Assembly (NCBI GenBank): GCA_947034895.1
Contig: OX344765.1
Span: 11,227,001 to 11,291,000, forward strand
DNA: 64,000 bases
From: Rhytidiadelphus loreus
Lineage: Eukaryota; Streptophyta; Bryopsida; Hypnales; Hylocomiaceae
Direction: 5' to 3'
Shown: positions 1-64,000 of the stretch, piece by piece
Numbering within the stretch: the first letter of the stretch is position 1
Layout of the letters: each line of letters begins with the position of its first letter
Position numbers and translations under genes: made by a program
The notes under the pieces: generated by a model
The model's input: the letters and a program-made list of their open reading frames with translations, nothing else
What the model was told of the DNA's origin: nothing
Databases searched by the model: none

Positions 1-273
1 TCCCGAGGGGGCACACGTCTTGTTAATGCCCCCGTTGTAAAGGGTGACGCTCCCAATGTTGGCTCCGGCAAGCGTTCGCGCTCCGTCGTCCGATCGACGG
101 AACTTGGAGACTATGCCATGATATCGCCAAGCCATACTTTACTTAGCTTGCAGAGTTTGTTGCAGCTCGCTTCCTAGAGCCGGGGAGGAGCTCACGATCA
201 TTGCCACAATTGGCTAGTTGCAAAAACAACAGACAGCGTAGGCTCGAGCGACGAGAGAAGGAAAGGTGACGCC

Positions 274-1159
274 ATGGGGAAGAAGAAGAAAGTCCCCAAA
301 GTGTGGTGCTTCTACTGCGAGCGCGAGTTTGAGGATGAGAAGATCTTGATTGAGCACCAGAAAGCCAAGCACTTGAAGTGCTATGTCTGCTACAAGAAGC
401 TGTCGTCCGCCAGCGGCATGCTCATCCACGTGCTGCAAGTGCACAAAGAGTTTGTTTCCAAGTGCGCTCCGTACCCTCTCAGCCACCCGGAATTGTGTTT
501 CATTAGTAGTTTGGGTCGGGGACATTCGGCCCGTTGCCTTGTCGTCCCTTCTCTGATTGGCGTTTGATCGAAATCATTTTATCTCAGGAACTCGCTGGGG
601 CGAGCTCTTGGAATTAGATTGCATAACAATGTCGTGTGGCACTCAACCCTAATTAGGAGAAAACGTCGTGCACTTGTCTTGAGTTGAGAATTTGGCCTTT
701 CTGAGTGTGATTGGTAGCCAAGATTACGAAACGACTGGTTGCAAAATTCGAGAGTTTCCAACGTGCTGAACTTGGAACTTGCTGAAGTGTCTCTCATCTT
801 GTAGCATTAGTTGTTTATTTAAGCTAGCTCCCTTCATTTGTTATTAGGGAGGCTCCTCACAAGAAGCTGAGGTACATTTTATGCAGTGATTAAGAGCAGC
901 GGCTATGATGATTTTAGGGTTAAAATGTATCCTCAGCCGCCTGCTCGATTTCAGTAGAGTTCTGGCTTAACGCAATTGTGAGCACTATAAGTGTGTTTAA
1001 TGTTGACGTGGTGTTTCCTTGTCAAACCTGACCAATCCTTGGTGATGTGCAGGATCCCTAATGCGAAGATGGAAAGGGAATCCATGACTGATTTGGAAAT
1101 ATATAGGATGGAGGGTATACCAGCTGACATCCTTGCAGCTCATGATGGGGATAACAATG
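274..1159 (+). pseudogene. SUF4: SUF4/ZNF207-like C2H2 zinc-finger fragment, first two exons
   Basis: Exon 1 runs 274-449 and exon 2 runs 1053-1159. The intron is GTTTGT...GCAG in phase 2, and the next donor is GTACGT at 1160. The spliced product begins with a lysine run and has two tandem zinc fingers (C12/C15/H28/H33 and C36/C39/H52/H57). It then continues as HKE-IPNAK and a 'DLEIYRMEGIPADILAAH' segment. That order is the signature of the plant SUPPRESSOR OF FRIGIDA 4 family (animal ZNF207/BuGZ), a nuclear DNA- or microtubule-associated protein. The proline-rich remainder of the family is not visible downstream; exons of other genes follow on the same strand. I therefore read this as a 5' gene fragment captured into a chimeric locus. 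A short independent gene is possible but less likely. Confidence 0.75.
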
Positions 1160-1437
1160 GTACGTCCTTCAAGCGATCCACTCTTGTTGGCATCTCGATT
1201 TCCAATTCTTTTTTGTGATGACACTTTCAGAAGTTGTAAGTAAAATCTATATAGATTGAAAGCAGATAAGCCGTTAAGAAATGGTCAAATTGTTAATGAA
1301 CTAGAGAATCAGAGAACGAAATGAAACTATTCTATTCCGTATTCTGTTTCTCGTAATCTTGAGGAAAAATGCTATTCCAGTTGTGATTTCCTGTGGAATT
1401 TTCATCAATTTTCCGGCCTCGGCTTGCATGAATTCAG

Positions 1438-1605
1438 GTCTCTTCCTCTCTTGTTTCGGCCTTTCCGAAAGATCTCGGAGTGCCTGAAGATAAGGCACAG
1501 CTCAAGTTCCAGAAACCTGTGGGAGTGGAGACAGTAGGAAGTTACACTACACATACTGTCGCGAAGCCTTTTCAAGTCGTTGATCTTGCTGTCAGGTTGC
1601 CAAAG
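1438..1605 (+). pseudogene. NOL6/NRAP (UTP22)-like exon fragment
   Basis: An open stretch preceded by an acceptor (TTCAG at 1433-1437) and followed by a possible GT donor at 1606. It reads KDLGVPEDKAQLKFQKP and then VGSYTTHTVAKPF..VDLAVRLPK. A 'GSY...AKP..VDL.V.MPK' string is typical of the N-terminal nucleotidyltransferase-like domain of the nucleolar pre-rRNA processing protein NOL6/NRAP (yeast UTP22). Only this piece is clear. The open stretch around 2521-2756 might be a further piece of the same family, but I could not align it convincingly. It lies between SUF4-like and DRP1-like exons on the same strand, so it is part of the exon mosaic. Confidence 0.5.
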
Positions 1606-2206
1606 GTCCGCCTATGAGCTTCTGTTGCGCCTTTTTTTTCTTCTTCAAGTCACTCGAAGAGTCAGGGTACAAGAAAACAAAATCTGTTGTTTATTCCATT
1701 TCTGATTGCCTGAGATGCGGTGTTTTCGATTCTGTTGCAATGACTCTGTTTTCTAAGCTAATTACACAAGCGACCACTGAATAATCTTAAGAAGCGGTCA
1801 AACTGTTACTGAGCTGGAATTCAGGATATGGAATAAAGCGGTTTTACTCTGCTTTCCAGTGACATTACTAAGATTACCTTGAGGTCAACTTTTGTTGACT
1901 TGAGTTGTGACTTGAATTGCTAATTGGCATGGTTCGGGTCCTTCTAAAACTTAGGATGAATATGTTTTTCATGAACTATGCGTAAATAAGCGTAAACTTA
2001 GAATCCTTAAATCTTTGATTTCAATATTGTTATGACTGTAGTCACCTTATAGAGTAGTATGATGCCCTGCGATTTTCCTTCCATAGCTATTTTGAAGATA
2101 TTTTGTAGCTATTTTGAAGTAGTTTTATGTCAAAGAATGAATATTAGCGGACTAATTTGTGATATTTTGCTTGGGCTATGGACTGATGGGGTGATGTGCT
2201 GATCAG

Positions 2207-2279
2207 GCTCAACTATACACACCATTCTGGAGCTTTGCAGAGCCTTCGACCGCATCTTCAAGGAGCACTTGGATAGATC
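2207..2279 (+). pseudogene. DRP1: DRP1 dynamin-related protein exon with a frameshift
   Basis: An exon-like segment bounded by GATCAG and GTAAGT. It encodes the block TILELCRAFDRIFKEHLD, which is highly conserved in the plant dynamin-related protein 1 (phragmoplastin) GTPases that act in cell-plate formation and endocytosis. The beginning of the exon (codons for A-Q-L-Y) and the rest are in different frames, because an extra AC dinucleotide lies in ACACACC near 2216-2222. No neighbouring DRP1 exons are recognisable. It is therefore an isolated and frameshifted exon, flanked by pieces of other genes. Confidence 0.75.
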
Positions 2280-2520
2280 GTAAGTTTTGATGTTTGTGTG
2301 CCTCAGTTTTCAGCCACTCAGGGAAGCCATTGGGCCTCATTCGTCAACCTGGAGTAGCCAACATGGGGTTTGCACGAAAGGATCTTAATATGTTATACAT
2401 GCTTAATGATACAGCCATCTCTTTTGTCAAGCTTCAGATTTTCTCCACTATTCTTTATTGTTCATATTTTTAAAGTAGGATCATTGACATCAGTGAAATT
2501 ATCTTTGTGAAAGCAGCAGT

Positions 2521-2756
2521 GTGCAGGGATATCTTACGTGTGGTTTGTTATTGAAACTCACGGTGCGGAATTATTTACGGGTAATTCAGAAGCGTGAATG
2601 TTTACTGACGGTGGCGCAAGTCAAAGCCGCTGGGCTCAAGTACGCAAGCTCGTTTGAGAATCAGAGGACAAATCCAAGAATTATCATCACTCAGGTTCAA
2701 GGGTTTCAAGACACCTCATTTACCCATTTGAAGATTTTGGCGGAATTGGGTGTATG
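2521..2756 (+). other. Exon-like open stretch of uncertain origin in the mosaic
   Basis: An open reading stretch without stops, on the same strand as the flanking captured exons, with the text VAQVKAAGLKYASSFENQ followed by NPRIIITQVQGFQDTSF. It ends near a GTATGT donor-like site at 2751. I do not recognise the parent gene; a NOL6-like origin is conceivable but unproven. Its length, coding-like composition and position suggest that it is another captured exon. Confidence 0.3.
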
Positions 2757-2832
2757 TTTCATTTTATGTATTGTATCTGTTTGGGACTCTTATGAGTGCT
2801 CTGTTCATTTTATCTATATGTACCTTGTTCAG

Positions 2833-2898
2833 GATCACGAAAAAGGAGATGATGAGGCCATGGCCATAGATGAAAACTTCTGCACAGCACTTGAATAT
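2833..2898 (+). pseudogene. Lysyl-tRNA synthetase exon fragment
   Basis: After an acceptor-like TTCAG, the sequence reads KGDDEAMAIDENFCTALEY. This is the conserved segment just before motif 3 of class II lysyl-tRNA synthetases, which normally continues directly into the G-L-P-P-T-G-G-W motif. Here the match stops at the tyrosine codon and the next bases begin a different gene piece (mevalonate-diphosphate decarboxylase). The catalytic motif 3 is absent. This is a short, precisely truncated captured exon. Confidence 0.75.
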
Positions 2899-2900
2899 AG

Positions 2901-4340
2901 AAGGTTATTAGCAAAGAGGATTGGAACCATGTGCATATTCACATTGCATCTGAGAATAACTTCCCTACTGCTGCTGGGTTTGCTTGTTTAGGTAATGTCT
3001 TACCCTGTCCCCTTCCCTTCTATGCTGAATCTAAGTGGAATTATTGATTTGATTCTTCAAGGTGAAATGCGTGGAAATAAGGATTACGCGCATGATGAGA
3101 ATTATTTTTGGAATTTTTTCGGTGGTTGCCAAAGAGCAAATTGAATCCAATGCAAGTCATTTCGTCAGTCTTGGAATAGTTGCGAGTTTCAAAGCCACTA
3201 TGGTGTCTTTCTAAAACCTTGTGCGTATTCTGATCTTCCTACTTGGGTGAATTATAGATATATGGTACTAGATTGAATTTGGGCATCTACCTTCATGGTT
3301 TGGATTCTGATCTCGAGGTGTGATTGTTACAGTCTATGGTCTGGCTCAACTGATGGGAGTCAAGGAGCAATACGAAGGAGAGCTCTCAGCAATCGCATGG
3401 TATGTTGCTTTCTTTCTGTCGCTAGGTTTTGTGTGTAGGATAATATGCTTAATGTAGGGTACCCATTCCTGCTGCTCTTAGCTGTTTTGAGTGTTTCTCT
3501 TATGAGAATGGACTTGACGTCTCATAACGTCAATTTTGATACTTCCACCACACTAAAATACTCTTCGCTTGGATATCGTATGAACAAGTTATGAATTTTA
3601 AAGTTTTGCTCATATTTTGAGTAGTCCAATGCGTAGGCCTTGACTCTTCACTTGCACATTGTCATATTTACTGGATTCAAATGAATATCATATTCATTGG
3701 ATTCTAATATTTATATCAGTATCATTTACTCCATTTATGATCTATTTATGAGAAAGGTCTTCTGGGATCACTTTCTTATAGCCAGATGCCAGCTTTTGTT
3801 CCCAGTAGTGAGTATGCGTTGTGGATGCAGACTTGGATCTGGAAGTGCTTGCCGCAGCCTCTACGGTGGTTTTGTAAAATGGAATATGGGTCAGATAGTT
3901 AGCAAACTCCATTCATATGTATTTCTTTCTCTTGTTTGGGTAATTTTCTCATTTTTTCTTGCGACTAATGAGGCATGAGCATTGACGGGTGATGCTGCAA
4001 GGGCAGGAGGCTGATGGGCAGGATAGCATTGCAACCCAACTCGCAAACTACTCCCATTGGGATGATCTTGTCATTATCATCGCTATGGTAAATTTCTCAC
4101 CATGGTTGTTGTCAATAGTATGGAGTGAGTATGGGAGCTTTTTGCTTGGTGGATAACATCCTTGTGGCGAGTATGAACTGGCGTACTAAGATATACACTT
4201 TCTTTAGAGCCAATCCTCTTGCTTTCGCTGAAATGTATGACACGAAAATGCAGGTAAGTTCTCGTCAGAAGGAGACGAGTAGCACTTCAGGAATGCAGGA
4301 AAGCGTTCGGACGAGTCCTCTTCTCAAGTTCCGAGCTGAG
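2901..4340 (+). pseudogene. MVD: Mevalonate-diphosphate decarboxylase (MVD) fragment, five exons
   Basis: Five exons with GT-AG borders are visible at about 2901-2991, 3333-3399, 3831-3889, 4002-4087 and 4254-4340. In order they encode [59 protein letters not shown] and VSSRQKETSSTSGM. These are hallmark segments of MVD, the GHMP kinase-fold enzyme that makes isopentenyl diphosphate in the mevalonate pathway. The reading frame carries across the splice junctions. Two lesions disable it. About 21 nt encoding the ATP-binding GLASS core are missing between two GCTGCTGG repeats. An exon junction now reads TG|A where an Arg codon (CGA) is expected. Both the N-terminal and C-terminal thirds of the gene are absent. 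Confidence 0.85.
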
Positions 4341-5690
4341 GTGTGACGTATTCTCCTTTCTCATTCTTAACCTTAAAGGACAAGTAGCACAAATTGGTGA
4401 CTTGGTGAAGGTTCTTAAAAATACACAACCACCTGCAACTCCGATGAAGTGGCTAGCATTCATCTTTTCCAGTGCTGCCTACAATCATAACAACATGATT
4501 ATTAAGAAATGGATCTATTAGAGGCAAACAAAAGGCTGCAGTTTGATGGCTAAGTTGGGAATCGAGCACAAACACCACATCCCCCTTGCAAAGAAAACTC
4601 ACCTGTCACTTAATTTACTCCTTGCTTTGTCAAACCAATCACCAAGTGGCATCTAGCTTCTCCTTCAAATCGTGATCCTCTTCCTTCAATTCTCCTTTGA
4701 CTTATGAGCTTGCAGAAACACTCATGACCTTTTATCTTGTTAAATCTTGCTGACAAATTCAGAATAATTTAGAGACACTTGTACTTCACCTATAAAATGG
4801 ATATAAATACGACAAACTCTCTAGCTAAAGCAACAGCAACACCACCAAGCATGCCACTCCCAACAAGCCAACCCTACTAAGGTAAGCCATCATCTCCAAC
4901 CCTAGCTCTCCAATCTCTCCCGTCGTCGTGCTTTGCACTTCAATCTGAAATAAATTCCTCCACTCCAACAAATGCAACACCAACAATGCAACATTCCAAG
5001 TGCAACCAAAACACAAATCCTAAATAAATCCCAACAGATGTGTGATTGGAAATCCTGGATTGGAACGCAAAAAGGAAAAGTTCTTCAAGATGATCAAGGG
5101 ATTCTTCGAATTAAGTTACCTGATTCTTTAGCGATGCACAGAAGTGAAGTTCGTGATTGTTGCGAGGTGGAAGTGGAAGTGATGAAATATTTATTGTCGT
5201 AGGTTGATCAATTGTCGAGGCAGGATGCATATGGCGCCACCTCGATAGCAATCATTCTAAGTCTCCCCCAATCAAGAAACAACCTCTTATGCCTTCACCT
5301 GAAGAGAAGGGAAGTGATATGATGCATTTTTTTTTATCTCATGCCACACAAGTAGCAATCAATAATCTCTTTTCAGCAAAGGATGTGGAATGAAATGCAT
5401 GGATGCTTCTAAGGAACATTGTGACACTGATGAAAACATTGGGTTCTAAGTTACGAGGGTATTGGGGAGAACTGTCAAATGCTGTAGTTCTAGAACTGTA
5501 AGCTTGCCCAACAACTTGTTAGACCACTCGTATTAGTAGTACGTTTTGGCGTAAAGAAATTCTCCTCTGCATGTCATGCAGATAGTGCTTTGAGATTCTC
5601 TCCACAAAATCAATTGTCTATATATTGAAAATGATAACAGAAGTTATGTAGTGTAGTAAAACCATATATTCCACATACTCTCATATTTGA
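4341..5690. other. Intergenic stretch without a recognised gene
   Basis: A mixed-composition stretch. Short open frames occur (for example 4972-5202 on the plus strand), but none resembles a known family or has convincing exon borders. It may contain the 3' end of whatever element assembled the upstream exon mosaic. I could not identify a terminus. Confidence 0.4.
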
Positions 5691-5699
5691 AAATATAGG

Positions 5700-6455
5700 T
5701 GATGATTTAGAATTAACCCCTAAAGTTTCGTGACTATGTTATCACCAAAAACGCTTGAAAATTGCCATTTTTAGTATAAGTATAATAAATAAAATAAAAA
5801 ATTTTGATACTCGTGATTGAAGGATCTTTTAGTATGCTGACTTGAGAACATGTGGTAAAAATTTCAGATTTTTCCACCACATGGATTGCAAGATATAAGC
5901 ATTCAAATTCACATAAATCATTTTTTGGGCCCTGCAAAAAATAGGGCAGCTGCACTTCACAAGCTCACTTTTCTATGAAAAAATGTTCAAATTGATGGTA
6001 CTTCTTTGGATTCTTTTTCTTAGATAAGTTTTCCACGTGCTTGAAAAAGTTCAGACCATTTGGAATTGTACAACATAAAGGAAAAAAATATTAAGTAGAG
6101 AATACTAGAGAAATATTCAAAATATGATATTCTTGAAAATTTGATTTTGGAATTGAAAAATGCCAATCCAAATGGTAGAGATGTTTTATAAACAAACCAC
6201 ATTCTATGATTTTATTTCCTTTCCAAAAATATTGAAAACTAAATAAGATAAAAAACTTCAAAGTTTATTTTAAAGTAGAGAATCCATAATTGCCCGCAAA
6301 CAAAAGAATCTCCATAACTTTTGACTTATTGATAAAAAAAAATGGAATGATTCAAAACTTTCCACATGTATATAACTCTAAAAAATCAATTTCAAGTTTT
6401 AGTTTCTGAAAAAAGTGATTTTTTCGTGATCTACCCGGATCTGAACTTGTGAACT
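5700..6455. repeat. Dispersed AT-rich repeat, copy A
   Basis: This block is a diverged reverse-complement copy of about 58390-59070. Its 6060-6455 half is also a direct-orientation copy of about 59290-59660. Shared landmarks include 'gaattgaaaaatgcc' and 'tttccacat.tatataa.tct'. It has no coding potential. It represents a repeat family present at least three times in the window. Confidence 0.65.
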
Positions 6456-7565
6456 TTGATTGGCTTCCAAAACATCAATACATCTTGGATTGATCTAAGA
6501 TTTTACCACCCAAACAAAAAGAGAAAATACAAACTTTTCAACAAGTTTTATTGGATATGGACATTGTATGCAAAAATTACAATACTTTGAATTGGACTTC
6601 TAGACTACATGAAGATATTTTCGGTCCCCTTGGACAGTGAGGAGTCAAGGTCCTCTCCATGTCATAATGATGCATGGAATAGCACCAATTTCATGAAATT
6701 GATATTATTCACTATAAGTAGTCTAAAGATAGTCTATGTTGTTGCACCTATATAGTTTTATTCAATATTTTAGAAAAAATGATTATTAATAAAAAAACTT
6801 AAATTTTGTAACAAATCGCAGGTCGAGACCTGAACAGGGGGCTGATAGTCCCCTTTTTTTTTAATTTTTTTTTCTCTTGCCCTCCACTTTTTGTGCAAGT
6901 GGTCAACTCTTGCTGGTTGCATTCTACGAGCAGCGGAACAACACATTCAATAACTCTTTCCTGCGGTTCTGTCAATTTAACATGATGCAACGATCTATGT
7001 TCATCATTAGCTATTCATATGAATGATTAATATGATTCAAATCTCGTACACGAGGGCCAGGCATTTGCAACACAATTTTGCAATTTTTTGGTTACATATT
7101 CCTAGTATCTTGAATTTAAGAATTGATGGTTTCATAGCTTGAATAAGCCTCTTATCATTTTCGAAGTTACAGCAAGAAATACAGAAACAATGACAAAACA
7201 CGCAATAAGAATGAAATATTCTTCCTCAAAATGAAAATATGATACAAAGACAGTCACAATCTGTACAATAACAGTGTAAAATTCTCACTCAAAATGATGG
7301 ATGATTATACAGGCCCCGTGGAAATGGTTGTAGGAGAAAAAAGTACAACGGATGGGGACAAAGTATTCGAGAGCAGCAAAAAATGCTCTCTGAAGATGAA
7401 GATCTGGATGATTATACAGGCCCGGTGGAACCGTGAAGCTCTAATACTACGTGGACTGGTTTGGATCCGAAAATTACATTTCTATGGAAAGGCATTCATT
7501 CATCTTTGATTTGCAGAGGTATTTATTCACCTTTGCCAATTCAGCCACACTGGACAGGTATCTAT
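6456..7565. other. AT-rich intergenic DNA and FTR1 3' flank
   Basis: No gene is recognised. Near 7300-7430, downstream of the FTR1 stop codon (minus strand), a segment containing 'gatgattatacaggccc' occurs twice about 110 bp apart. It may belong to the FTR1 3' untranslated or termination region. Confidence 0.35.
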
Positions 7566-9044
7566 CTACTCCAAGGTCTTGAGATGATCTTGGCCTTGCC
7601 GAACCATATCAGCAGCATCGGCTTCCGAGACGGCCCGCTTCCGCTTTGCGTAGTTCTTGAGGCCAGGAACCTTGAGACAGGCACTCATGAGCGACTTCTT
7701 CAGCGGCAGCGAGCCTGTCCGCTCCTCATAGAGCATGCAGATGATGCAGAAGATGATGAAAATCCAGTACACGTTGTACGCGATGACCGAGCCGTAAGTC
7801 GCCGAGTTCTGCCAGCCGAGAATCGCATTGAAGACATCCCACCCGTTGGACGTCTCCGGGTTGCAGCAGTTCACGTGCCAAACGGATTGCGTGATGTCGT
7901 ACGAGCCCGGCCCACTGCCCGATTCCGCGACATCGCCTCCCACCTTCTGCGCGAATTTGTAGAACTGGATCTTCCAGACGCCCTTGGAGAACATGCCTGC
8001 CGCTATCAGGTAGAGAACGCTTGTCGAGGCGATCAGGAAGAGCTGGATTGAGAGGACGTTTCCTCCGCGGTAGATCAAGTAGCCGATGAGTAGACCTGCG
8101 AGAATGTTGCAGCGGTTATTTTAGTGGTGACAATGGGACTCAATGTGTATCCAGCTACTCGTAATTTTCTAACAATAGGAGGAGTCGAACATAGTGAAAT
8201 AGACATGTAGTTCACAAAATCTCTCAAATTCTGCCCGTGCCTGCCCGGAGACCCAAAAAGCTCAGATACCCGTAGAATTCATATGTTTTGAATTCCCCAT
8301 GTCAAGAGAGGAGTTGCGAAACATCCGAATACTTATGAATTTAAAGGAAAATGATAAAACATGTGACATCCATATAGACGTGTATTTCAGACTTATGCGA
8401 CACGGATTTCACATCTGGTTCGACTCCCCCTCATTATTAAGGTTCTAAATTCACCCCCAAAAAATAAAATAAATACCTGCGAGAATGCCCGTGCAGACTG
8501 GAAGTGGAAACGCGGTCGCCTTCAGGCCCAGAGACACGCCACCCACAAACACGACGCCCTCAACGCCTTCGCGCAGCGTGGTGATGAACGGAAGGATGAA
8601 CATGGCGTATCTTCGCGTCAAGGCGCCCAGCTTGCCGCCGACATTGTGGTGCTTGGCGTTGTCCACCAGAGACTGCGCAATCTTGAGCCTCCATTTCTCC
8701 TTGGTCTTGTTGATTCGCAGCAGGGCCAGGCCCATAATGGTGATGATGAAGGTCGCAACGAGGTAGAAGATCCCCTCCCAGAGATCCTCCGACTGCGCCC
8801 AGAGGTTTCTACCCAATCCATAGAAGACCCCGATGAAAACGCCACCGATGATCAGGCACAATGCGATGCCGCTCAGGGACCCCGCCCACACCTGGCGTCG
8901 CAGCCGATTGTAGACCTTCTGGTCTTGGTCGGGCTGGCCCAAGCATTGCTTCAGGAACGACAAAAGCACGGAGACAATAATGACCGCCTCGAGACACTCC
9001 CGAAAGACAATAAAAAACACCTGCACTGCAAATACGTCTGCCAT
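7566..9044 (-). CDS. FTR1: FTR1-type high-affinity iron permease, two exons
   Basis: Exon 1 is 9044-8477 and exon 2 is 8095-7566, giving a predicted 365-residue membrane protein that ends in TAG. It carries the two iron-transport motifs of the fungal FTR1/OFeT family: RECLE at residues 15-19 in the first membrane helix and REGVE at 158-162. There are about seven hydrophobic segments, and the length matches fungal FTR1. FTR1 takes up the Fe3+ produced by a partner multicopper ferroxidase in the plasma membrane, and the FET3-type gene lies divergently 2.0 kb away. The exons are GC-richer than their surroundings. The single 381-nt intron joins codons for Gly in phase 1, and an identical 13-bp sequence spans both of its borders. 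Angiosperms are not known to use this family, so transfer from a fungus is the likely origin. Confidence 0.93.
8094..8487 (-). repeat. 13-bp direct repeat at both borders of the FTR1 intron
   Basis: On the plus strand, ACCTGCGAGAATG occurs at 8094-8106 and again at 8475-8487. On the coding strand each copy reads CATTCTCGCAGGT and spans a splice site. Splicing between CGCAG|GT in the first copy and CGCAG|GT in the second leaves a single uninterrupted copy in the mRNA. The repeat therefore behaves like a target-site or microhomology duplication created when the intron was inserted. Confidence 0.85.
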
Positions 9045-9209
9045 AGTGACTGCAGAAGTGTGAGGTGGTACGACTTAAAGGTCGCTTATTACCAGACTGA
9101 GGACTTTATGAATTTTATGAATTGATTCGGGAACCACGGCACGGCCCTCTCCACCCGTGAGGAGTCAAGCGCTGCAGCCCACACGCCCCAATCTCGTCCG
9201 GATCCCCCG

Positions 9210-9500
9210 GGCTGTCGCTATCCACCCGCTGGCCCGCGGACTGCACGCGCTGGCCCGCAGAATGCACACGCTGACCCGCGAACTGCACACGCTGGCCCTC
9301 GATTCAGCTCTGGTGCCTTTTACAGCGGCACTCGCCCAGCCCCGGTGGCCCGCGGACTACACACGCCAGCACGAGCTCTCCGCCCGGTGGCCCGCGGACT
9401 ACACACGCCAACAAGCGCCTCTTGCCTCGATGGATGGCCCCGCGGATTGCATACGTCTGCTCGTGCCTCTCTCGACTCCATCTGTAGTGGCAGCGTGCTT
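9210..9500. repeat. GC-rich minisatellite in the FTR1-FET3 intergenic region
   Basis: About three tandem 21-bp units of the form CTGGCCCGCGGACTGCACRCG (with variants) lie near 9230-9296. A longer unit beginning CGGTGGCCCGCGGACTACAC follows, repeated near 9341-9411 with a diverged third copy. Open frames in this block come from repeat periodicities divisible by three. They do not look like a gene. Confidence 0.7.
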
Positions 9501-9592
9501 AGAGCGAGCCCACCGCAAGGCGGGAGCTGCCGAGCCAGGGCCCGGGCGACGGGTGGAGTGGATGCTCTTAGCACAGCTAAGTGGAGTAATAA

Positions 9593-9926
9593 TTATCTAC
9601 GATTTGTGCACTGATAGTTGCCGTGATATTTATCTAGGTCCTTTATCTATATTTGCAATGGGATTTATCTACCTTGCGCACTGAGAATTATCTCTAATTT
9701 CTGCACTGATACTTATCTATACCTTCACTGAATTTTATGTTGATCTGTATACTGATAATTATCTAAGATTTGTGCACTGACATTATCTATATCTGCAGTG
9801 AGATTTATCCGCATCTGTGCACTGATAATCATCCGTCTCTGCACTGATATTTATCTATACCTGTGCACAGATGACTGTCTATATCTGCACTGATGTTTAT
9901 GTACATTTGTGCACTGACAATTATCT
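9593..9926. promoter_or_regulatory. Cluster of ten TTATCT (AGATAA) GATA-type motifs
   Basis: TTATCT starts at 9593, 9630, 9643, 9665, 9688, 9713, 9759, 9783, 9851 and 9921. TGATAA also occurs at 9753 and 9823. The motifs sit in a degenerate repeat with recurring 'tgcactgat' text, 550-880 bp upstream of the FTR1 start. AGATAA fits the HGATAR consensus of GATA zinc-finger regulators, which include fungal iron repressors of FET3/FTR1-type genes. A regulatory role here is inference; simple repeat expansion explains the clustering equally well. Confidence 0.4.
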
Positions 9927-11079
9927 AGGACGTGCTGACTTGATGTTCAGATGAAAGTTCTATTTACAGATTAATTGATCAAAATTTAAGTTTATTAATT
10001 TATTTAATGCAGTTACTAAGTTTTTAAACATATTTATACAATGCTTTTTCTTGGCCAACTGCATGTTTTTAAAAGTATTTTAAAAATGAAACACACAAGC
10101 ATCTAAATAATATTTTAAAAATTTGTTTACTTGATAAAGGTAAAAAATATTACTCCGTATATAAATCAAAACAAATACGACTATGAAATAAATGTGATAC
10201 TGTCTGAAACGGAAAGGACAGTAGTTAGGTAGGCATCCGCATCAAGAGCATTTGCACCAACAAGGTTATTATTTTACTTTTTTTTTAGCAATAATTTTAC
10301 AGTATCTTTTAAAAACATGGGAGGTGTATACTCTCACCGCAGCAGCATCTAAACAGAGGACAGAAAATTGAAGTAGCAGGTGGCACACCGCAAAAAACGA
10401 AATTGACCTTCTCCTCCACATAATAACGAAACGCTTGGATTAACTTCGGCCCGTACGATGATTCCGACCTCCTTCATCTATTTGCACTTGGTGCTTGTTG
10501 GAAAATATCGCGCGCCCCTTACACTGCTTGCTAAAATAGAAATCTGCCTGTGGCCCGTATACTGTAATCCCGCGAAGCATTCAGGGCGAAGCATTTAGGG
10601 CGTCCCGCGAAGCATTTAAAGGCCGGTGGTGTTAGTACGACTCTCTAATAACATGGTAAACGCCTGTGTACGGCTGCAGCGGAGATCTCCAAGAGCCAAG
10701 GTGGCACGCCAGAGCGAATGCAGCTGCAGAAACGAGGGATGCTGTGAATCCCTTCCGGTGTAGAGCTACGCGGATCTTTCTCGTTTCTCGCGCCAGCCAG
10801 CATGATTCCGCTGCCAGCCCGAGCCACCGATGGAGCGCTCGCTGCACGTTGACAGGGGAATTCGTCGAACGCTTTACTGCCCCGTTCTCGCAATCCTCGG
10901 CGCCGAGTTTGAGCACTAGCAGAGTCAATTTTCTGATCGAACTCGACGTTATTAATTGTTGTTTCTTACACAGAATCCTAGCCGAGCTAACTATTAGGCC
11001 CAATTAAAGTTGAGAAGTGGTCCCCTAGAAACAAAATCCTAGCGCATTCCAGCGTTTCTCCTCCCGACATCACCACGAG

Positions 11080-12879
11080 ATGGCGTCGTGGCCTCGGGGT
11101 TCTCTCCTTAGGGCAGTGACCGTGCTGCTGCTCTGCGGGTGGTGCGCGGCGAAGACAGTCACGTACGATTTCAACGTGAGTTGGGTCACCGGCAACCCCG
11201 ATGGCCACACGGAGAGGAAGATCGTGGGCGTAAACGGTCGGTGGCCGCTGCCCGTCATCGAGGTGGACAAGGGCGACCGGTTGGTGGTCAACGTGCACAA
11301 CGGGCTGGACCGAAATGCCGCCATCCATTTTCACGGCATGTACCAGAACGGAACCAATTACATGGACGGGGCGAACATGGTCACCCAGTGTCCAATTCCG
11401 CCGGGAGCGGACTTCACCTACAACTTCACGGTGGCGCAAAACGGGACGTACTGGTACCACTGCCACGCCGATTTCTGCTACCCGGATGGCTATCGCCAGG
11501 CCCTGCTCGTCCACGACACCAACGCGTATTTCGAGAATCAGTACGACGAGGAGATGGTCGTGACTTTAAGCGACTGGTACCACGAGCTGGTCGAGGACAT
11601 CCCTTTCTTGTCGCTGTACAACCCTACCGGTGCGGAGCCGTTTCCCGACGCCTTCCTGTTCAACGACACGCTGAACGTAAGTATTCCGGTCAAGCCGAAC
11701 ACGACATACTTGCTGAGGCTTCTCAACATTGGAGCATTTATGTCACAATACTTTTACATTGAAGACCACAAGTTCACCATCGTGGAGGTCGATGGCGTGT
11801 ACACAGAGCCGACCGAAGCGGATTTGCTCTACATTGCGCCTGCTCAGCGGTACGCGGTACTCCTCACGACTAAGAACTCGACAGAGCAGAATTATAAGAT
11901 TGTCACTGTGGCAGACTCGGAGCTTCTCGACGGGATTCCATCTCAATTGCAGCTGAATAACACCAATTGGTTGGAGTACAACGCAGCCGCACCACACGAC
12001 CAAGCAGAGATGACAGTCGACACGTCCGCGGATCTCGTTCCGTTCGATGACTTCTCGCTTGTCCCACACGACCGAATGCCGCTGCTGCCGGATCCGGACT
12101 ACGAGATCACCGTGGCCGTGAACATGCAAATCTTGAAGGATGGTAAGGGCTATGCTCTCCTGGACAACATCACCTACACGACGCCCAAAGTGCCTACTAT
12201 CTTTTCCGTCTTGTCGGCCGGCAATTTGTCCACCAATACCAAGGTCTACGGGGACTACACGCACTCGTTCGTCCTCAATCACAATGATGTTGTCCAGATC
12301 GTTCTCAACAACGACGACGGGGGCTCTCACCCTTTCCATCTGCACGGGCACAACTTCCAGGTCCTCGAGCGAGTTCCTTCCTACGGAGAGCACTTCTACG
12401 ACTACGCAGACAGCGACCCCCTGCCATTTGATCCCAGCAATCACACCGCTTTCCGTGCCGTCCCAATGAGAAGAGACGTCGTGGTGCTCCCACCAGGAGG
12501 TTACTACGTCATCCGCTTCGTAGCAGACAACCCTGGCGTGTGGTTTTTCCACTGCCACATTGACTGGCATTTGTCGCAAGGGCTTGGAATGCTCCTGATC
12601 GAAGCTCCCACAAAAATGCAAGAAATTTATCCCGCAACCATCCCCAAGGACCACTACGACGCATGCCGGGCCGCAGATGTGCCGTCCGTTGGCAACGCAG
12701 CTGGCAACACGATGGACTTCCTCAACCTGGCTGGCGAAAACAAGCAGAAGCCGTTTCTCCCGAGTGGTTTCACTCCCCGTGGTATTGTGGCTCTCGTCTT
12801 GTCATGCGTGAATGGTTTCCTAGGTGTGAGTTTCATCACCCTCTACGGCTTGACTGACCCTACCGTCCGCTCGAAGTGA
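11080..12879 (+). CDS. FET3: FET3-type plasma-membrane multicopper ferroxidase
   Basis: A single-exon 599-residue protein ending in TGA. A signal peptide covers about residues 1-24. Three cupredoxin domains carry all four copper-ligand blocks: HFHG at 83-86, HCH at 127-129, HPFHLHG at 417-423 and the HCHIDWH block at 491-497 with an axial Leu at 502. Acidic residues at E186, D284 and D413 match the ones that give yeast Fet3 its Fe2+ specificity and electron transfer. A single membrane helix lies at about 567-590, followed by a short cytoplasmic tail, as in fungal Fet3. There are many N-glycosylation sequons. The enzyme oxidises Fe2+ to Fe3+ with reduction of O2 and hands iron to FTR1, which is encoded divergently. 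It is intronless and GC-rich. It is clearly FET3-like rather than a plant laccase, ascorbate oxidase or hephaestin-type FOX1. Confidence 0.95.
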   Translation: MASWPRGSLLRAVTVLLLCGWCAAKTVTYDFNVSWVTGNPDGHTERKIVGVNGRWPLPVIEVDKGDRLVVNVHNGLDRNAAIHFHGMYQNGTNYMDGANMVTQCPIPPGADFTYNFTVAQNGTYWYHCHADFCYPDGYRQALLVHDTNAYFENQYDEEMVVTLSDWYHELVEDIPFLSLYNPTGAEPFPDAFLFNDTLNVSIPVKPNTTYLLRLLNIGAFMSQYFYIEDHKFTIVEVDGVYTEPTEADLLYIAPAQRYAVLLTTKNSTEQNYKIVTVADSELLDGIPSQLQLNNTNWLEYNAAAPHDQAEMTVDTSADLVPFDDFSLVPHDRMPLLPDPDYEITVAVNMQILKDGKGYALLDNITYTTPKVPTIFSVLSAGNLSTNTKVYGDYTHSFVLNHNDVVQIVLNNDDGGSHPFHLHGHNFQVLERVPSYGEHFYDYADSDPLPFDPSNHTAFRAVPMRRDVVVLPPGGYYVIRFVADNPGVWFFHCHIDWHLSQGLGMLLIEAPTKMQEIYPATIPKDHYDACRAADVPSVGNAAGNTMDFLNLAGENKQKPFLPSGFTPRGIVALVLSCVNGFLGVSFITLYGLTDPTVRSK

Positions 12880-13637
12880 TTGTAGTAGTAGTTTTATCAG
12901 GATAGCACATAAACCCACAATTTCTTCGTTTCATCGTTTACAACTTGAGTGATCCTAACTTCGGCGTGAAGTGCTTGTATCATTTTTATTCATACGTTGT
13001 TATCTTTATTGCCTATTGTACATGCGGGTGTGATGTTAATCCTCGTCCAAATACACTACCTGAAATGGGACCAACTTCGTGCACCCTAGCAGAAGAGTCA
13101 GGCCGAAGAGGAGTGCAAGCATCGATGCACTGTTGATTATGCGGTAGTGCATTTCTATAGAGTCTCCCTTCTGAACGCGCATCCTTAATTTTCGAATACA
13201 TTTAGGTTAAAGGGACAGTTCATGGACCTCCTACATTCCACATGTTTCAGTCATTCACCTGTCACAAATCTCAGTCAAAGCCATCTTTCTAGGACTCCAG
13301 GGCAGTCAGATTAACGAGGTCAAAATATTCAAGATTGCACAGATAGAACATACCAAGATAAAATTTACTCATCCAATATCACAATCTGTAGGAAACGTCC
13401 ATTCCAAATTCTGAACAGAACCTCGTCTACTCAGAAGACTTCTATTTGCTCTGAAGTCTTCCAATGAACACCACAAGCAATTCTGTTGAGCGTGTTTACT
13501 TCCAAAAATTGGCCTATTAAACAGATTTGAGTGCCCTCAAAAGTCTTGGCCTGGCTGGTTGCTTTTTCAGCCTTGACACTTTGTTCAACAGAATGTTCGA
13601 GGTTGACCCACTTCAACAGCAACAGTTTCTTGATTCA
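12880..13637. other. FET3 3' flank, no recognised gene
   Basis: Mixed-composition DNA between the FET3 stop codon and the last exon of the SNIP1-like fragment on the opposite strand. Short open frames here match nothing I recognise. It presumably contains the FET3 3' untranslated region. Confidence 0.4.
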
Positions 13638-14214
13638 CTAGGAGGCAGCACCAGAGTTTTCATGTAGTAACACATACTCACGGCTGCAAATTGGAAACCA
13701 AAAGATCAGTGTGTTTCACCAAATCTTACAGAATTCGTCACTAGAATACAACTACCAATACATCACCAGGAAACGATTTAAGACAAGGCAAGCCGTATTA
13801 TTCAACACAGAAATTTAGACACAGAGATAACGTATCGAGTAATTCAGTACTGCTATATTACAATTGGATTATGTACGAGCTTCACCAACCTGCTGTTTCC
13901 AAATTTTAAAGTATCCTTTTCTCTGAGCTCATAATATCGCTGAGCTTCAATCCGAGTACTCTGTAGAAAATCCACACCATCGCAAAATTGTAAAGCATAC
14001 TCCATTTACCTTGACAGACATGAATTCGTACCAAGGGATCCAAATTCATGGAGATATCCAACGAGCATCCATTAGACGAAAAAAATCCATATCACAAACC
14101 GACCAGTGAGTATACTTACGTTCAGGAAGGTTCCATTCGTGCTTCCTAGATCCATAACATAAGGCCTGTCAGCACGCGAGAAGAATTCATCAGTTTTCAC
14201 GAAGAATATCTGAG
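13638..14214 (-). pseudogene. SNIP1/DAWDLE-like FHA-domain 3' fragment
   Basis: Three exons read leftward: 14214-14120, 13960-13890 and 13683-13638. Their borders are in phase and their donors are GTAAGT and GTTGGT. The spliced text contains RPYVMDLGSTNGTFLN, then RIEAQRYYELREKDTLKFGN, then SREYVLLHENS and a stop. This is the second half of the forkhead-associated domain and the C-terminus of SNIP1, called DAWDLE in plants, a phosphopeptide-binding microRNA-biogenesis and splicing factor. The first half of the FHA domain and the arginine-rich N-terminus are absent, because an EF-Tu fragment on the other strand begins 60 bp beyond the first exon. The remaining exons show no lesion. It is a 5'-truncated copy. 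Confidence 0.85.
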
Positions 14215-14275
14215 CTGCAGGATTCGTAATATCTGAGCTACACGATTCATTATTACAGAAGTTCAGATATTCCAG

Positions 14276-14561
14276 ATGTGCTCAAGATGGTCATGCCTGG
14301 AGACAATTTGACTGCCCAATTCGAACTAATCATTCCTTGCCCCCTTGAACATGGTAAAGTTTCCATCTCCTTGTGAGGCAGAAACTCACTTCGCGAAGCT
14401 GACTCTACATTTGAGCTCACTGTTTTTGTTTTCTGGAACTCCTAGTATCCTGTTTAGTACTGTTTATTTTCTTACTCTATATGTTTGCAGGACAACGCTT
14501 TGCTCTTCGAGAAGGAGGAAGGACGGTCGGTGCTGGAGTTATTTCAAAGCTACTGGCTTAA
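14276..14561 (+). pseudogene. Organellar elongation factor Tu 3' fragment
   Basis: Two exons, 14276-14353 and 14491-14561, joined in phase 1. They encode KMVMPGDNLTAQFELI, then LEHG|QRFALREGGRTVGAG and a short tail ending in TAA. This is domain 3, the extreme C-terminus, of bacterial-type EF-Tu as found in plant mitochondria or plastids. No other EF-Tu exon (G domain, domain 2) is visible upstream; the SNIP1-like fragment on the opposite strand occupies that position. The exons are undamaged but the gene is 5'-truncated. It is probably a captured or duplicated fragment. Confidence 0.85.
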
Positions 14562-16135
14562 GCTGATGATTTCTGTTGATAGGGATAGGAATAGTGCTGT
14601 TCTGCAAGAGGGTGTGTTAGCAGCGATGTAGGTCTTTGGGGGACACAGCTGTAGCCATTTTAGATATTTATTGTGATACCATGAGTTTCATTGTTGGTTT
14701 GTCAAGTTTTGCCTTGTCATTGAGGAGCAACAAATTTCGTTGGATGCAATCAGCAACTCTAGGAGAGCTCAACTTGAAGGCTCACTTGGAGTACGGCTTT
14801 CATTTTACGATGAGTAATAAACAACTACCGGTAGTTCAATTTTTTGGACATGGCAAAGTTTAGTCCTTTGCATGCGATAGCATAAATGGGTTCATGTTTG
14901 GAAGTTAGTAACCAAGACAATTATAAAATTGTAAACTCTACAAGTGCTTGGAATGTTTACATGTAGAATAATTTTACCTTTCAAATCCTACATCTCCTAA
15001 ATCTAAATGTATGCACATGGTTTTAGGAATTTTGAAAGGTCATCTAAGATTCATACAAACCTTACCTATCAATGCAATGTAATTGAGCTTTAAACATTGA
15101 GCTTTAGAATTGACCTTTCAAGAATAATGCTAACTCACATAATAATTTTGTGAATTTGCAAAGAGCATTAGTATAGAAGTTTATAGTATTTTAGACAAAT
15201 TCTCTGGGGTATGGTCCATACTACTTTTATATAAAAATAAAACACTATGATTTAAATCCAATCCACATCTAACTTTCAATTTAATTTTTATCTAAATTTC
15301 ATCCAATGATTCACACAAATTTGATCACTTTCATCAATATAAATTAAAGTAGTGTGACTTTGACTTCAACTATTCAAACTCTTGTATAAATTGAATTAAT
15401 TTGTATACAAAACTTGTTGAACAAGCTTAATGGAAGATAGTTTTAAAAATAAATCCCTAATTTTTTGGAAAATTATTTTTGAAAATTGAATAAAATTGTA
15501 TGAAAATTTATTTTTACATTTGTCAATTTTTTGGGGAAAGAATGGAATATTGAGCATAATTGTCCTAATCTTGCCTTGCACTTATACAATGTATGTTTCT
15601 AACTTCAAGATACCTATCTATTAACCAAGCTTTAATGACTTAAACACCGCCTACTATCTTTTGAGTGGATAGTGAGTGGGTAGTGAATGGGTAGTGACAA
15701 ACAGTGTCAAAACTAGAAAAACTCAAAGGATTACAATGGTTTTTCTTTTATAAAGAGCTTCAAATGTTTTATTGAAACAAAACACACTACAAAGTGTTTT
15801 AAAATAAAAATAACACAGTGACAAACTGTGTACAAGCATGGAAACCGACTTGACTTCAAAAACATTGCAGCAAGAGAGAATTGACAGGAACACGGCCACA
15901 TCGACAGAGCAACGTCCAAGGTTGGCCATTTTCAGCTATGTAATATGCCCCACCTTGTCTGCAATAGAGAACATGTCGGCCATAGCTCCTGCATTCTTGA
16001 GGTTCCAGCAAGTTGTACACTTGTCACGTCTTCATTGAATAGCAGGGAAACCACACAAGCATGGGAATAAGAGGAGGGCATTGTAATGCGAGGAAGAAAC
16101 AAGTATTCACTTTACAAACAAAATTCGTGCATAGG
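14562..16135. other. AT-rich intergenic stretch
   Basis: No gene is recognised. The first 300 bp may be an EF-Tu 3' untranslated remnant. The rest is strongly AT-rich, with short repeats such as 'gagtgggtagtgaatgggtagtga' variants near 15660-15700. Confidence 0.4.
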
Positions 16136-17729
16136 TACTAGGAGAAATCAGAGGGTTTTGCGACTGCAGTTAGCAACTGGTTTTATAGTTGCGTAGGACA
16201 TTTGCGACTAGGTGATAATTTGGAGCTCGTAGTCACAGTGGACAAGTTGCACTAGTTGCAGTGCAGTTGCGAGATTGTTTTTTATCGTGCAGTTTTTTGG
16301 GATGAATTTTTTTGACGTGGTCGCTTGTATGCGACTTGCTGACAATTCATTTGTAACAAATATATGACTTGTTTGCAACTCGTTTGCAATTCATCTACAA
16401 CTTGTTTGCAACTCTCTTGCGACTTGTTTGCGACTCTCTTGCGACTTGTTTGCAACTCTTTTGTAACTTGTTTGCAACTTATCTACAACTCATTTGCAAC
16501 TTATTTGTGACTTGTTTGCAACTTGTTTGTAACTCATTTGCGACTTGTCTGCAACTTGTTTGCAACTATACAAAATTTCATAATTTCTCAGTTTGTAGAT
16601 TTTTAAAGAGTGTGTAAATCTACAGATTGTAGAAATTTACAAAATGTATAAATCTACAAAGTGTAGAAATAATAGAATTCCATCAATGAAATTCATTATA
16701 CATGATCACTACAACTTATAAGTCTTATATGTTTAATCAAATGGTACTCTTGACAATTGATATGGTATAATTGATGTAAGATTTCACTCTACACTAAATA
16801 GTGAAATTGGGTTGCCTTAACAATTAGGTTGCCTTACCCCATAGAAGTTACTTCATGGTTAATGCTTGTCCAAATGGAGGCACATACCAATCTCTAATTC
16901 TGAGCCATGAACTAGTGCACCAACCCATGCCACACACATAGTTCTTACATTACTGCACCCTTGTAAAGTAAATGTACATACTCATATAGTGTAGAATGTC
17001 GAGAAATTAGTGAGGGGCAACCTAATTTCACTATTCAGTGTAGTTGTTTTCTAGTTGTATTTTAATTGTTTTTTAGTTGCACTCTAGTTGTTTTCTAGTT
17101 GAACTCTAGTTGTTTCCTAGTTGAACTCTAGTTGTTTCTCAATTGAATTTGAGTTGTTTTGTATTTGAACTCTAGTTTCTTCTCGAATTACTTCCTAGTT
17201 GAATTTGAATTGCTTTCTAGTTGAACTCTAGTTGCATTTCAATTGTTTTCTAGTTGCACTGTAGTCGATTTTCAGTCATGTTCTAGTTGCATTGCAATTG
17301 TTCTTTAGTTGCATTTGAATCATTTTTTAGTTGCACTATAGTCGGGTTCTAGTTGCATTATAGTTGATTGACTTGATTCCTAGTTGCATTTGAGTCATTT
17401 CTAAGTTGCAATCTTGTCGTTTTTAGTTGCAACCTAGTAGTTAGTTTGTTTTCTGTAATTGGAGTGATTGCATTTTTCCATGGTGGACTCTACTTCGCGG
17501 ATAGCTATCCATATGGACAACTGCAATGAATATTGGATGTAGAACACCTCATGTCAGTTCTTTTGTTACAGTATCGTAACCCTATTTTTCATTTTCCAAC
17601 TACTTTGCGACTACAACTACATACACATGAAATTTGGTGCAAATACAAAGGGCTACAGTGGCAATACAGTTGTATAGGACACATAGTCGCATCTCAGTGG
17701 GTTGCAACGGACACGTTTTTCTTCTAGTG
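16136..17729. mobile_element. Non-autonomous CACTA-type DNA transposon
   Basis: The right end reads TTTTTCTTCTAGTG, the reverse complement of a CACTAGAAGAAAAA CACTA-type terminus. The left end reads TACTAGGAGAAAT, with the first C changed. Both ends are flanked by the 3-bp target duplication AGG (16133-16135 and 17730-17732), the size expected for CACTA elements. Long subterminal arrays follow on each side: TTTGCAACT/TTGCGACTT units on the left (16360-16570) and CTAGTTGCA/CTAGTTGAACT units on the right (17040-17430). The short motif in the two arrays is inverted relative to each other. No transposase is encoded; the interior is short AT-rich DNA with a nested MITE-like insert. Confidence 0.75.
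16789..17043. mobile_element. Small MITE-like insert inside the CACTA element
   Basis: A 28-bp inverted pair, CTACACTAAATAGTGAAATT.. at 16789-16816 and its near-perfect reverse complement at 17016-17043, encloses about 200 bp of non-coding DNA. The target duplication is not clear, so the superfamily is not assigned. Confidence 0.5.
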
Positions 17730-17732
17730 AGG

Positions 17733-20700
17733 AACAGAGAAGGGAAATCTCAGAGTGTTAAACCCTAACTCTGTTTGATGGCCAAGATCATCCACTGAAT
17801 ATTAATGGTTATTCTATTTTCACTTGCGCAATACTACATCAACGACACAGCATAGTCCATCACATTTTTTCATCAAAATCAACGGCGCAGGTTCAACACC
17901 ACACTATTGTTGCTTTTAAATGAAATCAACGCATGTAGGGGGGGTTTGAATTAATTTTGTGCAAATCGACAGCTCACTTTTTTCTAGTGTGGAGGGTCAC
18001 TAGAATAAGAGCCGTTCGCATCATCAAAGGAAATAGTGGCTTTTGAGGTCTATAAATATGGTTTGTCATTCAAGTAGGTTGTGATTGTTGATTCCGATCA
18101 CATTGAATATAACAAGAATCTTTTGGACTATTATTGAATGTGACAATTTAGAGCCCCTTAATTTGCATGTCTTATGCTATATTTCTAATGTTTAAATTGA
18201 TTTGAAGTTTGTAGGGGTGCAATTAGTCTAGAGTGGCAAATTGTACTTCATTGAATATTAAATACACTTACACAAATGTGGTCAAAGGAAACATACAATG
18301 TAAACTAGGATTTAATTTATTACTAAATGCTTAAAACGCCATATTTTGGTATAGGCAAAAGTTTGAAGACAAAAGAATTTGCTAGGAACTTGTTTTTAAT
18401 AAATAAAAATATCACTACACAAAGTGCCTAAAGTGTATGATACCATTTACTTGAACCAAAGACCCAATAAACAAAATTCTAAAAATATTCTATGGACCGT
18501 CAAATGCAAGTTTGTTATCTATGCAAGCCCAAATTGTCACTTGAATACACCTAAATTGCTACACTACATCCATAGAATGAGCGACTACTAAAGTTTATGC
18601 ACCTATCATTGTCACTCCTTACAATTGAGTATTTTTTTTTATAATTAAGTATAAATTATTTTGCCAAATCTTAGTGGCATTTAACCTCTGAGCGCCCAGG
18701 CTGTGACTGCCGAAATTCGAGAATAGGGAACCACTTGTCAATTGGGACGTCATCAAGAATTCATTATGTGGACTCATAAAAACAGACCATTGAAATCAGT
18801 AAATGCTTTAGGGTGGGAGGTGCATGGAAATTTTTAGAATGAATCACCGTACGGATGTTTAGATTATATCAATCAAAGTTCCTTTGAAAATTACTACAAT
18901 GTGCCAAAAATGGGGCAATGGCACTTTAGAGAAGCACAGGGGTGTGACCAGGTCAAATTTTACGCCATATTTTAAGCCTAAATTGGGGAGAGGGCCCCAT
19001 CTAACAACTTCCAAAATTCTAGAGTTTTCTAATACCGAAATCTATACAAGGTGGGTGATTTTTGTCATACTCTACACCATTGAACTTTAGGAAACCGATC
19101 GCTTTGTTCAATAAATGAAATAGTCTGCATTGTTTTCCTCCAATTTGATTGTTGAAAGTTTCATACTGCACATCAGAAGAAAGATCTACCTCTCACTAGT
19201 AATGAATACCAAGCTATTATGAGCTTGAGTACAATTTCCAGTACAGTATGATCCCTTATGACATCATACTGCCCTTTTTTTTAATTTGGAGAGGCTAGAT
19301 GACATCATACTGCCCTTTTTTAATTTGGAGAGGCCAGATGACATCATACTGCCCTTTTTTTAATTTGGAGAGGCCAGATTTGGGGCGCTGGGGCGCTCAA
19401 GGATTAAAAGAGGGTTCCAAGGCACTCAAACATGTATAATTTGGACACTATATGAATAAATTTTGGATTTTTCTAAATTTTGTTTAGTTATGCTATAAAA
19501 CAAACAGTAGACTCTTATAGATTCTCATGTTTTGATTGTGTACATCTTTAATCAACATTTAGTTTTTAATAATACTTTTTGATCTAAATGTAGGTGTTAC
19601 ATTATGGGCATGTATACATTACTGAAAACAAGTGGCGCACTCATTTCCAAAGTTACAAAGGATGTCACAAATTGCAACCAATAGGGACTTTTGGGGAACA
19701 AGATGTGATCACATCAAATAGAAAAATTCAATATAGTGATTACCATCTATGAACTACTAACAAATAAAATTCAAAATAATTTTTTTATTATATGGGTAGC
19801 CTAATTGTTTGTTTTTTGTTCTAAGTGATGTGACCTACAAACTCAAATTTACTCTTTAGACTTTATCTAGGATTGAGCTAAAAAAATTCATGTATATATG
19901 TATATCTTTATATGTTACAAGTACAATTCCACATGGAAGTGGTCATATATATTGAAAATACCTATCACAACAAAAATCATGAAAAAATATCATCAATGTA
20001 ATAATTAGTTAGAAATGATGAAAGTAAATAAATAATTTCTAAGTCATTCAAAAGCAATGATTAGAAAACAATACTCCAAAGCATCAAAAATAATAAAATA
20101 ATAATAATTTAATAAAGTTATAGAAATAGAAGTTTATTAATAGAAATATTTACAAAATAATACCAAACTAATGATTGATCATTTAATGAAAGAGGAAATA
20201 TAAAAGATAAAATATGAAACTAATGAAAGATAATGAAACTAATGAAAGAGGAAAGATAAAAGATAAAATATGATGAAATTTTTATTTTTATTTAATTTAT
20301 TTATATAAGAGATAGATAAATAAAGTAAATTATCAAATATAATAGTGAATGTCAAAGACAAAGCGAAAGAAGCTCAAATTGAAGTAGGAACCTATTCTTG
20401 AGAATAATTAATAATAGTATATAAATTTATAGAACATTATACTATCTTATTTCTAAAAGAGATCTTTGTTTCCTTTGTATTTTACTAGTAGCTCAAATGC
20501 CTTTCATATAAAAGCTAAAAAAATTCTTATTGTACATCTTCTTCATCTATTAGTTGAGAAGTTTTAAAAAGCTTCATTCCATTCAATAGGATTGATAAAC
20601 AAAATTCAACAAATGACTCCAGAGGAACCATGTTCAATAGGAAGACCATGTTCAACAGGAAGAGTCATTTGTTTAATTTTTTGTCCCAAAATGATCTTCC

Positions 20701-23700
20701 TATTGTACCTTCACTTTGCAAATTGGTCAAATTTGGTTTTCTATAATTATTTCAGACCAACAAAACAACTCCAAATAGTAGTTTCCCTTCCACCTATGCA
20801 ATCATCAATCAAAAGACAAAAGAAACAACTAAAGAGGTCAATCAACATTGGGAGGCAAAACAAAGGGCTACATGGGCATGGGCATATACTAAATGCCTAC
20901 AAAATGATGACTTCATACTCAACAATTAATTGTTTGGTGGTGCTCCTTGAAAATGTCCCCCAAAATCTACTTTTCAATATTCCAAAACTACACTTTGAAA
21001 AGAGCTCCAAAACTCAAAGTTTATAGAATGCTAGGAATGCACCAAACTCTACTTGCAGTGCAAAATTGGTTTTTTAAATGTTATTTTTAGCCTTAATCCA
21101 AAACATTTTATCTAACAAAAAGATCATTTTGGGATGGAGGTAGTATGAATTAGTCATCTTTTTTTAAGTATGCATTGAGAGAAGAAATGTTAAATATGAA
21201 TTTAAGAAATGACCTATATAGTCAAATTTGAATTTTTTTTCAAAGATCTTTATAAGATAAACTTTAAAAAAACATCAATTATATAATATCTATTTTTAAA
21301 ACTTGAATTGTTGTATGGTTGGCTAAATTTATGAAGTTATCAATCTAGCATAATATGATCATCAATTTTTTTAATATTTGTAAAACATCACAACTTTCAC
21401 TGTAGTTAATATTTTAACAAAGAAAAAAATTGAACTTTTGCTTGATTTTTATTTTTTATATGAAGTATAACACACGTCTATCAAATCCAATGATAGATTA
21501 ATGTTTTATGATAAGTATCTCCCTTATGCATCTAATAATGTCTATACCACCTTACTAATTTTGTCAAAATGAATGCTACACATATATTACCTAGCATTAA
21601 GGTTTAACATCACAATTTTTGAAAATAAATTACAAGGCTAGCCAAAAGGGATGACTAAAATTTTATTAGGGTAACTCTTAAAGGTCAAGGAGACCAATTT
21701 GGGGCACAAGATGGTGGTTTTGTGTATTTGATGTTGTAGGTTTACATATTGAGGTATACATTATAACAAAAGTCTATTCTTATGCTAAACCAAATCTACT
21801 AACAGATGGCACTCTCAATTTGAATCATTATTGTACCTCCATATATCTAAGAAGCTTTGAAATGGTTATGTATTCTACTTATATAGTGTCATATTTGAGT
21901 GTAATAAGGTTCAAATCATGATATGACATCTAAATAGAAGTTGCTAATTTTTTTTAATGAATTCATCGGTGTTTGTTGTATTATATATCGATACATATAT
22001 TGTATTTCAAAAGTCAAATTTCGTATCATATACGTTGTCCTTTATAGACTTTTAAGACATTATATGTTGAGGAAGCATTAAAAAAATCATGTGAAAAATC
22101 ATTATGCAAAATAGTAGAAGTAGGAATCTATTAGTTTGACATAATATAAATAATTTTCTATAATTTTTTGATATTATAGTAGAATCCAAGAAGTTTTCAA
22201 TATTGGACATAATTGGGTGAGGTTTAAGTGAAAATTAAAGCATATGTAAGTCACTTGAACTACAAGGTAAAATAATTATTAGACCAACATCACCATTTTA
22301 GAAAGATAAGGGAGAAAACAAATTGAAATGATTGCAAAGCATAAATTTAATATATGATTGATTGGCAATTTTTCAATATGGCATTCATAACAATGTAATT
22401 TTCATATAATAATTCCATTCATTTTTCAACTAATTGGTTATCTTGGATGCATAATGAGATGCTACACCTTTTCATTATGCAAAGAATTTTTTATGTATGA
22501 TCAAAATCAAGATCATATTGAATTTTATTTATCAAAATCAACATTCTACAATGTTGATGGAAATGGATCTCTATGATGTATATCAACATGCAAAGATGCA
22601 CCATTGATCCAATCACTTCCCCCCAAATGCAATATTTTAGGGCTTTTATTAAGAAAAATTACAAGCAATTTTTGGATGGAGGGCCTTGAAGTTTATGTAT
22701 TCTTAAATTGCAATTGGATTGTGCTTTGAATATTTGTAGAGTTCTCCAATACCTATAGTACAACTTTTATGCTTGCTCTTTTATATTTTATTCATTAGTT
22801 TTTGCTCATGGTTCATTTTATGGATAAAAATAGTAAAAAATCAAGCTCAATTTTAGAATCTTAGGCTCTATAGTCTATGTATAACTTCAAGTTTCAAGAT
22901 CCCAAGAATCTAAAACTATAATTATGTATATTTTGGAAGCTTTGTATAATTATAAAATATGTTGCGTATGAGAAATTTCTTCACAACCATTAGTCATCAC
23001 ATCCAATACATAGATATATGAAATATGAAAAATATAACAACAAAGTAGTCACATAATCACATAATGAAAATCTTGAGTCTCATTGTGAGGGACAATGTAA
23101 ATTAGTGTATAATGTATGGAAATTGGAAAAAGTGATCAAAAGGTTGTGATGAAAATATAATAACTTGGAAATAACAAGGTGGTAAATTAAAAAAATATAA
23201 GACCATCTTGAAAGGAAAATTATGACTACTAACTACACTAACTTTGTTATTTAAATTTGAGTCACCCTACGAATGTGACAAATGTCAAATGTTGAAGATA
23301 TTTGACTAAATGTTCATGAACAATGTCACTTATAGAATTGGATTGGATTTTTGACAAAATATTCAATTTTTTGATGACTCACACTCAATAACTTATAGTA
23401 TAAATCCTCAATAAAACCATCATAATAACCAAATCGATGAAACAACAAAGAAGTTTTACAAAAATCCTGTTATACAAATGTTATGGTGATTCCATGATGA
23501 ATTATTTAAAGATTCTTTTCCCTAATCTCAATGTGCCTTTGTAATCTCCAATTGCCATGCGGATCCATCATGATACTCTCTGTAAGGCTGCTACCTTGTA
23601 TTGTTTGTTTGACCTCTTTGTACCTAATCTCAAACATAAAACACATCCATTCAAATTTGTGGGTTTTTTCTTTCATCTATATGTAGCTCTAATTATATAA

Positions 23701-24337
23701 CTATTTTTAGCTACATTTTGAAGTTTGAATCAACTACAAAATAATTCCTTTACCATATACACTACAAATATTTTGATGTCCATTGGACCAAAATTTTGTT
23801 GTTTGATATGCTTGGAATACCAACTTTGCTATATTATTTACTTTGACAAATACATACAGAAATGCATGTTGAATCTTGCTCAAATCTTTTTCAAGGCTAT
23901 GGCTTTGTAATCCTTTGAAAATGTTGTCTTATATCTTATCAATCATTGTTGATAATAATGTTGTTAAACTTGAGGTAGGTTTTATTTAAGTTGTGAGTTT
24001 ATCATATTTAAGAGGTTTAAATTTTTTCATGTGTAGAGCATAAAGTGAAGAGGTTTAGAAGTATCTATTCTAAGCACAAATTTCCTTTTCATATATGTTT
24101 GTGTTGCAACAAGTAATGGAAGAAGAACTCCAATCCTTTTTGAGACTGGTAAGAGTCAAGAGTCCAATTGTTTGAGGCCAGACACCAAAGCCCACATAAA
24201 AATGGTAAGTAACTGAAATATAAAGTAGGTCTTTGTTGAAGCAAGAAATTGCCATTGTTGAAATATGTGTATACTACAACACAATCCATTAAAGAGGAAA
24301 GTAAAAATGCATTGACACAAAGTTTATTTGAAGAGAC
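17733..24337. other. Long AT-rich intergenic region
   Basis: I see no convincing gene in this 6.6 kb. It contains a 41-bp triplication at about 19257-19379. There is another CACTA-like end (TTTTTTCTAGTG near 17970-17981) without a clear partner, and a Stowaway-like 'ttttgggatggaggtagta' motif near 21127. The longest open frame (20592-21026) has low-complexity composition and no family resemblance. Confidence 0.5.
19257..19379. repeat. Three tandem 41-bp units
   Basis: The text 'atgacatcatactgcccttt' followed by a T run and 'aatttggagaggc' is repeated three times in tandem with small length differences in the T run. Confidence 0.8.
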
Positions 24338-27300
24338 TCACATATGAGAAGTTGAAACTCCCGGTCCTCTGTTGGCAAGCTTTTGAGATGGGTGGCTTGT
24401 TTCAATTTGAGATCCAGGTGAAAAATTCAATCCATCAAGGAAACTTAGTCGAGAATCTATATGACGAAAGGTAGTAAATATTTCAAGACAATCCACCTCT
24501 TTACCCATTTTACTCTTTCCTAAATGACTTCGACTCCGAACTTCATATCCATCTTTATTATTGGCATACAATGGACCAACATTTACTGGCAACTCAATCT
24601 CAGGAACAATCCAATTCATAGACCATGAAATATCTTCTTCAAGATCTAAACCTTGTGGTACCCACTTTATGCAAGCTTTTTTCATAAACACTTTCTTATT
24701 ATGTCGATGTTTTGGTAGTTTTCCAATTGTTACTTGTAATCCTCCAATATACATATGACAGCCTTTTGATTCACGTCTAAAGCCTAAAAGAACCGCATCT
24801 ATAGCCTTGTAGGTAGTTGACAATGGAACAGCCATAAATAGTGCTTCTTCTTTGCCCCCCTTCAAAAAATCCATGTGCAAATTTTCCATAGTAGCTTGCT
24901 CAGTTCCACTAACAAGTTCTATTATAGTTGGCCTAAACCGTGTCATGTTTCCAAGTGGAATAACTAATGGCCGATCGGCAAGTGCACCAATGACTGCTCT
25001 TTCTACTAAAGCTCCTCCTATCACCGGATGTCGCCTACCTTGAGATCCATATTCTCGTTTAATTGCATTTAAACAAGTTGCATCAAAAAACCTACTATTT
25101 TGATTATAAAGCTGAAGTAGCCGAGCAAGCTCAACTCCGACTAAACCACTAGATGGTTCTCCTATTCCATTTACAATGCGAAAATATTTTATATCCATGT
25201 CTCTTGGTGGTTTTGACATGGGTGAACCAAACAAATACTTGCAAACACCATCAACAAGTTTAGTTAATTGTCCAGCTTCTTTGGCAACTTCAAAGTGGTT
25301 TCCAAGGTCTTCCCTCATTTTTTCAACTGCAGGCTGAGTTTGCAATACTTTCAATGCTGATTCAAATGACACTTTTTCTCCTTTTGATGTCTGTTGAATG
25401 GTTTCTTTTAAAGCATCATACCAAGCTGAAAGGTAAACTGGAAGCCTTCCAGTTGCATCCAATAAAATTTGTAATTCCATAGCATCTAAAAGTTCTTTAG
25501 TTTTATCACCATCTGTAATAGAACTAACAAATTTCCATCGACCCCAACATTCTAATTCTTGATCCTAAAATACAAGAGCATCACAAAAGTACTTCAAATT
25601 CAAATATCCATATGAAAAGAATGAGTGCTTAGTATTCAATTATCTAATGAAACACATGACACAAAATCACTTACAATCACATATGTGCATGCACCTAGGC
25701 ACAAATGTACATTTGCAGAAAACAATATTATTCAAAACTAACCTCTAAGCCTTCATCCCACATGAATAGTTTGGCTGGAGGTTGGCCTGCATAGAATGTT
25801 TTTTCAACAAGTTCACAACTAGCTGAAGCTACACGCACCATACAATGATGACAACACATACGAAAGAGAATATTTTTAAGTGCAATATTTTCTTTGTCTT
25901 GAACTTCAATAGATTGCCATTGATCAAATATCCATAACAATTGTGCTTCGGTTGCTTCACAAAATGTAGCTAGATGCTCCAATGTTGTACAATTTCCTAA
26001 TTTTTTCAAGCTAACATCATCATCTCCATAAGAAACAAACAATGCATCTCGTAGAATTAAGAATGCCCTATCTTGTAGTAACAAGCCACAATCCATTATT
26101 GCCACAACTCTTTTTCTTGTCTCTCCAAGTGATGAATTGCAAGAAAATTCCTCTGTAAAATCTGAAACTGCTGCTGCTAGAATGTGACTTTTACCGGTTC
26201 CTACTGGACCTACAACAAGTATGTTCCCTATTATTTCATTGTAGTGTCCTGGTGACCGAACTTGCTCATAAGATGTGCAATATGAACGTTCTCTCTCACT
26301 AACTAGTTGCGATATTAATAATCGTAACTTATGGTAATGTAATCGTCCCATATAAGCAAAACGACCATCATTGGTAGCAAATCTATTATCTGTAGATGCC
26401 CATTTTGCAACATCGGCAACTGGGAGATTGAGTTCCATCCACTCTGGCTTTGATAATGGATCTGCAGATTTCATATGATCTCGCAAACTAGCCATGGACG
26501 AAATCATACTTTGAGGAAGTAGTTTTGCCTTCTTAATGACTGCAAAAAAGTCAAATTAAAATAAAATATTCAGACATATTTTCAAGTTAAGTAATCAATT
26601 AAAAACTCAAATATAAATTTCATGAATTACATTCTAAGCATAGAAATTTAATTTAGATTTTTCATACTAGAAAACCATTTAAGTACACATATTGATTTTT
26701 TAAATAAAAAATATTGATTTATTTAATTATTGAAAAATGATCATTTCAAACTAGATTTCAAATTACTTTTTTAATAAATAGTTATTGATTTTTTTCATTA
26801 AATGTAATTTTAAAATAGAACATTATAATAATGTAAAAATTCTTTTAACTCATATTGTTGATATAGAATAAAACAATAAAACTAGTTGACATATTGCTAA
26901 AATGAAATATGACACATTTAAAACATTCAATATTCTTTTTTTCTTATATTTCTTACTTATAGTTAAATTTCATCTTGTGTAGAAATTTCAAATAATTACA
27001 TATTAAATTATATATATAAATAATGAAAAAATTCCTAAGCTAATTTTTGAATGTATCTATTTCTAACATCTAATTCTATTCTATAAAGTTCATAGATTCT
27101 TCTAATTTTGTTGTTTTCAAAAATTCTCCATCTATGTTGATTTTTTTCAAATAATTTGTTGATTTTGATCATCTTATTATTTTATATAAAAAATTATTAC
27201 TATAAAATAAAATCTAATCATCATTTTTTTAAATTTCAAAACTCTATGATGTTCATGCAGAATAAAATCCTATAATTTATCTTGTATATGAATTTTTCTA

Positions 27301-27973
27301 AATTCTAAATTGATCCTTTAATCTAAAATTTTCAATAATTTTTTTAAAAATAAAAAATCTTGGGCTATTTATTATGGTGTTGATTTAGTAGTGGTGGAAT
27401 TAGGTTAAAAGGCTATGTCACTTCATTTTCATTTGAATGGAAAAAGTCTTCCCAAGGAGAAGATTTTACCATAATTGTAGGACTCATCATAGGCATAGAA
27501 ATACCATAAAGAGGTGAAGATGAAGGACCTGCATCATGGTTAGCTTCTTCTAAGTTCCTTTTCCTTCCAGATTTTGATTCTTCTATTGCTTTTTCATCAG
27601 CACTTATTTCCTCATCAAATCTAGGGAGTACCAATCTTAATTTAAAGATGTCACCATTTTTTGGACTTCGATGCTCATGCCGCATAAATTCTTCTTGAAG
27701 AGTGTAACAAGGTTCAAGTTTTTGTTGTTCACGCATGTGTAATACATCAATATGTGTATGCAAAGCTTCTACAAATACTTGTGTTCCTGAAAATAAATAC
27801 TCTTCACGTTCTAACCCTAAACTTGCAAGTACCTTTTTTTCACCTAAACCAAGAAGTGTCAAAATGTAATCACGAGCTTCTAAAATAGTGCTATCTGCAC
27901 GAAGTTGAAGTATCCTCATGACAGTTTGCTTAATACTGGGTATATAACATGAAACATATATTTTCATTTCCAT
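24338..27973 (-). CDS. Crinkler/RHS-like protein: P-loop NTPase plus REase-fold domain
   Basis: Three exons (27973-27505, 26539-25743, 25564-24338) join in frame with GTATTT/GCAG and GTTAGT/TTAG borders. The predicted protein is 830 residues, with no internal stop, ending in TGA. Residues 1-100 look like a ubiquitin-like header. The NTPase has Walker A GPVGTGKSH at about 267-275 and a Walker B-like LLWIFDQWQ at about 358-366. The C-terminal part has an E near 610, IDAVLLG with D678, and GLQVT at about 697-701. That arrangement is the degenerate D...(E/Q)xK/T pattern of the restriction-endonuclease fold in Crinkler and retrotransposon-hot-spot proteins. In that superfamily the NTPase-nuclease cores derive from transposon or conflict systems and serve as host-directed effectors or intragenomic factors. 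The role here is unknown. Assignment rests on motif order, not on an alignment. Confidence 0.65.
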
Positions 27974-30819
27974 TTTTATTACCTACAGTTGAATAATGTT
28001 TTTTTTAGGATTTAAATGAATTTTTGAATTTATGAATAAATGGCCATAAATTGTTGATATTCGAATTGAAAAATAAAAGAATATCATGTCTCTTGCAATT
28101 CTTTGGAGGCATTATTGATAAATTCAATAGTGGAAACATTCTTCTGGATTGAATAAGAATTTCATTCTAAATTTTATTGACCTTGTTAGAGTGAGTTTTT
28201 CAGAACTATTCACAAATATGTTTTTTTAATTTTTAAGCTGCAAGACATCCAAAAAGTTTATATTCAATATAAAATGAACTACTAAATATTCAATCATGTT
28301 TTTATATATGAATCAAAATTCATTTCTTACTTTGACTTACTATAGTACACTTTTCATACACTAAAAACAATACTATAGATTTATAGATTTTTATTTGTAA
28401 GTTTAAAAATTCCAATAATAAAAAATTACATTTTCAAGAACATAATACAATGGATGTAACATTGTAGAACTTACATAACTTGTAGCCAGATTTATTTAAT
28501 TATTATAGTATTGATTTATAAAACAAATTTAATAGGATATTTTTACTGAATTTATCTCGTTTTATAGCACTATTAAATACAAGTTTTAGATGAAATTATA
28601 AATATTAAAATTGATACATTAAAAATCTGTAATTTACAATCTACTAGCCACTATTGTTGTGAATTATGTGCAAAAATCCCAAAGTAAATCAACACATTAA
28701 ATAAAAATTCCAATTATTTGTATTTTATTATTTAAAAATGGTGATTAAATGATTTTTTACAAATTAATCTATTACTTATGAAACTATTTTCAAATTCAAA
28801 AAAGACAAAGCACTTAAATTTTTTATCTTGCATTAATTTAACTTACATGATGCAATACAAATTGAAATTTTTAATTAATAAAAAAACAAGCATAAACTTT
28901 TTAACACTTACATCTTATTTTCTATATTGTTGTATGTAGATTTTTTAAATTTCTTGTTCATTTTGTATTCAATCTTTTTCAAAAATTCACTACAAATTAA
29001 TGGCATTACATTGATATAAGGTTTTCAATACAACCTGCATGCAAAAACATTGAAGACACACATAAAGAAACTTTTTGGAACAAATTGTAATCGAAAACAA
29101 TATATGATTGATCAATGTAGTTGTATAGAAATTTGGAATAAGTGAAAGAGTGTTGAGGTTCAAAGTGATTGCCATGGAGGGACGCCACCCCTCCATTTGG
29201 CAACCCCTATTTTTTCTACAACCTTCAACTTTTGAATTCATATCATCTGATGCGACTATCTTTTCAATATTCCTTTTCCTATTCCAAAATTCAAACTTTT
29301 ACATTAAGTCAAGAAGTCACTTTCTAATTGGAAGTTAATTATAGCCCAAACCATTCATTCTTATCAAGAACCTTAGATAAATTTCTTAAATTTACTTGGA
29401 CTCTAGTGCGTTAAATACTATAGGTAATGCCCAACTAAAGGTTTCAAGGTCTTGTTTTTTAGTTGGAAGACCATGGCATTGGGAATTTTTACATAGATAT
29501 TAGAGATTAGATAGCATTAGATTTCCATTGGAAATCAACTTTTCTTTAATAGTCTTCAACTATTCATTTGTAATCCTACTTGAAATATTAAAAAAATTCT
29601 TGAAATATTAACCAACAATGTGAAAAATTGAATTTGCAAACCTTAGAATGTTGCCTTGAAATTGATTTTCCAATTTTAACCTCTAAAGGTTCATTGTCCC
29701 CTCAAGGGACAAAATGGATTTTGGGTAGGTTCTTGTGATCTCAATTTTTACTGAAACTTTTTGAAACTTTATCATAAGAAAGGAAAACTTCTTAACTTTG
29801 TGGGAATATAGTTTTTATTCCAATCAATGCCAAGGAGCAAAAGTTATACCACAAATAGTCCAAATTTTCATTCAACAAGCAAAAAGAAAAACCACAAACA
29901 CTTTTAATGAAACGAACTTTTTTTTCTTCTTATAAATCATATTTATGTCTATATGTAGAGCTTTGATTCATTCCATTTGGATTAGTGATGTGAAAGTTAT
30001 AAATAATCTTGTTTTTTGGGCACTCGAAGCATTTGTTTGAAAAAAGAACTTACAAAATTCATTTTTGAATGCAATTTTCACAAATAAAAATAAATAAATT
30101 GTTTGACAAGGTTAAGTTTGCTTTCTAGAACAATCTCACCATTGGAATTATTGTGTTTCAATCCTATTTTAGAGCTATTAACAATTTAGTTTTTCTTTCA
30201 ATCTTGAACCTATATCTACGTAACAATTTTCTAAAGATTGAAAATCAAGCAGAGAGGAGGGGGGGGGGGGTGAATTTTTTTTCCAAGACTTTAAACTCAA
30301 TTCTTCAACACAATTTTTTTTAATTCAAAATTCATAGTGCAAATTTTTTCTACAAATGGTAGTCAAAGTCATCTAAAATTGCAAAATAGTGTTAAAAAAG
30401 ATTTTTTTTTCCAACTTTGAATGCTAATATCTTCCAATCTGTGAGGTAAAAATTCATGAAAATTTCACCACATGATTTGAGACAAGTAAAGTACAAGATC
30501 CTATGTTTAGATTCTAAAAAAATATTCTTTTGTTTTCATTGGTGAATGTAGAAGAAATGACAATTTTGAGTGTTTATTGACAAAAAAATGGCCTTGAACT
30601 TTTAGGGGTTAAAATGACACTAGAAAAAATATGCACCATAATATTCTACACTACAATATAGATCTATGGAGAGATTTTGAGATTTTGAGAGTATATATTG
30701 CATTGAGTATAAATTTATTTATTTTTTATTAAAAAATTCACAATAATTCAAAATTTTCCCCTGAAATGTAAAAATTTTACAATTAATAGAAGACATGTAA
30801 TCACATCTCCACAACTAAA

Positions 30820-31560
30820 GTCTTGAAAATTGTGAACTCATTATGTTAGATTTGAAAGGTATACGTTGACCAATAGTGAGTGTTAAACTCTATATTTGTG
30901 AATATAGAAACCCCAAAGATCTGGACCTTATGGTTGTAAAGTGGACCTTTTTAACTCATATTTTCTTGAGTCTAAATTTCAATTCAAATTTTTGTGGCCT
31001 TTATTTTGGAAATTAATTAAATCCCTTAGGTTCCCATGGCTCCCTCAAAAAACTTTTAAACTTCCTCAATTGAAAAAACACTCAATTCTCTTGTAGTGTT
31101 TAATTTTAGATGTGTGACTTCAAACTAATTACTTTTGTTGTACCTTCAAAATTCTAGTTGTTTTCATCTTGGCTTTATTCCACCATTTTTTAAGTCGTGA
31201 CTTCAATTGGCCCCCATAGTGTTGATATGAAAGTCTTGCCAATTGTAAACTCATTATTAATGATGAACTTTAGAGATGTATATTGACCAATAGCTAGCGG
31301 TAGATCCTATATTTTTCAATAAAGAAACCTCAATCCCATTGATTGGCTTCAAACCTTTCAACTCTCATTTTTATTTATTTAAAATTCTAATTCAATTTTA
31401 GGCCTTGATTTTGTGAATAAATTTAGCTCTAATGTCCACATGTTCTCATTGGTTTCTTCAAAATCTTTAGAACTCCTCAATTGAAAAGACACTATGGGCT
31501 TCAATTTTAGTGTTGTGACTTCAAAATTATATTATTTTTGTCTTGGCTTCATACCATCAT
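30820..31560. repeat. Diverged tandem duplication of about 400 bp
   Basis: The block starting 'aagtcttgaaaattgtgaac' at about 30821 recurs as 'aagtcttgccaattgtaaac' at about 31231. The following text is parallel in both copies, including 'ttgaccaatag', 'cctcaattgaaaa.acact' and 'gtgacttcaaa'. It is non-coding. Confidence 0.65.
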
Positions 31561-32689
31561 TTTTGTCTTGACTTCATTCTACCATTTTCATCCTAGCTTC
31601 ATTTCACCATTTCCATCTTGGCTTCAATCCATTTCATTTTTATTTCATTTTTATTTAATGTAGTAAGGTACAAAATATTAATTGCACAACTTACCCCAAT
31701 AATGATCTTCGGAAATAAATAAAAATGAAATTCGGATGTGAGAAACTAGAAAGAATGGTCTTGAGAATAGGTCGCCTTCATGCAAAGAACAAGCATTTAG
31801 TAGAACAATGAATATGAATAAAGCAAAAATTAAAATCCACAATGGTCATGAAGGTGAGTTGATGTTGAAGGTAAAAATTTTCTTTTTCAACAGAATTAAG
31901 CATCACATGCAATAGTTTCTTCATAGTTCTAAATAAAATCATTCAAAAGGTGATTATTGCAAAAGTCATAATAAGATTCTTTCGATTTCCATCTTAATGT
32001 GGACATCTTAGTAAAAAAAAATTTAATTTCACCAAATTTTTCTATTTTAATGGATGGATCAATGTTTGTTCAGAAAACTTTGATTCATTCTATTTTGATT
32101 AACCCTATAACCTCTAAAGTATTCCCTTGGGGGACAATTGAAGGTTCCATGAGGTTCCAATGACCTTAGTTTTTAACATTATTTTTTGACATTCTTCTTA
32201 AGATAGGAAAACACATTAGCTTTCGGAATGTAATTTTTATTTAATCAATGCAAAACTTGAAGCTCAAAATAGTTAAACTTTGACCAAAAAATCAAAGATA
32301 AACATAGAAGCACACTAAATATGGAATCTGGAAAAAATAAAATTAAAATACCAAAAATAAAAGTCATGTGCTAGGCTGAAGACTACATTGAAAGAGAGAA
32401 TTGTTGCACATAGTGCAAAGAACATGGATCCCATACCCAAATTAGGAGGCAATGAAAATGGAGCCGTGTGGAACCCTAATTACCAAACCCTCAAGTTGCC
32501 AATATGGCCAAGTTGCAATCACTCCCATAAGTATGGAAGCAACCTTGATGCTAGGATTTGTGGTTTTAAAATGATAGATGCTCTAATAAATAAAACTTTT
32601 TTGCACTTATAGTTGATAATAATGAAATACAAAATATTTTTTTAGGTAAATATAAATAAATTTAGACCTCATATAATTTTTCAATTCTC

Positions 32690-33215
32690 AAAGGTCACTA
32701 TTTTTTATTTTTTATTTATTTTATTGAAATATTATAATTGTAGATAATGTGGGTGAAGGGACATACAATTTACTCAAAGTAATAGTCGCAATTGCACTCG
32801 TCTCCTCTATTTCATGGCTTTAGTTGTATGACATTATGATTCCATAGCCATATTGTGGCTTCATTTCATTGTTTAAGTCGTTTTGCCTCATGATTCCAGG
32901 ACCAAGTCATGTCCAAGTGACTGTTCACACCTAATGCACCCTATATTCATCAATATACAAATGTATATCACCAAATGGCTAAACTACCACTTAAAGTTTG
33001 TCATTAACATTTGTGCCTCAAAATAGCTCTTCAACTCTCAAAGGTCTAATTTATTTTTATTAAAATACTACAATTGTGGATGAAAAGACACTCAAACTAT
33101 TTGAAGCCATAGTCATGGATGTACCGTATACCTTCATTTCATGACTTTAGTCATGTGATATCATGATTCTATTGATTCCATGCCCATGTTGTGGCTTTAT
33201 TTCATGGTGATACTT
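32690..33215. repeat. Diverged tandem duplication of about 340 bp
   Basis: 'ctcaaaggtc' plus an AT run, then 'atttcatg.cttta', then 'gattcca' and 'ttgtggctt.atttcat', appear in the same order at about 32690-32870 and 33035-33212. It is non-coding. Confidence 0.6.
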
Positions 33216-36114
33216 ACTACATTAAATAAAAATGAAATTATATTTGCTTAGATTATAATTAGCAGATAATCTTTGAAATATTTTAATAATTTTATTTACA
33301 CACTTAGACATTGGCCTTGGAGAGTGAGTTTGGATAAGGTCCATGAATGTTGGACATGGAAGGGGCCGGCTTGCCTACACCTGAAGGCTACACAATAACT
33401 TTTTGGTAGATATAATTTTGCACTTCCACTCCTCACTCCAAATGCATTTTGTTATTTGCATTGAATTCGTGTCTAATGCTATCTAACTATTGTTGCAACA
33501 ATAACCACTACATTGAACACAAGTCTGGCTACTAAAGAAGAGTTGATGGATTGCTTGTATCAGTGGACATGGGGCAAAGGAAAAGGAGTAGAGGTGACTC
33601 AAGAGGTTGCGAATTGCCTTGATGAATTGTTCTTCCTTAGTTTGCCTCCACTATAGAAGAATCATATTTTACAAAAGGATATTAGTATACGGAATTGGTA
33701 ATATATTTTTCAAAGGCAAGTTAGACTTTTGCTTAGCTGGATACAACAACTTCTTGAAGGTCATCCAAATAGCATTTATGAGGAGGTGAACAAATTCTTA
33801 CATGAATAGTAGACTTGCAATGGCCAAAGAAATTTAATTGAAATGAAGGGAGCAACGAGGTAAAAGGCAACAACGCATTTGAAGGTCCAAGCAAACCATG
33901 AGGTCCAACAAGAAGCACTCGTGTTGGAGGCAACGGTGGATTGTGTATGGAAGAATCACCAAGCGACCAAAATTTGCACCGTGTAGAGTTGCTTCAATTC
34001 GTGATGATTTCCATTCTCCAAAATTGATGAATTGGAGGCAAAAGTGGAGAATCAAGTGTTGGTGGTTCCATCCCACTTCGTCCATATACATGACAAAATT
34101 CCCATGCAAGTGGTGGGTAGACTGAGGGGTCGCCATGGGAGGGATGGTTGTAGATTGAGTGGCATGGCTATAGGATTTGAAGATGTCAATAATTTACATG
34201 GTATCTAATTATTAGGAGAGTGGTGAATGACATGGAAGAAATATCAGTGGTAGCAATGGATAAAAAGGCAAGCATGGCTAAAGGCATGAACCTTTTTAAT
34301 ATAGAAAAGACAATGTTGCACATGAAGAGGGATTTACACCCCATGGAGACAATGTCATTGAAAGGGAAGAGGGAGATGATTAATGGCCATGCCAACAAAT
34401 GTGGTAGAGGATAAGGAAGAAATAAAGGAGTTCCATTAGGTGATCAAGGATATGCTGATGTTGGTACAACTAAGGGCCGAGGCTGAGGAAGGGGTTGAAG
34501 GATGGACAATGTTGCTTCTTCAAGATGAGTGCCACTTCCAATTGTCTCCAATAATGTTATACCACTTCCTCTACAAAGTATGCATGCAAGATTTGGCTAG
34601 TATTCACTACCAATACATAGCCCATAAAGTTTTGAAGTGCATACCAATTGGCAAAGAAAGACTGGTATGGATCCTCATTCTTTGGTAGTAGAAGGATTAG
34701 CTATACAACTTATACATTCTCCACATACACACAAAGATGTACTCATAATAAGACAATATGCATAAATTGTTCTCAATTTGGGTTCACAATTTGCAGGATC
34801 TAAGCGAATGGAGACATTGTTTACAACAATTATAGAACTAGTCGAAGAGATGGAGTTTCTACGTGGTAGAAGTGGGAGTTCCATGCCTCAACATCTACGG
34901 ATTAGGCCTACAAAAGTAAGGGTGAGTCTCAAGGATCATACTAGGGAGGGCACAATTAAATAAATAGAGGTGACAACTGGAATACTACTTTGCTGCATTC
35001 TTGAAGGTCTAAACAAAGCTATTGGTAGAGACTACCCAAACAAAGTGTGCGTACAAATGGAAGTACTAGGGTATAATCTACAATAGTATGGAGAGGTGCA
35101 AGATACCTACTAGGAAGAAGAGCATCACTTCTTTGGCGGTAACTTCGGTGGAGGCATAGGATGGAGTGTTGTTAGCTACTTTGACTACTCAATTCACTCC
35201 ACTCCATGATGTAAATCATTGAATGTGTGGACTTGTCTTTTGAACTCATAGTGACTGAGTGACTCGGAGGTTCCAGACTTTAATTAATTAATGGAATAAT
35301 TAGGATAGGACATAATTTTTTTAAATTCCCAACACAAATCCAAATCCAAACTGAACCAACTACCTGTTATTTGTAATTTTAGATTGCAACTTCAGATGCA
35401 ATCAATATGGGATATATTTTTGTATTTCCATATCTATATCATGTATCATATATCTATATTTGTATTATGTATATATATCCGTCTTTTGTATCTATATCCA
35501 TGCACATCAGTGACTTTAGTTTTTCTAGAAGATCCACGGTAGTTTGGATATTTTCACACTTTCTTCTATTTTCCATTTGACGGTGGGTAATATTTTAGAC
35601 AACAAGAGGAGGGAAAAAACAAGGCATGCACATCTTTCTACTAGATAGTAAATCATTGGATGGATGTATAGAATGAACTACAAAATCAAGAGACGTTTGG
35701 AATATTAGATATTGCTCCTTGAGCAATACTCCCATGGACCCATTTTGAAGGATATATTAACACTTCTTCCATCTAATGCTATGTATACCAAAGGCATGAA
35801 TGGCATTTCTTCAAGTAGGGACAAATACCTTTCATCAGATTATAATGATTGATCTTTGCTAGGAGACTTTATAAACTTTGCAGATAATGACTCTAACAAT
35901 GATAACTCTTATTGGGACTTATTTTACAATAGGTTGATAGGCTAAGGAAATCAAGTAGATCATTTGACTTTCAGAAATACCAACACTATACGAAGGTGGA
36001 TGTAGAGAATCTTACTACTATAAAAAAAATGAGGGAGTGATATTCAAATGCTAATTGGAGACAACCTACAATTGAAATGTTAAAAGAATGGAATTGGTTC
36101 TAAATGAGGTTCTG

Positions 36115-36370
36115 AGGACCTCATTTGAATTTTCAATTACTTGTTCTACTTCTTTGGGGATGATAAGGACCTCATTTGAATTTTCAATTACTTGTTCTAC
36201 CTCTTTGGGGATGATGAGGACCTCATTTGAATTTTCAATTACTTGTTCTACTTCTTTGGGGATGATGAGGACCTCATTTGAATTTTCAATTACTTGTTCT
36301 ACCTCTTTGGGGATGATGAGGATCTCATTTGAATTTTCAATTATTTGTTCTACCTCTTTTGGGATGATGA
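36115..36370. repeat. 51-bp minisatellite inside the piggyBac-like gene
   Basis: Five tandem copies of a 51-bp unit beginning AGGACCTCATTTGAATTTTC, almost identical to one another. In the piggyBac frame each unit contains FNYLFYLFGDDE preceded by a TGA stop. The array is therefore an expansion of a conserved transposase segment that arose in a dead copy. Because 51 is divisible by three, it is also open in frames on both strands, which creates spurious proteins. Confidence 0.85.
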
Positions 36371-36432
36371 GGTTGTAGATGAGATGGTGCAACAAACAAA
36401 CTTATATGTTGAGTAAGCAATATGGAGCACTA

Positions 36433-36440
36433 GTTACAAT
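36433..36440. repeat. hAT target-site duplication, left copy
   Basis: GTTACAAT, identical to 55100-55107. An 8-bp duplication is diagnostic of hAT insertion. Confidence 0.9.
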
Positions 36441-39400
36441 CAGGGCTTTCTTTTTTGGCATTGAGAGGCCAGATTGCACCCGCCTGGGAACCCTGGCGAA
36501 CAGGGTATGTAAACTGGGTACTTGAAAATGGAAAAAAGTCGCCACGTTGGCGTCGATTGCTGCCCGGGTTGGGCCAGGTCGGCGGCAGAATGGCCCCGCG
36601 ATTGGCAAGCTGTCGCCACTCTTTCTTCTCCACTGCGCCAGGACTCCACAATGAATGTTGCATTCTCGCCACTCCCTGCAATTGCTTCCCACTCCTTGCT
36701 CCGGACTCTTTCATAATGTCGCCACAGATTTTGGATGCGGCGTTCACTTCCAAATTCCGTTCGCCACGGATCCGTTGGCCTGGCCTCTTCATTTCGCCAC
36801 TCCACTTCTTCAATGCAGGAGTGTTTTGCCAGTTCGCTGCGGGAGTGGAGGTACTCATTTTGCCAGGCTTCCACGACCTCTACGCTTCCAAGTTGTAGAC
36901 CACCACTCTGATTTTAATGTGTTTCGTTAATTGTCGAAGTTAGTGGTAGTAGTTGGTGGAAATGGAGCTTTTGCGCCACCATGCAACATCTGTCCCTTGC
37001 ATGCACATGAAATTGCTAAGAATTCTGTATTTTGTTCATGATTTTCTCTTGTATTTCTGTCGATTGCACTGCGGTGTTTGTAAGCTGTTTATTGCTACCA
37101 TATTGTATGCGTTTTGTGCTGCGTGGAGGGTGAATTGCCAGGATGGAGCTAGGTCAGGAAGATCGCGGAGAGAACGCAGTTGCAAGAGCGGTGCATGCTG
37201 CAGAGGTCGCTCGCGTGGCCAAAAAAAGGCAGACAAAGCTGCGAAGGAAGCCTTGGAGGTGGCGCGAAGAGAGCTCAAGCGGAAGGAAAAAATTGTGGAC
37301 TTGCGAAAGACTGAAGCGCGGAAGAGGACGGTGAATTCTTACTTTCAATCTTCGCGGGGCTCGGGAGGTGGCCAACCACTGGCGTTTGTCTTGGATGGCT
37401 CAATGCTGGATGTTCCTGGGGCGGAGCCTGCTTCTGCGGAAGAGTACCCAAGTGACGACAATGATGTAGGCCGGCCAATTCTTCGTGGACACAGTTCTTC
37501 GCTATCCATTGACACTGCAAGAACCCCTGGTTCTTCGTCAGGTTCTGGTAATACTGTGGTCTTAAGCGCCAAGTCACCATTGATTCATATATTAGAGGAT
37601 TCCGAGGAACTAAACAATGCCAGGTTTGTGGAGGTACCGGTGGACTCTGAGGGATCCAACGAGGACTCCGACTTTGAGTCTCCTCCGTCCAAACGAGGTG
37701 GCAGTAGTCGCCGGAAATCCAGCAGTTCTCGATCAGTGGCTCAAACGCGATACGATAGGCATCGCAAGTTCTAGACCATGTGGGCCGCGAAATTGCCATG
37801 GGCGGAGGGGATCATGGCCACGGATGGAATTCTGCATATGGTAAAATGCAAAGTCTGTATTGCCATTGATCGGAAGCCCTGTGTGATGGCGCCGAAGTCT
37901 GATACATTATTCAAACACGATGGAAAATGGACCGCCAAAAAAGACTTGCCGCAGTACAAGGTCAAGGTGGGAGAGCAGTACGTAGCTATTCATTGCAAAC
38001 ACCGCAAGAATATGAAATTGTACGCAACGAAGCCTCCAACTTCGGTCCTGGAGCAAGTGAATCACTGCACCACTCTTGAGGCCAGAAAGAAACGGGTTCA
38101 ATTCGCCACTTTGTTTCAATTGCTTGCAGATGGTCGTCCAATGCTTGAGTTTGAATCTTGTGCATCCTTGTACCAATTGCTTGTTGTGCCAGACCTTCCT
38201 TCCGTCCATTGGTGCTGCAGCTCCGGTTGGATCATGGCAGGGTACATGTATGAGCAAGTCCTTGATGAGATGAAACGCTTGATTGGTAATGCGAGATACT
38301 TGGCAGTCACGGTTGATGAAGTAACAACTGTGGACAATTCCAGCTTCTTGTCTGTTCATGCGTACATTGTACAGGATTAGGTGCGGATTCCTTTGTTGAT
38401 ATCCCTGCAACGTGTGGAATGCACGCCAAACGCAGAGAACTTGACTGAGCTCATTGTCGGGGCAGTCCTTGTTGGTGGGGGCTTGGATTCGAAGTCTTTG
38501 GCCCACAAATTGATAAGTTTCGGGGCAGATGGAGCATCGACACTGCAGGGGAATCGATCTGGTGTCACTGCGCAAATAAAAGAGAAACATGTACCGTTTC
38601 TAGTTGGCGTTCATTGTGTGGCCCACCGATGCAACCTTGCATTCAAAGCCCTGTCTAATTTGGGCATTTTTTCAGACATCGAGAAACTTCTCTCTGTGAC
38701 TTACGGGTACTTCTGCAAAAGTCCAAAAAGGTTCTCTAAGTTCAGACAACTGGCTAAGTTGACGCAAACGAAGGGATTGAAGATGCTTAAGAATGTGCAG
38801 ACCCGCTGGGTCAGTTTGATTGAGCCCCTTCGACGCTTGTTGTCCGAATATCGCACCTTGATATACAAGATGACTGCCGATTTGAATGAGAACAACAAAG
38901 CAGAGGTATGTTTTTTGGACTGCCGATTTTCCATTGCATTGCTACACTTCTCTTCATTTCAAAGTAGTTTGTGAAGAATATGTAGTTGCTATATTTGTTG
39001 TATACCATGCTTGAATGGCGTTGGGTTTACTTTCTTACATGCGTGAATCCACTGATGTTTGTGTATGTGCGATGTGCAGGCTTGTCTTACTACAGCTCCT
39101 TCTTGCCCCTTACCAGATGGTAGGGATGTGTGCGCTCCTCCCACTGTTAGAAGCAATTGACATACTTGTCATGCTTGCCCAGAAGAGGGACATGTATATC
39201 TGTGACTTTGTCGCTACTGTGAAGGTGTGCCAAGCCTCACTTTACCGCATGTATGAGGATAAAGGGACCTCATTTTGTAGTGACGAGTTCTGGAGCTTTA
39301 ACAATCTACTAGAGTGCAGCCACGAGCAGATCCATATTAAATGGATGACCGACTTGAATGACAATTCTGTAGTCTTGACCTTCATCTGCCACGGCGAGCA

Positions 39401-40005
39401 GATACATGCTGAACATCGGGGTGCTCTAGTCAATCGTGAAGTATGGACAAATTTGGTGGGCAAAGTTAAGGCCGAATGCACAAGTAAGTGCTTTCAAACT
39501 TCTGTTCTTTTCTATTCTTTGTGAACTTCGGTTTTTCATTTCAACTATTGGCCATATGCAGTCGCTATTGGTTCTTCAAGTTACATTTGCCGTAACAAGT
39601 TCTTTTGTTTCCATTTACTTTGTGAACTCGAGTTAAGTACATGTTGAATTGTAGAAATTAAAAAACCAACAGTGCCCTGGAGTTGTACAACAGTTTACTT
39701 GCAGTATGAGTTTTAACTGGTTGTGTTGGTGCATGCAGGTGCCGCAAAAGTGCTCGTGGCAGAACTTGATGCACGTTTCCCAAATCAGAGCGTCATGAAC
39801 GCTTTCGGCATTTTCTACCCTCAGTATTGGTGTCAAATGAATGCCGAGGAAGGTTTTGACAATCACTTGCACACGCTTATGGATGCATATGGTCACGACC
39901 GTATTCTCAGTTAGGGTGACAAGAAAGTATTCTTGAAACCTCTCATCGACCGGGATGCTATCATGTCCCAAAGAGCTCTATTCAAAACTTGCATGAAATC
40001 TAATT

Positions 40006-40015
40006 GTCGTGCAGC
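40006..40015. repeat. MULE target-site duplication, left copy
   Basis: GTCGTGCAGC, identical to 53509-53518. It belongs to the hAT transposase reading frame. A duplication of 9-11 bp is characteristic of Mutator-like elements. Confidence 0.92.
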
Positions 40016-40574
40016 CAGGGTTGCTATTTTGTGAGCCTGTGAGCGTGAGCGTGTGAGTGTGTGAGCATGCGAGCATACAATTTTTTCTGTTGGAAATTGA
40101 TGAAGTACCTATGACCGTGGAAATTGGAATGAGGACTACACCTCACAATATATGATGGGAAAAAATAAATTGTGATTTAAATTTTCTGATTGTAGAGTAA
40201 CTGAATCCATTATCAGTGAAATTCATTGCAAATTTTATTGACACTATGTTAGGGTATTTATAAAGAAAAAGATAATTAGTCTACAAATCACAATTGCACT
40301 GAAATCAGGCTATTTATTTTTGGGGTTGATGATGTGAATTTCATCCATAAAAATAAATTGTTCATGATGTTTTTTTACATACTGAAATATAGCTTGTAGA
40401 ATGCAGTTTTTGATTCAACAAAAGATTTGGATCAGGGTTTAGGGTATGAAGTTGTACCTCTAACTATTTGTTCTTGATCAGGATTATGTAGATAATTCTA
40501 ATTGAAGTACACAAAACAACGTACAATAAACAATAAAATAAAAATCAACGCCTGAAAACAAACAAAAAATAGAG

Positions 40575-43500
40575 TCATGTAGATGACGAAGACATAGAAT
40601 GAGAGTTGTCACTACTCTCAGTGGATGAGATCTCCTGCTCTGATTCTAGAGCTGTCTCATCTATAAATTGCAGAATTGTAGGGTCTAAAGACTTAGACTT
40701 TCTCCGTCTACAAAAATCCTCTTGACAGGCCAATGTCCCAGCGACAGCCTCTGCATATGATGGCAACAAAAAGGGCTTCTCCGGGCTTGGAAAAAAAGAT
40801 GGTAGAGTGAAAAATGGCCGGAGAGCCACCGAATTGTAAGTCATGCTGCAAATGAAAAAATGATAATTAGGAATGGCAAGAAGTTCACGTTCACAATGAA
40901 AGAAGCTTGGAAGAAAAACTTGAAGTGAAAATAATGAATAGTAGACATCTATCTCTAGGAAATTTTGGAAAAAAGCAAGCATGGGTAGACTTACTTACTG
41001 AAACGAGATTTCTTCACGATGTGGGGAACTTCAATTTCCTGACCTTCATCATCGTCAGAATCCTGTACAACGGCAACGACTATAGGTGGAACATCTTTCG
41101 GTGCGCGAATCATTGGGGCCAAAATTGCCTCAAAAATGGCTTTGTCTTCTTCAAGTGCAATGATGTGCCTGCTCGAAATCCTGCAAGCGTGGATGGAAGC
41201 CCCTAATCCACAAAACAAAACAAATCCAATTACTACAAAACTCAATGAGAATTGAAGAAAAAATTTGGATCAACAAAAACAATAGAAGACATTGAATGCT
41301 CATGCACATACCGGTCGCAGCAGTGCAATCAATAACAACATCATTGGCAAACGTTGATGCTTCTATCAACATCTGCATGAATCGGGGATCCTTTTCTCTT
41401 GCACCCCTCCAAGGCTTGAATTTGCTATCCATGGTCAATGTCTCTTTCTTCGTGAAATTCTGAATAACATCATCAACTGCCACATCTACTCCTAGCTCCC
41501 TCAACTTTGGGCATGGCTGGAATTGAAACTTGGAAGGACCAATACCATCCAAGTTCCTGACCAGCAACATGACACGGAAGAATTGAGTCTACAAGAGCGA
41601 AGAGATACACGGTGAATTAGTCCAAATTGAATGATCAAATATGAACTATTAGTTGCCATAACAAATCCATAGAAGTAGAAATGTAATCAATTAAGAGAAT
41701 CAAAATAGAAGTAAACAAAAAATACACCACCTATAGTACATTATGTCATATTCAAGAATGATAGCATTTTTGTCAAGAGAAGACAAATCCATGAATAAAA
41801 TAGGGAAAAGTGAAGGATGATCATACCGTACATCCAGTAGAGATTGGTGAGGCCAAATGAAGCCAATTCGTTCCCCACCAATCCTTCATCTTCTTAAACG
41901 AATATGTTGCAGCGTACTTCAAAATCGTAGCCTTGACGACAGGACTCCGAGAATGAATAATGAGTAACGCACCGTCATCGTGCAAATGACCATCAGCAAA
42001 CTCGAACACCGCCTCTAGCCCAGAAGGGTGGACCATGTTCCATTTCGGAACAGTATGTGCAGGTGCCGATAGACCTGGGACAGGCAAACCCTCGGGCATG
42101 TCCGCAATGACGAGGTCCACTCGAGGTTTATCACTCCGAACACCACGGAAGAAACGCTCCTTCTCTCCTTTGTGCTGCAAAATGATTTAATCAATTAGCA
42201 AACAGACCAATAATGTTAAAGAGCAAAAACCAAAGTAAAAAATGGAAGAAAGTGAAAATGCGAACCTTGTCAACAAAACTGACAATGTCATGGTATACTT
42301 GGGGTAGAGGATCGGCCAAGACATCAGTAAGAGAGTAATTTAGAACCAGCTCGGCAATCGATATCTCCGAATCCTGAAGGTACTCTACAGCGGATGGACC
42401 ATGTTGCATCTTGTCATTGCTAAGTGAAGCATACTCAGAATCACGCTTAGTGCCACGTGAATTGGAGCGTTGATGTTGGGAGCCCTCGTCTTTTGTGGAT
42501 GAACGTAAGACATCCTCTTCGGCATTCTTCCCTTTCCCCTTTCCCTTCTCCGCCGCTAGTACTTGCTCCGACTCAGTAAGCTTCTTTGTCTTCTTCGTGG
42601 CTCTCTCCTTTGCCTTGTCCACCGCCTCGGAGTTCTTGAGTGCAATCTTCTTGTCGACGTCGTCTCTCCTCTTGATTGCCTTTGCCTTGGCATCGTCATC
42701 AAGGCCGGCAAACTCGTCAACATCTTGAACCACAGCATCAGTATTGATCGACCGCTTCAAATGGTCCTCAGGCAACGGCGTGAATTCCGGCGGGCAATCC
42801 AAATACCACGCACCGGTTTTCAAATGCAAACTCGTCCACCATCTCAATTGCGACGCCGAGAACATGCAATGCTCTGATGAAACATCCAACCATGTTCCCA
42901 AAAACGCAGGTAGATCGCGCTTTGCAATTGCCCCCTTAGGCAACAGTTCATACTTGAAATACCTGTACAGACCAAACTCTTCAGAATACAGAAAATGATT
43001 AAACATCGACAGTAAACAAACTTAATGAAGCATATCACAATGGCATTAAGATATCAAATTCTCACCGGTAGATCACCCGTTTGACAACTAGATCAGAGCC
43101 CTTGTGTTTCTTGAAGTCATCTGACTTTCTGAAGACATCGTGTCTCCGAAATTGGGGCAAGAAAGCGTGGTCCCACACTCGTATTCTCCAGTCCTCAACA
43201 TACTCTGGAAAAGTCTCGGGCTCTTGGGGAGAGTCCATAGCTAACTTCAACTGGTCTTTCTTCACAATGTTATCAAACATTTCAGCTCCCGTGTCTTGTA
43301 TCTGCAAGGCCATTAAAAGTTGTCATGTATAGTAATAGATTACATCGCAATCCAAATTGCACTAACCATCCAATGTCACCGTGGACTAGATCGCAACCCG
43401 AAAACGAGATGACTAAAACATGAATGAAATGAACTAAAAACACTTACCCCTGCATACCAGCACGCCTTCGATAGGAAAGACTTCAGTTCTATCTCTCCAG

Positions 43501-46500
43501 CTGGCTTCAGTGGGAACCTTCTTGCCTCCCTCGTTTGAACTGATGAGTTCCACCATGTAAGCCACTTAACCTTATGCTCCTTGCTCACATTGCATGTTGC
43601 AATCAACTGCAACTTCTCCAGAGTCATTTCGGGAGTGATGTTGGAGCTCCAATGACGCTCGATCTGAAAGCATAAATCACTTGAAGCTGAATAAACTAAA
43701 TGAAACGAGAAGAAGACAAAAACGAGAGGTCTAAAGAAATGTCATCATACCTCCTGGAGCCACTCATTTCCCAGATTGGGATTGGCCACAGCAGTCAGCT
43801 TTCCCAACTTCTGCACTAACCTTGCTGTCTTCTCCTTTGTACCTAACCTCATGGCAGCCAACACACCCGCCTCTGACTGCAGATCCTCAGGTGTCTCTTC
43901 CCTATACAACCTAACTGCTATGTCGGCAGCCGCAGCTATCTCATACTGCAAAACAACATGGAAGTGAGCAAAACATTGGAAGGATTAATGCTTCTACACA
44001 ACTCAAACATACAAAGAATACGCACACGTTCTGTGAGAATCGTTACCCGATAGATGAATGAAGTGAACACCTCAACGGACATCGAGTACCAACTTTTTCG
44101 GAGATTCTGGTGGCACTGAGTCATCTCGGACTCACTCAAATGCTCTGAGAACTTCTCAAGTGGAAGCATGCCATATTTCTGAACACGATAAAGCGTATGA
44201 ACAAGACTGGTCTTAATGAACGAACTTTCCGTATGCCTGAAACAGAAAACAAAAACGTCAAAATCATCTTAAATGATTACATTGTAAACAAAAAATAAAA
44301 AAATGCCTGAATGGGAGCACTTACTTATTGATGTCGTGCATAGCATGCATGACATCACCAATCCTGCCCTTCGTGTCAAGAATGATCGAGTCCACTGATA
44401 TATGCCAATCCTTCTCATGGTCGTGGTGTTTGCTGATGTAAGAGGTCCACGCCAGAAGTCTATGGTTTCCATCACAAACGAAGAACTTAGACCCCTTGAA
44501 GTTCTGCAAACCTGGTGTGGCGTCCAGAATCGCATTGAAGATGTCATTCTCTTCATTCCACATTGGCCCCCAAGCCTCTCTTTCCGCAGCAGACACCATC
44601 TCAGTCTCCCCCTGCTCATTAGTGAGTGACACATAAAAAACATTTGATCCATCTCTATACCCATGAACGAACTCCTACTCCAATTTCGTGAGATCACTCT
44701 GAAGTGCGGGTCTAACCATGGGCATCTGGACAAGGCGACATAACGGAATCCGCAGCCGAGATATGGAAGTAGGTTTCAGACGTAAGTCGGCGATGGAGGC
44801 CACAGAATTCACCTTCTGTGACCTCCTGTAGGCATCCTCGGATTTGTATTCCTCGTGAGCCTCCCCCATGTCTTGGTCAATATTCACGATCACGAGGTCA
44901 TTGACAGCAGGTGTGATACTCTCCATTGAAGAATCCAAAACTCGAACCGGTCCACCTACTTGCACCTGAAACATAACGGACAACGAAAAAGATCATTACA
45001 TAGACAAATGCATTGTTGGAGGATAACTTTCGCGGATTAGACCCTGGGTGCGTAGCCCTTCCCCTCGGCGCCGATGGCGTGGCCCTGGGGGTGCTCTCTG
45101 ATCAGCATTCATAAAACGAAAAAAAAATCACAAAGAGAATGTCGGGGACAAGCCTCCTCGGATCAGACCCACGGTGGGCAGCCCTTCCCCTCGGCGCCGA
45201 TGGCGTGGCCCTCGGGGGTGCTCTCAGATCAGCATTCATAAAACGAAAAAAAAATCACAAAGAGAATGTCGGGGACAAGCCTCCTCGGATCAGGCCCATG
45301 GTGTGCAGTCCTTCCCCTCGGCGCCGCTGGCCAGGCCCTGGGGGTTGCTCTCTGATCAGTATTCATGAAACAAAAAACAAAATAACAGAGAAACGTACCT
45401 TGGCCCTTTCCTCTTTGGATCAGACCCACGGTGGGCAGCCTTTCCCCTCGGCGCCGATGGCGTGGCCCTCAGGGGTGCTCTCAGATCAGCATTCATAAAA
45501 CGAAAAAAAAATCACAAAGAGAATGTCGGGGACAAGCCTCCGCGGATCAGGCCCACGGTGTGCAGCCCTTCCCCTCGGCGTCGATGGCGTGGCCCTCGGG
45601 GGTGCTCTCAGATTAGCATTCATAAAACGAAAAAAAATCACGAAGAGAGCGTCGGGGACAAGCCTCCTCGGATCAGGCCCACGGTGGGCAGCCCTTTCCC
45701 TCGGCGCCGATGGCGTGGCCCTCGGGGGTGCTCTCAGATCAGCATTCATAAAACGAAAAAAAAATCACAAAGAGAATGTCGGGGACAAGCCTCCGCGGAT
45801 CAGGCCCTGGGTGTGCAGCCCTTCCCCTCGGCGCCGCTGGCCAGGCCCTGGGGGGTGCTCTCTAATCAGTATTCATGAAACAAAAAACAAAATAACGGAG
45901 AAACGTACTTTGGTCCTTTCCTCTTTGGATCAGACCCACGGTGGGCAGCCTTTCCCCTCGGCGCCGATGGCGTGGCCCTCGGGGGTGCTCTCAGATCAGC
46001 ATTCATAAAACGAAAAAAAAATCACAAAGAGAATGTCGGGGACAAGCCTCCGCGGATCAGGCCCTGGGTGTGCAGCCCTTCCCCTCGGCGCCGCTGGCCA
46101 GGCCCTGGGGGGTGCTCTCTAATCAGTATTCATGAAACAAAAAACAAAATAACGGAGAAACGTACCTTGGTCCTTTCTTCTTTGGATCAGACCCACGGTG
46201 GGCAGCCTTTCCCCTCGGCGCCGATGGCGTGGCCCTCGGGGGTGCTCTCAGATCAGCATTCATAAAACGAAAAGAAAATCACGAAAAGAGCGTCGGGGAC
46301 AAGCCTCCTCGGATCAGGCCCACGGTGGGCAGCCCTTTCCCTCGGCGCCGATGGCGTGGCCCTCGGGGGTGCTCTCAAATCAGCATTCATAAAATGAAAA
46401 AAAAATCACGAAGAGAATGTCGGGGACAAGCCTCCGCGGATCAGGCCCTGGGTGTGCAGCCCTTCCCCTCGGCGCCGCTGGCCAGGCCCTGGGGGGTGCT

Positions 46501-47793
46501 CTCTAATCAGTATTCATGAAACAAAAAACAAAATAACGGAGAAACGTACCTTGGTCCTTTCTTCTTTGGATCAGACCCACGGTGGGCAGCCTTTCCCCTC
46601 GGCGCCGATGGCGTGGCCCTCAGGGGTGTTCTCAGATCAGCATTCATAAAACGAAAAAGAAATCACAAAGAGAATGTCGGGGACAAGCCTCCGCGGATCA
46701 GGCCCACGGTGTGCAGCCCTTCCCCTCGGCGCCGATGGCGTGGCCCTCAGGGGTGCTCTCTGATCAGTATTCATGAAACAAAAAACAAAATAACGGAGAA
46801 ACGTACCTTGGCCCTCTCTTCTTCGGATCAGACCCACGGTGGGCAGCCTTTCCCCTCGGCGCCGATGGCGTGGCCCTCAGGGGTGCTCTCAGATCAGCAT
46901 TCATAAAACGAAAAAAAAATAACAAAGAGAGCGTCGGGGACAAGCCTCCTCGGATCAGACCTACGGTGGGCAGCCCTTTCCCTTGGCGCCGCTGGCGTGG
47001 CCCTCGGGGGTGCTCTCAGAGCAGCATTCATAAAACCAAAAAAAAATCACGAAGAACGTGTCGGGGAACAAACCTCCTCGGATCAGACCCTGGGTGCGCA
47101 GCCCTTCTCCTCGGCGCCGATGGCGTGGCCATTGGAGGTTGCCCTGATCAGCATTCATAAATGAATAAGTTGCGAAGAAACGTACTTGGGGACAAGCCTC
47201 CGCGGATCAGACCCTTGGTGGGCAGCCCTTCCCCTCGTCGCCGATGGCATGGCCCTTGAGGGGGTGTTGTAATGAGGAACGTGACCGGTGATTAAACCCT
47301 ATGTGGGCCGTGCCTACCTTCTCGGATGTAACCCTCTATGGGATTTACTTCCTCTCGGCACCGATGGCATGGTCGGGGGTTTGGTCGGGGGTAGCCTTAC
47401 CCTAAAACAAACTTCGAGAATCTCTATCGGAGACTTACGTTTGCGGGACAAACCCCCAAAACGATCAAGCAATCCAGTTTATTCTGTATTCATGTTTCTG
47501 CCCTCGTCTAGGATTCCTAGTGATGGTGGAATGACGATTACCTCAGAGCCCGCAGTTGGCGGTTCATCCGTTGTGTTCACTTGATTTGGCCTCTCCTCCG
47601 CAGAGCCCGAAGTTGGTGGTGCAACCATCGTGATCACCTGATGCGGCCCTTCTTCCTCAGAGCCCGTACTTGGCCGTGCATCTGTCGTATTCACCTGAGG
47701 CGGCCCTTCTTCCTCATCGTTGCTATTCATATCGTGATCTTCACTTCTCTGAGCCTCCGCGACCGCGCTCCTAGTCGTTCGTCTTCTCGCCAT
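40575..47793 (-). CDS. ParB-like plus beta-class DNA amino-methyltransferase-like cargo protein
   Basis: Eleven exons join in frame: 47793-47542, 44965-44325, 44236-44047, 43945-43751, 43663-43448, 43301-43066, 42962-42266, 42174-41827, 41588-41312, 41202-40995 and 40845-40575. They give 1176 codons plus the stop. Exon 1 starts MARRRTTRS and has acidic 18-residue repeats. Exon 2 is ParB-like, with IPLCRLVQMPMVRPALQSDL and then FFVCDGNHRLLAW (DGNHR about 248-252). Exon 7 has a Lys-rich linker. Exon 8 carries DLVIADMPEG (about 830-839), in the place of the DPPY motif IV. Exons 9-10 carry DVVIDCTAATG|ASIHACRISSRHIIALEED, motif I of N6_N4 methyltransferases. The order IV then I is the beta class. 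ParB-methyltransferase fusions are common in phages and bacteria. One in-frame TAG at 44675-44677 (KLE*EFVHGY) interrupts this copy. The DMPE sequence makes activity doubtful. Confidence 0.68.
45030..47390. repeat. 129-bp tandem array (about 19 units) in intron 1 of the cargo gene
   Basis: Units of 128-130 bp recur from about 45030 to 47390. Each contains CCCCTCGGCGCCGATGGCGT (or a close variant), then a 'gtgctctcagatcagcattc' type stretch and an A-rich tract. Two unit types alternate irregularly: one with 'cacaaagagaatgtcgggga' and one with 'acaaaataacggagaaacgt'. This suggests a higher-order repeat. The array lies between exon 1 and exon 2 of the minus-strand gene. Open frames across it arise because 129 is 43 codons, and they should not be annotated as proteins. 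Confidence 0.9.
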
Positions 47794-48086
47794 TTCAGTC
47801 TTCGTGTTGACAAGAAATACGTCAGTGATCCGTGATTAAGGATTCGGTCCTTCAATGAAGGATGACTACGAACCCTAACCTCTTAGGAACTTGCACAAGG
47901 ATTGAACCAATGCTCAATGTCTTAGATTCTACAAAGCTTACTGTCCGACCATTAGTCTTCGTGTTTAGGAGAAGTGATCTATCAAAATTTCATACCTAAT
48001 GTGGTGGTGAGATTATTTGTAGAACTCATTTACTTTGAGGATAACTACCTGATTTACGAAAGTACGTACTACCACATCCAAATACA

Positions 48087-48455
48087 TCAGTAGGTATAAT
48101 AACGGTATCGCCAATACACAATATTGCGAAGAGGTAGCAAATGTGAAGGGAGAGTAAATTCACTTACGACATTATGCAATTGCCCGTGGCCAATGCTGTT
48201 CCTCTGCGGCCCTTCTTCTAGGCTCGTTACAATATGTTGACTCTCAACAATGAGATCTCCATGGAAGTCGTATTCTTGCATTTGAGCAGTTGCAGTTTCT
48301 TCGCACGACTCGGACTCACACAGTAATGCAACCTTCTTACTTCTATTCCTTGACCTGTGCAACTCCCTACTAGAAGAAAATAAAAGTTTTCTTCTCTTCC
48401 TCCTTTTCCTATATGTATGCACAATTCCATCGCGTGTGCAATCTGGCGTAAGCAT
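48087..48455 (-). CDS. Small basic ORF or exon between the two MULE genes
   Basis: A 122-codon frame beginning MLTPDCTRDGIVHTYRKRRK, with a strongly basic stretch resembling a nuclear localisation signal and a glutamate-rich second part. A consensus donor (GTC|GTAAGTG) lies inside it at about 48166, so it may be the first exon of a spliced gene ending there. I found no acceptor that would join it to the ParB-methyltransferase gene, whose own ATG at 47793 has a good context. No family is recognised. Confidence 0.35.
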   Translation of the reverse strand: MLTPDCTRDGIVHTYRKRRKRRKLLFSSSRELHRSRNRSKKVALLCESESCEETATAQMQEYDFHGDLIVESQHIVTSLEEGPQRNSIGHGQLHNVVSEFTLPSHLLPLRNIVYWRYRYYTY

Positions 48456-49212
48456 ATGACTAATAGTATATACAGTCGACCATATTGTTGATTATTAGTG
48501 GGAAGTGAGGTATTATATTGAAGTAGAACAATGTATGCATTCTACAGAATTGTTACCAATGATGCTATCATCACTACATCTGCTAAGCAGGATTCAGTAC
48601 TTTTAATATTATAATTCGTCTCAGGCGTACATGATTTGAACCTACTAGTCATTTGAATTACAATAATTGATATTATTAAATACCACAAGATTGTCTAATC
48701 CGATCTTTCAAATTGCACATTACTAGAATAGAGTACTCCATTTTCACTAGCGTGTGCCTATAATTTTGTTGGTGACTGCTGACACTTTATGTTTAGACTC
48801 CATAGTCGGCGCTACTTAATTTCTAGAAGGAACGATCTCCTTTACGTAATAGCAGGAACATGGTTACAGAGAAGTTCAGTAATTACTTCATGCTCATAAG
48901 CCTCATATGGTGCCAGAAACAAACTACTAACCTTAATAAAGTTAATTTCATTTGGCTTTGGTGTTAATTTTATTCAATGGATAGGTGAGCGCATTTCCTT
49001 AATTACAACCGCAACCGTCTGTATCGTCTGCGCTTCCAAGTACATTGTATACGGATTCTATTTCATTGATGGATATTGATTGCAGATACTGACATTGAAA
49101 ATTATTTATTATCAAATCTGTTTGGGAGAGGCTCTAGATTCAACCTTTCTTGAGCGCTGCAGAAGTTTAGGTCATATTGTCATTGTCGATGTTGCTCTTT
49201 GATTTCTGAAAG

Positions 49213-52200
49213 ATGGCCTCCCTCAGAGCGGATGGCCACGAGGTTCCTCTCATACTCCCTCTAGGAGATGGAGATTTTGTGGCGGTGTCTGCTCACCTTC
49301 TTCATGTACGTTTTGGATTTGCCCTGTCTAGTATCTATGTTGAAGAGGAAGTACTGTCTGAGTCTGGCATTTTGAGAGAGTCGATCTATATGCAGAGAAT
49401 GGTAATTGATGACAATCATGTCTGGCATCTTCGTCGAGGGCGCTATCGAGCTTATGGTTTACCGTCTGTGATGAGTACAAACTCCACTCAAATCTTACCT
49501 CGGCATTCCGAGCATTCTACAGTGGATATGCCTCCTTCCCATCGTGACAACCATAACACTTTAGAACGTGAGCATGTTAGGAATGTTGTCAATCTTCTTC
49601 CGTTTGTCACCGTCAAGAAGGAACCAAATGACCATGTCATAGATCTCTCGAGTGAGTCCAAGGGAGAGTCTCCAAACCAACCAGCACTTCCTAGTAGAGT
49701 CTCTGAGGGGGCCCACATGACACCATCTAGTTTAAATTTAACGCCTTCTAGTAGTCCTGCTCTGTCCATGCACTTCCGTCCACCAACATATCCTAGTTGT
49801 GCATCTGCGATTAGTATTGTTGGTTGCCTACGCAAGCTAGCGGCGATGCATGGTTCTCGGAACGAAGTAGCTTCGATAGACTATGATGCACTCATCCATC
49901 ATAAGGTGCAGTACCTTCCTACAAATTTTAACGGAGATGTAGTTTTTGAGTTGCCTTCTCTTCCAATTTCGATTTCGTCGTCCTCTGCTGGGAAGTTACA
50001 GGGCATGGATAAACGATACGATGGTCACGCTTGGTGTAGGACAATGACGTCTAACATCAACAATCACGACGGCCTAAAGTTCAGAAAATCTTCCTGTGCC
50101 GGCCATCTTATCTGTAAGAATTCAGAATGCGACTACTTGAAGCGTTCTTCTCATCCGAACGAGACTGAGTGGTGTGGTTTTACTCCTGGTCCATTTTGTA
50201 TTGGTGCATTTCCTCCAAAGGATTCTACTCTCCTCTGTAAGATATGCAAATGTCCGCCTCATTGCATCAATGTCTGTCATGCTCGAATCTATTACGTTTT
50301 TGGAGATTCTACAAGCATGACTAGAGCTTGCATTCATTTGGGGAATCACGTGCATCCTGTAGCTTCAGGAACATGTAGAGAGTCCTTAGGTGCTATAGCC
50401 GGACTCATCGCTGGTGAGGTTTCGAAAACCCCTAGTGCCATTAACTCTACCATTGCCCTAGCAGCTAGCAAGAAATTTCTTGATAACCACTTGATACACA
50501 ACGGTGAAGGTCCAAAGCAGATGTTGCGGGGAGATTCGTTAGATGATGTCATGGACAAGTTCCAAATACTAAGTTCTCCTAATATCCGAAATGTTATTTC
50601 ATCTTTCCGTTCAAGTGGCAAAAGTGGGATAATAGATAGTATCATGAATATGAAAAGAAATTTGCGGTTTGAGTACATCCATGACAGTGTGTTTCCTGGT
50701 CAAGGCAAGGAGAAGGTTTATTTGTTTAAAATGCTAGTAGAAGGACCAGGGAGTGGTGTGGACCTTGTGAATCGGATGCAACCGGGCGGAGATCTGGAGA
50801 ACGCATGGCTCATGTTTGACCATGTCAAGCGAGTTAAAGACTGGACAACCATGGCCTGCCACGTTTATGATACAGGTTGCAGGAAAGTCATGACAATTGC
50901 TGTGTGTGATATGCAATCTGAGGACACTGTGGTTCAATGCATCATGTGGAGATCTCTGAACGGAGTCATGAGACGCAATGGCATTGAGAATCCAAACTTT
51001 AAAGGCTTTATGGCAGACAGTGCACAAGCGAATTGGAATGCCGTTCGAATTGTCTACGGATCAGGAGATCCTAAAATAGAGATGGTGAACCGGGAGAGAA
51101 CATGTCTTTTACATTGGAGTACCTCTTTGCATCGCCATACACAGAAGCTCATCAAGCCGGACTTGCAACACCAACATACTCGACTTTGTAAGCAATACAA
51201 AGACTCCAAATCTATGGACGAAGCTGAGATGCGTTACCTAGCGATACGATCTTGGTGGCTTTCATCTGGAGCAGCCTCGGAAGATGCTATGAGGGAATTG
51301 GAGTTGTGGCTTGCATTTTGGCACTTCAGATATCGTCAATGGGGCGGCTTTATGCAAATGGTATTTCTTCTACCTAATTATTTTCATTCTGCAATCTTAT
51401 GGATCCACTTTTATTTTTCTGAAATCAAATTCGGAACAAATATTTCTGCCTTGTTTGGAGATATTCATCACTCTAGGGTATCGGGGATTCTCCCCTCGGC
51501 GCCGAGGGGAGCCTTTGCCGCATAGTGGTTAGATCAAAGTTTAACTGTGTCATTGTAAATGAGAACTATCAGTGGTGATACTTAATTTTTCTTTTACTTT
51601 GTCTTTGATATCATTGTTTCAGGACTTAAATGTTGAGGAGATGGCGGATATGCCGTCATGCAACTTATCCGAAACAGTCCATAATAGGTGGTTGTAGCAG
51701 TTAGGTAATCGGGGTAATGATTTGTTTGCCGCCACTTCTGATGACTGCATTCGAGCTTTCATGCAAATGACCAATTATCGAGCTTTTCTTAATGGCAACA
51801 TATCAAGGTCAGGGCCATCCAAAGAGGAGTTAAAGTTACGAGGCGCTAGACGTAGCGGTGATCCAAAGAAGATTGCGGAGGCACTCAATGAACTTCCTGG
51901 AGGGGCCGGTGTTGGATCACGTATTCCGCATTTGGAAGGCGAAGAAGTATTTGGTAGCAGTAAGCGCAAGCTTGACCTTCCGATTGGGTCAGATGGTGAC
52001 TCCCATCATCCAGACAAGGTAAACTTCTCTCAGCCTCGAGTACAGACACGATCGACACGTTCACCCACGGTTGCCTCTAATGAAGCAGACACACTGGTTG
52101 ATTCTGCCCATGTACCACATGTGACAACTGCAATGGAGAGTGAATGTGATACTTCACAGTGGCATATTGCAAGAATTTCGCACAAGTCCAGTTGCAAGTG

Positions 52201-53029
52201 TCACGCGCAACAAAGAAGTTCAAACATCCGTTGTGTTGCCAAAATTGCAAAGGGATCTAGTGGTACACCAGCTCCGACCTACCGTGGTAGAAAAAAACAA
52301 TATGGCGGAAACAAGGAGATCATGACCGACTTCTGGTTTTGCCCAGATGATATTGAACGATGTGTACAAGGATCTAAACGTAGTTGGGTAATTGATTGGC
52401 CCCAAGTCCCGGATGTGTGGCCTGTACTAACAGGCACTAATTTGACCCGCCAAGAGACGTTGCTGCTACAGGAGGCTGGTTTCCAGCTACAACAACGGCC
52501 AGCTATGTCCCCTCGACGTTTATTCACCATGTCCAATGTCTTCCAGGCCATCTACTATGATCACCCTAGTCCTTTACATGCAGACGCAAATCCAACTACT
52601 CGAAGGAGCAAGGCTATTCGACGTATTGCAAATGCTCCTACAACAGAGCACCGCAATAAATGGGAGAGCGCTGGTAATGTCAAGGGAACGATTTTGGGAG
52701 TAACCTTGCTCCCCTTCCCTGGACTTGGAGCCATAATCTCCCTTCAATCCGGACTTGAGCCAAAGCAGAAGCTTTATCGCATTACACTTGGCATGTATCC
52801 AGAGTGCACTTGTCCCGATTTTGTCGACATGGCTGTTTCAGCAATTGGTGGACGCCAACAGTATGTTCATTGCAAACATCTTTATTACTTACTTCGCTAC
52901 TTCAGCAAAATGAATCCGACAGAGGATAACTTCATACATTCTCCAAGCTTCAGCTTCAATGAAGTGAAGCTCCTTCTCACAAAGGCCGGTATCATCAAAG
53001 TTTCGGAGGATAGTCTTCAACATGTTTAG
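49213..53029 (+). CDS. MULE transposase with WRKY-GCM1-type zinc finger and SWIM domain
   Basis: Two exons, 49213-51360 and 51623-53029 (GTATTT...TTTCAG, phase 0), give 1185 codons including the stop. Residues 270-385 form a Cys/His-rich DNA-binding region ending CIHLGNHVHP, resembling WRKY-GCM1 fingers of MULE transposases. The DDE core shows MTIAVCDMQSE (D566), GFMADSAQANW (D602) and the MULE-specific CxxH (CLLHW, 631-634), with a glutamate-rich helix near 690-697. A SWIM zinc finger CTCPDF...HCKH is at about 1111-1135. The protein should bind the terminal repeats and cut and paste the element. One in-frame TAG at 51695-51697 (WL*QLGN, where Gln is expected) interrupts an otherwise intact gene. 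The intron contains a 22-bp perfect palindrome centred on GGCGCC, related to the 129-bp array. Confidence 0.88.
51487..51508. repeat. 22-bp perfect palindrome in the transposase intron
   Basis: CTCCCCTCGGC followed by its exact reverse complement GCCGAGGGGAG. The left half and centre match the CCCCTCGGCGCCGA core of the 129-bp array in the neighbouring gene's intron. Confidence 0.8.
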
Positions 53030-53508
53030 AAGTCCAACAATACCTAAGTGATCAGTGTTAATGATTGAAGGACTGTAGACTATTCATAGATGTCTAGCTT
53101 CAAAAGTACCATTTTGTATTTGGACAAATACAGTAATTCCTTGAAGTATTCAATACAACCTATTTTCAATCAGAATTTGCATTTTCCTATAGGTCATTTG
53201 TTTGCCTTTCACAATATGTACTTCTATTACTGTAACCAATGATTAAAATTAAAAAATTTATACAAATTGTACATAACCACGGTAATAGATCCACGGTAAG
53301 AAGTCATGGGTGCTAAGTCCACGGTCATAGGTCCACGGTCAGTGTGTACTAAAATTTACTCGAAATAGTAAGTTTTATAATAATTATTAAAAAAATTCTA
53401 TTTTTTGAAATATTACTCAGTTTTTTTAATTTCAGAACTCCGCGCTCACATACTTCCTGCTCAACGCTCGCAGGCTCGCGCTCACACGCTCACAATCTAG
53501 CACCGTTG

Positions 53509-53518
53509 GTCGTGCAGC
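53509..53518. repeat. MULE target-site duplication, right copy
   Basis: GTCGTGCAGC, identical to 40006-40015. The hAT transposase frame resumes directly after it. Confidence 0.92.
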
Positions 53519-55099
53519 AATGCTCCCACTGTATGACGTGAATCCGCTAACCAAAGTCTGGAGGGTCCTTGACAGCAACAACAGTTTAACTCAGAATTTT
53601 GGTGAGTTTATAAAGCTAGCCGAGATGGCCGTGGTTCACATCTTGGGGTCAGTTGAAGACAAGTGTTTGTTCTCTAGTGTCGGATTTCTGAAATCAAAAC
53701 TCCGAAACAATTTGGAGGAGCATATTCAGGTGGTCATTGGCATGTTCTCCCAACAAATTTTCACACTTCAAAGCTTCCCTTATCAGAAGGTATTTGACGA
53801 ATGGAACTTTGTCTCCGGAGGGTGTGGGAGATATTTGGCAGGTATTTAGGTTCTAGTGCTGCAGTTGGGGCAACAGTTACGTAGACAGGTCATGCGAGGT
53901 ACTTGGCAGATAGGTTCTTGCAGATAGGTGCTTGTAGTGTCTTCAAGCTGGTGAGCTATATGTTTCCTTCTTGCTGGTATGTGTTTCTCACCTGTTGACT
54001 ATTGTTGACAGCATTGTTCAACGTGCGTATTTCCATTGTGCATGGTCGTCTCTGATGCTTCCACTTTTGTCAATGTCTGTTTTCCTATCTCTCATGCTGA
54101 AATTAGTATGTCTTTGTTTGCATCGACACATTGGCATTTGTGATTGAATGCCTAAACCGTTGAGGTAACATTTGGTTTTCTATGTGAGTTACATCTACTG
54201 CGAGTACCAGAGCTTTCAGTCATGTGTTAGTTTTCATGGTTGGTGTTCTGGTCTGTTTCTTACTTTGGCATCGGAGGGTTTTTTTGGGGAGGCGCAAGTC
54301 AATGTTTGCCTGGAGAAATCTTGGCCGAAGGTGAGGTATGTACTCCATCATGACAAGGTAAGGTATTCTGACTCCCACCCTAGACCAATTGATATGCCAC
54401 TATGTGTGTTGCGTTCTTCTTTCAACATTCGTGTGGCCTGATTTGCTAGTCCACCATAAGAATATGGTGTTCCAGTGAGTAATTCAATGAGTATTGTGAA
54501 TGTATATTGTAGTTGGATTGCACATATACTTTCTCTATATGAACTTGGAAGTCGAATGGATGTTTAAGTGCCCGAAAACAAGAAGGCCTACTGTTTAGAT
54601 ATTTTTTGTCTTGAATCTAACATCTCAGCGCCAATAAAAAAAAATTATATTTTTACGCCAAAGCACCAAGAAGTTTTACTGACTTTGGCATCGGAGTGGT
54701 TTGGGGGTGGGTGCAGGTGTAGTTCTACACTTTCCAATTGCTTTCACTGATCGTTTCTTGAGTTGGCTAAAATTTGTTTTTGAAATGTCGATGCTCGCCA
54801 GATCGCACTGGAATTTAAAATCAGCTTTTCTTCTATTTGCCCAACAAAACTACAATGCACAGCTATATTTCGCCTCTCCCCTTGGAAAACACTGATCATG
54901 GTTGCCAAAAATACGTTGCCAGAATTGGTAAGTTCGCCGGGAAAAAAAATTGATTTTTCGCCACTTATTGCATCGACAAAAGCCCCAAAGTCGCCAGTAA
55001 AAGACTGCCAAGTGGCCACCTCAGTCGCCACTTGAACTTCAGAAAGACAAAGAATATCGCCTTTTCATTCAACACCAAAATTTGAAAACAAAAGCCCTG

Positions 55100-55107
55100 G
55101 TTACAAT
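55100..55107. repeat. hAT target-site duplication, right copy
   Basis: GTTACAAT, identical to 36433-36440. The piggyBac-like sequence resumes after it. Confidence 0.9.
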
Positions 55108-56210
55108 ACATCAATGGAGGATCAAAATCGGTACTAGTCACCTAGGTTGACTTAAAGCCATGGTTGGGCATTGTGATCCTCATGGCCTTGAAGCAAGCAC
55201 CAACAATATGGGATTATTAGAAAGTAGGGTCATTTTGGCATTGCCCTATGATTGCAAAAGTTATGTCTTAAGATCGGTTTGGATGAAATGATTCTTTGTT
55301 GTTTCCATGATGTCAATAACAAAACATTTGCAAAAAATGTGAGGAAATTATGATAGAATAAGAGGCCACTTCATTCTATTTCACCAATACATGCATGTAA
55401 AGATTACTCATTACTGCAAAAAGTTGTGGGCTCTCATTAGCAATCCATCTTGATATATATACAACTTAATATTGTACCTAAGGAAGAACAAGGCGACAAA
55501 CGTTGACCAGGGAGACTGGATCATGTCACAATTAGTTTGAAGGATGTCACACAAGGGATACATAATTGTTATGGACAACTTCTTCACATCTCCGTCCTTC
55601 ATTTGAGTAATTACTAGGTAGAGGTATATATGCTATAGGGACTGTGAAAAGAATGAGTCATGAAAAGAATGTGTCATCTTGTTTGAATGCCTTTTGTTGA
55701 GGTGAACATCCTAGGAATACATTGCTCTAAGCAATGCATGAAAGTTGGAGGATGTCAATATACACTTGGTATGATTCCAAGCTTCTATCCTTAGAACTTC
55801 TTAGAAGTTGTGCCATGATGATGTTGCCATTTTGCACAACATTGGATGAATGGAGTGCAAATTACCCAAGCTATAAGTCCACAACAAGCTGAGCATGAGC
55901 CCAATTTGAGAGGTATAAACCTAGTTGACCAAATGCAAAGGAATTATATGTGTCAATTTTGGTCACGTAAATGGTGGCATGTACAAGGTGTGGCTCTTTG
56001 TCTTTGACAACTCACTCTAGAATGTGTGGCATCTTTATAAGGACAATCGAAAATCTTAGAATGAGTAATTGTGGGGACGCAAGGCGTACTACTTTCATAT
56101 TGCAATGGAGCTCATTGAACCTTTTATTCTATTATGCTCCAACACAATGCCTACAATATGAAGCTCCACCACAATACTGGCAACCAAAATCGTTGTCTTT
56201 GTTATAGTAA

Positions 56211-58140
56211 GTGTTTCAAGCAAAAGCAACAACGACTTTTGCGAAGTTTGTATGATTGTATCCCACCCGATAAATCAATTTGATTGTGTGATGAGCCTTC
56301 TTTTTTCAAATCCATACTTTATGGAAATGGGCGATGCGGCTAGCTCATTGATTCTAACATGCACTCTATTTTGTATGTATATAGTAGCTTGGATGGTCAA
56401 CAATTAGGTGAATACATAGTGGTACAAAAAGTTGGTCAATAGATGTTGCATCCGTCATCAAGAATCTTCAACAACTATTCCACTCTATGTTCTCTTTAAG
56501 CAATGTCATTTTCAATCATAGGACTATAGAGCTTCTTTTTGTTTTTAGTAGCTCTAGTGCGTTAGCCAATTTTATTTTGTTGTACAGGACTAAAGATGGT
56601 TTTAGACTACATTGTGGGATTTTTTTCGCTCTTTGACTACATTTTGTTGTGACTCAAATTTCAAACAATTTTGAACTCAATTAGCACTATTTGAAGTTTC
56701 CATTATATTGCCTTGTTGTTTTGTTATTGTGCTTATGGATTTTCTCGTATTGGATGCCGAGCAAGCGCTTGCTATGTTCATTGCTACCATGTCCTACAAC
56801 CATTAGATGGGATCCAGGGGGGCTAGAGGGTCGTTTCAGGGTTGTTCCCAGCTCCGTTCCCATCGAACACGGATGCCAGATTTTATTTTTTTCAAAAAAT
56901 ATAAAAAATTAAAAATTAAAAAAAATTAAATTTCTTAAAATGAAAAACAAAGTTTTATTTATTTATTTATTTTTATTTGAAAAAAACGACGTGGCAATCT
57001 CTCGGCTAGGTCAGCAGAGCTCGCAAACGGCCAGTTTTGGGGGGTTCCCCACTTGAGAACTCACAGCCCTTCCCAGTAGGTAAATCACATGTAATGCCAT
57101 GCCATAGGAAAAACAACTGGGTCTTGCAATGCTAGTAGTTGGTCTTACAATTGGACACGACATAGTTAGTCATGTAACTCATACATCCGCAACTGTGCAA
57201 TTCTCTTCCATTGGCCCTGTTTTAAGAATTTAGCAAAGTGCTCCACACTTGGGGCCCTCATTTGTGCTTTGATTGTCCGATCACCCTAAAAAATTCCACA
57301 AATACTCAAAACCTCACCATCTTGTATGCATCCAATTTTAGAGTTCACCTGTCACCTATTACTACCGCATTCTTGGACTACAAGGCAAGACATACTTCAA
57401 ATTGAGCAATTTTTGGATTGTATTTGTCAAAGATCAAATGCTATACATTTTCAATCTGTGCGATGAATTCCAAAAAAAGTAATCGCCAAGTTTCTCATTG
57501 AGTAGACATCACATTTCAATGGTGCATCACCAAGATCCTTCCCAAATTGCTAGCTACACTCTGCACATTGAATGGGTTTCAGAAAAATAAGTCGACTGAA
57601 CAAACGGTCAAGGGCATTGAAGGATTAATTGTATGTCAATGGGATTCATTTTTTCAATGATATTTATAGGTAAAATTTGAAGAAGGGGATAATTTTAGCA
57701 CATTCTATTTTTTAATGTGAATGTACTTATTACCATCCATTTAAGAAATTGTGACTACTTTGGAAAGTATACTAATGGATAAACATATGTTCCAAGAAAA
57801 GATAGATAAAATCACAAGTGAAAAAATAATTTTCTAATAGAAAGTGTAATTTTGTAAATTTTCAAGTTTATATATGGGAAATGAAAAATTGTTCATAGAT
57901 AGGGATCCAACATAAATCTAAATGCTTATTGATCTACGTTTTTCAAATAAGTATCATTGAACCACCGAAATACATTCTCATCTCAACTCCCATAATCACT
58001 TCTTTTTGGAATGCAAAATTCAATCTAAACTATCAACCTCATGTAATTGTGTACAAATTCATCAACCTTCACCACACAAGCCTATGTCCAAAATTGATTC
58101 AAATATTCATGTATATTTATATTTTAACAAATCCTTTAGT
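56211..58140. other. Intergenic DNA downstream of the piggyBac-like remnant
   Basis: No gene is recognised. At about 56820-57070 an AT-rich core is flanked by GC-rich ends that resemble, loosely, the hairpin-rich MITE at 60.6 kb, including 'ggttcccca' and 'gagaactca' strings. I could not define its terminal repeats. Confidence 0.4.
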
Positions 58141-58231
58141 TAACCCCTAAAGCACCAAATTGTGTTTTAGGGCAACATAGAAATTTTGGGCAACTCACTA
58201 TGAATGAAATTTTTCTTTTTTTTCTTTAAAT

Positions 58232-59790
58232 TTTTCACACAATATGTGCCTAAGGAGTAGCTTTAAAGAGAAACAATTTTCATAACTTTTGACTACATGG
58301 TTTAAAAATAATTTCATGATATGTAATATTCATTGCTCAACAAGTAGCTCAAAAAAATCACTTTGTCAAGAAATTGAAATTAGTTTTCTAGATTTAAATA
58401 TATGTGGAAAGCTTTGAATCATTCTAATTTGATTAATGAGATAAAATTTATAAGTAGTTTTAGTTTGTGGATAGTTATGAAATTTCTATTAGTCTAAAAT
58501 AAACTTTGAAGTTCTTTATTTAACTCAATTTTCAATATTTTTGGAAAAAAATAAAATTATAGGATGTAGATTGTTTATTACAACATTACAACCACTGGGA
58601 TTGGGATTTTTCAATTCCATAAGACCATAACTAAATTCTTAACAAATTAGTATTTTGAATCATTCCTTACTCCTTTCTACTTACTATTTTTCCCTATATG
58701 TTGTACAATTCTAAATGATCTGAATTTTTCAAGCATGTAGTCCATTTATCTTGAAGAATGAATCCAAAAACGAACCACCATTTTTGACATTTTTTCATGC
58801 AAATGTGACCTTGTGAAGTGCAACTCCTTGGTATTTCACAGGGCCCCCCAAAGGATTTATGTCACTTTAAACGCTAATATCTTACAATCTACATGGTGGA
58901 AATTTCTGAAATTTTTCCTACATCTTTTTAAGCCAGCATACTATAAGATGCTATGGTTACACGTATCCAGAAATGTTTGTTTTTAAAACTTGATACTTGT
59001 ACTAGAAATGGCAATTTTGGAGCATTTTTGGTGAAAACATAGTAAAAAAACTTTTGGGGTTTATGTGTTAGAGTACACCCTCCTAAGATTTTAGAATAAG
59101 AACCTCTAACAATTGCAAGATCATGGTGCTTGGATGTCAAAAACAAGAATTTTCAACTCTTCCCAAATGGTTAGATTTCATCTTTCAAACTTTTTACCTA
59201 AAAATGTGTAGATCCTTCAATTTACAACTTTCCATAATATGTTGAAGAAATAAGCTAGGAATATATACAATAAATTTCAATAAATTTTTTTCTCATATTC
59301 ATGATTGAAAAGAAATAATAAGTAGAAAGGAAACAATAGAGAATGATTCAAAATACTAAATTGTTAAGAATTTAGTTATGATCTTATGGAATTGAAAAAT
59401 GCCAATCTCAATGGTTGTAATGTTATAATAAACAATCTACAACCTATGATTTTATCTTTTTCCAAAATATTGAAAATTGAATTAAATAAAGGACTTCAAA
59501 TTTTATTTTAGAATAGAGATTCCATGACTACTTGCAAACTAAAATTGCTCATAACTTGAATCTCATTAATCAAAATGGAATTATTCAAAGCTTTCCACAT
59601 ATATATAAATCTAGAAAACCAATTTCAATTTTTTTTTCTTAGTTGCTTGATCTACCCATGTTGAGAAAGAAACTACATATCATATAATAACTTTTTAACT
59701 ATGTAGTCAAAAGTTATGAAAATTGTTGCTCCTTAAAGCTACTCCTTGACCACATGTTGTATGAAAATTTCAAAGAAAAAAATGAAAATT
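58232..59790. repeat. Large inverted repeat with arms of about 450-470 bp
   Basis: The left arm at about 58232-58680 is the reverse complement of the right arm at about 59320-59790, separated by roughly 640 bp. Matching pieces include 'ccataactaaattcttaac' (58620s) with its reverse complement in the 59360s, and 'atatatgtggaaagctttga' (about 58400-58420) with its counterpart near 59590. Divergence is moderate. The spacer and part of the left arm are also present, inverted, at 5.7-6.45 kb. Confidence 0.75.
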
Positions 59791-60630
59791 CCCTTAACTT
59801 TAACCTCTAAAGCTCTTTCATGTTTGGAGGCCCAAAACTACTTTAAAATACTTATCTTGAAAGTAAGGCTCAAATCTTCATTTTTATTTAATTTTACTAA
59901 ATCCAACTATAAGAACCCTTAATTAACTTGTTCTAGTACATCATCCTAAAATTTTAGAGTGAATATCCCAACCATTTGCAAGTTCAATGTATCTAAACTT
60001 TAAATTTAGGATTGTATAGCCTTTCTAAAATGTGAAGTTTTGTCTTTCAACATTTTTAGATGAAAACACTTATATCCTATAATTTGTGCATTTTAGTCAA
60101 TAAGTTGGAAAATAGATTGAGAATATTTTTAAAAAATTTATAAAGTGGAAGGTCATACTAATTGAAAGAAAAAACTAAATCACAAATAATTTTTATGGGA
60201 AATGAAAAATTGTTAATTACAATAGTGAAAATGTTTTAGTAAGCAATTGGTATCCTTTCCTTTTATTTTTATTTGAAAATTTTCAAAATTGAGTGCAAAA
60301 GATGACTTTACATTTTTTTCCTATCTTTATTGTCCACAAATAGAACTTGTAACTTTCCTTCATTATTCAAATTTGAATAGTTCAAATGTTTTTGAGTAGG
60401 TATCAATCTACACAATCCAAAAAAATTAAGTAATTAATTTTTAGAATATACTTTTTGTATCTAGTTTGACATTGAAATTTTAAAAAAAATTCTTACTTTT
60501 GTACTATTATTGGATTAATGTGAATAAAAGCTTTATACATAAATTAGGATGATTAGCATCCATTTTCAAAATTTGAAGTCAACAAAGCTTGTCTAGGAAC
60601 TCAAAACCCATATTGAATTCTCAGTAGATT

Positions 60631-60925
60631 AGATTTCAGGCCTGCGAGAGACCTTCCGGCCATGGTTCCCCATGCTGCGAACCATGGCCGGACAGTCTCA
60701 TTAATTAATTATTAAAAAAATAAAAAAATAAAATAAAAAAATAAAAAAATAAATTTTAAAAAATAAATTTTTTTTTTATAAAAATATTTTAAAAAATATT
60801 TTTTAATTAATTCATTAATGCAGTCCGACCTGGCAGTCTCTGTGCCAGGTCGGACTGCTGTTCTCCGACGTTCCCACAGTCCGGGAACGTCTGAGAACTC
60901 AGGGTCTCTCACAGGCCTGAAATCT
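60631..60925. mobile_element. Hairpin-rich MITE-like foldback element
   Basis: Terminal inverted repeats AGATTTCAGGCCTGCGAGAG.. (60631-60653) and its near-perfect complement (60903-60925) enclose 295 bp. Three internal perfect hairpins are visible: 60656-60668/60679-60691 (13-bp arms, CCGGCCATGGTTC), 60820-60835/60843-60858 (16-bp arms, GCAGTCCGACCTGGCA) and 60867-60875/60883-60891 (9-bp arms, GACGTTCCC). A nearly pure A+T core lies between the first and second. A target duplication is not obvious and no protein is encoded. Confidence 0.7.
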
Positions 60926-60929
60926 GATG

Positions 60930-63900
60930 TAATGTTAGTCCTTTAGGGGTTAAGAGATTTAAAAAATATATCATTCTCCAAAAACAAGTAAATTTTTTTC
61001 AACAATGTTGTGTTGTATTTAATGCAATTTTGAAATCAATGAGTATATATTTCATTCAAATTCATAGACACTTAGAGTCTCCTTTTTGTTAAACCAAATT
61101 TTGTTTGCTCAAAACTCGATTGACTTTGTTGATGTGAGATACCTTGTAGTAATTATGCTTGACCTCATTATATGGATTAGAAACTACTTTAGTTTGAGTA
61201 AAATGCGTATGGAGGTTGTAATTAGCGTTACTTTATATAATTGTCAATTTATTCAGCCTATTAAGTTCAATTTATAAAGATTGCCATCATTTTTTGAAAT
61301 TGATTTGAACTTTATTTCAACTCTTGTGGTCCTTAAGTTCAAGTTTTTTTCCATTTTCTATTTGGGAAATTGTTTTTCAATGAACTTGTTGTTTGGCTAA
61401 AGTATTATCATCCATAGAGAGATAGTGTTGTCGTTGCTTTAATTGTGACTCATTTCTATAACTCACCTCACCTTTTTCATTCTTCATCCTTATTTTGGAT
61501 AGCAAAAGATTTAATTAAAACTTCAAGCTGTTTTGGTTTAATTTCAAGAATATTTTTTTATTTTCGAGCCAAAGAACTTTAAGGGTTACCCAAAGATAGA
61601 ATTGAAGTGTTTTTTAAGAGTTTGGGACTAGATTTCTCTACTTTATAGTGAGATTTATGCACCCCAAATCATCCTTGAAGATGAAGACTCTATGTACAAT
61701 ATTGTTTAGTCCTACACATTTCAATTGATGATCCAAGTTACACAAAAGATGCGTCATTGAACCTACATTGCCATCTTCACTCTATGCACATCTCCAAAAT
61801 CAATTATGTACCTAATTATGTAGAAGAAACTATTTTAGAACCAAACTTTGTAACTTTGTAACTTTTGCATACGGTATCCAAATGTCACATTCTTTGGTGC
61901 ATTGGAACCTCCTCTCACTCGCCAATAAGAAAGCCAATGAAAATTTGTCCACTCTAATAATAGTAACCAGTCACAGCAATAGCTGTCTGAGTGGTGGTTT
62001 GGGGGTACCCACCTTACCTCAGTCAAATTTCAAACAGACTTCAGTTCCTGCCATATTAATATTGTATATAATTGCAACTTTTGTGTTTACATTTTCAGAT
62101 GTGATTTGCACATGATCATATCGTAGGACACTAATTAACTAAGCCTCTTTGAACGTGAATGATTGTTACATTGACTCAGTGTTTGAAGGTACCCAAAGTG
62201 GCATTATGACCCACAATCCCTCATTTACCCACTCCCAGATTTGAAGGTACGGTTGATAGGTAGCAAGTTTGGATTGGATGAGAAACTGCATGATTTTACA
62301 TACATATATTTCAACCTGGGTAAAAAAATGTCAAAACTATCAAAATACGAATCCACCCACCAACCCATCATCTGTACTTCCAGCAGCAGGCACATGAGAA
62401 AACACTCCACTCTGGCCTGGATTTGCAAGGAAGGTCGGTCGGTGTAAGTTCAGATGACACAAAAATGAGGAATAGACAGAAAGGGCTCAAAAACCATGTC
62501 TGAGTGATCATGATGTAAGGAGCAACATCATGTGTTGTGGCAGCAAGAGTTTTGTAAGGAAAGTGATGGAGCAAAAAAAAGAAAGAAGCTAGAGGCCAGC
62601 CCTCTCACTCTTAATAAGTTTCCCATGTGGCTGACTCATTGTGTTATGAGGTTAACAATTAACATTCATGTCAGCGGCTCTGCAGACAGGATCGTGCAGG
62701 CACACCACACACATGTTTAGTGCTCATCAACTCACGGTAAAGGTAGTGAGCCAGACACTCACTCAGTCAGGTTCTGGGCTCGCTCCAGTCCTTCCTTTAT
62801 TTCCCCATGTACTTGCATTTACCACGTTAGTTATCACATCAATTTTACATCACTTATTACGGTACTAAAACCAATATGCCCACGATAAAAGAAGAACCGT
62901 GTGAAACCCTCACCCGCATCACCGGCGGGCAGCTCAGTATATAAGTTTATATAAAACAGTCTTTCACTCTTTGGCAGTTGCAAGAACTTCTCCCAAGCTT
63001 TTCAATGGACCACACTTGGCTCTCCCCCAAAGTCTGACATTCTATGTTGATCGCATGGTGCACGCAATGAATAGCCATCTGCTTGTCTTTTCTTGTAGCT
63101 TTTGGTACCTACCACCTGAACTCAAAGATTGAACATAATAAGGATCTGGACCTGAGTGTACTCCTTAGGATCTCCCACCTGAAATGAACACACAACATTG
63201 AAGTCAAGTGGCAATTCCAGGTCAACAACACTTTTTTTTTATTGGTTTACTGTTTAATTTGGTAGAGCGACAGGCACCCTGGAATGCAGGCCGATCTGAA
63301 CAATCAACCACGTTGTACCATCCGTACTTTCCAAGATGACTTCGTCGAAATTCCCATGCCTAGACCAGAAACAAAAACACCACCACCCTGACTGTAAAAA
63401 AGAAGCACCAACAACTGCCCTGCCAAGACTATACATTGGATAGCAGAAGCGGGATTCTGGCCACCAGGAGATTCGAATGCACCACTTGGAGCACAATCAT
63501 CTGGCAGGGTGTAACAGCAGAAGCAGATGTTGTGCACAGATTCAGATTCAGACTTCAGAAAGCCAGAGTCCAGAAAAACAAAAAGAGGGATGGAAACAAG
63601 TGCACAGATTCAGATTCAGACTTCAGAAAGCCAGAGTCCAGAAAAACAAAAGAGGGATGGAAACAAGACAGTCTGTGCGAAATGCACACAGTGGGGACAC
63701 AGTGCAAGACAATGAAAGATGTATTATTAGAATGAATATCTAAGTTAAATTGACTCCAGAGTCAATGCCATTTTTAATTTTTAATTTTTTTATGTATCTA
63801 TTTTACATGCAGCCCTAACAAGGACTCTCTCTCAGGACCTCTCAGCATCATGTTCGGCCACCTTCCAGCAGCTCAGGACAGAACACCGACACTCCCCTTT

Positions 63901-64000
63901 GTGGCCTTGGTCACGCCTTATTGGAACGGGGGGAGGCTGAATGAACAACTAGTTCTACTTGTCCATGTGCATCAATGAGCCCCTAAGAAAAAATGGGAGT
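60930..64000. other. Right-end region without a supported gene
   Basis: AT-rich up to about 61.9 kb, then mixed composition. A TATA-rich promoter-like string (tatataagtttatataaa) is at about 62939-62956, but no downstream coding sequence is recognised. A 65/66-bp tandem duplication lies at 63533-63665. Confidence 0.4.
63533..63665 (+). repeat. Tandem duplication of a 65/66-bp unit
   Basis: The unit starting 'gcacagattcagattcagac' and ending 'gagggatggaaacaa' occurs twice in tandem, the second copy one A shorter. The following sequence reads CAKCTQWGHSARQ and then TGA, resembling a zinc knuckle that has lost its last cysteine codon. It may be a remnant of a captured exon, but the parent gene is not identified. 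Confidence 0.5.

What the first reader, a model, noticed from the sequence alone, without database searches (positions are those of the whole stretch)
40016..53508. Mutator-like transposon carrying a ParB-methyltransferase gene
A fully delimited MULE (10-bp target duplication, TIRs, WRKY-GCM1/DDE/CxxH/SWIM transposase) carries a divergent 11-exon gene of 1176 codons. Its domain order is ParB-like, linker, then beta-class N6/N4 DNA amino-methyltransferase-like. Such fusions are a phage and bacterial theme. I know of no plant DNA transposon described with this cargo. It could modify or protect element DNA, counter host silencing, or act as an accessory in transposition.
Basis: partly seen in the sequence, partly recalled or inferred. 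Interest (0 to 1): 0.9.

Follow-up and report, generated by a model that had tools for sequence, protein, structure and literature searches.

The report
Jumping gene carrying bacterial-style DNA-marking protein
A mobile DNA element present in many copies in a plant-like genome carries, as a regular and selectively maintained second gene, a protein that joins a bacterial ParB-type DNA clamp to a DNA-methyltransferase-like domain, next to an array of short palindromes that may be its docking sites.

The parts
40006..40015 (.). target-site duplication, left copy GTCGTGCAGC
   Evidence: direct reading, identical to 53509-53518
40016..40066 (+). left terminal inverted repeat (CAGGGTTGCTATTTTGTGAGC...)
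   Evidence: I1 (arms 40038-40066 / 53466-53494, 76% complementary); matching ends in other copies
40572..47793 (-). ParB-methyltransferase gene, 11 exons: 47793-47542, 44965-44325, 44236-44047, 43945-43751, 43663-43448, 43301-43066, 42962-42266, 42174-41827, 41588-41312, 41202-40995, 40845-40572; 1176 codons with one in-frame TAG at codon 181
   Evidence: splice sites and translation; full-length homologue P0001 of Ceratodon purpureus; open copies elsewhere in the genome
44047..44965 (-). exons 2-3: ParB-CTPase-fold domain (GNHR motif) and following helices; in-frame TAG at 44675-44677
   Evidence: AF2 model of homologue P0060 and Foldseek/VIA-align matches to ParB, Noc, KorB, sulfiredoxin
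40995..42174 (-). exons 8-10: circularly permuted (motif IV before motif I) N6/N4 DNA-methyltransferase-like domain; motif IV ADMPEG, motif I DCTAATG
   Evidence: Pfam PF01555 19.2 bits in the window protein, 30.4 bits in P0001; PHROG methyltransferase families
45033..47256 (.). minisatellite in intron 1 of the gene, 17.4 units of 127 bp, each unit with a core close to the palindrome CCCTCGGCGCCGAGGG
47541..47716 (-). 3.1 copies of a 57-bp repeat inside exon 1 (tandem peptide repeat)
49213..53029 (+). transposase gene, exons 49213-51360 and 51623-53029, in-frame TAG at 51695-51697; zinc-finger-like N part, DDE-type core with CxxH, SWIM-like C end (motifs read by eye)
   Evidence: no Pfam match
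51491..51510 (.). single perfect copy of the palindrome (TCCCCTCGGCGCCGAGGGGA) inside the transposase intron; copies with one core mismatch lie in the same intron of two diverged families (L046, L048)
53466..53508 (-). right terminal inverted repeat
53509..53518 (.). target-site duplication, right copy GTCGTGCAGC

Best explanation
The window holds one broken copy of a multi-copy, recently active Mutator-type DNA transposon. The element has two constitutive, divergent genes: a transposase, and a fusion of a ParB-CTPase-fold domain, a helical middle part and a circularly permuted N6/N4 DNA-methyltransferase-like domain. Shown: anatomy, linkage, purifying selection, the ParB fold (on a close homologue), methyltransferase homology, and palindrome arrays at one conserved place. 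Inferred mechanism: the protein recognises the repeated palindrome in intron 1 (and the single copy in the transposase intron), loads or clamps there as ParB does at parS, and keeps the control region between the two genes active against host cytosine-methylation silencing, as VANC does at its motifs in VANDAL elements. The methyltransferase domain either writes a non-5mC mark at these sites or serves as an SAM-binding DNA-recognition module. I rate binding of the palindromes by this protein at about 0.55, an anti-silencing or transcription-control role at about 0.5, and true methyltransferase activity at about 0.35.
Against: No binding, expression or methylation data. CpG depletion in the window array with cores masked is no weaker than in exons (0.63 vs 0.71-0.75), so protection of the array from methylation is not seen; the TpG+CpA ratio is lower in the window array than in exons (0.98 vs 1.24), so the test is not clean either way. 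Motif IV is DMPE (window, L034 and L047 families) or DTPF (Ceratodon) instead of the recalled (D/N/S)PP(Y/F/W). The L032 cores are mostly 146-171 bp apart, so they may be the remains of an old tandem array. Two further lineages (L049, L050; 2.5 kb each) lack the palindrome; L050 has a different 86-bp array at the place. By the DNA query, 9 of 41 transposase places had no gene place within 100 kb; two of them were looked at and both carry a diverged or decayed gene, seven were not examined. The genome-wide specificity of the palindrome could not be measured (did not complete). The helical middle part was not shown to hold a DNA-binding motif.
Confidence: 0.5

Rival explanations
1. Active DNA methyltransferase: ParB delivers the methyltransferase domain, which writes 6mA or 4mC on the element (for instance on the GC-rich palindrome), marking or protecting it or blocking host enzymes.
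For: The methyltransferase domain is under strong constraint (dN/dS about 0.11); motif order and motif I region match adenine methyltransferases of phages and bacteria; phage ParB-N6_N4 fusions exist (PMC12704722, passages).
Against: Motif IV lacks the second proline in the four lineages seen and the aromatic residue in the three window-side families, where DMPE is itself conserved. [quoted passage not shown]
Confidence: 0.22
2. Accessory factor of transposition: the ParB-like domain nicks or bridges DNA ends, or the protein assembles the transposition complex; the palindromes are architectural sites.
For: Similar long-term constraint to the transposase. ParB-methylase Bce_0392 is cited as a non-specific nicking enzyme (PMC5512222, passages).
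Against: In the window the palindromes lie in the two introns and not at the termini.
Confidence: 0.15
3. Segregation-type clamp: a parS-like system in which ParB spreads from the palindrome array to tether or cluster element copies in the nucleus.
For: ParB-CTPase fold nearest to solved ParB proteins, 16-bp palindromes in arrays beside the gene.
Against: No ParA-type partner was noticed in the element's ORF list, though none was specifically searched for. No need for partition of a chromosomal element is known to me.
Confidence: 0.08
4. Chance passenger: a host or phage-derived gene captured by one transposon copy.
For: Capture of host gene pieces by MULEs is well known (recalled).
Against: Linkage in 32 of 34 places, the same pair in diverged families, dN/dS 0.10, 532 related exon-2 protein clusters.
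Confidence: 0.02

Closest known systems
VANDAL21/Hiun with VANC (Arabidopsis MULEs)
   Same: MULE with an extra element gene; short motifs accumulated as tandem repeats in introns and upstream regions of the element; peptide repeats in the protein; targets change between families (PMC5735166, passages).
   Different: VANC is an unrelated protein family (recalled; not compared here). VANDALs are described as non-TIR MULEs (passages), and the VANC21 motif YAGTATTAY is not a palindrome. No anti-silencing effect has been shown here.
Phage ParB-CTPase fold fused to N6_N4 methyltransferase (PF01555)
   Same: Same two domain types in one protein (PMC12704722, passages); BFVD matches include a mycobacteriophage DNA methylase.
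   Different: Here a spliced eukaryotic gene inside a DNA transposon, with a long helical middle part, linker and altered motif IV.
Retrotransposons with cytosine methyltransferases in dinoflagellates and charophytes (PMC5890265; title and start of abstract only)
   Same: A transposable element carrying a DNA-methyltransferase gene.
   Different: There C5-cytosine DNMTs in retrotransposons; here an N6/N4 beta-type domain with ParB in a terminal-inverted-repeat element.
Canonical ParB/Noc/KorB with parS
   Same: CTPase fold; palindromic repeated sites near the gene (parS knowledge recalled).
   Different: No ParA seen; HTH and dimerisation domains were not tested; GNHR instead of the recalled GERR motif.
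Ceratodon purpureus M758_1G295400 (P0001)
   Same: Full-length homologue, 31% identity over 90% of the query.
   Different: Annotated as hypothetical; its genomic surroundings were not available here, so it is not known to lie in a transposon.

Membership tests
Mutator-like element (MULE) | 8-11-bp target-site duplication | tested here: met
   10 bp in the window and 9-11 bp in 9 of 11 other copies
Mutator-like element (MULE) | terminal inverted repeats | tested here: met
   imperfect TIRs, conserved ends in copies
Mutator-like element (MULE) | transposase matching MULE/SWIM/FAR1 profiles | tested here: inconclusive
   0 Pfam families for the two window ORFs; none of these families in an 18-row exon-1 alignment, which does not cover the SWIM half; catalytic-type motifs conserved but assigned by eye
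ParB-CTPase fold | ParB/Srx fold with nucleotide-pocket Arg motif | tested here: met
ParB-CTPase fold | CTP (or other NTP) binding and hydrolysis | not testable with these tools
   needs biochemistry
PF01555 N6_N4_Mtase | profile score above the curated threshold | tested here: inconclusive
   met by the homologue P0001 (30.4 vs 26.7), not met by the window protein (19.2)
PF01555 N6_N4_Mtase | catalytic motif IV (D/N/S)PP(Y/F/W) (recalled) | tested here: not met
   DMPE in window, L034 and L047 families; DTPF in P0001
VANDAL/VANC anti-silencing system | VANC-family protein | not tested
   no VANC sequence was compared; the domains found here are ParB and methyltransferase
VANDAL/VANC anti-silencing system | short motif accumulated in non-coding parts of the element | tested here: met
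   palindrome repeats in four families, window included
VANDAL/VANC anti-silencing system | protein binds the motif and removes DNA methylation | not testable with these tools
   needs EMSA/ChIP and methylome data

The most novel reading that the evidence does not exclude
A eukaryotic transposon lineage has domesticated a phage-type ParB-methyltransferase and evolved parS-like palindrome arrays in its own introns, so that a ParB-style nucleotide-switched clamp, loaded at the arrays, insulates or marks element DNA with a non-5mC base modification and defeats host silencing: a self-targeting epigenetic module that has co-evolved with its sites across many families in one genome.
Probability: 0.25. 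Interest if true: 0.97.

Novelty: new variant of a known kind. Interest (0 to 1): 0.86.

Why it matters
If the palindromes are its sites, there would be a second, independently invented sequence-specific system by which a plant-type transposon addresses its own DNA. It comes with ready-made test material: an open protein lineage, defined 16-bp sites, and diverged families, one of which has a different array. It would also put a ParB-type clamp and a beta-class methyltransferase fold into eukaryotic chromatin biology.

Tried and rejected
Chance passenger: rejected by linkage, conservation in diverged families and dN/dS.

Alternative genetic code with TAG as glutamine (both genes carry TAG): rejected because other copies are open without it and private changes are mostly C>T or G>A.

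Led nowhere: Pfam on single ORFs and exons (0 families in 9 of 10 pieces, one weak match in the tenth); viral-contig scans with A1, P0002 and A6 (none); A3 gave two phage loci with a short DGNHR-like match, one of which was read; genome contigs with A3 none, with A6 one 4.1-kb contig with a transposase relative only, L003; PDB sequence search with A3 (0) and A6 (2 chance-level rows); NCBIfam, three methyltransferase families far below their cut-offs for P0001 and nothing for the other three; AF2 of full-length P0001, mean pLDDT 49, methyltransferase part about 30 and not interpretable; alignment A4 with separate window exons looked misaligned (13-25% identity for most exons) and was dropped. 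CpG ratio as a sign of protection: no support.

Rows dropped before counts: for the linkage count I used 34 of the 41 matches (7 left out as second pieces of split genes, judged by complementary query ranges; two of these lie about 40 and 60 kb from their partner) and 41 of the 43 (two 119-base pieces left out). Four of the 20 fetched copies (L013, L019, L023, L028) were left out of the intactness count because most or all of the gene was not in the 9,990-base stretch. In one search dN/dS of the ParB and linker parts alone was undefined (synonymous saturation), and bootstrap rounds with undefined values were dropped (292 of 300 kept for the whole gene).
Full report
What was claimed and what is there. 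The insertion lies in an older ORF; joining the flanks around one copy of the duplication restores a reading frame across the site, with one stop of that older ORF about 30 codons upstream. On the minus strand, 11 exons with GT-AG borders give 1176 codons. On the plus strand a transposase has two exons, 49213-51360 and 51623-53029. The window copy is therefore probably not functional.

Copies in the same genome. The window lies in a 407-Mb assembly of 489 contigs. The transposase DNA query found 43 matches, 27 of them full length at 95% identity or more, window included; only 40 of 909 candidates were scored, so this is a lower bound. The gene query found 41 matches (38 of 399 candidates scored). 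Leaving out 7 second pieces of split genes, 34 places remain, window included; 32 have a divergently oriented transposase within 100 kb, 30 within 25 kb and 26 within 10 kb. In the other direction, 9 of 41 transposase places had no gene place within 100 kb by this DNA query; the two that were looked at carry a diverged or decayed gene, and seven were not examined. Of the 20 upstream stretches fetched, 16 could be assessed for intactness. Five have the gene open with consensus splice sites where checked: L014 (completed by L051; its exon-11 acceptor was not checked), L015, L016, L021 and L027. For the seven other copies whose transposase was fetched, four are open over the part seen, which stops about one codon short of the end. 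One element, L007/L014, has both genes open in this sense. Target duplications of 9-11 bp were found in 9 of 11 other copies. Identity of 99-100% among many copies points to recent activity. Among 12 copies (L030 left out), 126 of 158 private differences are C>T or G>A, the trace expected from methylated cytosines.

Not a passenger. Two diverged families carry the same divergent pair. At C4:55.43 Mb (L034+L032, transposase L046) the gene is recognisable nearly end to end, with protein identity of 45-81% per block; introns of that copy are read inside some blocks, and it has stops of its own. At C4:7.79 Mb (L047+L048) the gene blocks are 51-69% and the transposase blocks 53-82% identical. A third relative (L033) has remnants of exon 1 and the ParB part. 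Against C4:55.43 Mb, pS is 0.706 and pN 0.192 over 1081 codons, dN/dS 0.10 (bootstrap 0.06-0.14, 292 of 300 rounds); the methyltransferase part gives 0.11 and the C-terminal tail 0.43; the ParB and linker parts alone are saturated and give no value. The transposase of the same pair gives 0.13. dS is close to saturation, so the ratios are approximate. Among young copies (synonymous divergence under 2.5%) the ratio is 0.51-1.45, among older ones 0.34-0.49. This is the pattern of a gene that the element lineage needs and that decays after insertion, like the transposase.

The palindrome array. Intron 1 holds 17.4 units of 127 bp (45033-47256). Each has a core near CCCTCGGCGCCGAGGG. With at most one mismatch in TCGGCGCCGA, the gap between exon 2 and the transposase has 18 cores in the window (11 exact), 12 in L048 (10 exact), 11 in L032 (6 exact) and 4 in L033 (0 exact), against a mean of at most 0.08 and a maximum of 1 in 60 dinucleotide shuffles each. 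Outside the element the window has one in 50,487 bases. The units differ: 127, 106 and 117 bp with largely unlike sequence around the core. In L032 TRF reports no tandem array in this stretch, yet 11 cores are spread over 2.3 kb with mostly unlike flanks; most spacings are 146-171 bp, so this may be an old array in which the core was kept while the rest drifted. Either way it suggests selection on the motif itself. A single copy sits in the transposase intron of the window (perfect) and of two diverged families (one core mismatch each). The number of cores varies from 0 to 63 in the 20 fetched stretches; L023, with 0, shows no exon 1 in its 9,990 bases and its gene lies 14 kb away. Two more distant lineages, seen for 2.5 kb only, lack the palindrome; one has an 86-bp array at the same place with only the half CCCCTCGGC in common. 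Exon 1 also holds tandem peptide repeats.

How it most likely works. VANC proteins of Arabidopsis VANDAL MULEs bind short motifs that have accumulated as tandem repeats in introns and upstream regions of the same elements, cause loss of methylation there, and differ in targets between families (PMC5735166, passages seen). The element here has the same layout: a second element gene and a motif array in its own intron between the two divergent genes, with a different array in a more distant lineage. ParB proteins in bacteria recognise short palindromes and clamp DNA (established knowledge, recalled). The simplest joint reading is that this protein addresses the palindromes and keeps the shared control region open, or regulates both genes from it. 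Binding and anti-silencing are inference. Against it, CpG depletion in the array is no weaker than in exons once cores are masked (0.63 against 0.71-0.75), although TpG+CpA is lower in the array (0.98 against 1.24). The methyltransferase fold is constrained but motif IV is DMPE in three families and DTPF in Ceratodon, so catalysis may be altered or lost.

What is known. Phage ParB-N6_N4 fusions are described (PMC12704722, passages) and a ParB-methylase with nicking activity is cited (PMC5512222, passages). Retrotransposons with DNMTs are known (PMC5890265, title and start of abstract). In the main text of the ParB survey the words plant, moss and transpos do not occur; in a MULE survey and a gene-capture review the words methyltransferase, ParB and moss do not occur. 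Searches for the combination returned either no paper or listings, some capped, in which I saw no relevant title; most subscription papers are not in that library. I file it as a new variant of a known kind: a MULE-type element with an accessory, probably self-addressing gene, made from parts not seen in such elements in these searches.

Noticed in passing
window 8451-9074 (-) and 11029-12879 (+): An FTR1-type iron permease fragment (PF03239) lies near an intron-poor FET3-type multicopper ferroxidase ORF (best PDB match the iron-transport oxidase FET3), a pairing usual in fungi (recalled); possible horizontal transfer.
   Followed up: partly
window 24338-26555 (-): Two adjacent ORFs, one with a P-loop (AAA-like, weak Pfam), that resemble RHS/Crinkler-type proteins by eye.
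   Followed up: no
window 36953-40005 and 53519-53849: The transposon has landed inside an older ORF that looks hAT-transposase-like by eye; the frame continues across the empty site.
   Followed up: partly
G000: The Ceratodon protein finds 88 matches in this genome with only 40 of 3723 first-look candidates scored, including several further lineages and open exon-2 frames; the ParB-type gene family appears very large here.
   Followed up: partly
L003 (CADCWO010000080.1): A contig filed under an uncultured cyanobacterial MAG (AVDCRST_MAG81) encodes a relative of this transposase with an apparent intron and is probably eukaryotic contamination.
   Followed up: partly
BFVD matches: The best viral-structure match of the ParB part is an uncharacterised protein of Cafeteria roenbergensis virus, so a giant-virus origin is as open as a phage one.
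   Followed up: no
L050:137-805: A more distant ParB lineage has its own 86-bp GC-rich array at the corresponding place, without the full palindrome.
   Followed up: partly
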